From Sabellastarte sp. h YS-2021 (lineage: Eukaryota; Annelida; Polychaeta; Sabellida; Sabellidae): a DNA stretch of 64,000 bases. This document shows positions 1 through 64,000 of the stretch, in pieces; within the stretch, counting starts at the first letter, position 1; every line of letters starts with the position of its first letter. Location: assembly GCA_964017235.1 (NCBI GenBank), contig OZ024927.1:48365293-48429292 (forward strand). Reading direction: 5' to 3'. Both the position numbers and the translations under genes were made by a program. A model generated the notes under the pieces. It did no database searches and was not told the DNA's origin. It saw only the letters and a list, made by a program, of their open reading frames with translations.

Positions 1-904
1 TTCTCAAAAAAAATGTTTTAACAACACTTACTTAAACAAACCCTCACCATAAATAAACCAAACGTAATCACCATAATTAAAAGCAATGCACAAATAATAC
101 ATATTAAAGATTTAAGAGGTAAAATGTTAACCTGACTTATGGAAACAAATTCTAAATTCTCTGAACAGTATGTTGAAAAAAATCAATACAATGTGGTAAT
201 GTCATACTGTTCCTGCAAAGTCAACAATCACACAAGTCACAGAAGACAACATGTGGCATCAAGGGGTTATAGAAGACTTCCAAAAGGCAGAAACAGTAGA
301 ATTTTACTGCTATATTATCTGTTGTATGTCTGTTTGGTTTGTACACAAGATAGTATGTTAACCACAAACATTACTTTTTTTTTATTTCGGGCACAGTAAC
401 ATAACTTGGTCAGATATTGAGATAGAAAACTTTCACAAAATTTATATTTGTCCAAGAAGCATTTTTACTCCCATTAGAATTTGTGGTATTATCTCAAGTT
501 TTTCTGTAATATTATGATCTATAATTAATAACTAAAACTATGGATATAAAATGTAAATTAATAATTAGATATTTTGTTGCATAAAGCTTATTTAGGTTTA
601 TACTTTTCTTAGGTTCTAAATATGTCTATCAGTATTTCCTTTCTGGTTTCATTTTGATAAGATGTCCTTTAATGGTAAAAGAAATTTATAATGAACATAT
701 GCCTGACTGGTATAAGGCTACAGGCCATATTTCACAAGCTTTGCCTGAACTATTCCTGTGAATAGAAGGGTTACAGTCAAGTCTGACTCGAGATGAACAA
801 AAGTCCAATCATTATCTTAAAATCACTTGAAACTTGAAAATTTTAATTACTTAAATGTAGCTTTTATAAGCTACAAGCTTACCATGCGCAATAAAACTCT
901 AAAG
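1..904. other. ATP7 intron sequence, no feature recognised
   Basis: AT-rich unique-looking sequence downstream of ATP7 exon 4 on the minus strand, inside the following intron. I see no splice-bounded ATPase exon, RNA gene or repeat with recognisable ends here. An 86-codon open frame at 139-399 has no family features and is judged chance. Confidence 0.5.
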
Positions 905-919
905 TTAAACAAGAGGAGA

Positions 920-937
920 GTGCCCGTGAACGGGCAC
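920..937 (+). repeat. Left-terminal hairpin of family A copy 1
   Basis: Seven-base perfect stem gtgcccg/cgggcac with loop tgaa. The related copy at about 60068-60090 has a decayed version (gtgccgtgaacgggctc) followed by the same tgtcagctgac. Confidence 0.75.
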
Positions 938-1194
938 TGTGTCAGCTGACGGAGTGTTTTTGATTTGTGAAGGTAATAAATAATGAGAGGAAAACATAAT
1001 TATCAGGGAAAGTGCTGTACAGAAGTACAGTAAATGGTAATTGAACAGCATGTTCAAAAGAAATTCTGAACCTGACAGAAGAAAAGGACAAAAAAGTTGT
1101 GCCCTGCAAATGGTATTATGAAGGAAAGTAACAAGGTAACTGTTTAAGTGTAAAGAGTAGGTTAAAACATATTTAAAGAAATACTGCAAATTCA

Positions 1195-1790
1195 GTATCC
1201 TCGTACGACTTTGAAGAAGGGGTCCAAGGTCAAATCCAACCACACAAAAATATTCCCAGCCCATGGTTTCCTATAGGTTGGTTTACCATCCCAAACCTCT
1301 AGGATCAATAATAAGCGAGTTATAAGCACTTTTAAGTTTGGCTGTCCTTATTTTACCTTGAAGGAGGGGTCCAAAGGTCAAATCTGACCACACCAAAAGA
1401 TTCCCAGCCCATGATTTCCTATAGGATGGTTTACCATCCCAAACCTCTAGAACCAATAATAAGCGAGTTATAGGCACTATTAAGTTTCGCTATATTTGTT
1501 TGACCTTGAAGAAGGGGTCCAAGGTCAAATCGGACAACATCAACAGATTCCCAGCCCATGATTTCCTATATGTCTGTTTACCATTCCAAACCTGCAGGAC
1601 CAATAATAAGCGAGTTATAAGCACTTTTAAGTTTGGCCATCCTCGTTTGACCTTGAAGGAGGGGTCAAAGGTCAAATCTGACCACACCAAAAGATTCCCA
1701 GCCCATGATTTCCTACAGGTTGGTTTGCCATCCCAAACCTCTAGGACCAATAATAATGGAGATATAAGCTCTTTTCATGACTGACAAAGA
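1195..1790 (+). repeat. 148-bp tandem array, four units
   Basis: Four head-to-tail units of about 148 bp. Each contains ccttgaaggaggggtc, aaggtcaaat, ttcccagcccatgatttcct and accaataataagcgagttat. The unit at about 1656 contains the direct repeat GGGTCAAAGGTCA (1662-1674). A single related unit lies at 59080-59190. Open frames on both strands here are by-products of the repeat. Confidence 0.85.
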
Positions 1791-1797
1791 AACACCA

Positions 1798-2075
1798 GTG
1801 GCGGCCATTTTCTTTTTCAAAATGAGCCCAAAAATATTCCCAGTCAAGATTTTATAATGAGAACATATCCTGTGAATATGAGATCTCTACTTATAATACC
1901 CTTTGCTCTAGAGAGCCAACAAAAGTCCTTGTTTAAAGTCGAATAAACGTCCCTAGCGGCCATCTTGTTTTTCAAAATGAGGCCAAAAATATTCCCAGGC
2001 AACATTTTATGGTAATTAATATATTCTGCAAACTTGAGAAGGCTAGCTATAATATTTTTTTTCATTAGAGCGGTA
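1798..2075 (+). repeat. Two degenerate ~157-bp units
   Basis: Two copies of a unit with gcggccat, tttttcaaaatgag and aaaaatattcccag (starting near 1800 and 1957). They bridge the 148-bp and 155-bp arrays of family A. Confidence 0.6.
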
Positions 2076-2114
2076 ATGGTGAAATCTCTCTACACACTGC
2101 GGCTATCCAGTGGA

Positions 2115-3375
2115 TACAATGATTTACTCAATAGTGAGAACCTGAAAGTAGCTATTGCTCAGCTATGCCATGACATAGAGGTCTGCAATTTCACTATGAT
2201 ATAACTGACCAAAAATTATGTGAATAACATATTTAAACAAAATACTCTAAATGTAATAGTTTTCAAGTTACAACTGATTTACTCAACAGTGATAACCTAA
2301 AAGTAGCTATTACTCAGCTATGCCATGAGCTACAGGTCTGAAATTTTACTATGTTATAGGTGACCCAAAAATAGGTGAATAACATAATGAAACAAAATAC
2401 TCTAAATGCAATAGTTTTCAAGTTATAAGTGATTTACTCAACAGTGATAACCTAAAAGTAGCTATTACTCAGCTATGCCATGAGCTACAGGTCTGAAATT
2501 TTACTATGTTATAGCTGACCCAAAAGTAGGTGAACAACATATTTAAGCAAAATACTCTAAATACAATAGTTTTCAAGTTACAACTGATTTACTCAATAGT
2601 GAGAACCTCAAAATAGCTATTGATCAGCTATGCCATGAGCTATAGGTCTGTAATTTCACTATGTTACAGCTGACCCAAAAGTAGGTGAACAACATATTTT
2701 ACCAAAATACTCCAAATGCAATATTTTTCAAGTTACAACTGATTTACTCAACATACAGTACCTGAAAATAGCTATTGCTCAGTTGTGCCATGAGCTACAG
2801 GTCTGTAATTTCACTATGTTATAGCTGACCCAAAAGTAGCTGAATAACATATTTACACAAATTTCTGTAAACGCAATAGTTTTCAAGTTATAAGTGATTT
2901 ACTCAACAGTGATAACCTCAAAGTAGCTATTACTCAGCTATGCCATGAGCTACAGATCTGAAATTTTACTATGTTATAGCTGACCCCAAAATAGGTGAAT
3001 AACATATTGAAACAAAATACTCTAAATGCAATAGTTTTCAAGTTATAAGTGATTTACTCAACAGTGATAACCTAAAAGTAGCTATTACTCAGCTATGCCA
3101 TGAGCTACAGGTCTGAAATTTTACTATTTTATAGCTGACCCAAAAGTAGCTGAATAACATATTTATACGAAATTCTCTAAATGCAATAGTTTTCAAGTTA
3201 CAAGTGATTTTACTCAAGATGGTAGTTACTGAAAAGCCCAAAAGTAGCTATTACTCACTTAGCTATTGAAACAGACACCTAAGTTACTCACCATGTTGTA
3301 GCTATGAAAAAAGTAGCTGAATAACATATTTCAACAAAATGCTCTAAATGCAACACTTTTCAAGTTATAAGTGAT
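2115..3375 (+). repeat. 155-bp tandem array, about eight units
   Basis: Units start with gatttactcaa at 2121, 2276, 2431, 2585, 2741, 2896, 3051 and 3206, a steady 154-156 bp period. Each unit contains agctattactcagctatgcc, gctacaggtctg and aatagttttcaagtta. The same unit makes up most of the shorter sister element at 60130-60780, so it is the diagnostic array of family A. Confidence 0.92.
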
Positions 3376-4031
3376 TTAGTGCATGATTTCATGAATTTTA
3401 ATGCATTAAAAATTATTAAAAAAATTTATTAAAAACAAGCATTCTGACGCATGCATTTATCTCCCGCCATATAAATTAGATGTACTAAAGATAACATATT
3501 TTAACAAGGTGCTCTAAATGTAATACTTTTCAAGTTATAATTGATTCATTGCATGATTTCATGAATTTTAATGCATTAAAAATAGCATCAGAGATGCCCG
3601 TACCCCACAACCTAGGGAAATATTTTCAACACCATGAGATATAGAAGTACTGTACCAGTACAAACTTCAGGATACTTTCAGAGCACTGTCAGTTATATAA
3701 AGGTCCAAACAATGTTTAAATGGAGAAATAATGTTTAAAAGAAAGATAATGCGTATAAAGATGAAGTATTAAAACAAGATAATTCAATGACAAGATGACA
3801 GCATTAATCAGCAAACTAAAATTCAACACTCTTTATATACATCTGCATTTCCGAATTATGGTTTAGATGGTTTGAATATTACCATGCACACAGAAGTGGT
3901 AATACATTTAATGAATGCTTATGTGTGGTGTTGGAGTAAAATCTGCGGCTCACTTGATGAAATTCTATCTCTTACAATGGGAAGTTATGAAAGTAAAATT
4001 CTTAATAAATTCTAATATGACTTTTGCTTAA

Positions 4032-4522
4032 CCCTTTCGCTACCGTGTCTGTCGGCTAGCAGTCGACATCAATGTGTATTACAAGGGACCATGTCTGTCG
4101 ACCAAGGGTCGACGGCAATAATATATATTTCTTCTTTCCCTTCAGTGTACTGTGATACGTTTTCTTTGGTGTATCAGTATTAAACCGATTTTTAAAGTAT
4201 TTTATATGAAAGTTAAGCTATATTTTTTAAAAAAAATTCGCCATTTCACCTATTTTAACTGGTTTCTGTATATATTGCCGTATTTACCGCATATACCTGC
4301 ATATAGTTGCATATTGTTCACTTGTGGTTATTTTTATTTGGGGAATTCCCACGAATTTTCCCATTCGACTTTCATCAATTCCTAATAAAATATGCCGAAA
4401 AATACCGCAAATAAAGTGTATAAGGTAGTGAGATATTACTTTACTTCATTGGCGTTTCTGACATGATATGACGTCATATGGCTACAGTCCCTTGGAATAA
4501 TGTTCCTTCAGTAGCGAAAGGG
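4032..4522. mobile_element. PiggyBac-like MITE with TTAA duplication
   Basis: Perfect 12-bp terminal inverted repeats ccctttcgctac (4032-4043) and gtagcgaaaggg (4511-4522) are flanked on both sides by TTAA (4028-4031 and 4523-4526). The TTAA duplication and CCC...GGG ends are the hallmarks of the piggyBac superfamily. The 491-bp interior is non-coding; its short open frames are not conserved proteins. Subterminal gtctgtcgg...gtcgac motifs occur in the left arm. It interrupts family B copy 1. Confidence 0.88.
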
Positions 4523-4544
4523 TTAATCTGCATCAAAAGACAGA

Positions 4545-5140
4545 CCCAAAGGTGCAACAAGATTTTAAAGGTAAAGGTCACTACAGCAAGGTAAAAGGTC
4601 AAATTAAGGTCACACCATGATAATACACACCTATAGCCAATAACCAATGTCCCTACCAAGTATCAACTTCCTACACCTTACGGTTTCTGAGATATAGCCC
4701 AGACAACATTTTATAGGTCAAGGTCACTACGGCAAGGTCAAAGGTCAAATCAAGGTCACACCATGACGTTGCACACCTACACCCCCTAACCAATGTCCCT
4801 ACCAAATATCAACTTCCCAAGCCTTACAGTTTCCGAGATATAGCCCGGACAACATTTTATAGGTCAAGGTCACTACGGCAAGGTCAAAGGTCAAATCAAG
4901 GTCAGACCATGACGTTGCACACCTACACCCCCTAACCAATCTCCCTACCAAGTATCAACTTCCTACACCTTACGGTTTCCGAGATATAGCCCGGACAAGA
5001 TTTTATAGGTCAAGGTCACTACGGCAAGGTCAAAGGTAAAATCAAGGTCAGACCATGACGTTGCACAGCTACACCCCCTAACCAATGTCCCTACCAAGTA
5101 TCAACTTCCTACACCTTACGGTTTCTGAGATACAGCCCGG
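4545..5140 (+). repeat. 158-bp tandem array with AGGTCA direct repeats
   Basis: About four units of roughly 158 bp, each with ggtcaaggtcactacggcaaggtcaa (in two parts), gttgcacacctaca, caatgtccctaccaagta and gagatatagcccggacaa. Two units contain the exact direct repeat AGGTCAAAGGTCA (4735-4747 and 4881-4893). This array is the body of family B and recurs at 51880-52440. Confidence 0.88.
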
Positions 5141-5149
5141 ACAAACTAT

Positions 5150-5244
5150 TTCCCGCCGCCCGCCCACCCGCCCGCCCGGACGCCCGCCCATCCGGACACC
5201 ATGGGTGAAAACAATACCCCAACAGCCATTAAGGGCTGTGGGGT
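5150..5244 (+). repeat. Right end of family B: CCCG-rich tract and terminal hairpin
   Basis: A GC-rich tract (cgcccgcccacccgcccg...) precedes accatgggtgaaaacaatacccc and the hairpin ccccaacagcc/gggctgtgggg. The same order is present at 53340-53432. Confidence 0.75.
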
Positions 5245-5269
5245 AAAAATTATTTTAAAAATTCATTAA

Positions 5270-6255
5270 AAAAATTTAGCATGTGAAAGCTCTCCCAAAA
5301 TGTAGGTGAATGAGTTATTTGAGAAATATTGGCTATCCGCAATACTTTTAGTGATAATAGGCAGTTACTCATTTTGAGTAGGTGAGTAATTAGCTATGGA
5401 TCTGAAAATTCACTACTTGAAAGCTCTCCAAAATGTATGTGAATGAGTTATTTCAGAAATACTGGCTATCTGCAATACTTGTAGAGATAATTCGCATTTA
5501 CTCATTTTGAGTAGGTGAATAATTAGCTACGGGTGTGAAACTTCACCAAGTGAAAGCTCTCCCAAAAGTAGATGAACGAGTAATTTGATAAAAATTGGAT
5601 ACCCGCAATACTTTTAGAGATAATTAGCATTTACTCATTTTGAGGAGGTGAATAATTAGCTACGGCTCTGAAAATTCACCAAGTGAAAGCTCTCCCAAAA
5701 GTAGGTGAATGAGTTATTTGAGAAAAATTGGCTATCTGCAATACTTTTAGAGTTAATTCACATTTACTCATTTTCAGTAGGTGAGTAATTAGCTATGGGT
5801 CTGGAACTTCACCATGTGAAAGCTCTCCCAAAAGTAGATGAATGAGTTATTTGATAAAAATTGGATATCCGCAATACTTTTAGAGATAATTCACATTCAC
5901 TCATTTTGAGTAGGTGAATAATTAGCTACGGATCTGAAACCTCACCAAGTAAAAGCTCTCCCAAAATTAGGTGAATGAGTTATCTGAGAAAAATTGGATA
6001 TATACAATACTTTTACAGATAATTCACATTTACTCATTTTGAGTAGGTGAGTAATTAGCTACGGGTCTGGAACTTCACCATGTGAAAGCTCTCCCAAAAG
6101 TAGATGAATGAGTTATTTGATAAAAATTGGATATCCGCAATACTTTTAGAGATAATTATCATTTACTCATTTTGAGTAGGTGAATAATTAGCTACGGGTC
6201 TGAAACTTCACTATGTGAAAGCTCTCCCAAAAGTAGATGAAGCAGTTATTTGAGA
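5270..6255 (+). repeat. 133-bp satellite array, about seven units
   Basis: Units of about 133 bp with gtgaaagctctcccaaaagta, gaatgagttatttgag, gcaatacttttagagataat and tttactcattttgagtaggt. It is the same satellite as the large array at 15100-20284, but the units are more diverged from each other here. Confidence 0.88.
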
Positions 6256-9235
6256 AAACTTATGTCATTATTTTGCCACAAATAAGAAAATAGCTATTAC
6301 TCACTTATGGCATGCAATAGAACCCCAAACTATATGCATTTACCCTACAGTCACAATTTCAAAGTAGGTATTACTCGGCTATCCAATGTGCAACAGGTCT
6401 GAAACTTTACTATGTGATAGGTTATCAAAAACTAGATGAATAACATATTTGAAAATATTTCCCTAACTTTAATACTTTTGAAGATATTTGACATTTACTT
6501 ATGTTGTTATTTTGCTACAAATAAGAAAATAGCTATTACTCACTTATGGCATGCAATACAACCCCAAAATATATACCATCTTATAGTTAAGGACAAAGTA
6601 GCTGAACAACATATTTGAAGAAAAAGCTGTAACTGCAATAGTTTTGGAGTTACAATGGATTTACTCAATAGTCACAATTTCAAAGTAGCTATTACTTAGC
6701 TATGCAATGTGCAACAGGTCTGAAACTTTACTATGTGATAGCTTACAAAAAAGTAGATGAATGACATATTTGAAAAGAATTCCGTAACTTTAATACTTCT
6801 GAAGATATTTGACATTTACTTATGTCATTATTTTGCTACTAATAAGAAAATAGCTATTACTCACTTATGGCATGCAATAGAACCCCAAACTACATGCCAG
6901 TTTATAGCTAAGGACAAAGTAGCTGAACAACATATTTGAAGAAAAAGCTGTAACTGCAATAGTTTTGGAGTTACAATGGATTTACTCAACAGTCACAATT
7001 TCAAAGTAGCTAATACTTAGCTATGCAATGTGCAATAGGTCTGAAACTTTACCATGTGATAGCTTACAAAAAAGCAGATGAATGACATATTTGAAAAGAA
7101 TTTCGTAACTTTAATACTTCTGAAGATATTTGACATTTACTTATGTCATTATTTTGCTACTAATAAGAAAATAGCTATTACTCACTTATGGCATGCAATA
7201 GAACCCAAAACTACATGCCAGCTTATAGCTAAGGGCAAAGTAGGTGAACAACATATTTTACGAAAATATTGTAACTGCAATAGTTTTGGAGTTACAATGG
7301 ATTTACTCAACTGTAGAATTTCAAAGTAGCTATTACTCAGCTATCCAATGTGCAACAGATCTAAAACTTTACTATGTGATAGCTTATGAAAAAGTAGATG
7401 GATAACATATTTGAAAAGATTTCCCTAACTTTAATACTTTTGAAGATATTTGACATTTACTTATGTCATGATTTTGCTACAAATAACAAAATAGCTATTA
7501 CTCACTTATGGCATGCAACAGAACCCCAAACTATGTACCATCTTATAGCTAAGGACAAAGTAGCTGAACAACATATTTTAGGAAAATACTCTAACTGCAA
7601 TAGTTTTGGAGTTACAATGGCTTTACTCAACAGTCAGAATTTCAAAGTAGCTGTAACTCAGCTATCCAAGGTGCAACAGGTCTGAAACTTTACTATGTTA
7701 TAGCTTACCAAAAAGTAGATGGACAACATATTTGAAAAGATTTCCCTAACTTTAATACTTTTGAAGATATTTGACATTTGCTTCTTCTGTTATTTAGCTA
7801 CAAATGAGGAAATAGCTATTACTCACTTATGGCAAGCAATAGAACCCCAAACTATGTACCATCTTATAGCTAAGAACAAAGTAGCTGAACAACATATTTT
7901 AGGAAAACACTCTAACTGCAATAGTTTTGGAGTTACAATGGCTTTACTCAACAGTCAGAATTTCAAAGTAGCTATTACTCAGCTATCCAAGGTGCAACAG
8001 GTCTGAAACTTTACTATGTCATAGCTTACCAAAAAGTAGATGGACAACATATTTGAAAAGATTTCCCTAACTTTAATACTTTTGAAGATATTTGACATTT
8101 ACTTCTTCTGTTATTTAGCTACAAATGAGGAAATAGCTATTACTCACTTATGGCAAGCAATAGAACCCCAAACTATGTACCATCTTATAGCTAAGAACAA
8201 AGTAGCTAACAAGATATTTTAGGAAAACACTTTAACTGCAATACTTTTTTAGTTACAATAGCTTTACTCAACAGTCAGAATTTCAAAGTAGATATAACCC
8301 AGCTATCCAAGGTGCAACAGGTCTGAAACTTTACTATGTTATAGCTTACCAAAAAGTAGATGGACAACATATTTGAAAAGATTTCCCTAACTTTAATACT
8401 TTTGAAGATATTTGACATTTACTTCTTCTGTTATTTAGCTACAAATGAGGAAATAGCTATTACTTATGGCAAGCAATAGAACCCCAAAGTATGTACCATC
8501 TTATAGCTAAGAACAAAGTAGCTGAACAACATATTTTAGGAAAAAACTCTAACTGCAATACTTTTTTAGTTACAATAGCTTTACTCAACAGTCAGAATTT
8601 CAAAGTAGCTATTACTCAGCTATCCAAGGTGCAACAGGTCTGAAACTTTACTATGTCATAGCTTACCAAAAAGTAGATGGACAACATATTTGAAAAGATT
8701 TCCCTAACTTTAATACTTTTGAAGATATTTGACATTTACTTCTTCTGTTATTTAGCTACAAATGAGAAAATAGCTATTACTCGCTTATGGCATGCAACAG
8801 AACCCCAAACTATGTACCATCTTATAGCTAAGAACAAAGTAGCTGAACAACGCATTTTAGGAAAACACTCTATGTGCAATAGTTTTGGAGTTACAATGGC
8901 TTTACTCACCAGTCAGAATTTCAAAGTAGCTATTACTCAGCTATCCAGGGTGCAACAGGTCTGAAACTTTAGTATGTGATAGCTTACCAAAAAGAAGATG
9001 GACAACATATTTGAAAAGATTTCCCTAACTTCAATACTATTGAAGATATTTGACATTTACTTCTTCTGTTATTTAGCTACAAATGAGAAAATAGCTATTT
9101 CTCACTTGTGGCATGCAATGGGACCCCAAACTATGTACCATCTTATAGCTAAGGACAAAGTAGCTGAACAACATATTTGAAGAAAAAGTTGTTACTGCAA
9201 TTATAGTTTTTGAGTTATGAGCCCTTTACTCAAAG
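6256..9235 (+). repeat. 321-bp tandem array, about nine units
   Basis: Higher-order unit of 320-321 bp, with starts at 6436, 6757, 7078, 7398, 7719, 8040, about 8361, 8677 and 8998. Each half resembles the other, so the unit is an old dimer of about 160 bp. Many units keep an open frame beginning MDNIFEKISLTLILLKIFDI, up to 95 codons long. The frame has no recognisable domain and breaks in some units, so I do not call it a gene. Confidence 0.9.
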
Positions 9236-9349
9236 TAGCTAAGATTGCTATTACTCACTTATCTTTAGGCCTAAGTCAATAAAACCCAAAAAACTTTTCA
9301 AGGGCATGAAAATTCATTGGGACAGTTTACAAAAAATCTGTAGCTGTAG

Positions 9350-9455
9350 TAGTTTTGGAGAAATCTGCGTGACTAACTAATGCACACACGCACGCACGCA
9401 TGCACAGACATCATTTCATAATCTCCCTCCCGGGCTAAAGCCCAGCGGGAGATAA
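9350..9455 (+). repeat. Element end: CGCACA-rich tract and hairpin
   Basis: A tract acacacgcacgcacgcatgcacag is followed by a hairpin with nested stems, atctccc/gggagat and gggct/agccc (9421-9453). This motif pairs with tatctcccgcc ends at 3456, 15030 and 44975 and probably marks the end of the element that brought in the 133/321-bp arrays. Confidence 0.55.
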
Positions 9456-9458
9456 AAA

Positions 9459-9805
9459 AGTAAGACAGATCCAGGTCTCATACTCACACAAGAGAATCTA
9501 CCTCTGGCCTAGTACATATATGCAAGATATGAGAGAAATCCCTGCAATAGTCACTGAGAAAATTGTGATCAAGTGTTGAAATTTTCACACTTTTGGTGGG
9601 GGTACCTCCCTTGTAACTTCTCTAGCAAACAGACGAACAGACAGATTTTCATGCCTTGAACAATTTTTCATCCTCGATAGATAAGGTATCTTTTAAAAAA
9701 AACAGCATGTCTCTAGGCCTTGTAGTTTTGGAGAAGTTGTTCACGCGGACGCCCACGCTGCAGAGTGACGACATAATGTCAGCTGACTGACAAGTCAGCT
9801 GACAT
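9459..9805 (+). repeat. Right subterminal region and terminal hairpin of family A
   Basis: The segment from agacagatccaggtc to the hairpin at 9776-9805 matches 61170-61540 almost throughout, including ctagtacatatatg, tttttcatcctcgatag and gttgttcacg. It defines the right end of family A. Confidence 0.8.
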
Positions 9806-9809
9806 AAAA

Positions 9810-10844
9810 AAAGGATGCATGAAATGAAATAAAACATTGATCATATTCTATATTTGATTGTACTCCCCATTTTACACAAAATTTTACACACTCAAAGTTG
9901 TTAACAAACCCTGACACTCTCTGTCTGATCCTGGGATTATGCCAAACTTAATAAAAAGTTAGATTTTCAATCTAGATTTTAGGGCTTTTAATGCAATTAA
10001 GTACAACAACTTCAACAACTAAAGCAACATTTACATCAACAGGGACATGCAAGTACACTGCACTTGGTTCAAAGCCATTTATACATTTTAAGCTAACAGA
10101 ACAGAACTGACATAATGCAATCTGCCACCACATTATAAACCGAATCACAGCACAAAACTGAATATTAACAGTTTTAAGTGAAAACTTTTTCAAAAATAGT
10201 GTAAAAGAAGGTTAAGGTAATTACTGTGTAAAATATCGCATACAGTTGATGGTACATAAACCATGAGAGAGATTAGGAATTAAAACTAAAATAAAATCTC
10301 GGTTAAAAGAAATGGTGTGGTGAATTAAACCTTACTATTGGATATTTGTAGATAAAACACATGCATTGCAAATTAAATAAATGCCACAAAGATAACCTTG
10401 TTGTTGCTACTATTATTAAGTCTTTATACTAATGGTATAGTTTAACTGTTGGAAAAAAAACCAGAAAACAAATGGGAATAGAGCTGTACAGAAAATATGT
10501 TCATGCATTATAAGAGTTGTTTACCCTGAGAATATTCATGCAAAACAGAAATACAATACAAAATAAAGATAATAAGAGTAGTATGTAACCTTCTTCAAAG
10601 GATCCAACTATGTTGCCTGAGTTCATATACACTTTTATTCAGTGCTGATTTTTTCCCATTAGAAATAAATCAATTATGCAAAAAAAATTTTTTTTTTTTT
10701 TTTTTTGTAAATAAATATATACCAGCCTTTTCAGTCACAGCCTAAAGTCCCACCAGATTTTTAAATTCTCTTGAAAGGAAATGTTACCATGACCTATCTA
10801 AAGCAATATTATTTACAAAATGTATAACCCTTCCAAGCAGGTAT
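9810..10844. other. ATP7 intron sequence, no gene seen
   Basis: AT-rich sequence with no repeat ends or ATPase-like exon. It includes an A/T homopolymer tract at about 10681-10706. Confidence 0.45.
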
Positions 10845-10849
10845 TATTT

Positions 10850-11075
10850 TCATGACTGTTTGTTTGTCTGTTTGTTCGCAGGATTATGCAAATACTATTG
10901 GTTTGGAACTTCATAAAATATTAGAAGATGGGTCTTGGTCCGACTTAGATCCCATAAATTTTGAGACTGATTTGGATTACCATCTGAATACAAAAATAAA
11001 TCTAAATTTTCCCATTTACTAATTATTATAAGCCTTGACAGATGTATACACTCTCCGAGTGCTCTTGTCCCAAAT
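10850..11075 (-). repeat. Interspersed repeat (acaagagcactcggag family), minus copy
   Basis: Read on the minus strand it begins gggacaagagcactcggagagtg and contains ggaccaagacccatcttct and cataatcctgcgaacaaac. A longer copy with the same landmarks is at 40935-41312 on the plus strand. The class of element is not resolved. It lies just 3' of ATP7 exon 4, in the intron. Confidence 0.65.
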
Positions 11076-11189
11076 TAAAACAAGTACTTAACTGGTTCAC
11101 TCAACCTTTTGAGATATGCAAACAAATGTGAAAACATAACCTTTCACCCTTGGTGTAAATAATAATTAAATTAAAAACATAAGTACCAC

Positions 11190-12617
11190 CTTCAGCATGC
11201 ACTTTATAGCCAATTCCTTCCACCACACGGATGATATCAGCCTGGGAGAGGTTACTGGGATTAAACACAACATCACAGGTCTGACTAAGCAAAATCACTT
11301 TCACCGAGAGCACCCCAACCAGACCAGACAGAGCTTCTGTTATGTTAGACACACAATTACTGCTCCTCATCCCCTTCAACTTTACTGAGAGAGTGGAAAC
11401 CATCTCAGCATTACCTGGAGATTTGTTTATCAGGCTCGGTACTTTCAAGGCATTGGCGCGCACACTTGGTTCAGCCAAGACATGAGCTTCAAAACCCATG
11501 TCGTCAATACGCTCAGAAATAATGTAAGGATCCGTCACACTCCTATTGTAGTTCACTGTGGCCAAGCCTTCTTTGTGCAGGACTTTGATGTTATTCACTC
11601 CTGGCATATTACCAATGACATCTTCAATGTTGTCCACGCATGAGTGACAAGTCATGCCATTTATTCCGATAACACATATCCCATTCATAGATTTATTCTT
11701 CTCTGCATTGCGCCGAGCTATTTCATCAAAATCCTCTTCAATGGTAATTTTTGCTTCAAATCCCATATCACATATCCTATCTTTGAGTGTAGAAGGATTG
11801 GTTATGGTGGGATCGTAACCTATTACAGCATGCTTCTCACTTAACGACACCTTAATCTTCCCCACGCCTGGCATTCCTGACACCACATCCTCTATATTGC
11901 CCACACACGATTGGCAAGTCATTCCTTCAATGTCGATCACCACTGACTCTGTCGCTTTGATGGGTGGTGCACTTTGCTCTTTGCCCTGAGCCAATGGATC
12001 AAACTCTAGGGCTATTGGTAAAGAGGCTTCAAAACCCATATCATCGATGGCATCCCTAAGTGCAGTTGGGCTTGTAACATTTGCATCATACTGAATCACA
12101 GCTTCTTTCTTCTCCAAGGACACATTGATAGATTTGACACCTGGCTTTTCTCCGATCGTACCCTCTATATTGTTCACACAAGAATTGCACGTCATGCCCT
12201 TTACACTGATGACCACTTCTGCAGATGATGACGAGGGTTTCTTGGTGGTCTGAGCTTGCGGGAGACTGGCTTCAAATCCCATGTCATCTATATGACTCCG
12301 AAGAGTCTCTGGATCTGTAAACGTAGGGTCATAAACAATGGATGCCTTCTTTTCAGCAAGCGACACTTTGATTTCAATCACACCTGATTTTTCACCCATC
12401 ACCTCTTCTATATTCCTGACACAGGAGTTACAAGTCATGCCTTCCACATTTACAGTAGTGGACTGCTGGGAGGGGGAGGGCTTCTTGTTGGGTTTTGGAG
12501 TAGTATTAGAAATGACACCATTGCCGAGATGTTTTTCACTGGGTGAAGTCAAGGAGGCAGAAAACCCCATGTCATCAATGGCATTCCTTAGACTTTCCGC
12601 AGATAGCCTCCCATTTT
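11190..12617 (-). CDS. ATP7: ATP7-like copper-transporting ATPase, coding exon 4 (HMA domains 2-7)
   Basis: This long exon follows the acceptor ttttgtttag (12618 upward). It completes HMA domain 2 and encodes five more HMA domains. Their metal motifs are GMTCNSC (Cys188/191 of the joined protein), GMTCNSC (269/272), GMTCQSC (360/363), GMTCHSC (449/452), and a degenerate GMRSSNC in which the first cysteine is Ser544 and only Cys547 remains. Each domain ends near the usual DMGFEAS, except the last (EGIGYKVHAEG). Linkers are Ser/Pro/Lys-rich, as expected for flexible ATP7 N-termini. The reading frame stays open past the exon, but the protein family signal stops at HAEG, so the donor is probably gtggta at 11184-11189; gtactt three bases later is an alternative. 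Seven domains exceed the six of human ATP7A/B. The transmembrane, A-, P- and N-domains are absent from this window and must lie on lower coordinates outside it. Confidence 0.92.
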
Positions 12618-12910
12618 CTAAACAAAAACGAAATAATAACCAGTAAAAATTGTTGGCCTTTTGTTATTTATAATTCCGGTTTTTATGTTTCTATTTCTTT
12701 GTTTCTGTACACAAGCAGAGAAAAATGCATTTTTTTTTTAAACTTGGGCTAACAGAAAATGATTTTTAAAGAGAGGTTTCTATTGTCTTAACTGTTGAGC
12801 TTTTGTGTGCTTTTTAAAAGCTGGGATCATACCAGGTACAATATAAGTGTTATCCAAGCTGAAATTTATTTACGAATAGTATTGCTAATTGTCTCCATTT
12901 TAGTCCTTAC

Positions 12911-13027
12911 CTGGATCAAACTTGATGTATGCCAACTTTTGGCTCAGGGAAACTTTGATAAATTTAACTCCACTTTTTTCACTGATGTTGCCCTCAATAT
13001 TTCTCACACACGATTCACAGGTCATTC
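12911..13027 (-). CDS. ATP7: ATP7-like copper-transporting ATPase, coding exon 3
   Basis: This 117-bp exon lies between the acceptor ttttttacag (ending at 13028) and a consensus donor, gtaagg (12905-12910), with both junctions in phase 1. It encodes MTCESCVRNIEGNISEKSGV... to ...AYIKFDP, most of HMA domain 2. The copper-binding cysteines are residues 90 and 93 of the joined protein. The split codon joins to exon 4 as FDP-E-NGRLSAESLRNAIDD, a natural continuation of an HMA fold. The intron to exon 4 is only 293 bp, in contrast to the two upstream introns of about 16.0 kb and 10.3 kb. Confidence 0.88.
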
Positions 13028-14615
13028 CTGTAAAAAATGTATAATAACATAATACATAAATTTTGCAAGGCAAAAATTTCAATCCTTGGCAAAACAAGTA
13101 AAACAACTACAGAATGTTACAACTAAATGGATTTAAGTTTTATGTATAATTTTTGTCAGCATATAATAAAGATAATTAATTTTGATTGGTGTTCTATAAT
13201 TATAAACTTATTGGCTACATTGTATGCATGCCTAAGGCAATTGTATTTATTTAATATTGTCATTTTCTGCACAAAATAAAACCATGTGACTCTGTGTGGT
13301 GCTTCTTAATGACACAATGTTCTGTGGTCACATTATTTTCAAAATTGATGTGAAATAAGCCAATTAATGCATGCAAGAAATGACTCAAAACCTAACTGTT
13401 AACATTATTATGTAACCTAGGGTAGTCAAAATGCTAATGTTTATGGCTAATGATAAATAGCAATTCTTCCACTAGTATGGACAAACAAATTACAATGATT
13501 GGCTATTCACATCAGGAAATGTATAATTTCCAATTGTATTGTTCTAATTCTAAATGGACAATTGGATTGAATCAATATTGTATAAATGCCTACGTGATTT
13601 ACTCACTATTTTCTGACAATTTTCTCTTTAATGGCTACGAGTTTCAAGAATCACCAATAACTCGGCACTCAGACAACTTTACCTATTCATCCATTCACTT
13701 CACCTTGATCAATTGGATCAAACAATTCAAGAATCCCAATACAAATTTCAACTTCAATGCATAAATGAAGAATATATAAAGCATTATTAAATGGGCTTCC
13801 ATCTTTTCTGCACCATTGAAGCATAACACATACGTCTCTTAATAAATTCAAATTTGAACTAAAAGGTGAAGAAGTATTGCAATTTTTACATGCATGTAAA
13901 TTTATTTACAAGGTTAAAAAGCCAGACTAAAATTAAGAAAACAATTTATGGACAAGTGTTCACTGACTACTGTCTCTTGTTTGATTGAAGTTTGTGTGGG
14001 ACAGAATTTGATAAAAAAAAATTTTTTGAGTATATTTTAAATTCAAAGACTCCACATTCTATTTACTATATATCTTACACAAGAAAAGATTGCAATTGTT
14101 TGCAAAATAATTTTGAAACTAAGAAATCATACAATTATACTCAATCCTGAAATACTAAAATGTGTTGATTATTGATAATTATGATAACATATACTAAGTC
14201 AAAAAAGAAAGGTAAGATATATTGGAATTTTTTTGTTATAAAACTTGCAATTCTTTTCTGAGTAAGTATAAAAAGATGGACTTTAAAAATGTCGGGTTTT
14301 TTTTTTGTAAATGTAAATACTTGGAATAAATATCATCAAACAAAACACTACACATCTGTGGGAATAACAAAAAAGTTTTGACGAAAAATCAAAAAGCACT
14401 TTACTTTCAATAAGTGTCCAAAATCTAATAACTGTTATTCCCTTGATAAATGCTTGACACCTCCTGCTTTGCCTTTAATGACTAATAGTTTCATTACATG
14501 AACAGGGTCCCTATGGTTCCCTGATTTCCCATAATCAGATGACCAAGTTTTTTCAACGAATACAAAACCTCACAGAAGCCACATAGAATTTTAAACTAGA
14601 GGATCGCTCGCAAAA
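13028..14615. other. ATP7 intron 2, right-hand unique part
   Basis: AT-rich intronic sequence. A 104-codon open frame at 13450-13764 is low-complexity Asn/Phe/Tyr-rich and has no family signature. No RNA gene or element end was recognised. Confidence 0.5.
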
Positions 14616-14689
14616 AAAAAAGATAATGTTTTTGCATAGCAAAAACAAAGCGTCCCGAAAAGGATATAAAGGTGAGTGCTAAAGTATTA

Positions 14690-15008
14690 AGAAAATGCTT
14701 CGTTTCTAGCCTTATACTGTTGTGGCAACCAAAGTCAGCGCAGTCTGCTCTATCTAGCACGGTTTTCACGATATAAGCATTTTTGTGTTTTGCAAAAAAT
14801 AAAAAAATTAAAAATGTCCGCTATATTTGGCGAGACAAAAATATTTGGAAAATTGGCATGGCTACTCTGCAGAGATACCCAGCAGGTCAAAAATTTTGTT
14901 GAGTTCGCTCCATATAGCACAGTTTTCGAGATATAAGCATTTTTGTGTTTTGCAAAAACTTTGAAAATTCAAAATGCCCACCATTTTTGGGGAGACAAAA
15001 ATTTTTGT
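14690..15008 (+). repeat. 169-bp array, left part (two units)
   Basis: Two diverged units with tctatctagcacggttttc, gatataagcatttttgtgttttgc and tggcgagacaaaaat. The last unit breaks off at gagacaaaaatttttg and resumes at 20285 with tgggatagctgctctgcag. Confidence 0.8.
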
Positions 15009-15099
15009 CGAGACCACTACCGTGGTGTGTATCTCCCGCCGAGCATTAAAGCAGAAGAAATAGCTTTTCCGAGATATTCACAATTTTTCATTTTCGTGT

Positions 15100-18000
15100 G
15101 TGAAAGGTCTTCCAAAAGTAGGTGAATGAGTTATTTGAGAAAAATTGGCTATCTGCAATACTATTAAGAGATAATTCACATTTACTCATTTTGAGTAGGT
15201 GAATAATTATCTATGGGTCTGAAACTTCACCAAGTGAAAGCCCTCCCAAAAGTAGGTGAATGAGTTATTTGAGAAAAATTGGCTATCTGCAATACTTTTA
15301 GAGATAATTCGCATTTACTCATTTTGAGTAGGTGAGTAATTAGCTATGGGTCTGAAACTTCACCATGTGAAAGCTCTCCCACAAGTAGATGAATGAGTAT
15401 TTGATAAAAATTGGGTATCCGCAATACTTTTACAGATAATTAGCATTTACTCATTTTGAGTAGGTGAATAAATAGCTATGGGTCTGAAACTTCACAGAGT
15501 GAAAGCTCTCCCAAAAGTAGGTGAATGAGTTATTTGAGAAAAATTGGCTATCTGCAATACTTTTAGAGATAATTCACATTTACTCATTTTGAGTAGGTGA
15601 ATAATTAGCTATGGGTCTGAAACTTCACCAAGTGAAAGCTCTGCCAAAAGTAGGTGAATGAGTTATTTGAGAAAAATTGGCTATCTGCAAAACTTTTAGA
15701 GATAATTCGCATTTACTCATTTTTAGTAGGCGAGTAATTAGCTATGGGTCTGAAACTTCACCAAGTGAAAGCTCTCCCAAAAGTAGGTGAATGAGTTATT
15801 TGAGAAAAATTGGCTATCTGCAATACTTTTAGAGATAATTCGCATTTACTCATTTTTAGTAGGCGAGTAATTAGCTATGGTTCTGAAAATACCAAGTGAA
15901 AGCTCTCCCAAAAGTAGGTGAATGAGTTATTTGAGAAAAATTGGCTATCTGCAATACTTTTAGAGATAATTCGCATTTACTCATTTTGAGTAAGTGAGTA
16001 ATTAGCTATGGGTCTGAAACTTCACCAAGTGAAAGCTCTCCCAAAAGTAGGTGAATGAGTTATTTGAGAAAAATTGGCTATCTGCAATACTTTTACAGAT
16101 AATTCGCATTTACTCATTTTGAGTAGGTGAGTAATTAGCTATGGGTCTGAAACTTCACGAAGTGAAAGCTCTCCCAAAAGTAGGTGAATGAGTTATTTGA
16201 GAAAAATTGGCTATCTGCAAAACTTTTAGAGATAATTCGCATTTACTCATTTTTAGTAGGCGAGTAATTAGCTATGGGTCTGAAACTTCACCAAGTGAAA
16301 GCTCTCCCAAAAGTAGGTGAATGAGTTATTTGAGAAAAATTGGCTATCTGCAATACTTTTAGAGATAATTCGCATTTACTCATTTTTAGTAGGCGAGTAA
16401 TTAGCTATGGTTCTGAAACTTCACCAAGTGAAAGCTCTCCCAAAAGTAGGTGAATGAGTTATTTGAGAAAAATTGGCTATCTGCAATACTTTTAGAGATA
16501 ATTCGCATTTACTCATTTTGAGTAAGTGAGTAATTAGCTATGGGTCTGAAACTTCACCAAGTGAAAGCTCTCCCAAAAGTAGGTGAATGAGTTATTTGAG
16601 AAAAATTGGCTATCTGCAATACTTTTACAGATAATTCGCATTTACTCATTTTGAGTAGGTGAGTAATTAGCTATGGGTCTGAAACTTCACGAAGTGAAAG
16701 CTCTCCCAAAAGTAGGTGAATGAGTTATTTGAGAAAAATTGGCTATCTGCAATACTTTTAGAGATAATTCGCATTTACTCATTTTGAGTAGGTGAGTAAT
16801 TAGCTATGGGTCTGAAACTTCACGAAGTGAAAGCTCTCCCAAAAGTAGGTGAATGATTAATTTGACAAAAATTGGCTATCTGCAATACTTTATGAGATAA
16901 TTCGCATTTACTCATTTTGAGTAGGTGAGTAATTAGCTATGGGTCTGAAACTTCACCAAGTGAAAGCTCTCCCAAAAGTAGGTGAATGAGTTATTTGAGA
17001 AAAATTGGCTATCTGCAATACTTTTACAGATAATTCGCATTTACTCATTTTGAGTAGGTGAGTAATTAGCTATGGGTCTGAAACTTCACGAAGTGAAAGC
17101 TCTCCCAAAAGTAGGTGAATGAGTTATTTGAGAAAAATTGGCTATCTGCAATACTTTTAGAGATAATTCGCATTTACTCTTTTTGAGTAGGTGAGTAATT
17201 AGCTATGGGTCTGAAACTTCACAGAGTGAAAGCTCTCCCAAAAGTAGGTGAATGAGTTATTTGAGAAAAATTGGCTATCTGCAATACTTTTAGAGATAAT
17301 TCGCATTTACTCATTTTGAGTAGGTGAGTAATTAGCTATGGGTCTGAAACTTCACCAAGTGAAAGCTCTCCCAAAAGTAGGTGAATGAGTTATTTGAGAA
17401 AAATTGGCTATCTGCAATACTTTTACAGATAATTCGCATTTACTCATTTTGAGTAGGTGAGTAATTAGCTATGGGTCTGAAACTTCACCAAGTGAAAGCT
17501 CTCCCAAAAGTAGGTGAATGAGTTATTTGAGAAAAATTGGCTATCTGCAATACTTTTACAGATAATTCGCATTTACTCATTTTGAGTAGGTGAGTAATTA
17601 GCTATGGGTCTGAAACTTCACCAAGTGAAAGCTCTCCCAAAAGTAGGTGAATGAGTTATTTGAGAAAAATTGGCTATCTGCAATACTTTTAGAGATAATT
17701 CGCATTTACTCATTTTGAGTAGGTGAGTAATTAGCTATGGGTCTGAAACTTCACCATGTGAAAGCTCTCCCACAAGTAGATGAATGAGTTATTTGATAAA
17801 AATTGGGTATCCGCAATACTTTTACAGATAATTAGCATTTACTCATTTTGAGTAGGTAAATAATTAGCTATGGGTCTGAAACTTCACCATGTGAAAGCTC
17901 TCCCAAAAGTAGGTGAATGAGTTATTTGAGAAAAATTGGCTATCTGCAATACTTTTAGAAATAATTCGCATTTACTCATTTTGAGTAGGTGAATAATTGG

Positions 18001-20284
18001 CTATGGGTCTGAAACTTCACCATGTGAAAGCTCTTCCAAAAGTAGGTGAATGAGTTATTTGAGAAAAATTGGCCATCTGCAATACTTTTAGAGGTAACTC
18101 GCATTTACTCTTTTTGAGTAGGTGAGCAATTAGCTATGGGTCTGAAACTTCACCAAGTGAAAACTCTCCCAAAAGTAGGTGAATGAGTTATTTGAGAAAA
18201 ATTGGCTATCTGCAATACTTTTAGAGATAATTCGCATTTACTCATTTTGAGTAGACGAGTAATTAGCTATGGGTCTGAAACTTCACCAAGTGAAAGCTCT
18301 CCCAAAAGTAGGTGAATGATTAATTTGAGAAAAATTGGCTATCTGCAATACTTTTAGAGATAATTCGCATTTACTCATTTTTAGTAGGCGAGTAATTAGC
18401 TATGGGTCTGAAACTTCACGAAGTGAAAGCTCTCCCAAAAGTAGGTGAATGAGTTATTTGAGAAAAATTGGCTATCTGCAATACTTTTAGAGATAATTCG
18501 CATTTACTCATTTTGAGTAGGTGAGTAATTAGCTATGGGTCTGAAACTTCACCAAGTGAAAGCTCTCCCAAAAGTAGGTGAATGAGTTATTTGAGAAAAA
18601 TTGGCTATCTGCAATACTTTTACAGATAATTCGCATTTACTCATTTTGAGTAGGTGAGTAATTAGCTATGGGTTTGAAACTTCACGAAGTGAAAGCTCTC
18701 CCAAAAGTAGGTGAATGAGTTATTTGAGAAAAATTGGCTATCTGCAATACTTTTAGAGATAATTCGCATTTACTCTTTTTGAGTAGGTGAGTAATTAGCT
18801 ATGGGTCTGAAACTTCACAGAGTGAAAGCTCTCCCAAAAGTAGGTGAATGAGTTATTTGAGAAAAATTGGCTATCTGCAATACTTTTAGAGATAATTCGC
18901 ATTTACTCATTTTGAGTAGGTGAGTAATTAGTAGTGCTGGGAGATCGCTTGGATTTTTCCTGTCGATGTTCGTATCGGACATTTGTAACCAAACTTCGAA
19001 CATTTCCGATTATGGAGTTGAAGTGTAAAAAAGACAGATAAAATATTAATATTAAATTATATCAAGTAAAATACACACAAATTGCCACAAATATGACCAA
19101 AATATAATCTAAAAGCCATTCACAGACGTCTCCCTCACTAACAGACCATGCTTGATGTATCCTCACTTGTGATTGGCTGATTTTGATTACCTTGACAACA
19201 GTGGGAAAACCCCAAGGTGTTTCTAATTACGTTATTTTTATTGCATTCACGGCTAGTTTTGTGATTTTAACTGATGGATATTTCAGATTTTTACAAAATA
19301 TTATTAAGGTTAGTATTTTATTGTGACCAAAAGGCTGCAAAGAAATGGATTTAGCAAATATCGGTTTTACTTAAATTTTGCCGATCATTGATTGGCAATG
19401 AGCCAGCGAGCGATAATACCGAAGTTTGCGAACATCGTCCCAGCACTAGTAATTAGCTATGGGTCTGAAACTTCACGAAGTGAAAGCTCTCCCAAAAGTA
19501 GGTGAATGATTAATTTGACAAAAATTGGCTATCTGCAATACTTTATGAGATAATTCGCATTTACTCATTTTGAGTAGGTGAGTAATTAGCTATGGGTCTG
19601 AAACTTCACCAAGTGAAAGCTCTCCCAAAAGTAGGTGAATGAGTTGAGAAAAATTGGCTATCTGCAATACTTTTACAGATAATTCGCATTTACTCATTTT
19701 GAGTAGGTGAGTAATTAGCTATGGGTCTGAAACTTCACCAAGTGAAAGCTCTCCCAAAAGTAGGTGAATGAGTTATTTGAGAAAAATTGGCTATCTGCAA
19801 TACTTTTACAGATAATTTGCATTTACTCATTTTGAGTAGGTGAGTAATTAGCTATGGGTCTGAAACTTCACCATGTGAAAGCTCTCCCACAAGTAGATGA
19901 ATGAGTTATTTGATAAAAATTGGGTATCCGCAATACTTTTACAGATAATTAGCATTTACTCATTTTGAGTAGGTAAATAATTAGCTATGGGTCTGAAACT
20001 TCACCATGTGAAAGCTCTCCCAAAAGTAGGTGAATGAGTTATTTGAGAAAAATTGGCTATCTGCAATACTTTTAGAAATAATTCGCATTTACTCATTTTG
20101 AGTAGGTGAATAATTGGCTATGGGTCTGAAACTTCACCATGTGAAAGCTCTTCCAAAAGTAGGTGAATGAGTTATTTGAGAAAAATTGGCCATCTGCAAT
20201 ACTTTTAGAGGTAACTCGCATTTACTCTTTTTGAGTAGGTGAGCAATTAGCTATGGGTCTGAAACTTCACCAAGTGAAAGCTCT
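15100..20284 (+). repeat. 133-bp satellite array, about 35 units
   Basis: About 35 units of 133 bp (for example starts at 15632, 15765, 16029 and 16162), interrupted by the hAT MITE at 18932-19448. Unit variants recur in register: an actcatttttagtaggcgag variant recurs about 530 bp apart. A variant with tatgagata occurs at 16891 and 19544, and one with ggccatctgc at 18071 and 20188. After removing the MITE and its duplication (525 bp) these spacings are 16 and 12 units. This suggests a four-unit higher-order repeat and block duplication. Confidence 0.92.
18932..19448. mobile_element. hAT-like MITE with 8-bp duplication
   Basis: The 517-bp element starts tagtgctggga and ends tcccagcacta, with inverted repeats of 11 bp that continue imperfectly. 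It is flanked by a perfect 8-bp duplication gtaattag (18924-18931 and 19449-19456) taken from the surrounding satellite unit. The 8-bp duplication and TAG/CAG-type ends point to the hAT superfamily. It has no transposase. The interior (about 19080-19220) has a diverged reverse-oriented relative at 38190-38480. Confidence 0.9.
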
Positions 20285-21385
20285 TTGGGATAGCTGCTCT
20301 GCAGAGATACCCTGAAGATAAAAAATTTCGTCGAAATCGCTCTATGTAGCACGGTTTTCGAAATATAAGCATTTTTGTGTTTTGCAACTTTTGCGCAAAA
20401 ATTCGAAAATTCAAAATGGCCGCCATTTTTGGCAAGATAAAATTTTTTTGAAAATTGGCATGGCTACTCTGCAGATATACCCTGTGGGTCAAAAATTTCG
20501 TCGAAATCGCTCTATCTAGCACGGTTTTCGAGATATAAGCATTTTTGTGTTTTGCAATTTTTGCGAAAAATTTGAAAATTCAAAATGGCCGCCATTTTTT
20601 GCGAGAAATTTTTTGTTTGAAAATTGGCATGGCTACTCTGCAGAGATACCCTGCGGGTCAAAAATTTCGTCGAAATCGCTCTATCTAGCAGGGTTTTTGA
20701 GATATAAGCATTTTTATGTTTTGCAATTTTTGCGAAAAATTCGAAAATTCAAAATGGCCGCCATTTTTGGCGAGACAAAATTTTTTTGAAAATTGGCATG
20801 GCTACTCTGCAGATGTACCCTGTGGGTCAAAAATTTCGTCGAAATCGCTCTATCTAGCAGGGTTTTCGAGATATAACCATTTTTATGTTTTGCAATTTTT
20901 GCGAAAAATTCGAAAATTCAAAATGGCCGCCATTTTTGGCGAGACAAAATTTTTTTCAAAATTGGGATAACTACTCTGCAGAGATACCCTGAGGGTCAAA
21001 AATTTCGTTGAAATCGCTCTATCTAGCACGGTTTTCGAGATATAAGCATTTTTGTGTTTTGCAATTTTTGCGAAAATTTCGAAAATTCAAAATGGCCGCC
21101 ATTTTTGGCGAGACAAAAATTTTTTGAAAATTGGGAAAAGTACTCCGCAGAGATATCCTGCGGGTCAAAAATTTTGTCGAAATTGCTCTATCTAGCACGG
21201 TTTTTGAGATATAAGCATTTTTGTGTTTTGCAATTTTTGCGAAAATTTCGAAAATTCAAAATGGCCGCCAATTTTTTTGAAAATTGGGAAAACTACTCCG
21301 CAGAGATACCCTGTGGGTCAAAAATTTCGTCGAAATCGCTCTATCTAGCACGGTTTTCGAGATATAAGCATTTTTGTGTTTTCCT
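20285..21385 (+). repeat. 169-bp array, right part (six to seven units)
   Basis: Units of about 169 bp (tcaaaatggccgcc at about 20411, 20580, 20749, 20918, 21087 and 21257). Each has aaatcgctctatctagcacgg, gagatataagcattttt and gccgccatttttgg. The many MAAIFGETKFF-type open frames come from the repeat and are not genes. Confidence 0.92.
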
Positions 21386-21766
21386 TATTTGGAAAATTCG
21401 TAATGATTAATTAATCATTAATTACTCGGCCATTTCTTGACCAATCAATGCCAAAATCTAATGATTTCCAGATTTTAATAGAATGAATGCATTTGCCAAG
21501 TTTCAGGTGAATTGATAAAATTCCTTTCAAGTTATCATCCGGACAAGCTTCCCCATCGAAAAAAGACATTTTTGGTCATGTGACCTCTCTGATTGGTTGA
21601 AATGTCACTGCAGCATATTCAAAAAAATTCCCCAGGGCTACTGCCTAAACCTGCCAAATTTGAAAAGAATCCGCCTAACGGTTAGAGTTATAAGGAAAAC
21701 AAAATGCGGAGCCGGCGGAGCCGGAAGCTCACCCATACACAAACAAGCGTCCCTTGCGGGACGCTT
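21386..21766 (+). repeat. Right subterminal region and terminal hairpin of family D
   Basis: Non-array sequence ending in a ggcggagccgg tract, then acacaaacaagcgtccc and the 9-bp hairpin. It resembles the ends at 57040-57104 and 58430-58492, each of which has a GC-rich tract followed by gtgaaaacaaataag. Confidence 0.7.
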
Positions 21767-21810
21767 AAATATCAATACTTGTATATGTATTGCTGCATGT
21801 ATTCAGGAAG

Positions 21811-22046
21811 GGGCCATGGTGGCAGAGTGGTAACACTCTTGCCTCTCACCTCTGAGATCGAAGTTCAAATCCCGACCCAACCTCAAGTGGGAAAGCTGGT
21901 AGTTGTTTGCTATTGGTTGCCAGTTTACAGTACAGAACCTTGACCAACTGTATGTACTGGTTTCCTCTGCCCATAAAACTATCCATCATAATATGACCTG
22001 TACAAAGTGTTGAAAGCGACGATAAAACCCAATAAATAAATAAATA
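21811..22046 (+). mobile_element. tRNA-headed SINE, copy 1
   Basis: The head carries a pol III A box (tggcagagtgg) and a decayed B box (agttcaaatcc). The body continues cctcaagtgggaaagctgg and tgtactggtttcctctgcc, with a tail gttgaaagcgacgataaaa(cccaataaataaat). An 11-bp duplication tattcaggaag flanks the whole at 21800-21810 and 22869-22879, because a TIR element (22047-22864) later inserted into the tail. Two minus-strand copies are at 28424-28658 and 62735-62961. Confidence 0.9.
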
Positions 22047-22864
22047 TGTCATGGTAGAAAGTCCAATCTGGTAGAATTTCAAATTCTTTGTGGTAGAAAG
22101 TCCAATTGGAGTTTCTACCAGTCGAAAGTCCAATTGGAGTTTCTACCAAGATAAACCTGGTAGAAAGTCCAATCTAGGAGATTTGGGTATTGCCCTCGGG
22201 TCCAAAATCTAATAATGCTAAAACTCTGGATGAGATAATCATACTACAAGCTGTAAATGCTGGGACCAACTTGGCAGTTGTGACAAACAAATGCTGCTGT
22301 AGAAGCATAGGTGTTAGTTGCTCAACTAAATGTCATATATGAAGTGACAGCTGTCAAAATTTACTTGGCTAAAACTGTACTTTGTGTAACACTAGTTACA
22401 GGAAATTTAAATCTTAAATCAGTTACTAATGTCCATATTACAGCTTTCACTTGAAAAATGGTGGTGGGATTTGATGTTGATTGTGAAATTCTTGGAACAG
22501 ACTCAAAATTTCAGTTTCTGTCATGTTCAAGTATGTTAAATCTGTGTTATAGTAAAAGATTTTCTTTCATACGCATTTTCTTTATTTATGAAAGTTGCAT
22601 CTTGCATGCTTAAATGGCAGAATTATATTTATAGAAGGCTCACTTTTTGTGTTTCAGTTGGACTTTCTTTCAAGTTTCATTGAGTTTCTACAAAGATAAC
22701 ATTCTGGCACACAGGGCAATACCAAAAGCTCTGAGATTGGAATATCAACAAAGCTTATTAGATTTCGGACCCCAGAGCAATACCCAAATCTCATAGAAAC
22801 TCCAATTGGGTTTTGTACCAAGTTTATCTTGGTAAAAACTCCAATTGGACTTTCTACCATGACA
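22047..22864. mobile_element. Non-autonomous TIR element inserted in a SINE tail
   Basis: A perfect 21-bp inverted repeat, tgtcatggtagaa... (22047-22067 and 22844-22864), extends inward for more than 100 bp as an imperfect one containing aagataaac, gatttgggtattg and aaatctaa. The interior repeats ggtagaaagtccaatt several times. The flanks are aata on both sides, consistent with a 4-bp duplication inside the SINE tail. It resembles the larger element at 31354-35839, which has TGTCA ends and a 4-bp duplication. No transposase is encoded, and I do not assign a superfamily. Confidence 0.82.
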
Positions 22865-22879
22865 AATATATTCAGGAAG

Positions 22880-23281
22880 AAATATTAACTTAAGTGGTGT
22901 GCAGGTGTGCAATGAGCCATTGACATTTTGGGGTCTGAGATTGTAATTGATGAAATGATACCTTGCAATACAGTGTGTACTTCCATCACTGGGCAAGTTG
23001 GCATAAGAAACCTAAGATATACAGTGGGTAATGAAAATTTGACCTCAGCATATGAAATACTCCATAGACTTAGAGATTAAAATCTTCATTTCACTTCATT
23101 TTGTGCAGTTTATGAGACTTTATCAAATTTATAATATGTTTGACAATTCAAAACCACTTATGTAGCTAAGTTATACAAGAATTTCAGTGTATTCCCCAGT
23201 GGCAAAGTACATATGCTTTTGGTGAACTTCACACCTATTACTCTTGTATTAATATCAATTAGACACTTCCCCAACACAGAC
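22880..23281. other. ATP7 intron 2, left-hand unique part
   Basis: About 400 bp of AT-rich intron between the SINE/TIR composite and ATP7 exon 2. Nothing further was recognised. Confidence 0.5.
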
Positions 23282-23429
23282 CTTCTATGAAGACTACAGT
23301 GTCTCTAAAGACATTTCTCTTCAGCTGGGCACTGAAGGGCCCCAGTGTCTCTACTTCTTGGGCCATCACATCCACACTAATCTCTGCAGGAACATGACAA
23401 ATCACAGCTTCCTTGTTCTGCAGAGAGAC
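23282..23429 (-). CDS. ATP7: ATP7-like copper-transporting ATPase, coding exon 2
   Basis: This 148-bp exon follows a clear acceptor (attacag, 23430-23436) and reads VSLQNKEAVICHVPAEISVDV..., completing HMA domain 1 begun in exon 1 (...GVKSIK|VSLQNKEAV). It then runs into ...VVFIE plus one base, the first strand of HMA domain 2. The donor is gtctgt (23276-23281), in phase 1. Joining to exon 3 creates the Gly of GMTCESC, which confirms both junctions. The second half of domain 1 is divergent: it ends LGPFSAQL where family members usually have a DMGFEASL-like ending. The exon is surrounded by transposon-rich intron: a TIR element ends at 22864 on one side and a LINE fragment begins at 24145 on the other. 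Confidence 0.85.
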
Positions 23430-24140
23430 CTGTAATGAGATCAAAAGTAGACCATAAAATGTAATGAAATAGAATTTACAACAGCAATGCCTTCACATGA
23501 TAAAACAAAGGTTCTCCCATCTGCAGAAAGACCTGCAATCATTGATGACTACGAGCTATAAAATGCAATGAATTACATTTGATAAAATAGTGTCTGAGCA
23601 TGACAATCATAACAAAAAATGATGTAAAATGCAAGCTGTTCACCAGGAATAAATTTTAGCCATGATATTAACTAATAATCTTAGTCACTGAAAATCAGAT
23701 TCTGTAAAAAATTTTCTTACACCATAAATTTTCAGTTCTTCTGTATATGCTGGACTTAAAAATAATGAAAACTAGTTTACAGCATCAAAGTTTTTGGGGT
23801 GTAAGCAATCCTGTTAGACTGTAATACAAAATCATTCTAGTTTATCTACATATTATGGTTAAATCTTGACACTTAAAATGAGAGAATGAGATAATACTGG
23901 TATCATGTATACTCTGTCACAGATATGTGACAGAACCCAGCAATCAAAGTTCTATCAAATGGCATTTCATGCACGTGTCAATTATTTCAAAATTTGTCCA
24001 CAAACCAGTCAATGACTGCCATGATACACAAACTCTTGGCCTTGTAATTTGGCACACGTCTCAATTCGGTAGAAAACAGAATATAGAAAATCAACTGATA
24101 ATCCACAATTATTGGCAAAACTAGTACATTTCCCATAATC
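23430..24140. other. ATP7 intron 1 sequence, no feature recognised
   Basis: AT-rich intron between exon 2 and the LINE fragment. The short open frame at 23927-24124 has no supporting features. Confidence 0.45.
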
Positions 24141-24144
24141 TAAT

Positions 24145-25205
24145 CTAATCTACTGCTTTGCAGGCACAATATCTTCCCCACAAAGGGGAACTCAGTGCGC
24201 TAATTAAACAGAATCATTATCATAGGGAGAGTCGAGGGGCGTTCAAGCTCAGTAATCCAGAATTGTGGGTGTGACCGGGAGGGAAGAAAGACTAAGTTGG
24301 AAAACTAGAGTTGAAGAGGTGCCCGGTTTTGACTTTTGAGGTGCTTCCTAAAAGATGCAACAGAGGCACTGTTTCTTACTTGAAAGGGGGAAAGAGTTCC
24401 AAAGGACAGGGGCATAGTGACTGAAGGAATTAGAGAAATGTTTGATTGATTTGTGAACTCTACGGTCGAAAGTGGGGGTTTGAAGGAACTCGAGTTTTGG
24501 GGTGCTTTGCCTTGTATTTCTGGAAGAGGTGTAGAGGTGGATTAATTCTCTTAGGTAAACTGGTTGACCTTGGTTGAAAATTTTGTATGTAATGAGGCCA
24601 ATTTTAAATTGTACCCTGTACCTGACTGGGAGCCATTATGGAGTTTTTTTCAGTTGAGGGGTAATGTGAGAGAATTTAGAGGAACGGTTGCAACCCTGCA
24701 GAGTGAGTTTTGGACTAGCTGCAATCTCCTTAACTCAAAATCAGAGCGATAAGAACAGTGAATTGCAATAATCCAATCCGGTGCTCACCAAAGCATTCGC
24801 TAACAGAATTGATGTATTAAGGTCTAGAAGGGGACGAATTCTGTAGAGTCTCTCACATGAACTTTAGTGGACTTTATGACCTGTGACACATGGTTTGAGA
24901 ATTGAAATTAGAGTCCAACCCCACTCCGAGGTTCCTGACACTTTGTCCTGGTGAGACCTGATTTCCCATAATATGGATAGGAAAGTGAGGGAGGAGTTGT
25001 TTATGATTTTTTGGGGAGCCTATGAGAATAAATTCGGTTTTGTTTGGGTTAAGTTTTAATTTATTTGTAAACATGAAATTTTGAATGTTGTTCAGGCAGT
25101 TCTTTAGTTTTTGCATTGAAATTTGCCAGTGAGAGTGTTATGTATAACTGGGTGTCATCGGTGTAAAAATGGTAGCTGATGCTACTGTGGGATACATAAT
25201 GGAGC
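24145..25205 (-). pseudogene. L2/CR1-like LINE, 3' reverse transcriptase fragment
   Basis: Read on the minus strand from about 25205, the reverse transcriptase active-site region appears as FYTDDTQLYI (usual FYADDTQ), followed by LKNCLNNIQNFM, KLKLNPNKTEFILIGS and SVRNLGVGLDS. Further on are LANALVSTGLDYCNSL, WLPVRYRVQFKIGLITYK and APVLWNSFPL, the typical C-terminal tail of L2/CR1-type non-LTR elements. Frameshifts and stops interrupt it. It ends in a short attagattagatt tail (about 24148-24160). It is 5'-truncated, as is usual for LINEs, and dead. It sits in ATP7 intron 1 in the same orientation as the gene. Confidence 0.85.
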
Positions 25206-25279
25206 ATACCATATAAGACGATGGAAGGCATGGTGACGATGCAAATAAATTAAATATTTTCAGCAATTTTTAGTAGAAA

Positions 25280-26652
25280 CTAGAAATAGGACGCCCTGTT
25301 GATAGTAGCTGCGACATATGAATAGAAACAGGATAGCATAGAAGAACACACATTATCATGTGTAATGTCCACCCCATGAACCTTTTGCCAAAATTGTACA
25401 GTAGTCTTACAAGACCCTGTTTCATTTGTAAAATATATCAATGATGCTTAAATATTTATTAGTGTAGATGTAACTTATTTCAGCTTCATGCCTTTTTGCA
25501 TTGGTTGGGTCGAAAATTTTGACGAAGTCACTGTATCTTGCACGGTTAAGAAGATAGAAGCAAATTTCTATTTTTGGCAAAAATTCGAAAATTTAAAATG
25601 GCCGTCATTTTTGGGAAGAGGAAATTTTTTTGAAAATTGCCAAGAGTACATTTCTTAGATACCCTATGAGTCGAAAATTTCAACGAAATAACTCTATTTT
25701 GCACGGTTAAGGAGATAGAAGCAAATTTGTGTTTTTCCATTTTGGGCCAAAATTCGAAAATTCAAAATGGCCGCCACATGTGGGGAGGGGAAAATTTTTG
25801 AAAATTGCCAAGAGTACATTTCTTAGATACCCTGTGGGTCGAAAATTTCGACGAAATCGCTCTATCTCGCACGGTTAAGGAGACAGAAGCAATTTTGTGT
25901 TTTGCCATTTTGGGCAAAAATTCGAAAATTCAAAATGGCCGCCATATGTGGGAAGAGGAAAATTTTTGAAAATTGCAAAGAGTACATTGCTCAGATACCC
26001 TGTGGGTCGAAAATTTCGACGAAATCGCTCTATCTCGCACGGTTAAGGAGACAGAAGCAATTTTGTGTTTTGCCATTTTGGGCAAAAATTCGAAAATTCA
26101 AAATGGCCGCCATATGTGGGAAGAGGAAAATTTTTGAAAATTGCAAAGAGTACATTGCTCAGATACCCTGTGGGTCGAAAATTGCGACGAAATCGCTCTA
26201 TCTCACACGTTTAAGGAGACAGAAGCAAATTTGTGTTTTGCCATTTTTGGGGAAAATTCGAAAATTCAAAATGGCCACCAATTTTTGGGGAGGGGAATTT
26301 TTTTTTAAAATTGCTAAGAGTACATTTCTTAAATACCCTGTGGGTCGAAAATTTCGATGAAATCGCTCTATCTCGCACGGTTAAGGAGATAGAAGCAATT
26401 TTGTGTTTTGCCATTTTTGGCAAAAATTCGAAAATTCAAAATGGCCGCCATTTTTGGGGAGGGGAAAATTTTTTGAAATTGCCAAGAGTACATTGCTCGG
26501 ATACCCTGTGGGTCGAAAATTTCGACAAAATCGCTCTATTTCACACGGTTAAGGAGATAGAAGCAAATTCGTGTTTTGCCATTTTTGGCAAAAAATTCGA
26601 AAATTCAAAATGGCCGCCATTTTTGGGGAGGGGAAATTTTTTTTGGACATAA
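25280..26652 (+). mobile_element. Pearl/Helitron-like element with 168-bp array (family G copy 1)
   Basis: It begins ctagaaataggacgccctg. About 230 bp of left flank matches the start of the element at 32021 nearly base for base. About seven units of roughly 168 bp follow (tcaaaatggccgcc at about 25763, 25930, 26098, 26436 and 26607), with tacattgctcagataccctg and cgctctatctcgcacggtta. It stops at ggacataa, the motif that precedes CTAG in the 32021 copy, so the terminal hairpin seems to be lost. Confidence 0.75.
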
Positions 26653-26659
26653 TTATATC

Positions 26660-28405
26660 ATTCCCCCTTAAAAACACCCCAAAAGATTTATTTGTTTCTG
26701 TCCTTACCTTAATATTTTTTTCTGAGCTTTGTCAACACAGTTTTCAAGAAAGCGATCCAAATATTATCATCCAAGTCAATTTACCGGTATTTTTGAATCT
26801 CTACACTACTTCAGCTACTTAGTACTCATTATGAAAACATTGCACATCTTCAATACTAACTTTACACAATTGCACTTTTTTTTTTGTTTATGAATAAGAA
26901 TCTCATAAACATACCCATTACCAAATCGCAGCTGTTTCTTACAAAAACTGAATCTTCAATTAAGAATTTCAATACCAGTAAATATCAAATACATACATCT
27001 GTTGGTTCATAACTGGTTACAGCAATCTAGGTGACAGGTCCTACTCAGTCCCTTGTGTTAAGTTCAATACTTTAATCAATACCACATCTCACAAGTGTTG
27101 CTGTACACACACACATGAGCAAAAAGAACTATCATACACATTAAAAGAGTATCAGAGTAATTAATACAATCAGTCTCTCCTTACCATTGTATAGCTTTCC
27201 CTAGCCTTGTTAAACCTTCCCAATTAATGCAGAATGGATAATTTCTCATATAACATCCAACTGTGTCAACAGTATGCACATGTCATATGTTCTCATATTC
27301 TAATTGCGCCCAATATATTTTCATGCAAAATGAGTAATACCTGAAGTGTGACAATAGCTTGCAAGTTACATATACCTGATTAAAACATTAACCTTGAATT
27401 CAAGCAACTTTCTATTTCTGGCAGTCAAACAAGTTGGTGTACATGAACTTTAAATTTCAATAATATTCCTACAGCATTTTATTCAGCATAAAAATATTGG
27501 TATCATTGCACACAATAATACCTGCCCATATCTAAGGTATGTTAGTGCCAAAAATGGTAATAGAACACTCACTAATAAGGGAGATGTTCGAGAAAGTCCA
27601 TGATCCAGATGGGGCAGTGGTGAGTAATCTCAACCCAAAAACAAACATGTGCCTTTTTCCAGCGAATCTTAATTACAGTGCACATACCACATAGATATTC
27701 TGCAAAAGCAGCTCAACAGTATTTTTAATTTATTTCCACACTTAAGGTTAGCATTCTCTCCAAGTTCACTAGTAATTTTGGAATTATTGTCCAAATTTGA
27801 TCAATACACTGGAACTTTTGGGATTCAAACAAGAGACCAGTAGATCACAACACCACCCCTCAATATATCAAATTTCACAAAGTTTTGTCACAAATTCCTT
27901 CCATAAACCTGCAATTGGATTCAAATAAGATAGACTGGGATGAAATTTATTGTTTACTGGCATGTCCCTTAACTAGCTAAGATTCCCATTAAAAATAATA
28001 GAATTTCAAAGATAAAAGTTTCTACATCTATTGTCAATAGCACAGACAAGATAAATTAGTGATTGCTTCACACAGACACATTGAGGTGATCATGTAGACT
28101 TATAACTGAAAAGCAGATACACTAATACTGTATAAAAAAACCTACATGAACCCACATCTTGGACACAACACCTAACAGTGTAGTCAGTACTTAAAATGAG
28201 GAATAACTTAAATAAAAGCACAGTATGATGCGATGAATTTGTATTTATTTACTGCCAATAACAACATTGAGCCTCCGATGTGGCTAATATAGAACAAAAT
28301 AAAATCTGTTTGCTCCTTTATTTGGCCATAAATTCATACGACCACTATTCAACAGAAACTTGATGTCTTGGAACTTAATTGATTAACATTTACTAATATA
28401 AATAA
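26660..28405. other. ATP7 intron 1 sequence, no feature recognised
   Basis: Unique-looking AT-rich intron without open frames of interest, repeats with clear ends, or splice-bounded ATPase-like exons. Confidence 0.45.
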
Positions 28406-28423
28406 AATATGAACCTCACTATA

Positions 28424-28658
28424 TTTATTTATTTATTTGGGGTTTTACGTCGCTTTCAACACTGTACAGGTCATATCACGACGGGTAGTTGGAAGGGCAG
28501 AGGAAACCAGTACATACAGTTCGTTAGGGTTCTGTACTGTAAACTGCCGACCAACAGCAAGCAACTACCAGCCTTCCCACTTGAGGCCGTGCCGGGAATC
28601 AAACCCCGGCCTCAGAGGTGTGAGGCAAGAGTGTTACCACTCTGCCACCTTGGCCCCC
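28424..28658 (-). mobile_element. tRNA-headed SINE, copy 2
   Basis: On the minus strand it has the A box tggcagagtgg, the B box ggtttgattcc, the body cggcctcaagtgggaagg, the 3' part gttgaaagcgacgtaaaacc, and a (aaat)n tail. A perfect 14-bp target-site duplication tgaacctcactata flanks it (28410-28423 and 28659-28672). The long clean duplication and well-kept promoter boxes suggest a fairly recent insertion. Confidence 0.95.
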
Positions 28659-28674
28659 TGAACCTCACTATAAG

Positions 28675-31340
28675 GCACACTAGTATGCATATATATTACA
28701 ATGTCTACTGGGCAATAAAATTTAGATAGAATCTTGTGTGAGATGTAGGTACACAAAAAAAAAAGTGATAAAATTTTCCAAAATAAGACACAAAACTGTA
28801 GCTATATTGTATAGATACTAAATCCTGTACTCCATAAATTTTCTCTCTTCATTTCAGAAATCCCTCAGGCACACCATGCTAAAATAACATTTGGCTTACT
28901 TTCATCAAAAATGTTACCATACCAACTTTTGTGATAATTTTTCAATGATAATTTGCTTACAAACTCAAGTTAGTTTAACTGAAAGTTCATCATTTCACTA
29001 TCTATATTGTAAAGTCCAACATTCTTAAAAATGTTAACTGAATTATAACCACAAGAGAGTTTTAACCTTTAAATTCACATGTACACCCAGTACTAACAGA
29101 ACAAAAAGCTCCAAAAAATATCTTTGGATTCATTGCAGTGTTAAATTGCTCCCAGAAAATATATCTGATAAAAACCACATACATTGTAAATTACAATACA
29201 TACAGTCTTTATGGCGAATTTTATACTTCAAAAATTCAATGCCAGAAAAGATAAGACAAACTTTAAAACAGACAACTGATCCATATGGTCACCAAATACA
29301 GCTATAAATATTTCATATTGCCATACTGCATACCTGAGCATCAGGATACCTATAGTGGGTGATAAAAGCTTCCCTAAATAGTTAAACAGCTGACACATCC
29401 AATTATTTAATGCTTTGACATGACAAGAAATTATGCAAGTAACTACCAATAAAAAATATTCAAATTCATAATAAAATAGGACATGACAAGAAATTACACA
29501 AGTAACCACAATAACTTTTTTTCTTTTTTGTATTGAAATATTTTAATTAATGAAAAGAATTACTCCGGTCAGTAACCTTCAGAATCCATGCAGGTCTCTA
29601 GTGAAAATTTTGATTTTTTTTTCCTTTTATTATTTTATTGTAATCGCATTTTATTATCTTTCTCTTTTATCCTGTTAAATTCTCTCAATAATAAATTCAT
29701 AACTTCTTAACTCTGTTTTAGACTGGCGGATATATGATAGACACAGAAAACATATACGTACATGTAAGACTGTTTCAAAGATTTATCCATTTATTAAATG
29801 CATGACATAGTTTAAAAAGGCACATTCCTATCCACAAAAACACTTCAACATAAATCATAAATTGTATGTCATTTCTAAGAATTCATGCCTCGGTAGAGAC
29901 TTATTATTGCTGACATATCCTATAAAGGTGTAAATAAATATTATGACACAGCTAAGTCTTTGCAAATCACCCATTTTTTTAGTTTGTTCAGAAAAACCAC
30001 ATATGTTCAGGAAAAATATTACATCTATTCATATACAGTGCAGACATATAGAAATCTATAGAAGTCAGATTATGGGTTTGCAAAATAAACTGCATCTATA
30101 CTAAGAAAAAAGGTTGCAAGGTGTCGCACAATACTGACAATTATTAACCAATCATATGTAAGTATTGTATGACACACCCCATTGTTGTCAAGGTTGCTAA
30201 CGTTTTTTTTAAAATGATCCATATTAGTGTATATTGTTATATATAAGTATATAACATATACATAATACAATAGACTTAATTTTTATATACAAATGATTTG
30301 TGATAAGACACTGCATAACCACTGATGCATTCATTCATTTTTAACAGTTGAATTTGCAATAGGAAAAAATGGTTACATGCACACATTATTGATACAGGGA
30401 GCAACTTTTTGTTAAATTTGGACCGACCATACTCTCTTTAATTTCAACATTTACATCACCACCTATGAGCAATTGTTTTCACACACTTGAGTTGTGTATA
30501 AAGCAAGGAGCAGTGGTACAAAGGAGTTACAGAGGTGTGGGTTACCTGTCAATACTTTTTTTATCTTTTAAATTTGTTTGCATTACAGAGGTTTCTAATG
30601 ATGAAGGTTTACTTAAGACACCTTTTACCAATAATAAAGCAGGTCTGAGGGTAATACATAAACATTTTATTTTCCGTTGAAGACTTTCATACATGGAAAA
30701 ATGTGAACAATGTGACTGTTCTCTGGTAAAAGTTGTATAGCCAATAACTGAACACAGCCCTATTAAGTTAATCTTCTTGATATTAAGATACTGATAATTA
30801 AGTGTTACACCACTATTACATCACGTGATCAAAAACTAGAGAAAAATGATCAAATTAAAATAATCTTTTAGTTTGAAACACAGAACAAGAAGAGCCAAAA
30901 CAATTGCTTGATAAATCATACTTGACATTCAGATAATAATATGCACAGATGCACTTCTATAAATAAAAGATAGTCTTTATCTTGATTAAAAACCACAACA
31001 AATTTGCAAAGATATACAATTGATTAAATAAATTAACTTCCCCCACTGCAGTACTTGTTCTTACACAAAGTCAAGAGTCTTATAAACTGTGTAAAGCTGA
31101 CAAATCTCAATTCACACAAAACAATCAATTTCATGCCATGATCAAGTGACTTATAAGTTTACAGTAGAGAAAAAAATGAGATCCTTTATAATATAACAAG
31201 AATCTACTTTAAGTGCTACACTTCTTGACTTTATATCTCTCCGCTGGCCATTTTTAACCCATACAGGTCAAGAGGATGCTGTGTTCTCACGGTCTGACAT
31301 TAAGTAAAATATCAAGTTAATGCAGACCAGTATTATGAAA
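28675..31340. other. ATP7 intron 1 sequence, no feature recognised
   Basis: AT-rich intron. Open frames such as 29228-29509 and 30070-30270 are low-complexity and unsupported. No element ends were recognised. Confidence 0.45.
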
Positions 31341-31573
31341 AAATATATGTATGTGTCACAGTGGAAACTCCAATCCAGTGCCATTTCTAATTCCCCAGTA
31401 CAACAGTACAACACATTTCTGGCACCAATTTTTGGTACCTCAAAGTTTTTGGAAACCCAAGAAGCTACAGCTTGATCATATTTCTCTTGTGATATAGAGA
31501 AAGCACTTCTACTCTTTTCCACCAGTCCATCAATATGCTTTTCCAGCTGTCTCACAAACTCAGACTCATCCAT
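31268..31573 (-). pseudogene. Truncated gene start captured in the TIR element
   Basis: A 101-codon frame starting MDESEFVRQLEKHIDGLVEK runs for 59 residues inside the element. It then continues through the terminal repeat (GELEMALDWSFH...) and out into the flank, where a hydrophobic random tail follows. Only the first part looks like real protein: an amphipathic start and ...SAFSISQEKYDQAVASWVS. This resembles the N-terminal region of integrase-bearing or KRBA2-like proteins common in bivalve genomes, but that is a weak recollection and not an assignment. A TATA box 90 bp upstream supports a genuine captured 5' end. The stop-side half is fortuitous. Confidence 0.45.
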
Positions 31574-31662
31574 ACTTCTTAGTGTACATGAAACTTTAGA
31601 GATAATAACTATTCACTGTTGTGACCAAGAGTTAAACTGACCATTGCCCAGATGGGCTGGTC

Positions 31663-31669
31663 TTATATA
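31663..31669 (-). promoter_or_regulatory. TATA box upstream of the captured gene start
   Basis: TATATAA on the minus strand lies about 90 bp upstream of the ATG at 31573, at a spacing that fits a TATA-driven start plus a short leader. It is inside the TIR element. Confidence 0.4.
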
Positions 31670-32229
31670 GTCACAGCAGCACAGTGAATTACAGAAATGT
31701 ATTCCTTTGATGGCCCCCTTTTATGTGTTCTAAAGAAAGATAGATCAAATGATGGCATGGATTACCTGCACAACTATAATCTAGAAGATTAAAGGAAATT
31801 GCTGCTCTGGTGAGAGCTGCTCATCTGAGCAGATACCACAATTAAAGGGACAAAATAGGGTAATTGCAATTCAGATAAAAAATTAGTGTTGTCATAAAAA
31901 TGTTGATTTGATGATTTTAGAGATTACACCTTTCAAAGATTTAGTGCAATTTCTAATTCCCCTAGTGGTAGTTCCAATTGGAACTAATTCCCCTAGTGCT
32001 GCTTCCAATTAGAAGTACAACTAGAAATAGGACGCCCTGTTGCTTGTAGCTGCAACATATGAATAGAAACAGGATAGCATAGAAGAACACACATTATCAT
32101 GTGTAATGTCCACCCTATCAACCTTTTACAAAAATTGTACAGTAATCTTACAAGGCCCTGTTTCATCTGTAAAATATATCAATGATGCTTAAATATTTAT
32201 TAGTATACATGTAAATTATTTCAGCTTCA

Positions 32230-32590
32230 TGCCTTTTTGCATTGGTTGGGTAGAAAATTTTGACGAAATCGTTCTATCTTGCATGGTTAAGGCGATAGAA
32301 GCGAATTTCCGTTTTTCAATTTTTGGCAAAAATTCAAAATGGCTGCCATATGTGGGAAGAGGAATATTTTTTGAAAACTGCCAAGGGTACACTGGTCAGA
32401 TACCCTGTGGGTTCATTGAAATCGCTCTATCTCGCACGGTTAAGGAGACAGAAGCAAACTTGCATTTTTTTCATTTTAGGCAAAAACTGAAAAATTCAAA
32501 ATGGCCGCCATTTTTGGGGAGAGTAAAATATTTTGAAAATTGCCAATAGTACATTGATTAGATACCCTGTGGGTTGAAAATTTCTACGAA
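32230..32590 (+). repeat. 168-bp-type units, two
   Basis: Two diverged units of the kind that fills 25510-26640 (cgctctatctcgcacggtta, tggccgccatttttgggg). The array then changes sharply to the 151-bp type near 32590. Confidence 0.75.
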
Positions 32591-35285
32591 ACAAGATGAC
32601 TGCCAAAAGTGGCGAAAATTGAAATGTTTCAAATTCACATAGAATACTCCTCTACTACCATATGGGTTAAAAATTCTGTCCAAATCGCTCTATCTCTTAC
32701 GGTTTCCGAGATATTAACATTTTGGGGTTTTCCGCAAAAATCCAAGATGGCCGCCAAAAGTGGCGAAAAAATTGAAATTTTTCAATTTTGTATAGGATAC
32801 TTTGCTATCACCCTATGGGTCAAAAATTCTGTTAAAATCACTCTATCTCTTGCGGTTTCCGAGATATTAACATTTTCAGTTTTCCGCAAAAATCCAAGAT
32901 GGCCACCAAAAGTGGCGAAATTGAAATTTTTCAATTTCACATAGAATACTCTCTCCATACCCTGTGGGTCAAAAATTCTGTCGAAATCGCTCTATCTCTT
33001 ACGGTTTCCGCGATATTAACATTTTTTTTGTTTTTCCGCAAAAATTCAAGATGGCCGCCAAAAGTGGCGAAAATTGAAATTTTTCAATTTTGTATAGAAT
33101 ACTTTCCTACCACCCTACGGGTCAAAAATTCTGTCCAAATCGCTCTATCTCTTACGGTTTCTGAGATATTCAAATTTTTTGTTTTTCGCAAAAATTCAAG
33201 ATGGCCGCCAAAAGTGGCGAAAATTGAAAATTTTCAATTTTGTACAGAATACTCTTCTACTCCCCTTTGAGTCAAAAATTGTGTCGAAATTGCTCTATCT
33301 CTTACGGTTTCTGAGATATTCAAATTTTTGTTTTTCGCAAAAATTCAAGATGGCCGCCAAAAGTGGCGAAAATTGAATTTTTTCAATTTCACATAGAATA
33401 CTCTGCTACAACCCTACGGGTCAAAAATTCTGTCGAAATCGCTCTATCTCTTACGCTTTCCAAGATATTAACATTTTTTGTTTTTCCGCAAAAATTCAAG
33501 ATGGCCGCCAAAAGTGGCGAAAATTGAAATTTTTCAATTGCACATAGAATACTCTACCACTACCATGCGAGTCAAAATTTCTGTCAAAATGGCTCTATCT
33601 CTTACGGTTTCCGAGATATTAACATTTTTTGGGTTTTCCGCAAAAATTCAAGATGGCCGCCAAAAGTGGCGAAAATTGAAATTTTTCAATTTTGTACAGA
33701 ATACTCTTCTACTACCCTGTGAGTCAAAAATTGTGTCGAAATCGCTCTATCTCTTACGGTTTCTGAGATATTAAGATTTTTTCGTTTTTCACAAAAATTC
33801 AAGATGGCCGCCAAAAGTGGCGAAAATTGAAATTTTTCAATTTTGTATAGAATACTTTGCTACTGCCCTATGGGTCAAAAATTCTGTCGAAATCGCTCTA
33901 TCTCTTACGGTTTCTGAGATATTAATATTTTTTGTTTTTCGCAAAAATTCAAGATGGCCGCCAAAAGTGGCGAAAACTGAATTTTTTCAATTTCACATAG
34001 AATACTCTGCTACAACCCTACGGGTAAAAAATTCTGTCCAAATCACTCTATCTCTTACGGTTTCTGAGATATTCAGATTTTTTCGTTTTTCACAAAAATT
34101 CAAGATGGCCGCCAAAAGTGGCGAAAATTGAAATTTTTCAATTTTGTTTGGAATGCTTTCCTACTACCCTATGGGTCAAAAATTCTGTCGAAATCGCTCT
34201 ATCTCTTACGGTTTCCAAGATATTAACATTTTTTTGTTTTTCCGCTAAAATTCAAGATGGCCGCCAAAATTGGCGAAAATTGAAATTTTTCAATTTTGTA
34301 TAGAATACTTTGCTACTGCCCTATGGGTCAAAAATTCTGTCGAAATCGCTCTATCTCTTACGGTTTCTGAGATATTAATATTTTTTGTTTTTCGCAAAAA
34401 TTCAAGATGGCCGCCAAAAGTGGTGAAAATTGAATTTTTTCAATTTCACATAGAATACTCTGCTACAACCCTACGGGTCAAAAATTCTGTCCAAATCGCT
34501 CTATCTCTTACGGTTTCTGAGATATTCAGATTTTTTTGGTTTTTCCGCAAAAATTCAAGATGGCCGCCAAAAGTGACGAAAATTGAAATTTTTCAATTTT
34601 GTATAGAATACTTTCCTACCACCCTATGGGTGAAAAATTCTGTCGAAATCGCTCTATCTCTTACGGTTTCCAAGATATTAACATTTTTTGTTTTTCCGCA
34701 AAAATTCAAGATGGCTGCCAAAAGTGGCGAAAATTGAAATTTTTCAATTTTGTATAGAATACTTTCCTACTACCCTACGGGTCAAAAATTCTGTCCAAAT
34801 CGCTCTATCTCTTACGGTTTCTGAGATATTCAGATTTTTTCGTTTTTCGCAAAAATTCAAGATGGCCGCCAAAAGTGGCGAAAATTGAAATTTTAAATTT
34901 TGTACAGAATACTTTTCTACTACCCTGGGAGTCAAAAATTCTGTCCAAATCGCTCTATCTCTTACGGTTTGTGAGATATTAAGATTTTTTCGTTTTTCGC
35001 AAAAATTCAAGATGGACGCCAAAAGTGGCGAAAATTGAAATTTTTCAATTTTGTATAGAATACTTTCCTACTACCCTACGGGTCAAAAATTGTGTCGAAA
35101 TCGTTCTATCTCTTACGGTTTCCGAGATATTAACATTTTTTGTTTTTCCGCAAAAATTCAAGATGGCCGCCAAAAGTGGCGAAAATTGAAATTTTTCAAT
35201 TTTGTATAGAATACTTTTCTACTACCCTGTGGGTCAAAAATTCTGTCGAAATTGCTCTATCTCTTACGGTTTCTGAGATATTAGC
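32590..35285 (+). repeat. 151-bp tandem array, about 18 units
   Basis: aagatggccgcc recurs at 33048, 33198, 33347, 33498, 33650, 33801, 33951, 34102, 34253, 34403, 34557, 34859 and 35160, with near-matches between, giving a 149-154 bp period. Units share tttttcaattttgtatagaata, ctgtcgaaatcgctctatc and cttacggtttctgagatatt. Alternate units favour tttcacatagaatactc or ttttgtatagaatactt, so two unit types are interleaved. Open frames are by-products of the repeat. Confidence 0.93.
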
Positions 35286-35289
35286 AAAT

Positions 35290-35700
35290 TACTCAAAAGT
35301 AGTACTGAAAATACACAATGAAGTACCTAAATGGCTATTACTCATGTACTGACAAAGCTATCAGTCCCAAATGCAATACCAAGCGAGCTATGGACATAAC
35401 AATCTTGTATTCAAAATTGTAGTAAAATATCTTTAATTATTTTGGCTTAAATGCACGGAAACCAATGGGTACTGAAAATAGCTGTACTTAAGTATTACTC
35501 GGTAAGCAAAAGAGGTACAACAGCCAAAAGCAATCCCAAGCAAGCTACTGACCCAATAAGCCTGCACACCAAATTTGGTGACAATAGCTCTAATACTTTT
35601 CCTTTAAATGAGCGGAAACCATGCGTGATGCCGGACATCGGACGCCGGACGGCAGAAAAAGCAAAAATAATATATCCACCCCCCAGGGGGGTGGACATAA
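35290..35700 (+). repeat. Right subterminal region of the Helitron-like element
   Basis: Non-array sequence containing tggctattactcatgtactg, gcggaaaccatgcgtgatg and gacatcggacgccggacgg, then the terminal hairpin. Codon-like frames here are not supported as genes. Confidence 0.55.
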
Positions 35701-35844
35701 CTAGTGGTAGTTCCAATTGGAAGCAGCACTAGGGGAATTAGAAATGGCACTAGTGACAGTTCCAATTGGAAGTAGCACTAGTGGTAGTTCCAATTAGGGG
35801 AATTAGAAATGGCACTGGATTGGAGTTTCCACTGTGACATATGC

Positions 35845-37095
35845 TAAACAATGGAAAATGTTTCCTTTTCAATATGCACCTGGGTTCTGAATTAACAGTA
35901 TTTTATGTTTAAATAAATAATATACCAGTACATGCATGCATATCATACATACATTTCTATGTGTACAGGTTTTATTTATTTGTAGGGGGCATACATTTTA
36001 TCATATATGGATCAATATTTAAAATATGCACAAGTGGCTAGCTGTAAAATGCCATTTATAGCACTCTGTGTGTAAATAATATTCACACATGTCCATATAT
36101 ATTTGTGTGTCTACAGCATTTCTGTCTTTTTCATTTGAGGAGAGCATCAAAGTCATTAGTTCCTATTATTCTTAATAGAGGGATAAGTATTACATACAGA
36201 AAATGTTTAATTTTACATGAATTTAAACACGTAAATGGTGGCATACACGCAAATTTCCATTTGGTTAGTTTACTTCACCTTTCCGCATGGCCCATTTATT
36301 TTTAAAAAGGCGTTCAAGTTTACTAAGGAAGGTATAAATAACAATACACTTAAGACAATCATGACTGCCAAAAGAAAGCACCAGTTTTACATAAACAAAT
36401 TGCATAACAAATTAAGGGCACTCTCAAGTGTTGTTAACATGTACGTACCGTGACCTACTTGCGGCTGCAGGCCATAAACTGTTATTAAGTCACAGAAAAC
36501 ACAATTGGAAATTGGAATAGAGCATTGATACAGTTTCTCATCCTGTGACAGTTTGCATGGATAGATATATCAAATATTTAGAACCATAAGAACCATTTAT
36601 TAAAAACATAACTTATTTCACAAGAACATTTAACTAGCACATTAGGACTTATTACTTTTTACAATGTGTTATAATACATGTATAACAAATGTTGTCTCAT
36701 GGAAATAAGTTAAATTGTATACATTACCATCTTTGGGCATTATGTACAGAATACTGAAAACTTTGTACAGCAATTTTTTGATTATATTTAATGGCTTTTT
36801 ACATGTGTAACAATCCTGTTTGAAATAAACCACAAATCACTCTCACCATAATGTCCTATATCACTGGTCTTTTGCATATTGTTTTTCTTTTAGTTCCTTA
36901 TCAACAAACAGGACATGACATTTCCCATGTATTTTTGGAAATTTATCATATATCCTTCTGCTTTTTCACATCACAGGTTGACTAACATTGTGAAATAAAC
37001 AGGATCCTTATAGAAAGGCAGTTTTCCTGTACATTTATCTTTAGTATTGCATAAATATGCCTTTATGTCACTTTTAAGCACTGACTCAAATTGTT
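35845..37095. other. ATP7 intron 1 sequence, no feature recognised
   Basis: AT-rich intron to the right of the TIR element. No repeat ends or supported genes. Confidence 0.45.
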
Positions 37096-37100
37096 GTTGG

Positions 37101-37168
37101 AGCCCAACTTAGGAGTCAGCCCATCTTAAGATGGGCTATAGCCCAACTTAGGATCCTAAGATGGGCTA
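37101..37168. repeat. Cluster of palindromes around gcccatcttaagatgggc
   Basis: A perfect 20-bp palindrome agcccatcttaagatgggct (37118-37137) is followed by a 30-bp imperfect palindrome centred on ggatcc (37139-37168), and then by tccatcttaagatggg. A related tagcccaactta occurs again at about 37437. This could be the remains of a palindromic MITE or a fold-back site; no duplications were found. Confidence 0.6.
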
Positions 37169-37449
37169 AGTCCATCTTAAGATGGGTTAGAACATATCAG
37201 CCAAACTTAGGATAAGTAACTCAGGAAAGATTTTAAAGCTAAAATTCAATATTAACCAGGTAGTTTAATATTAATTTATGTCACACTCCATTGGTGGTTT
37301 TAATCATGAACTTGAATATAAATGTGCTAGTTTATTTAAATACTTATATTTCAATTATACAGTATATGTATGTGAAATATTTTTTTTATTAAACATTTGT
37401 TGTGCTTATCTCATCTGAAGATTTGGTAACAGGTATTAGCCCAACTTAT

Positions 37450-38180
37450 AATTTGCACACATAGTTTTTATTTTTGAAATTAATATATTAATTACTTATC
37501 TTTTTACTAAAATGTAACTTCTTTTCTTTACCTCATTATGCATTGATAGGATTAATCTTAATTCCCTTACTCTGTCTCAGTTAACTTGACAATGGGAGGG
37601 TCATTAGGTCATAAGGTGTCAATTGTTCAACCACTGCTTTCAACTTCATCTGTTTCACTTGTGGGAAGTGATTAGGCAACTGGAGTAGATTGTGATATAT
37701 CTATTGTTTCAACATTTATTTTAAGTTGATTTGTTTGACTATGTGTGTGGCTTAATAACTGGATTAGTCTTAGATTTACCTTTTGTTCTAGCACTCTTTT
37801 GAACTTGATTTCTTTCACCTCTGGTTGAATGACTAGCTAACAGGATTAATTAGGCATAGTTGAAAGACTGTATACAAACTGATTAATTTAAATGTAATTT
37901 TCCAATGTGTAATGTTAAGTTCTTAAACGGACATTTAGCCATATAAGGTAATAAAAGACACCAATTTTATATGCAATGTGTACTTTATCAATTTTCATCA
38001 ATTTTATACATCAGTGTGTTTGACTAAATTCAACAAATTAACTTGTTTCAATTTAATTGCATTTTCCAATTAATTAGTGGTACTGAACTCCAAAGATAAA
38101 GTGCTTTATAAATCCTGTTTAAATACTGTCTTAATAATATAAAAAAGTTATTTTATAATTCTTCTTTAAACTTAAAATAT
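37450..38180. other. ATP7 intron 1 sequence, no feature recognised
   Basis: AT-rich intron with no open frames of interest and no recognised repeat ends. Confidence 0.45.
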
Positions 38181-38189
38181 ATAATCAGG

Positions 38190-38480
38190 CTCACCCATAA
38201 AATCACCCACTATATTTGGCTTATATTATTAGTATCCATACAAAAACATGATACATTCAATCATAAAAATCACAGAACTGACCATAAGTGCAAAAAATAT
38301 AAACTAAACAGAAAATACCATGGGGGTTTTCCAACAGTTGTCAAGGTAATCATCAAATCAGCCAATCACAAGCCTGCATACATAATGTATGGTATCGAGT
38401 GAGGGAGAAGTTTGTGAAAAGCTTTTAGCTTATATTTTGGAAAAAAACTTTCTAGAATTGTGTCTACTTGAATTGCTTTA
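38190..38480 (-). mobile_element. Old relative of the hAT-like MITE
   Basis: In reverse orientation it matches the interior of the MITE at 18932-19448: cttgtgattggctgat, gattaccttgacaac, the ttctccctcact region and aaaatcacagaactgacc against aaaatcacaaaactagcc. The ends could not be recognised, so it is diverged or truncated. Confidence 0.65.
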
Positions 38481-38489
38481 ATTTAATAA

Positions 38490-39235
38490 CTGACTAAAAT
38501 CTGTTGAAACTGACAATTAATTGAAGCATTATTCTGCCAGTTGTTTATATGCATCTCATAAGCAAATGACAATCAGACCTTCTGGTTTCCGTTAACATCT
38601 TTAACACAGGTCTGAATAGTCTTGATGAATAATTCAATTAAGCTTTATTGGATTTCAGGAAATATTTTTGTAGATACACCGCCAAATACAAAAAGTTTAA
38701 TTTTATTTGCAAATATGTTCTAGCTATATATAGCATACCAAAGAGACCTTACTTGGTTAATTTTAAGGTAACCTTAACATGTGGATATACTTTTTGAAAT
38801 TATAAACCCAAATTCCATGCTTCAATTACATATTAAACTTATGTAAAGTCCTTAATGTGAATAGATATACACAAAATGTGCCAAAAGGGTACTTTTCAGC
38901 ATGTTTTTTTTTAACAAAATGATAATCAATCAGCTCTCAGTTAGCCAATCATGGCCCAATTGATCTGAAACTTGACTGGTGCCTAGATTTTGATGTGAAC
39001 CAAATTTTATTTATAAAAATATATTGTACTTTCTGAGAAAACATAATGAAATGGAACAACAAGAAAAAAATTGATTTTGATTATGTGACCTTGATTAAGT
39101 TCAAATACATACCTGTCAAAATATTTCCTCATGCCTATAGATGATAATTTCCAAAAGTCATTTTGATACGCCTTAACATTGAGAGATATTCAACTTAGAA
39201 AATACTGTGGTGGCCATTTGACTACAGTGGGAAAA
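38490..39235. other. Intron 1 sequence, partly old element
   Basis: AT-rich. The part from about 39080 (gattatgtgaccttgatt... to gagatattcaactta) resembles the flanks of right ends at 56900-57050, so it is probably a decayed member of the same element class. No gene. Confidence 0.4.
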
Positions 39236-39270
39236 ACCAATAAGCATCCCCTTTTCAAGGTACGCTTAAC
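39236..39270 (+). repeat. Decayed right-end hairpin of a D-type element
   Basis: ccaataagcatccccttttcaaggtacgctta resembles the ends at 21745-21766 and 57083-57104 (aagcgtccc/gggacgctt) with several mismatches. No matching left end was found. Confidence 0.5.
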
Positions 39271-39466
39271 TAACATGCTTATCAAATATTATAGCTGTGA
39301 ATATCAGAGAGTATATGCAAGATTTCTTAAAAATAGGATATGATACAATTTAAAGGGCAGTTGAGTATTCTAATTTTTGTTGAGAGCATCAATTATTCAA
39401 TCAAAAACAAAGTTCATTTTGAAGGTTTCACGAAAAAGTATGGCTTTACAGAACAGTGCCACTCAC

Positions 39467-39577
39467 CTTGATAGATTTCACTCCAGGCCTTTGCTGGAGA
39501 GACGACTCTATTTTATCCACACAGTTCTGGCAGAACATGCCCTCAACACTCAGAATATTCACCACCCAACCATCCAT
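39467..39577 (-). CDS. ATP7: ATP7-like copper-transporting ATPase, coding exon 1
   Basis: This is the first coding exon of a copper-transporting P1B-type ATPase, an enzyme that pumps Cu(I) into the secretory pathway or out of the cell. It encodes 37 residues starting MDGWVVNILSVEGMFCQNC, the first half of an HMA (heavy-metal-associated) domain. Its metal site is Cys16-x-x-Cys19, in the variant GMFCQNC instead of the usual GMTCxxC. The start is supported by a good context (AACCATGG) and by an in-frame TGA upstream at 39626-39628. The exon ends ...KSIK directly before a consensus donor, gtgagt (39461-39466), in phase 0. The HMA domain finishes in exon 2 at 23282-23429, after a 16 kb intron. ATP7A and ATP7B are not separated in invertebrates, so ATP7 is the family name. 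Atox1-type chaperones normally deliver copper to these domains (family knowledge). Confidence 0.88.
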
Positions 39578-39669
39578 GGTTGAGATTTTAACTGTTTTCC
39601 ACTCAATAAACTGACTTCCTCTGAATCAATGATATCCAAGACTTCTTTTTCTAATCAGCTATTATTGGC
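39578..39669 (-). other. Probable 5' UTR part of the ATP7 first coding exon
   Basis: On the minus strand a pyrimidine-rich tract ending in ttttgtag (39670 upward) makes a plausible splice acceptor just upstream of this segment, so the ATG exon probably starts at 39669 and an untranslated exon lies further right. The segment has an in-frame stop before the ATG. No TATA box or obvious transcription start was identified near it. This is an inference from splice-site appearance only. Confidence 0.4.
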
Positions 39670-39679
39670 CTACAAAAAT

Positions 39680-40560
39680 AAAATACCAATACATATTATA
39701 TGGCTTTGAAATCACACTGTGTAAAGTATCATTTGCTTTCAAATTAGATTATTAAAGAAGTAGGTTTTAATAACAATTGCTTTTGTATTCCTAAATACAA
39801 AATGAAAGTACAGTGTATCAAATGACATGTCTTTTTTCCAAAGTAAAATATTTACAACCAGCAAACTCTTTCTTATTGCTCTTTAGACTTGTTCAGAAAC
39901 AATTTACTTTGGCAGTTTAAAATATTTTATAAAACTATTCACTAGGAATTAGTTACTCGATGTTGAGGTTATATCAAACCCACAGTAAATATAATCCAAA
40001 AATATATCCCTCTTTTGTGTTTCAGAACTATAACATAGAACACATTCACTGTCAATTCGATTCATATCCTGGTGATAAAACCACTTGAACTATATCTGTG
40101 GGAATTTATAGCCTGCCCAAAAAGCTTCAAGCAACGTTCAATGAACGTTTAGTGAACATTTCAGTATGCAGGAGAAACAGAGAGCCTCATACCGAGACAC
40201 CACAATCTCTTTACGTTGCTATTCACATTTTCCCCCTTTACATAAGAGTGACTTATGTCACTACTTCTATGAAACATGTGTCCTGGTATTGCATCCTGGT
40301 TAAAAAGAAATGAAGAGTGGTCTATTCAATTGCCATTCAATGTATGCAAGAAGTTCTCTTTATCAAATATAGGATAATGCTGAGGATCTCATCTGTGGTT
40401 TGTGTCTTCTGTTAGAGCCTAACATTTTTCAACTTAAATCATTTATAGCATTTTAAATTTTTAAGGTGAGAAAACCAAAATTGTGGTATCCTTCAAAGGC
40501 AAGAATTTTAGGTCTCACTTTTAAGTAGGACTGTTTGGTCAATATGTTTGGTATCTAAAC
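39680..40560. other. Upstream of ATP7 exon 1, no feature recognised
   Basis: AT-rich sequence, probably intron or 5' flank of ATP7. A 71-codon open frame at 40098-40313 has no supporting features. Confidence 0.4.
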
Positions 40561-40574
40561 CTGGTGCGCCTGTA

Positions 40575-40613
40575 TGTGTGTGTGTGTGTGTGTGTGTGGG
40601 GGGGGGGGGGGGG
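40575..40613. repeat. (TG)n microsatellite followed by a G tract
   Basis: About twelve TG dinucleotides run directly into about sixteen G residues. The length in the assembly may be unreliable. Confidence 0.9.
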
Positions 40614-40934
40614 TATTCAGACAGATCAATGGAGCTCTCTCTGTATTTACAGATATGTTTTTTGCATGGGCTGTTTGGATCTAGTCCAATGTACACTGCT
40701 GACACTTACGCATTTATATTCGTATATTTTCAATTCTCATCTTAATACTGATGATATCTGGTTGTATTCCTTATCATTGTCAACACTTTTTCTTTTAACA
40801 AATGATTATTAACTTTATTGAAGAATTCAAGTTCAAATGTGTTCATATAATTTTTAACAGTCGAAATTATCAGCATAAATTTCACAAGTATCGATTTTTT
40901 GTTAAAATAATGTGTGTTAATCTACACTCAAAAA

Positions 40935-41312
40935 GTTTAAACAAGAGCACTCAGAGAATGCAAACATCTAGCGAGGCATATGTAACTAGAAATTGTGTCA
41001 ATTTGACCCAGAGTTTCCCCAGAAAGGACATGCATGGTAAAGTACAATGAAAATCTTGGTGATTGGGATCACTCTCAATATTTTACTCAGATCTAATTTA
41101 GTAAGTGGGAAAATCCATATATTCTTTTGTATCCAGAGCATATCCATGTGGTGATCTGGATCAATCTCAAACTATAATGGGATCTTAGTTGGACCAAGAC
41201 CCATCTTCTGATATTTTTTTTCAGGAAGATTCAAGCATCAGTATTTCCATAATCCTGCTAACAAATGGACAAACGATCATTAAAACAGTACCCCATTGGC
41301 GGAGGTTAATAA
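40935..41312 (+). repeat. Interspersed repeat (acaagagcactcggag family), plus copy
   Basis: It starts aaacaagagcactcagagaatg and ends with cataatcctgctaacaaatg and attggcggaggttaa. It shares ggaccaagacccatcttct with the minus copy at 10850-11075. It is longer than that copy by a central segment. The class is unknown, and no duplication was identified. Confidence 0.65.
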
Positions 41313-41329
41313 GCTGGGGTTGAAATGTG

Positions 41330-42020
41330 AAAGAATGATAGACTCTATACTAGTTGTTTAGTATGGTGCAGCATTAAATATCGAAAAACTTTTCAACACT
41401 GAAAATCTCCACAAAGGATATTGAAAATACACACTTTTCAAATATTTTATTGAATGAAAAAGCCAAATCTGACTGATGTATTTAATCCACCTTCTTATAT
41501 AACCCTATTACCGGGGTATTTAAAATGCAGACACTGTTATGGTTTTAACTTACATAATTTTGTTTCCAAAAGACCAAAACCATACTTAACTGTCCTTCAG
41601 CATTTGTATGTAAATGGGCCAGTAACTGTCTCTTGTTTGAAATTAATGGAACACCAGCATTTGCAGGGACCTAGGCTCTGCGGGATCTGTGATGTGGGCC
41701 AAATAATTATAGAAACAGACTTAGTCATGGTCAGCAGGATGTGGGCAGCTATCACATAAAATAGCATAAAAGGAAGCCAAGTCTGATAGATCAGACAGAC
41801 AGATGAAGACAAAGATCACAGAGAGATCAGACAGAGAGTGATCAGAGCTTAATCAGACCCTAGAGTGAAGGTTTAGTTGAGGGAACAAGCCATATATATA
41901 AAATTTGTATATTACTGTTTAAGGGGCCAGTTACACTTTCATGGATCCCCCACAGTTCCATATATGGTAACTGCCAAGGATCTCTTGCAGATCTTGGGGT
42001 TTGTGGAGGGGGAATGTTAG
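41330..42020. other. Intergenic sequence, no feature recognised
   Basis: Moderately AT-rich sequence with short GA-rich stretches (gatcagacagac and similar, about 41790-41860). No supported gene. Confidence 0.4.
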
Positions 42021-42415
42021 AAAAGTTAGTGATTTACGGATGCATCATGGATCACTCTATGGATGATAAGGATGCCACAAGGAAGGTAGGGACGTGTTCC
42101 GTTGCTTGCGGATGACCCTCGGATACACATCCGTGACCACCCGCAGTGCGGCGAAAACGCCCCCTGGGACTTGCCAGGACAACATAGGGATGCATCAGGA
42201 CATCTCAAGGACACCCCAGATGGGTATACAGACCTTGCGGACAAGCACGGTTGGGGTTTATGGATTTTTATTTTTCTCGCAGATGTCAGCTTATCGATTA
42301 CAGATTTTTATAGCATTTAAAGGTGTCCTGGTGGGAGCTATTGACCACTGGATACCTGGATCCCTGAATGGCTATAAAAAGGGAAGGGTCATGCCATTAG
42401 CCAGATAGAACGTAG

Positions 42416-42562
42416 AACAGAAGATATTGGGTCAGGCCGTGGCTATCCCAAGGAGAGCGTGAAGAAGAGGGTCAGTACACCAGACTGATGCCAAGGCTGG
42501 AGTTAGATGACCCTATGGCATACCAAAACTTCATCCGGATCCCACCCGAGCTCTTTCAAGAC
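42416..42562 (+). pseudogene. Harbinger (HARBI1-like) transposase, N-terminal remnant
   Basis: The plus-strand frame reads RRYWVRPWLSQ..., then EEGQYTRLMPRLELDDPMAY and QNFIRIPPELFQD. It matches the conserved HARBI1-type start: an RxxWVRPWL box, then a DPxxYxNFxRMPPELF box. After FQD the homology stops abruptly and the sequence runs into the opposite-strand frame, so the catalytic DDE domain is missing. Normal nucleases of this family are about 350-450 residues; about 48 remain. Confidence 0.82.
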
Positions 42563-42870
42563 TTGCCCTTGCCTTTGCCCTTCTGTGTCCCCCCAGCAGC
42601 ATGTGTGTCCTGTGTGTCAGCAATGTCCTCATCACTTGAATCCGAATCCTGCTGTGTCTGAAGGCCAATGTCACCCTGTTCTGTATCCGACATCTCCAGA
42701 GGATCCTCAACTCGCACCATCGCCTCCTCCACCCAAGCTGCCTGCTGGCTCTGCTGAGTCTCTGGAACACAAGTCAACTCATCCATCTCTGGACTCCTTG
42801 CCTGGACCTGTGTGGACATCCTCTCCATTTCCTGACTACCTCTCCTCTTGGTCCTTTTCTTTGATGGCAT
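42556..42870 (-). pseudogene. Probable Harbinger accessory (Myb-like) protein, N-terminal part
   Basis: A 104-residue frame begins MPSKKRTKRRGSQEMERM and ends in GTQKGKGKGKS. It has a basic start, a Glu/Asp/Ser/Gln-rich middle (SDTEQGDIGLQTQQDSDSSD) and a Lys-rich tail. The basic start and acidic linker resemble the region before the Myb/SANT domain in Harbinger accessory proteins. The Myb domain itself is absent, because the frame ends exactly where the transposase remnant of the other strand begins. Its place inside the element supports the assignment. The alternative is a chance frame. Confidence 0.45.
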
Positions 42871-43969
42871 TTTGTATAAATATTCACTAAACTCCCTATT
42901 TTGAAAAAAACAAAAGTCTGAAAATTTTTGGGGTAAATATGCCAGCAAAATATATTCTCTGTATATAGCATATATCTATGCTATAAACTTCCAAACATTG
43001 ATGTATCCTCATTGAAATGCAAAATGTGTATGAGCAAAATCCAAGCAAAGTGCCCCTTATATAGGCTTTCGTCTATGAGAAGGCGTCTTTCCATAAATTC
43101 CCGAGTGCAGTGGGACACCACAAATCTATCCGTGAACCCCGTCCTTATTGTCCTTGAGGCATCCTTATCATCTGTAAACCCCGTCCCTATTATCCAGGAA
43201 TAGGTCCGTAAACATCCGTGCATATCCGCAGACAAATTTCATATCCGTGACCTTCTTCCAGGACCATTCTTATTGGTCCTTATGGTTTCCGGGAATGTCC
43301 GTAAACATCCATTGGCGTCCTTACAGCCTCCGGAAATATCCGTAGAAATTTTCCGAGCTTTTATTGGTACGGATGAGTCAAGGATGTCACACGGACACCC
43401 ATGATTGCTGTCGGGATGTTACGGACGAGTTACAGATTATATACAGATGACTTATGGATATCAATTATAGATAAGATCTGCATAGCATTTACGGAAAAAT
43501 CAAGCAGTTTGATTTTTCCGTGGCATCCCCACGGACACATCGCATCCATGGCAGATGCCACAAGGACATTACGGACGTGTTCACGGATGAAAATTATGAT
43601 CCGTAAATCACTCAACATTTTCCACATTAGGAAACCTGCTGCGATCCAGCGGGACATCTGTGCATGTGTAACTGGGGTCAAAGAAATGTTTACCTCTAGT
43701 GGATAAACTAATACACTTGCATTATAAAGAATTGGTGTTTTTACTGTCTTTGAAAATTTGGCCAAATTTTGCCCAAAATTAAATTGGCGCCTCAAAGTGA
43801 AAACCTAACAATCTCTTTTCACTGGGAAATCTATCAAATTATTTCAAAGAAGCCCCTATTTAAGATTGTCTCCAGAGGCGAGGGGTAAGGGTATTGTAAT
43901 TGGGTCTGTTTGTATGTTTGTTTTACCTGTGGCTCAGTCCTACTCAAATAAGGGTTGGCTTGATATTTT

Positions 43970-45005
43970 TTATCTCCTGCGAGTGGCCGACATTATAAAA
44001 CGTATTCCGTACGTACGTGCTTCCGTCTGTCCATCTGTTCATCACGCTTTTACATAAATCTTAATATCTCATTTATTTATAAAGATACCTTCACCAAATT
44101 TGCATGGAATGTTTATGGCTATGAAAACAAGTCTGTGCAAAATTTTGGCTTCATTTTGAAAAACAAAATGGCTGCCATAGCCAATTGTTTGAAAATCATA
44201 AAGATGCTCTAAATCTTGAAATATTGCACATAGCTTCATCAAATTTGTACAAAAGATATATGGCTGGGAAAGCTAGTCAGACAGTAATTTTAGCCTAGTT
44301 TGCAAAATAAAATGGCCGCCATATCACGTTTAATGTCAAAAAGGCCTTATATCTCCCTTACCATTACTCCTAGGGGTTTGTGATGTGAAAACAATTCATT
44401 GGAAATCATGGCCTGGCAATATTTCCCAGAAGTTGAATTTGGCCTTTGACACCTGCTTCAAGGTTAAATGAGGTCATCATACTAAAGCATCCTTATATCT
44501 CCCTTATTATTGGTGCTGGGGCTTCCGAATATAAAACCAGCCAATGATAAGTCCTGGTCTGCAAATGTTTTGGCTGTGAACAATTTTGGCATCATTTTGA
44601 AAAACAAAATGGCTGCAATCGCCAATTATTTGAAAATCATTAAGATGCTGTCAAACTTCAAACATTGTGGCTAGGTTAATCAAATTTGCACAAAAGATAT
44701 ATGGCCAGGAACGTTTGCCTGATAGTAATTTTGGCCTAGTTTTGAAAACAAAATGGCCACCATATCATTTTTAATGTCAAATGGGATTATCCTATTAAAA
44801 AGGGCTTATATCTCACTTATCATAGCTACTAGGGGGTTTGGAATGTAAAAACAACTTATAGGAAGTCATGGCCTGGGAATCTTTTCCAATTGCTGACTTT
44901 GACCTCTGACCCCTTCCTCGGTGTCTACAAAGGCCTTATATCTCTCTTAGTTCTCATATATTACTGATCCTAAGGCGGGAAATAACCACTGCTGCAGTGG
45001 CCTTG
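43970..45005 (+). mobile_element. Pearl-like element with a ~442-bp repeat (family E)
   Basis: It starts at ttatctcctgc, with tacgtacgtgcttccgtctg nearby. It ends at gcgggaaataa followed by a 7-bp hairpin ccactgc/gcagtgg (44986-45000). A unit with aaacaaaatggctgc...caattgtttgaaaatcat at 44161 repeats at 44604 (442 bp). Motifs such as ccttatatctccctta recur. The right end is the reverse complement type of the border at 15015-15040. Confidence 0.65.
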
Positions 45006-45009
45006 TTTT

Positions 45010-45735
45010 TCATGTGTTTTCAGCACTACCTGCCAGCACAGGTCTGATTGTTCCAAGGTACTTTTTTCACAGATGACATCACACGCGTGATGAAAGTGAC
45101 AATCTCAAAGTCAGTGCTTTGATAAAACTCTTGCATGCAAGAGATTTTATGTACATTTTCTCACTGTTAGGGCTAAGGGTTTGTTAATAACAACTGAATA
45201 AAGCACAAGATTTCTATGTTTTATTGCTTTCTAGTTGAACAAATCCAGTTTATTTTAACCAAGCTACAATGTGTAAGTCTAATGCAGAAATCAAAACAGA
45301 CACACTGAAAGTGAAGTGCTGAATTAAAAATTTATTGTTAAAGAACTGCCTACAGTACTGACTTCAAATTTGTAAATAGAAAACAGCTAAATATTATTCT
45401 CTGTGTTTTGCGTATGATGTTTTGGTCACCTGTCAGCCATCCTGTAAACGTCCTTGTGGCTTTTCAGGATTTATACAACTAATAGTTACCAAATATTTTC
45501 TGGGTTTCTATTAAGGGAATATTACAATAATTTGATTTTAATTGTACATTGATAGGTTTTTTTTTCAAAAATTACTCAGGAACAAGTATCTTCAAAAAGC
45601 AACAAAGACATGGTTGCCAGAAATTACACTAGTTTTTATAAATTTCACTAGTCTTTATAAATTTCAATTAATTATGTTTAATTACCTTATTCTGAGGAAA
45701 TCGGACTGTAATGTTTTACAAGGGATAAATCTATG
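45010..45735. other. Intergenic sequence, no feature recognised
   Basis: AT-rich sequence between two mobile elements. The 85-codon frame starting at 45542 is not supported. Confidence 0.4.
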
Positions 45736-45739
45736 TTGT

Positions 45740-47100
45740 ATTCATAGCCCTAAAATGAAAACACCCGAGTCAGTACAAACACTGACTTTTCCTGGTTGAT
45801 TAACCATCCCAGTGATTTCTTTCACTACTTTCACTCGCCCTCTTTGTGAGACCGAGCCCAGTATTCCAAGTATTGGTAAGGTCTGATTCCTTTTGAGAAG
45901 GCCTTCACTTTCACCTCCTTGACTATTATAGTGTGGACCTGTGGGGCTATCAGCAACCCGAAGGGCAGTTGAGTGAATGGTTAAGTCCAAGAATCATGTC
46001 TGACCTTCAGAAACTTTATTGATCTTGGGTAGATGGGGATGTTAAGTTAGGCATCTGGTTTTTTCCATCTTGAATTTTCTATCTTTAGTCTTTGACTATT
46101 TTCTGCTTAACTCTTTGACTGGTCTCCATTTTTTGTTGAGGTTTTGGCACTAGAAACAGGTGACTAAAATCCAAGAGAGAATGTAACCATCATTGATAAT
46201 GTTCACCACATGGCGTCTTCTAGCTAGCCTCTCATGAAAGCGCTAAGGTAAACTCCTACTTGTAGACAGTTGAAGGAGTGATAGTGTTTGGAAGGGTTGC
46301 AAGGTGCCCCTTGACTCTGCAGTGTGGCCTGAACATCGTTGTCTCTGTTGCTTGAGCTTCTAATACCTAAGGAGGAGCAGTTACTGTTTGGTGTGGTGTC
46401 CTCTACCTCTGTGGGGGCCACAAAAGGACTGGTTCTGATAGGGTCTCAAGATATGAGCCTATGCTTTATAAGTTCCTCTCTCTCCTTCACTAACTGTGAA
46501 TAGACTGATGGGGATGGAGAGAAGGCTGAATTTCTGAGTTCTAGATATCTGGTCTCACCTAGTTTAGGTAGAGGACAGGCCATCTCAGCATCCCTCCAAA
46601 AGTTGTGTTTATCCTGGTACTCAAACCCCTTCAACATGTGAAGTGGTGTTTTTCAGCTAAGGAGTTTCTTGGGGCCTAGCAGAGATGCAGAAATTTTCAA
46701 AATCTCTGTTCAATTCCAGCATCTTCTCTTCAAAGCAAGAGGCCTAGCGAAGCCCAGGACCCAGGTTGTGAGGCCCTAGGAGCTGAGCCAGCGAAGGGTC
46801 TCCAATCCAAAGACAACACCTGACCCATTAGCGTTGGAGTAGGGTCCTGGGGAGGCATGGAAAAGTTTCCTGGATTCGGATCCCAGGAAGGTTGCCGAGA
46901 TCCGGGTGTCTTAGTCCGAGTTTGAAGATTTCTACTTTTCTGATCAATGAAACCAGGCAATAGGGGCCAGGGTTTAAGGTTTTTTCATTCTTTTAATTTA
47001 TTGTTGGATTGGTACGGAACCCAGACCCTTCAATATAACTGCACTGAAATACAGAAGTAATTTCCTCCTGGTTTTTTAAGCACGAGCTAGAGATCTTTTT
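45740..47100 (-). pseudogene. Unresolved retroelement fragments left of the DIRS-like element
   Basis: This stretch is richer in G+C than its surroundings and holds minus-strand frames (for example MLKGFEYQDKHNFWRDAEMA at 46637, and SRQPSWDPNPGNFSMPPQDP near 46900). They resemble gag/RT-linker text of DIRS-type elements but do not align to the main copy. It may be a second DIRS fragment in which the usual tyrosine recombinase is missing. The order relative to the main copy is unclear. Confidence 0.35.
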
Positions 47101-47117
47101 TTTTCTCTTTATCTCCA

Positions 47118-47237
47118 GACTTTCCTGAATTGTGGCGTAACATGATGAGTACCTGTCTTGTCACTGAAGTTAAGCAGCAATGGGCTACACTGGTACTTGG
47201 ACGGGTAACCGCCTCAGTGCACTACTTGTGTCTCTGA
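47118..47237 (+). pseudogene. 5S rRNA-derived sequence
   Basis: The internal promoter of 5S genes is recognisable in correct spacing: the A box aagttaagca (47167-47176) is exact and the C box gtacttggacgggtaaccgcc (47192-47212) has about three changes. This fixes the 120-nt 5S frame at about 47118-47237. The outer stems are too diverged to pair, so it is not a functional 5S gene. It could be a pseudogene or the head of a 5S-derived SINE. It lies right where the DIRS-like RNase H frame breaks off. Confidence 0.72.
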
Positions 47238-47296
47238 TGGCTTTGCAGCTCACACTAGTAGACTGAAACCCCTTTCGGCCCTGTTATTTTACATAT

Positions 47297-48195
47297 GATC
47301 CTCCCAGGACATCCTGAGTGCATCCACTGCCCATGCTTGGGGGTCCGGAACGAGTGAGACAAATTGTGGTAGCTTGTTGTTGAACCTGGAGGCAAACAGG
47401 TCCACCTGATGCTGGTGCCACTGGGAGCATATCACTTGGAAGATCTCTGGGTGGAGGGACCATTCTGTTTGGATGGTCTGGCCCAGCCTGGATAGTTCGC
47501 TATCACATTCAGCCAGCCGGGAAAGTGTCAGCCTTTGAGAGTAACCTGTTTTCTGGAACACCAGGTCAGAATTCTCCATATGAGGGCACAGAAGGGGCCC
47601 GACTTCATCCCCTCTTCTTTGTTTATGTAGGCAACAAAGAAGTCTTGGAACTCTTTTAGGGCCAGATAATTTATGTGTAGTTTGCTTTCCAGAAGGGACA
47701 AGGCTCCCCTTGCAGTGTGCTTGTTTAAGTGAGCGCCCCACACTTCTTTTGATGTGTCTGTAAAGATTTGCACGTTTTGAAGGTGTAATGGTTGACCTTC
47801 GAGCACATTGCCTTCCTCCAGCCTCCCTCCAGGTAGTAGTGGATCCTTATACCCTTTTGCAGTGCAAGAAACTTGACCTCCTTTGCCACTACCATGAACT
47901 CTATGGGTGTGGACAGACCAAGTAGTAGTGCCTTGAACTAGTAGGATTGACCCAGGACATGAAAATGCATGTACTTTCTGGAATGTATATCGATATGTGG
48001 AAGTATGCATCTCTGAAATCTCTGGAGGTGACCACTCCCCTGCTTGTAGGGAGGTACTTATTGTCTCTGGTGTCTCCATTTTGAATGACTGTGTTTAAAA
48101 ACTTGTTCAGGGTACTGAGGTTTAGGGTAGGTCTCCATCTGTTGTTGGATTTTGGAACTAGAAAAAGTCTGTTGTAAAACCCTAGAGATTTCGGA
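47297..48195 (-). pseudogene. DIRS-like retrotransposon, reverse transcriptase-RNase H remnant
   Basis: On the minus strand, in shifting frames, it reads GFYNRLFLVPKSNNRWRPTL, LNLSTLNKFL, a DAYFHI motif, STPIEFMVVAKEVKFLA, and then YLEGGW where an active DIRS enzyme has YLDDW. It continues with the RNase H-type box IFTDTSKEVWGAHL and the DIRS hallmark HQHQVDLFASRFNNKLPQF. It ends at DALRMSWED, next to the 5S-like sequence. The tyrosine recombinase that should follow is not found. At least three frameshifts and the lost catalytic aspartates show that it is inactive. The product would make cDNA from the element's RNA (family knowledge). Confidence 0.87.
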
Positions 48196-48199
48196 GTTG

Positions 48200-49185
48200 T
48201 TACCGGTGTAAAAGTAAATCTCAGAGAAAGAAGGAACTGTACACCAAAATTATTGTAATCAAAACATAATAAAGCTTTCAGATGCCTTATTTTCCATTGA
48301 ACTGTCGAATTAAAGTCAATTATTCATGATTCATTAAAAATTCAGACACAATTTTAATTTCCAAATGATTATATCTCAGGTTATAAACTATAAACTACTT
48401 TTATTTGTAAATGGTTATTATCATTTACTACTTTTAACAACAATAACAGAAGAACCCCACTAAACCACAGTGTTATTGGTCAGAGATGTTCCTTTGGTGT
48501 TGGTGGAGGGCAATATTTTCAGGTGGGGGTATTATTTTCCAGCACTTCCTTATAAGTAATCTACTTAAAAATAAGTATAGCCTGTTTATATGCTTATTTT
48601 ACTTTTTCTTATTTCTTATTTAACTACTGCTTCACAGGAGTGATGTGTTAGCATAATGAGGCCTGGCAAAGAATTTTGTGTTATTGTATAATCATCATAA
48701 TAATTACATTCTTTGATGGAAACAATATGGAACAAAACAAAACCTGTAACTGAAAAGTTACTTGGTCTAATTTTTGATATGAATGTTATTCATTCCTGTA
48801 TGATTCATAAAATTATAACAAATGATTTTATGTATGTAAAAAATAAATTGACATAATATATTTAAACCAGATACTGAATTTAAAATATATAAACCTGAAC
48901 AAATAAATACTTCAAAAAAGTATGGGGTGGGAGATATTTTCAGGGGAGGATATTATTTACTTCCAATAACCAAAGACAACTCTAAACCACAGTATTATTT
49001 ATCAGAAATTATTGTCCTTGGGTGGGGGGTTAAATTTTCAGGTGGGGGGTATTATTTACTAACAAATCTTATCCCCAAGAGGGGTGAAATTTCCAGAAAA
49101 TATACCTCTGGGGTAGTATTTTCTAGAAAATAATCCCCCCCCCCCCCCCCCCGAGAAGATTTATGGGGGGGGGGGATTTACCATT
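48200..49185. mobile_element. ~1-kb insertion splitting the DIRS reverse transcriptase
   Basis: The reverse transcriptase frame stops at ...CSSTGAMV (49186 downward on the minus strand) and resumes at TPVTTPKSLGFYNR (from about 48215). A non-coding insert separates them. The insert is AT-rich, with repeated aggtggggggtattatt and long C and G tracts (49136-49152 and 49165-49175). The left side is bounded near aaagtaaatctc. No inverted ends or duplication could be fixed, and the homopolymers may be mis-sized. Confidence 0.6.
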
Positions 49186-49874
49186 GCTCCGGTACTACTG
49201 CACTTTTGTTGCAAAGCTGATACAATGTCTCCAACGGGTAGAGGTTCCTGTGTGCATTTTACATAACAGCTTATGATGGTGGGTGACCTGGTCAAATTTG
49301 GTCGGAACCAGAAGGGAAGAGTGTTGCCTTCTCTGAGGACTGTTACAACTTTGGGGCTGATGCCTAGGGCAGCACATTTTCCCCAAAAAACTGGTGTAAT
49401 CTGGTCCCTTTCAGGTAGATCTGGAATAACAGTTGGGACATTTGTGACACTTTTCACAGAACTTAAGTGATCTACACAAGAAACATCTGTCACATATTTT
49501 ATTTCTTGACAATGACCATTGTCTGGATTTACACCTTTCTTTTGCAGATACCCATTTGCAAAATGAACATGATCTACAACAGGACAAGAATTTACAGGTA
49601 AAACATTTACTGTCTCTTTCTTGGTGGTCACAAACAAACAGCCCTTCTTCACGGCCATCTCTGTAACTAAAGTGTCCCTCTTTCCAGTTACATAAACACA
49701 GTCTTTCTTGCCGGCCACACAATTCACAGGGTAACTCTCTTTGCTGGTCACCAGTACACAAACTGTCTTGCCGGCCACATAATTCACACAGAAATTGTCA
49801 TTTATAATTTTTCTGAACCTTGGCCGGTCACTGAGTGTAAGATGAGGCCTTGCCTCTGTTAGATCTCTGTCCAC
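49161..49874 (-). pseudogene. DIRS-like gag C-terminus overlapping the start of the reverse transcriptase
   Basis: Two overlapping minus-strand frames carry signal. One encodes a cysteine-rich run (CFTCKFLSCCRSCSFCKW..., CDRCFLCRSLKFCEKCHKCP), as in the gag of many animal DIRS elements. The other ends with ALGISPKVVTVLREGNTLPF and SPTIISCYVKCTQEPLPVGD, the region just before the reverse transcriptase palm. Overlap of gag and pol frames is normal for DIRS elements. The frame is broken by the insertion at 48200-49185. Confidence 0.7.
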
Positions 49875-51115
49875 GTCTTAAGTTGCTTCCATGCAGGTGG
49901 ACCAGTCTTGCTGTTGTCTGCTAGCCTGACTGTAAGGGGGTAACATTGAGTCTTCCTGTATGTCCGACTGGGAGTATGCTTGCCCTCATGATGGCATATC
50001 TCCTCCTCTGCCTTGGAGATCAAATGGTCTGGAAACAAGGCAATCAGATGGAGGGGTGCAGTTCTGAGGGACGTTAGCGTATCCTGCTTGATGCCAACCT
50101 TGATGAACTCTAAATAACTGTGCCTACAAGCCAAAGTGAGGTTAGCAACATTTATGAAGATAGCTCTGATAAGTCCTGTATTAGAATAGTCCAGGCCATT
50201 GCTTGTGTGGACCAAGTAATCCATCTCTTCAGCTGCTTGGTGTACTTTGCTTGAGGACTTTCCCTTGCTTCTGTCACCTTGGATAACTTTAAGTTGTGTC
50301 TCCATGGAGTCATAAACTTTGGTGAGACACCTGCTCAGACCCACAGCCTGATTACACATGTGGCTCTGGTCACGTGCAACTTGCTCCCACTTTATCTGAA
50401 GGGGCAGTAGTAGCGGCAAAAGATATAGCCTGTTTCTTCAAAGCAGGAACTGGCTGGCCATTGGGATCTGGGGGCTGGACCTCAGATCGACTAGCAACAC
50501 TGTAGGTAGCATCCTGGCTGGTGGGCTGCATCTCTGTAGAGACACCAGGAGCCTCAGCAGACTGGGTGGCTGTCTTCTTCTTCATCTGACCGGTAGCACT
50601 GGTAGTATGTACTTGACGGGTAACACCAGTAGTCCAGTAGCCTGCCACACTGGTGGAATGAAGGGTCAGTCAGTCACCAGACTCACCACATCAGCTTTCT
50701 GGGATGGCTCCACCAGTACTGAGAAGCTTCTAGCCAAGTACAGAGTTTCTAACCGGGCAAAACATTGTCATCCAGATATTTCGGGTCAGTTTGAAAGTCT
50801 GTAGTTTTGCCGGCCTTGGAACTCTTCTTAGATGGGCTCTTGTGAGATGACTTTTTCTTCTTGGATGGGGTTTCACCTCGATCACTATTGTCACCTTACT
50901 CTCACCCTGCCCCAACGCAGTTACTTCAGACGGATCAACAAGGAGGGGGGGGGGGGGGGAGCTTGCCATCGTTTGGTGTTCTTTTCTTGCCCTGTAGGTA
51001 GGAGTGGCAAGTTGTTTTGCTCACTTGTAAAACTGTCACAAATTTCAAATGGGTCTGTGACCAAACCTTTCTTGCGGCACCTCACGCATCTAGCATACGA
51101 GTCAAAAAGTGTCAA
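49859..51115 (-). pseudogene. DIRS-like retrotransposon gag remnant
   Basis: From right to left it holds a small zinc-ribbon-like start (ARCVRCRKKGLVTDPFEICD), then LVDPSEVTALGQGESKVTI, and in another frame a Lys/Ser-rich KKKKSSHKSPSKKSSKAG stretch. A Pro/Ser/Thr-rich middle follows, and a helical core with YLEFIKVGIKQDTLTSLRTA and PLHLIALFPDHLISKAEEEI, typical of DIRS gag. Several frameshifts break it. A G tract at 50945-50959 falls on one of them. The strand and order fit one element running from about 51130 leftwards. Confidence 0.75.
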
Positions 51116-51139
51116 AATGTGGCCACAAGTTCCTCTTTT

Positions 51140-51460
51140 CTGATCAGGGGAGTACCATGATACTCAAGAACACCAATAAAATAATTTTACAATAAAGCAA
51201 AGTTCAAAGTTAATAATAATCTTCAAAAATCATCACTCTACTAGAGCTAACAGAAACATGTCTGCACACTCCAAGTGCCAAACAAAAAAGACACAATGAC
51301 GTCAGACTGCCTAGACAGGCAGCAAAAACAATGTGCCACCTAATGAGTGCATGCTCCCTGACCGGTCCTGCCATTGGAAACACATTATGGCTTTTTCTGT
51401 TGTTTGGGAGGCCCGGTCATGCCGACCAGTAAAGCAATTGTCCATTGGATAGGATGTAAA
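51140..51460. other. Flank of the DIRS-like element
   Basis: About 320 bp with imperfect repeats of gaccggtc/gaccagtaa type. It may contain the 5' terminal repeat of the DIRS-like element, but I cannot define it. Confidence 0.35.
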
Positions 51461-51879
51461 ATAGCATCAGAGATGCCCATACCCCACAGCCTGGGGAAAT
51501 AGTTTTCAACACCATGAGACACAGAAGTAGTGAAACAGTACAAAGGTCTGGATACTTTCAGAGAAGTGTCAGTTATATAAAGCTTCAAATAATGTTTAAG
51601 TAAAGAAAAAAAAACATCTAAGACAAAGAAAATGTATGTAAAAATAAAGTATTAAAACAAGACAATTCAATACCAAGATGACAGCATTAATCAGTAAACT
51701 AAAAATTATGAAGCTGTAAAATTTATTAATTTGAAAATAGCTGTCAATAGAAAAAGCACAATTATGTTAAAGTGCATATAATAATTAGTTGCAGCAATCC
51801 ATACATCTTTGTCATAATAGAAAGATGTTTCAAATATGGCAGGTGAACACACCTTGGCAGAGCCAAAGTTAAAGGTCAC

Positions 51880-52440
51880 ACCATGATGCACACCTGTAAA
51901 CCCTTACCAATGTCCATACCAAGTGTCAACCTTCTACATGTTATGGAATCCAAGAAATGGCACAGGCAAGATTTTATAGGTCAAGGTCACTATGGCAAGG
52001 TCAAAGGTCAAATCAAGGTCACACTAACCAATGTCCCAACCAAGTATCAATTTCCTACACCTTACGGTTTCTGAGATATAGCCCCGACAAGATTTTAAAG
52101 GTCAAGGTGACTACAGGAAGGTTAAAGGTCAAATCAAGGTCATACCATGACGCTGCACACCTATGCCCCCTAACCAATGTCCCTACCAAGTAACAACTTC
52201 CTACACCTTATGGTTTCCGAGATATAGCCTGGACAAGATTTTATATGTCAAGGTCACTATTGCAAGGTCAAATGTCAAATCAAGGTCACACCATGACACT
52301 GCACACCTACAGTCTCCAACCAATGTCCCTACCAAGTATCAACTTCCAACACCTTACAGTTTCCGAGATATAGCCCGGACAAGATTTTCAAACTCAAGGT
52401 CACTGCGGCAAGGTCAAATCAAGGTCACACCATGACGTTG
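51880..52440 (+). repeat. 158-bp tandem array of family B
   Basis: About 3.5 units as at 4545-5140, with caatgtccctaccaagta and gagatatagcc. One unit carries the exact direct repeat AGGTCAAAGGTCA (51998-52010). It continues after the MITE at 53253. Confidence 0.88.
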
Positions 52441-52441
52441 C

Positions 52442-53252
52442 CAGGCCTGGGGCCAATACTTTCACAAGTATTCAAATACGAATATGAATACTTTTCATTT
52501 CCACGAATACGTAATACGAATACATCAGTTTCAAAAGTATTTGAACACAAATGCGAATAATTTTTGAAAAGTATTCAAATATATTCATGAATACATTAGT
52601 GCCCTCAACATGTTGTATTTAACTGAGATAGCTATTGTTTTGGAAATCTTTTTGATGGGATTGCTAGTGCTATAAGACTGTCAAAATAGGTGTCACATAA
52701 GTTTGCCTAACAATTACTCATATATGACAAATGACACTGGTATTGAAACACATCTAAGTTAATCCCCTATTGTGGCAAAGGCAAACACAGTTGTCATTTT
52801 AAGGTAGGTAGCTTGGTATTTACAATTTCATGAATTTTATAATAACATAACACTACATTATGAAAACCAATGTGGATTAAAACACACATGAAATCATTTA
52901 TCAATATAAGAGTTAAACACACAAACTAATTGCATTTATGAGATTTAAGGGAAGATGTTATAAACCTAACTATTTGGGTCCAACATGACCCTGTCATTAT
53001 TATGTTATACAACATTTACTGACTAAAAGGATTTATTAAATATGTCTTGTTAGTTTTCCTAGGCACATAATGATAGACAGCCAAATTTCATATTTATATC
53101 TAAAACTTGTCAGTACAGGATGAAAAAAAATCAACAAAAAGTGAAAAATACTAAATGTAGTCATAAAAGTATTCATGAATACGAATACTTTTGAAATGTA
53201 TTTGAATATGAATATGAATACATTGCATTTTCACAAAAGTATTTAAACGTTG
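52442..53252. mobile_element. hAT-like MITE with 8-bp duplication
   Basis: The 811-bp element starts caggcctgggg and ends aaacgttg. It is flanked by a perfect 8-bp duplication gacgttgc (52434-52441 and 53253-53260) derived from the family B unit. Its subterminal parts are rich in aagtattcaaatacgaatatgaatac on one side and the same motif class on the other. There is no transposase. The CAGGCCTGGG start and 8-bp duplication fit the hAT superfamily. It is a different family from the MITE at 18932. Confidence 0.9.
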
Positions 53253-53432
53253 GACGTTGCACACCTACAGCCCCTAACCAATGTCTCTACCAAGTATCAA
53301 CTTCCTACACCTTCCGCTTTCTAAGATATAGCCCGGACAAACTTTTTCCCACCGCTCGAATGCCCGCCCGACTGCCCATCCGAACACCATGGGTGAAAAC
53401 AATACCCCAACAGCCCTTAAGGGCTGTGGGAT

Positions 53433-53805
53433 AATATACACAATAAAAATGTGTGTTCTGGCATGGGCGACATTGATCTGGGACACTTTTACATGAGGGG
53501 ATAATAAACTATTTGTTTGACTTAACAGCATAGACTATGAATTCCAGAAGTATTAGCTCATACCAAAAGCAATTATATCCCACAGTAGTGTATATTAAAA
53601 TTTAGCATGATATGACAGTTTATAGAACAACAATATTGCAAAGCCTCCCCAAATCTGTCTTTCCAGGCTAACTCTATTAGCTTAGCTCAACTCAAGGGCT
53701 CTACCTTTAAAGCTCAGACATCTGTTTAGATGCATCTAGTTTGGGCAAAAATAAGGCCGAAGCATCTTTGAAAAGACGGTGTCACGTGAAATAACTTAGA
53801 ACAAG
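53433..53805. other. Intergenic sequence, no feature recognised
   Basis: Short AT-rich stretch between family B copy 2 and the next element. Nothing supported. Confidence 0.4.
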
Positions 53806-54499
53806 AAAAAGGTTTTTGCTAACAAAAACGAGCGGCCAAGATAGACTTCAGTTAATAAAGCTGCAGTAGTTGTGGTATGAGACTGTATGGAGAAGGTAAG
53901 CTTTACTGTGTTTTGTATCTAATGGAAAGTGAATGATCTAAAAACTGTATCATTTGCAGTATTAGACTGTAAGCAGAATGTGAGCTTTATTGTGTTTCGT
54001 AGAGTGGTATATTTTATGAATCGTAGAGTGGTATATTTTATGAAAAGAATATATCATTTTTGCTGTAAATTTGGGATCATAAATTTGGGATTGTAACTTT
54101 TTTCCTGGAGATATTTAATCCTAGATTTATAATGATAAAGATACACTATAGTAAACTATAATTGGCTATAGATAGGGACATTCATATGTTGCGTATCTTT
54201 GAGGCATTTTATGCCTCTGAAAATTCATTGCTATTTAATATTTTTATAAGATAAATATGCCAAGATAATCATATTTGTGAAATCCTTTATTGTTCCATTG
54301 TAAAAAAATACACAAGGTCATGTTGTCAGATGTTATTGACAACTTATTGTTAACATTTTTAATTCACACATGACCCTATATCTGAATATCATGAAAGCCC
54401 AAGGTTCTTACATATTATTAAGGTTTTTTCGATTCTCTCAAAACAGACAAGGCTAACATATGTACCAATTTGTTTCAAATAAAAACATAACATACTTTT

Positions 54500-54600
54500 T
54501 GTCTTAGTGTGCAATACTTTTTGTCCAGTTACTTTTTGTCCTAGTCATTTTTGGACCAATACTTTTTGTCCAGTTACTTTTTGTCCGCACCCCGAAAGAA
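54500..54600. repeat. Short subrepeats of ctttttgtccagtta
   Basis: Five near-copies of actttttgtcc(ag/ta)gt within about 90 bp. The layout resembles the subrepeat-built inverted ends of the element at 62461-63521, with another sequence. Only one such end is seen, so it may be a solo end of a MITE. Confidence 0.55.
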
Positions 54601-54695
54601 GTCAAGTCTATACATTTGACCAATTTACATAGTGTATGTGAATAAGTAGCTAGATCAACAACTCCTACTGCTAAACAAAGCTGAACTAGATGAAT

Positions 54696-57104
54696 GCTTT
54701 TGCTAACAAAAGCGAAGCGTCCCTGAGAGTTTAAAATGCCTTGTGGTTTTAATAAGCATGCTGTAAAGCTAAGAATGCACAAAGCTGTACCGTACTGTTA
54801 CATAAAGCAACCCCCTTAGTGATATCATGAGAGGGAAAATCCTACAAAGGTCTTCTTTAATTAACTTAAACAAGCGTTGTAGACATAGACAAGCTGGAGA
54901 AAGTGTTGTACATTGGATGTACAACATTGGATGTAACTTTAGCAAATTTTGTGTAAATGCTACAAAGCATTTCAGTAACGAGTATTGATAACTTCATATA
55001 ATCATATAATATAATCATATAATCATGTGTGCAAGTATGTATTGCTATTTAGATTGTCCACAGGGTTTTGTAATAGGTTTTAATACATTGTGAAAGCATA
55101 AAAGCAACAATAAAGGCAAAAGCTATTTCATGACCCCAGTTTGACTCATACATGGGGGTCAGGAGGTAAAACTAACCGGCTATTTAGACTGTCCACATAT
55201 GGTTTCCCAATACCTCTTAATACATTCCGAAGCTATAATAGCTACAATGAAAGAGATATCAGGTTAAAAACTCCAAAACAGCTATTTTTTACCCCAGTTT
55301 GACCCATACGGGGGGGTGGGTGGTAAAACTGACCAGCTACTTAGACTCTCCACATATGCTTTCCCAATACTTCTTAATACATTCTCAATCTATAAAAGCA
55401 ACATTAAAGGAGATATAAGACAAAAACTCGAAATCAGCTATTTTATGACCCCAGTTTGACCCATGGGGGGGGGGGGGAGGGCTCAGGGGATAAAAGTGAC
55501 CAGCTATTTAGATTCTCCACATATGCTTTCCCAATACCTCTTAATACATTCTGAAGCTATAAAAGCAACGATAAAGGAGATATAAGGCAAAAACTCCAAA
55601 GCAGCTATTTATGACCCCAATTTAGCCTATAGGGGGGGGGGGGGGGGGTAAAACTGACTGGCTATTTAGACTCTCCACATATGCTTTCCCAATACCTCTT
55701 AATACATTCTGAAGCTATAAAAGCAACAATAAAGGAGATATAAGGCAAAAACTCAAAATCAGCTATTTTATGACCCCAGTTTGACCCATAAGGGGGGTCG
55801 GGGGGTAAAACTGACCGGCTATTAAGACTCTCCACATACGCTTTCCCAATACCTCTTAATACATTCTGAAGCTATAAAAGCAACGATAAAGGAGATATAA
55901 GGCAAAAACTCCAAAGCAGCTATTTATGACCCCAGTTTGGCCCATAGGGGGGGGTCGGGGGGTAAAACTGACCGGCTATTTAGACTCTCCACATATGCTG
56001 TCCCAATACCTCTTAATACATTCTGAAGCTATAAAAGCAACAATAAAGGAGATATAAGGCAAAAACTCAAAATCAGCTATTTTATGACCCCAGTTTGACC
56101 CATAAGGGGGGGTCGGGGGGTAAAACTGACCGGCTATTTAGACTCTCCACATATGCTTTCCCAATACCTCTTAATACATTCTGAAGCTATAAAAGCAACA
56201 ATAAAGGAGATATAAGGCAAAAACTCAAAATCAGCTATTTTATGACCCAAGTTTGACACATAAGGGGGGGTCGGGGGGTAAAACTGACTGGCTATTTAGA
56301 CTCTCCACATATGGTTTCCCAATACCTCTTAATACATTCTGAAGCTATAAAAGCAACAATCAAGGAGATATAAGGCAAAAACTCAAAATCAGCTATTTTA
56401 TGACCCCAGTTTGACCCATAAGGGGGGGGCCGTGGGGTAAAACTGACCAGCTATTTAGACTCTCCACATATGCTTTCCCAATACCTCTTAATACATTCTG
56501 AAGCTATAAAAGCAACAATAAAGGAGATACAAGGCAAAAACTCAAAATCAGCTATTTTATGACCCCAGTTTGACCCATAAGGGGGGGCCCTGGGGTAAAA
56601 CTGACCGGCTACTTAGACTCTCCACATATGGTTTCCTATTACCTCCCAATACATTTTATGGCTCTAAATGCAATACTTAAGAAGATAATAGGGGGGGGGG
56701 GTTGACCTAAATTTAAGGCTCTCAGATTGGAAGGTGTGAGGAAATCACCCATAAATGAGACATTTTTCAAGGGATTGCTCCCAAAATCTAGTCAGCTTGC
56801 GTTTTCGATAGTATGAACAGGTGTGTCAAAGCATAAGGCTGTGTAGTTTTTCCTGAACTGTGATGACGGGGGGGGGGGGGGGGGGGGTGTACTTAAAAAA
56901 ATTGTTTTTGATCATGTGACCTTCATAAAAGTCAAAGGTCAAATTTAAGCATGCAGAAAATTTTCCCACGCCTAAGGTATATAATTGCCAAATATGGTTT
57001 GAATCCTTCTAATAATAAGGGAGATATTCAAGGGAGACCATAATGCGGCGGCGGCGGCGAGGAAACTGAGGTGAAAACAAATAAGTGCCCTTTCAGGGAC
57101 GCTT
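54696..57104 (+). mobile_element. D-type Helentron/pearl-like element with 159-bp array, inner
   Basis: The left hairpin gcttttg/caaaagc (54696-54713) is followed by gaagcgtccctgag. The right end is aagtgccc/gggacgctt (57083-57104), preceded by a ggcggcggcgg tract and gtgaaaacaaataag. Both ends match family D at 14628-21766, but the array is unrelated. There are no genes. A D-type element carrying a different satellite shows that ends and arrays are combined freely. Confidence 0.7.
55045..56690 (+). repeat. 159-bp tandem array, about ten units
   Basis: tgacccc recurs every 158-159 bp (for example 56084, 56243, 56401 and 56560). Units share cagtttgacccataagggggg, gactctccacatatgctttc, caatacctcttaatacattc and aaggagatataaggcaaaaa. 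A G tract of variable length in each unit is the main source of length difference. Confidence 0.92.
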
Positions 57105-59009
57105 AATTAATTAAAGCTCTTTTTCCCAAAAGGGAAAAGTCATATCCACATGTGGGATTTTTTTAATGTGCCTAAAATTGGGAATTTATATTATATCTAC
57201 ACTGATCAGCTGCAATATATTAATAACCACATCACTCCATGCTAAATACCTCATTTTTTGTCTTTGAAGATGCCATAACTTCAAAAACACTGGGTTAGCT
57301 TTGCCAGATAACAGAAATTTTGTTTTAAGTATACATGTGGGAGGTGTGGTTTTAAAAAGTTTTAAAATGAATGAGGTGGGAGGAAAAACTATATGTTTAT
57401 TATGTTAAGTTGGTCAAAGTCGCTTAAATACAGGAATGTTAAATAAAAAAGTCATTAGAAGTCTTCCTTAAACTTAATGTGTCAAGTTGAACTGATGTCA
57501 TTGAACAGTAAGTCAGTTGGGAGCTGAAAACCCTCATTCTACTTCAAGATGGCCACAACTGTGCTTGTATTGGAACTCCAAGGTGGAAAGGAAATAAGAC
57601 TGTCTCTATTTTCATCTTTAATAAGTGTACAAAATTTAACTGAGGTCAGATGAACAATACAATAGCTGGAGATTAAAAACTCCAGCATTTCACTGCAAGG
57701 TGGTCATAACTTCATTCATATTGGTACTTTAAGGTGACCATAAACTGAGAATGTCCCTTCAATATCAATATACGTTAGATATGGAAAAAGAAAGGGGACA
57801 GATGGCTTTATTCCAATTTTATAACTTTAGGGGGGGGCCATAGCTCCAATTAACAGTTTAAGGCCATCATAAAATAAGGATAATCCTTTGGTAAATCTTA
57901 ATATCTATATATGCCAAGTTTGGTTGAAAAAAGTAAAAAAACTCAGTGAACTAGAGGACTAAAAACCCCTTTTTGACATTAAGGTGACCTTAAGATTGCA
58001 GATACAGGGCAAAAACTTCGGCATGTGAAAGATTATCAAAATGTAGCTGAATAAGTTATTCCAACAAAACGCTGAAATCCTGACCTTTTCTGAGATACAG
58101 ATCAAGTACCCATTTTAAAAAAAAATTACGAAAATAAAATGCCTCCCATCCAGGCACCTATGGTCCGATTGATCAGAAAATCCTTTCGACCTGCGGATTT
58201 AGGTCTAGAATGTACCTGATAAATTTTATAGCACAGGTGAGTGTGGTTTTTTCCGAAACACGATGACGGGGTCTTCCGAAAAATGCTTAAGGTTACTTTA
58301 AGTAAAGCTTAAGGTCTCCGCAAAGTATCCCAAAAATTTTTCCCGCCCTTATAGTTTTAAAGAAAGATAAGAAGGAAAGAAAAATCTGAAAGCCCAAGAA
58401 GTTATTCAAGGGAGACCATAATCCTGCGGAGGTGGCAGGGGTGATCAGTCGAACTTATGTGAAAACAAATAAGCGCCCCTGACAGGCCATTAATAATTTC
58501 CCTTTAACCGTTTCTACACTACACTACCCATATACAGAAATGGTCATATTATCAGATGAAAAATGTAATATTTAACATAATATTCAACATATTTTGTTAG
58601 TTAGCAATACTTTTATGTTATTATTCTTAAACAACATAATTTAACAAAAATAACTTATAAGAATAATTTCTTCTATCCGTGGTTTAGTTTCTGCTGTCAG
58701 GAACTTATGTCATAGGTGAACAAATTTCACAATGGTTGCAATGTTTCGAAGGTCAAAATGTCTGGTAATCATATTATCAGTGGAAAGGTTTTTGGAAAAC
58801 ACATGTATCCATTGGTTGTCTTGATTTTGATTTCATGTATGCCATGTACTTGAAATAAGTTCAAATAACAACAATAATGTCCCGCAAATTTTATCCATTT
58901 ATTCTAACTGAAATGGTAACCATAATGTCTCACAATTTTGATGAAATACACTCCTCCTTTGTACAATTAAAGCCCATGTAAATGATAAAATGATAATAAC
59001 TAGATCTAC

Positions 59010-59190
59010 GCATCGGAGAACCGATGCAAATTTTTGAATCCACCAGAAAGACAACTCACCAAAGCCAGTGAACCATCGTTTGACCTTGAAGGAGGGGCCA
59101 AAGGTCAAATGACAACATCAGAACATTACCAGCCAATGATATTCTACAAGTTGGTTTCACATTGAAAACCTCTAGGACCAATAATATATA
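59010..59190 (+). repeat. Left-end hairpin and single unit of the 148-bp repeat
   Basis: A perfect 7-bp hairpin gcatcgg/ccgatgc (59010-59027) lies about 55 bp before one unit of the 148-bp repeat (59080-59190: ttgaccttgaaggagggg, ctctaggaccaataata), as seen in four copies at 1195-1790. It is probably a short or truncated element. Confidence 0.6.
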
Positions 59191-59199
59191 ACTCATAGA

Positions 59200-60055
59200 T
59201 GCTAATATACAAAACCAGAAAGCAGAAGTGATGACAGCAATAAATTCAATAACTTTGGTACTTTCCATATGCAAATTTTGCCAAAATTTTATCTTTTACA
59301 CTCGTTTTTAATGAGTGATAATATAAATTCCATATGAAATTGTCATCTCAAATTGGCACAATGTGCATATGGAAATTGCTGATGATATTTAAATTATTTC
59401 TGCCATCACCTCCACTTCCTTATTTGTCAAGTGTAAATGTGGGAGTGTGGGTGATAAAGTATGGTGATCCATGGGGTTTTCATGGTAGTAAACATTTTGT
59501 GTACTTGTAATCTCTGACAACTTTGCAGATCGCTTTTACTTTAATTTACACTCAAATATGATTTAAAATTACATTGAAAACATATCATTTTATTAAACAA
59601 AATTATAATTCTGACAGTGTCAGGTTAAATCCTAGGTTACATACTGTAATGGCTGGTAGTTTAGGTTTACGGGTATTGTTTACGGGAATTACGGAGATAT
59701 TTAGGGTTTGATATTGATTGGTTTTGTTAATTGGGGGTTTCTTGGGGTTTGGTTGTTTAATGGTAGTGAATATTTGTTTTACTAACTTGTGGGAATTGTG
59801 GGAATTATCCGAATTTGATCTTTATTCATATTTGGGGAACTCGCATGTTTTTGTAGCCATGTTTGACCCCTTGTTTACCATCCTGGTATTTTGGCTCTAT
59901 TTTTATAAACAAATCCTGTGTGAAATGGTTGATTTTCGACGAGATTCTCGGCGAATTAGGGGAGTGACATTTTTGGTCACAAGAGTTTGAGATTTAGCAC
60001 TAACCATTTACGTACACATCTTGTTACGATGACGTGTTTTGAACGCTGATTTTGA
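59200..60055. other. Intergenic sequence, no feature recognised
   Basis: AT-rich. The 90-codon frame at 59718-59990 is T/G-biased and hydrophobic by composition, without features of a known family, and is not called. Confidence 0.4.
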
Positions 60056-60060
60056 ATCTT

Positions 60061-61546
60061 AACAAGCGATCAGTGCCGTGAACGGGCTCTGTGTCAGCTG
60101 ACTGTGTGTTTTGATTTTCAGAGTAGAAGTGAAAGAAGTTTTCGAGTTACAACTGATTTACTCAAGACAGAGAATCTCAAAGTAGCTTTTGCTCAGCTAT
60201 GCAATAAGTTAAAGGGCTGCAATTTTACTAAGGTATAGCTGACCAAAAATTAGGTGAATAACATATTTAAACAAAATACTGTAAATGCAATAGTTATCAA
60301 GTTACAAGTGATTTACTCAACGGTGAGAACCTGAAAATATCTGTTGCTCAGCTATGCCATAGGCTATAGGTCTGTAATTTCTCTATGTTATAGCTGACCA
60401 AAAAGTAGGTGAACAACATATTTAAACAAAATACTCTAAATGCAATAGTTTTCAAGTTACCACTAATTTACTCAACAGTGAGAACCTGAAAGTAGCTATT
60501 ACTTAGCTATGCCATGAGCTACAGGTCTGCAATTTCACTATCTTATAGCTGACCCAAAAGTAGGTCAACAACATAAAAACAAAATACTGTAAATGTAATA
60601 GTTTTAAAGTTACAAGTGATTTACTCAACAGTGATCACCTCAATGTAGCTACTACTCAGCTATGCAATGAGCTACAGGTCTGAAATTTTACTATGTTGTA
60701 CCTGACCCAAAAGTAGCTGGATAACATATTTACACAAAATTATGTATATGCAATAGTTTTTAAGTTATAGGTGATTTTACTTATTACGGGAGGTACTGAA
60801 AAGTCAGAAAGTAGCTATTACTCACTTAGCTATTGGGATAGACACTCAATTTACTCACCATGTTGTAGCTATGGAAAAAGTAGCTGAATAACATATTTGA
60901 CAAAATGCTCTAAATGTGATGCTTTTCAAGTGATTTAGTGCATGATTTCATGAATTTTAATGTACTAAAAATTATTTTAAAAATTCATAAAAAAATAATT
61001 AAGAAAGATCCAGGCCTGATACTCACACAAGGTTATCTACTAGTAGACTAGTACATATATGTAATCTAAGAAAAAACATCCCTGCAATTGTTAATGAGAA
61101 AATAAGTCAGTTAGTGCATAATTTCATGAATTTTAATGCATTAAAAATTATTTAAAAAATTAATAAAAAAAATTAAGACAGATCCAGGTCTAATACTCAC
61201 ACAAGGTAATCGACTAGTGGCCTAGTACATATATGCAAGATATGAGAAAAATTCCTGCAATAGTGAAGGAGAAAATTGTGATTAAAGTGTTGAAATTTTC
61301 ACACTTTGGGGGGGGGGGGGGGGGGTACCTGACTTTTAATGGCTCTGGGGAACAGACGAACAAACAGATCTGCATGCCTTGATCAATTTTTCATCCTCGA
61401 TAGTTCAGGTATCTTTTTAAAAACACCATGTCTCTGGGTCTTGTAGTTTAGGAGGAGAAGTTGTTCACGTGGACACGGATGCGTACGCCCAAGCCGCAGA
61501 GTGATGACATAACGTCAGCTGACTGACAAGTCAGATGATATAAAAA
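60061..61546 (+). mobile_element. Helentron/pearl-like element, family A copy 2 (1.5 kb)
   Basis: It shares both ends with 905-9806: the left gtgccgtgaacgggctctgtgtcagctgac, and the right module from agaaagatccagg through tttttcatcctcgatag to cgtcagctgactgacaag. Its array has about four and a half 155-bp units (60130-60780), the same type as at 2115-3375. A duplicated module (gcatgatttcatgaattttaatg...gatccagg) occurs twice, at 60940 and 61118. A G tract of about 18 is at 61306-61325. This short copy shows what family A looks like without nested insertions. Confidence 0.82.
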
Positions 61547-61549
61547 GGT

Positions 61550-62250
61550 AGGATTTTGTGCTTTTATAAAGGGTGTTAGATTGTTTTATTCAGTTTAATG
61601 TATAACCTATTTCATTCCTAATGTTCCCGTTAATTATCAGGTGCTAAATAAATGAATTACAGCACTTTTATAAGTTGTATGGTGTGAAATCAGTGATGTC
61701 ATAATACAGTTGTCAAGTTGTTGTCAGCTGTAGGCACAGGCATCTTAACAAAAATGATTAAGTCATAGGGTGGTTTGATTTTTTAAAATCGGTCTGTGTT
61801 TGAATCCTGAAGTGATGGGAAGTATTTTAGCATGCTAAGTCTGGGTTTGAATCTTGAAGTGGTAGGAAGTATTTTTAACAGGCCGAGTTAGGGTTAATAT
61901 CTTTAGGTGGCAAGAAGTGTTTTGTCAGGGTGTTTAAAGTTAGATTTGGAGTTTGATTTTATTTGAAGCGTTATACCAGTTGTGAAGTATTTTACCAGAA
62001 GTTGTTTTACCGAAAGATTGAAGTGTACCAGATTTAAGTTAGTATTTTACATCCGGAATTATTAATTATTCTTAGTGACAATATATTGTGTATTTTCAGA
62101 AGCCATAAAGTGAGATACTGTTTAATAGGGTGTTAATCAGTTTTTTGGTAATTATAGACAGAGACCGTAAAGTCGGAAACTGGCTATATATTCGGTATCA
62201 GAGACCGTAAATTTGGAGACTGTGCCGGTGGTATACATGATTAACTAGAA
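61550..62250. other. Intergenic sequence, no feature recognised
   Basis: AT-rich, with imperfect repeats of gaatcttgaagtggtaggaagtatttt (about 61800-61880) and cagagaccgtaaa (62158-62215). No gene. Confidence 0.4.
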
Positions 62251-62254
62251 AAAA

Positions 62255-62272
62255 GTTTTTGCTGACAAAAAC
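62255..62272 (+). repeat. Left-end hairpin of a D-type element
   Basis: gtttttg/caaaaac with loop ctga, followed by gaagcggccctga. It is close to the left end at 53812. No right end lies in the window, so it is a solo or truncated end. Confidence 0.6.
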
Positions 62273-62460
62273 GAAGCGGCCCTGATGAAAAAGTGTGAAG
62301 TAAGCCGTAAAAGATGTGAAGATATGCATCACAAGGAATAGAAAATGTAAAGTTTATTGCATTGTGTATGTTACCATATTTAACAAATGAAAGAACGACC
62401 ACAGCTTGGCAGAAGAGAAATTGTAGGTGTGAAATATACTTCTCAAAAGAATGTATGTCC

Positions 62461-63521
62461 GATGCGCGGAAAAAATGCCTCCTGGAAAAAATGCCTCCTA
62501 GAAAATATGCCTCCTAGGAAATATACCTCCTAGAATGAATGCCTCCTGAATATTTTGTGACCAGGAAAAATACCTCCTAAGAAAAAAAAGTTCTTTCAAG
62601 TATTATAACACTACAGGTTCACATTACAACTTCAGAGGCATCTTCATTTTTTCCACTTGAGTCTTATAGTTGCCAATGCCTGTCAAAAATACACAGTCTT
62701 TTACCCATTTTGCTTAGCTGTACAAAGGTATGTATTGTTTATTTGGGGTTTTACGTCGCTTTCAACACTGTACAGGTCATATCACGACGGGTAGTTGGAA
62801 GGGCAGAGGAAACCAGTACACAGAGTTCGCTAGGGTTGTGTACTGTAAACTGCCGACCAACGGCAAGCAACTACCAGCTTTCCCACTTGAGCCTGTGCGG
62901 GGATCGAACCCCGGCCTCAGAGGTGGGAGGCGAGTGTTACCACTCTGCCACCGTGGCCCCTAAAGGTATGTAAGTTTCTCTTGTAAGGTTTTGCTGGTGC
63001 TTCTCACTCTTTTGGCTGGCTGCTCATCGCTGGTTTCCATTATGACAGGTGTCGTGTTTTTCTTGTAATTACATTTCTGCCCCTCCTAGTGCATCTAACT
63101 GCGATCAACTCCTTACAGAGGGGATAACCTATGTTGTAATTTGATAAGAATGCATATTGTAAGCCATAAAGGCCACAACTATTTCATCAAGAAACCTCAC
63201 AGCCATAAATCCTGCTTTTAAACTGCACCAGAGTACAGCTGAAGGGATACCCTTTCAAGAAGATATTTGTAATTTGTACTTCACGATATTGTACGTTCTG
63301 GTTTTGACTGTACATATCTGAAATTAACACGTTTTTGATATTATACGTTATAGGTTTCATATGTAACATGTTTACAAGTTGAAATAACTTTTTTTTCTCA
63401 GGAGCCTTTTTTTCCTAGTCACAAAATATCCAGGAGGCATTATTTCTAGGAGGCATTTTTTCCACGAGGCATTTTTTTCTGTGAGGCATTTTGTCCAGGA
63501 GGCATTTTTTTTCCCGGATTC
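62461..63521. mobile_element. MITE with subrepeat-built inverted ends and 9-bp duplication
   Basis: Inverted ends of about 130 bp are built from short subrepeats of ggaaaaaatgcctcct type (left 62461-62590, right about 63390-63521). They are flanked by a perfect 9-bp duplication tgtatgtcc (62452-62460 and 63522-63530). A 9-bp duplication and long ends fit Mutator-like elements best, but the terminal bases are not decisive. The interior is non-coding and contains a SINE (62735-62961). Confidence 0.85.
62735..62961 (-). mobile_element. tRNA-headed SINE, copy 3
   Basis: On the minus strand it has the A box tggcagagtgg, an exact-looking B box ggttcgatccc, the body cacaggctcaagtgggaaag, and the end gttgaaagcgacgtaaaacc. 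A perfect 11-bp duplication aaaggtatgta flanks it (62724-62734 and 62962-62972). It sits inside the MITE at 62461-63521 and is therefore younger than it. Confidence 0.94.
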
Positions 63522-63530
63522 TGTATGTCC

Positions 63531-64000
63531 TACATTCTTTGGTAATGTTCTCAGAGAAGAGGTCTCAAGTGAAAGGGTACACTGACCACAGACATTTCTG
63601 TTCAAAATGTCATTAGTATCAGACTTAAGTATAAAACACTAATTGAATGCAGTGGACTAAGATGCTTAAGAACTATTGTTTAAAATTACTGGTTGTGCTT
63701 CAACTAAAAACTTAACAAAACCACTAATAAAATCCAGTGAACCAAAGTGTGTTAGACTTTTTGTTCAAAAGTTACTGATTTTGCTTCAGAGTCATTGCTT
63801 ACAAGAAAAATCAAGTTACAAACAAGTCAAGCTATAGTGCTAGAAAAATGTTACTGGATTTATTGGGAAAGAAAAGTATGAGTTTATATATTGCAATATT
63901 TATGAAAGATTTAGCAACTGAAATTAAAAATCTAGGCTTAGGAATAAGAGTAGGAGATCATGATCCATTCCACACTTCAATAATGCACAAAATTAAGACC
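63531..64000. other. Intergenic sequence to window end, no feature recognised
   Basis: AT-rich with a short internal repeat (aaaactt..., aactattgttt/aaaagttactg). No gene or element end was recognised. Confidence 0.4.

Follow-up and report, generated by a model that had tools for sequence, protein, structure and literature searches.

Two copies of one element with very unequal lengths

Two sequences with common ends lie in the 64,000-nucleotide stretch of DNA that we analysed (the window), and one is six times as long as the other. How did the longer copy come to carry several kinds of tandem array? The original prediction proposed a single mobile element family whose copies share their ends, differ greatly in length and include a nested element, the large copy having gained arrays of its own. 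The family, its ends and its nesting are borne out, and the arrays named are real in the window. Copy A spans 8,903 bp (908-9810) and copy B 1,486 bp (60061-61546), a ratio of 6.0. Alignment of the left ends (908-966 of A, 60061-60117 of B) gives 85% identity, and that of the right ends (9454-9810 and 61167-61546) gives 82%. A and B very probably belong to a single family of non-autonomous Helentrons (HINEs) in minus-strand orientation, with elements D and E1 and a MITE nested in A. The parts of the outer family are as follows.

908-9810, minus strand: HINE-like outer element A, running from a 5′ end at 9810 to a 3′ end at 908, as set by aligned termini and genome search boundaries
9774-9810, minus strand: 5′ end of A, with T-rich terminus, subTIR TGTCAGCTGAC, loop and inverted repeat
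9454-9773, minus strand: conserved module and GC-rich stretch on the 5′ side of A
2115-3378, minus strand: 155-bp array of the outer element, ~8 units
967-2114, minus strand: 148-bp array (1196-1775) with flanks, a regular part of the family that is absent from B
908-950, minus strand: 3′ end of A, with 3′ subTIR (940-950), palindrome GTGCCCGT..ACGGGCAC and terminus
60061-61546, minus strand: short copy B, a variant lacking the 148-bp block, with a 155-bp array of ~4 units and a duplicated 174-bp module

The limits of A and B were set by family members aligned at both ends and by a genome search, which returned at least 2,561 outer-family candidates. Among the 40 full-length matches scored of these 2,561, the start falls at 9454 in 38 and the end at 9810-9812 in all 40. 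The termini also agree with 17 left-end and 27 right-end matches other than A and B, 6 of the 27 being overlapping duplicates.

The ends have the layout of a HINE

Comparison with the HINE layout reversed the orientation first given to the element: what had been taken as its left end is the 3′ end, whose palindrome forms the hairpin at 917-940. By inspection, the layout is present in A, B, C, D, E1, E2, G and H1. The 5′ subTIR with a nearby complementary inverted repeat is strong in A, C, E1, E2 and H1, imperfect in B, D and G, and poor in two further candidates, H2 and I. A 3′ subTIR that matches the 5′ subTIR and is followed by a palindrome was found by an untargeted scan for A, C, H1 and E2. 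For the outer family, the 3′ subTIR and palindrome are present in the 17 left-end matches, with a box base changed or lost in some. Central tandem repeats are present as well, and in A a GC-rich stretch, not a clean microsatellite, occupies the microsatellite position. The HINE-like elements of the window that lie outside A and B are these.

14625-21772, minus strand: element C, a separate HINE-like family with subTIR AAGCGTCCC and a 169-bp array; a D-like 3′ end and a 133-bp array lie inside
32085-35703, minus strand: element H1, HINE-like, with a 151-bp array
51463-53436, minus strand: element E2, second copy of the E family, interrupted at ~52442-53252
54683-57112, minus strand: element G, HINE-like, with an imperfect 5′ end and a 158-bp array

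Two counts bear on how far these signals exceed chance. With up to one mismatch allowed on both strands, where a palindromic site may score twice, the window contains 10 matches to TGTCAGCTGAC, where 0.67 would be expected, and none of 100 shuffles reached 10. The untargeted scan for the full layout (hairpin, box, box-loop-box) yielded four cases on the plus strand and two on the minus strand. Because the maximum in 100 plus-strand shuffles was also two (mean 0.22), the two minus-strand cases do not exceed chance.

The joined flanks of four copies (L009, L027, L026 and L022), matched to relatives in the window, carry no target duplication. At each junction the joined sequence lacks 5-6 bases that the relative has. 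These are only A in L009 and L027, AAACA in L026 and GAATA in L022, and the last two make the target A-rich rather than a pure A-run. A-runs at the junctions would mask any short A-rich duplication. Terminal inverted repeats were not found at the very ends of the elements. The hairpins at both ends had led us to consider an IS200/605-like or Replitron-like single-strand transposon, a candidate that was dropped when the subTIR pairing and 3′ palindrome proved to fit a HINE in several families.

From these features we infer a rolling-circle mode of movement. A Rep/helicase supplied by an autonomous relative would nick at the T-rich 5′ end, and replication would proceed until the 3′ subTIR and palindrome. 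The new copy would then enter an A/T-rich site without duplicating it. HINEs may nest in one another because they bear the type of tract that HINEs enter. Two processes account for the unequal lengths. Ordinary copies differ in their numbers of 148- and 155-bp units, and in A the 9-base A tract received D, a second HINE with its own 133- and 321-bp arrays, which was itself entered by E1, and E1 in turn by the MITE.

A nested element supplies most of the extra length

The extra length of A comes mainly from D, a second element of ~6.0 kb that contains tandem repeats of its own as well as a third element. Without D, A measures 2,883 bp.

3436-9455, minus strand: nested element D, ~6.0 kb, in the A tract of A; 5′ end near 9455-9461 and 3′ end at 3436, from empty sites
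6339-9201, minus strand: 321-bp array inside D, a dimer whose two units are akin to the 155-bp unit
5283-6258, minus strand: 133-bp array inside D
3584-5243, minus strand: element E1, nested in D, with a 146-bp array (4557-5144); E2 is a second family copy with matching ends, and an empty site exists in the D copy of L013
4030-4524, no strand assigned: MITE inside E1, with TTAA on both sides and inverted ends CCCTTTCGCTAC, read from the sequence

The landing site is a 9-base A tract, and its empty form is preserved in the short copy, as evident by the fact that positions 3330-3435 of A joined to 9450-9560 align across the junction with two places in B. No insert is present at this tract in 25 of 25 matches, corresponding to 19 of 19 distinct simple copies. 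The search for D returned at least 1,962 candidates in the genome, and in 36 of 40 matches the similarity stops at 9455-9465. D is independent of A, since it occupies an unrelated site in L013 and its end adjoins other sequence in L034, L035, L036 and L038. The same D copy in L013 provides the empty site for E1. AAAAAT stands on both sides of E1 and could be a 6-bp duplication. The MITE, which is presumably piggyBac-like, has no further match within the window.

This nesting contradicts part of the original prediction, namely that A had gained the 133- and 321-bp arrays. Both lie within D, as does the 146-bp array in E1, leaving no stepwise gain of the three by A. Nor is the 148-bp array a gain of A, because 19 of 20 copies carry it and B is the variant without it.

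The arrays mostly travel with the element

Ordinary copies without nested elements range from 1.5 to 4.7 kb and vary in their numbers of 148- and 155-bp units, with up to 16 units of 155 bp and up to 6 of 148 bp in the outer family. Element length follows array content (Spearman 0.95 for the 17 copies without large nested inserts). When each 155-bp monomer was compared with all others, the best match lay in another genomic copy for 197 of 207 and in the same copy for 10. The arrays of L009 and L027b, located on separate contigs, are collinear over 13 of 13 monomers, and mean monomer identity is 87.1% within copies versus 87.3% between them. Given the kinship of the 197 monomers and the collinear copies, the arrays are mostly inherited and travel with the element, while units are gained and lost between copies.

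These data bear directly on the proposal that A began at about the size of B and that its arrays expanded and diversified on site, the element acting as a seedbed. Some observations favour this idea: unit numbers vary widely, length tracks array content, some local block duplications exist (units 10-11 versus 12-13 in L018, 7-8 versus 10-11 in L025), and 10 monomers have their best match in their own copy. The 155-bp unit is also related to each half of the 321-bp unit and, to a lesser degree, to the 133-bp unit. However, the 133-, 321- and 146-bp arrays sit between the ends of D, for which other copies retain an exact empty site, and the monomer kinship, collinearity and near-equal identities described above weaken the seedbed idea further. 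We consider growth in place improbable as the source of the length of A. A still less probable reading makes these elements MITE-like DDE transposons with tandem repeats. Such elements were indeed annotated earlier as MITEs, an annotation that the available portion of one account calls incorrect (PMC4067079). Against it stand the lack of terminal inverted repeats at the very ends and of target duplication in the four joined flanks, together with the 5′ subTIR-inverted repeat hairpin and the 3′ palindrome.

Of the 20 genomic copies retrieved, 16 have both ends together and in order within 9.9 kb, enclosing the 148- and 155-bp arrays, which refutes the notion that 908 and 9810 are the ends of two separate neighbouring insertions. 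These 16 include L013, in which the left end is truncated, and one small additional retrieval raises the count to 17 of 20. The 20 copies are the best matches to the right module of A, which biases them to near relatives. No left end was present in the stretch fetched for three of them (L010, L015 and L019).

Repeated use of one A tract

D-type elements entered the same outer tract independently at least twice, and probably three or more times. A competing account, which we regard as unlikely, is that a composite of outer element and D formed once and then moved whole, in which case a single insertion would be ancestral to A, L017 and the remaining junction loci. In its favour, A and L017 agree at every base of both junctions but have different outside flanks, the left junction of D is spanned by 24 of 40 matches, the window included, and A and L042 share a D subtype and 97.3% identity over 300 bp of outer sequence. 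In the best tree, however, the outer parts of A, L017 and L032 require three changes, and a single origin appears in 0 of 200 bootstrap trees. The well-supported branches of this tree force only two origins, most forks being open and the earlier clade of A not resolved. The D subtypes also differ (A, L042 and L046 versus L040, L041, L043 and L044), as do the outer types.

It is possible, although we lean against it, that the A tract in the 5′ module is a built-in landing pad that draws D-type relatives repeatedly to one base in one orientation, producing multi-array composites stepwise, and that some of these, A and L042 perhaps among them, later move as a single element. The number of D insertions expected in the outer tract by chance is ~6 (at least 1,962 D candidates multiplied by 2,561 outer candidates and divided by ~865,000 A/T runs of at least 8), a figure with rough inputs throughout, the runs having been extrapolated from the window. 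The junction queries also favour junction loci. On these grounds we make no claim that D is enriched at the tract.

Searches for an autonomous partner

Helitron_like_N has 24 matching places in the genome, one of them within a 2,245-aa open frame. One Rep locus of these 24 was examined together with its 4-kb flanks; the hairpin scan detected nothing there, the sequence did not match the window, and no autonomous element with the ends of this family was found. Inserts of 5.6-6.6 kb in the 155-bp arrays of L010, L015, L019 and L024 were considered as the autonomous coding part, and this was rejected for L015. When four frames of the L015 insert were compared with Pfam, one matched RVT_1 and RVT_3 above the cut-offs and RNase_H and RT_RNaseH below them, and the other three had no match. 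We take inserts of the L015 type to be of the DIRS class. By eye, the L024 insert has similarly long frames and that of L010 a shorter one; the L019 insert was likened to L015 from its ends and a 130-aa frame only.

Within the window, one frame corresponds to HMA in Pfam, and four others compared with Pfam had no match. Rfam gave no matches at gathering scores, and no viral contig scanned contained an exact match to a 21-base piece taken from the 5′ hairpin.

Relation to known elements

The locus represents a known kind of repeat-carrying mobile DNA, here resolved layer by layer. In the available portions of its published description, Cg_HINE of the Pacific oyster (PMC7492417) likewise has a 5′ subTIR, complementary inverted repeat and microsatellite on one side and a 3′ subTIR with palindrome on the other. 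Its central arrays have mostly 140-180 bp units, some elements having two arrays, and it inserts into T-rich targets and other repeats without target duplication. Compared by description, the family reported here differs in its array sizes, reaching 16 units of 155 bp and 6 of 148 bp, and in its three nested layers, with D and E1 resolved by empty sites. The same source, as far as available, describes Pearl elements of oysters and ark clams, now classed as HINE, with short arrays of ~160-bp central repeats to which ours can be likened by description. DINE-1/HINE elements and Helentrons, in the portion of the account available (PMC4067079), share the subTIRs, inverted repeat near the 5′ subTIR, 3′ palindrome, central repeats and T-rich, unmodified target. 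Unlike those systems, ours combines a palindromic subTIR core like that of mite HINEs with an inverted repeat like that of DINE-1. Shuffled Helitron/satellite loci of Crassostrea gigas, again as partly available (PMC12628747), also have elements inside elements, several array types per element and one array type in different elements, whereas here the layers are separated singly and one landing tract was used more than once.

For this locus, the acquisition of several arrays has a clear order of events, in which they are nested cargo rather than local invention. This bears on whether satellite-like arrays in such genomes grow in place or are dispersed in finished form by rolling-circle elements, as well as on the origin of elements with two array types. 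The repeated use of one tract makes this route of nesting testable genome-wide.

Length difference between the two copies

The analysis centered on two HINE-like elements (HINEs are non-autonomous Helentrons), a long copy A and a short copy B, together with the following nested and related elements:

908-9810, minus strand: outer element A, 8,903 bp
60061-61546, minus strand: short copy B, 1,486 bp
3436-9455: element D, nested in A, with its own ends and an empty site in other copies
3584-5243: element E1, inside D, with a second copy (E2) that has matching ends
4030-4524: insert in E1, with TTAA at either side
51463-53432: E2, an E-family copy whose ends match those of E1

The shared ends that the original prediction ascribed to A and B are borne out by pairwise alignment, with 85% identity over 59 columns on the left and 82% over 382 columns on the right. 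A genome search with positions 9430-9812 returned 2,561 candidates. Among the 40 full-length rows scored, the match starts at 9454 in 38 and stops at 9810-9812 in all 40, and four more short rows adjoin them. These starts and stops place the right limit of the family at 9810 and the end of family-foreign sequence at 9454. B, which is 87.9% identical to A in the right module when gaps are excluded, is a separate variant of this family.

About 6 kb of the difference in length between A and B is the nested element D. The sequence made by joining A from 3435 to 9450 aligns, junction included, with two segments of B, and the tract lacks the insert in 25 of 25 rows from other copies, representing 19 distinct copies after removal of 6 overlapping duplicates. 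At the right end of D, 36 of 40 scored rows stop at 9455-9465 (genome search, query 9202-9500), and its left end is carried by another genomic copy, L013, at an unrelated site. Without D, A measures 2,883 bp, which lies within the 1,949-4,746 bp spanned by ordinary copies (n=16, leaving out A, B, L017 and L024). The predicted length gap and nested element are both real, but the 133- and 321-bp arrays, which had been counted as gains of A, belong to D, whose site is empty in the 19 copies just mentioned. Nor was the 148-bp array gained by the large copy as proposed: of 20 copies counted, 19 carry the block (A, L017 and 17 more), B being the one without it.

Layers within D

E1, which carries the 146-bp array, is missing from the copy of D in L013, and this copy supplies its empty site. 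The two halves of the 321-bp unit both align with the 155-bp unit, one at 81% identity over 134 bp and the other at 78% over 116 bp, and the 133-bp unit matches it at 75% over 55 bp. The insert in E1 is a MITE that we take to be piggyBac-like. If each element inserted where it is now found, the order of events was outer element, D, E1 and then the MITE.

At 15000-20284, within the 169-bp array of the HINE-like element C, a D-like 3′ end precedes a run of ~39 133-bp units, with no 5′ end of D seen in this interval. The 146-bp array of E2 holds an insert (52442-53252) with GACGTTGC at left and right, which we assume is possibly a hAT-like MITE.

Repeated landing of D-type elements

In L017 a D-type element occupies the identical base in the same orientation as in A, and L017 has different outer flanks, an outer part of another subgroup and a D of another subtype. 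For the outer parts of A, L017 and a further locus, L032, the best tree requires three origins and none of 200 bootstrap trees shows a single origin, but the branches with good support force no more than two origins, most of the forks are open, and the real labels score no better than shuffled ones. In a genome search across the left junction of D, 24 of the 40 rows scored span it, a count that includes the window itself, and the eight junction loci examined in detail represent two subtypes of D and several types of outer element. Since roughly six loci with D at the outer tract are expected by chance, the tract is no more than a possible special hot spot.

Element class and surroundings

Read on the minus strand, A opens with a T-run and TGTCAGCTGAC, which a short loop separates from GTCAGCTGACA; a GC-rich stretch and the arrays follow, and the element closes with GTCAGCTGAC, a palindrome and a short terminus. 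This is the order of parts in the HINE layout, as given in PMC4067079 and PMC7492417; the likeness is one of described layout.

An untargeted scan for this layout picked out four elements on the plus strand (A, C, H1, E2) and two cases on the minus strand. Only the plus-strand count stands out, because 100 shuffles of that strand gave a mean of 0.22 and a maximum of 2. Leaving aside the layers inside A, eight elements (A, B, C, E2, G, H1, H2 and I) occupy 27,906 bp, or 43.6% of the window, a figure that includes the poorly defined ends of H2 and I and, in I, an element on the opposite strand. Element I (43970-45010, plus strand), which has D-type ends and 148-like repeats, is poorly preserved. 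Orphan ends of C/G type lie at 53812, 58473 and 62245, and G may sit inside a larger relative. No target duplication was found in the joined flanks of four outer copies (L009, L027, L026 and L022) compared with window relatives; 5-6 bases of the relative are absent there (A only in L009 and L027; AAACA in L026; GAATA in L022).

As to a possible source of the transposition enzyme, Helitron_like_N matches 24 places in the 1.79-Gb genome, one of them within a 2,245-aa open frame. At this one locus of the 24, neither hairpins nor window matches were found within 4 kb on either side. The window also contains:

11101-12663, minus strand: open reading frame with five heavy-metal-associated domains

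These domains suggest what we presume to be an ATP7-type gene, and with it probably the genome of an animal. By eye, 21810-22040 and 62740-62960 are tRNA-derived SINE-like sequences in opposite orientations; neither has a match in Rfam.

Origin of the arrays

Inserts of 5.6-6.6 kb interrupt the 155-bp array in L010, L015, L019 and L024, with junctions at varying monomer points and the longest frames on one strand throughout. We take these to be DIRS-like retroelements; the L015 insert, the sole one of the four tested, has a reverse transcriptase match. Just beyond the 3′ end of A, positions 834-895 resemble by eye the terminus of the L024 insert.

The original prediction regarded the element as a seedbed for satellite DNA. 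In partial agreement, length tracks array content (Spearman 0.95; 17 copies, among them B, that lack large nested inserts), profile counts vary from 0-6 units per copy for the 148-bp repeat and 2-16 for the 155-bp repeat (the L017 count takes in units within its D), and a few local block duplications occur (L018, L025). Against it, 197 of 207 155-bp monomers from 20 copies, a sample biased toward those nearest A, have their nearest monomer in another copy and 10 in their own, and mean monomer identity is 87.1% within copies versus 87.3% between them. All 13 monomers are collinear between L009 and L027b, which differ in contig and flanks, and monomers 3-6 of A match in order monomers 7-10 of the 11 in L012 and 9-12 of the 12 in L013. 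These monomer comparisons indicate that the arrays are mostly inherited at transposition, with blocks gained and lost.
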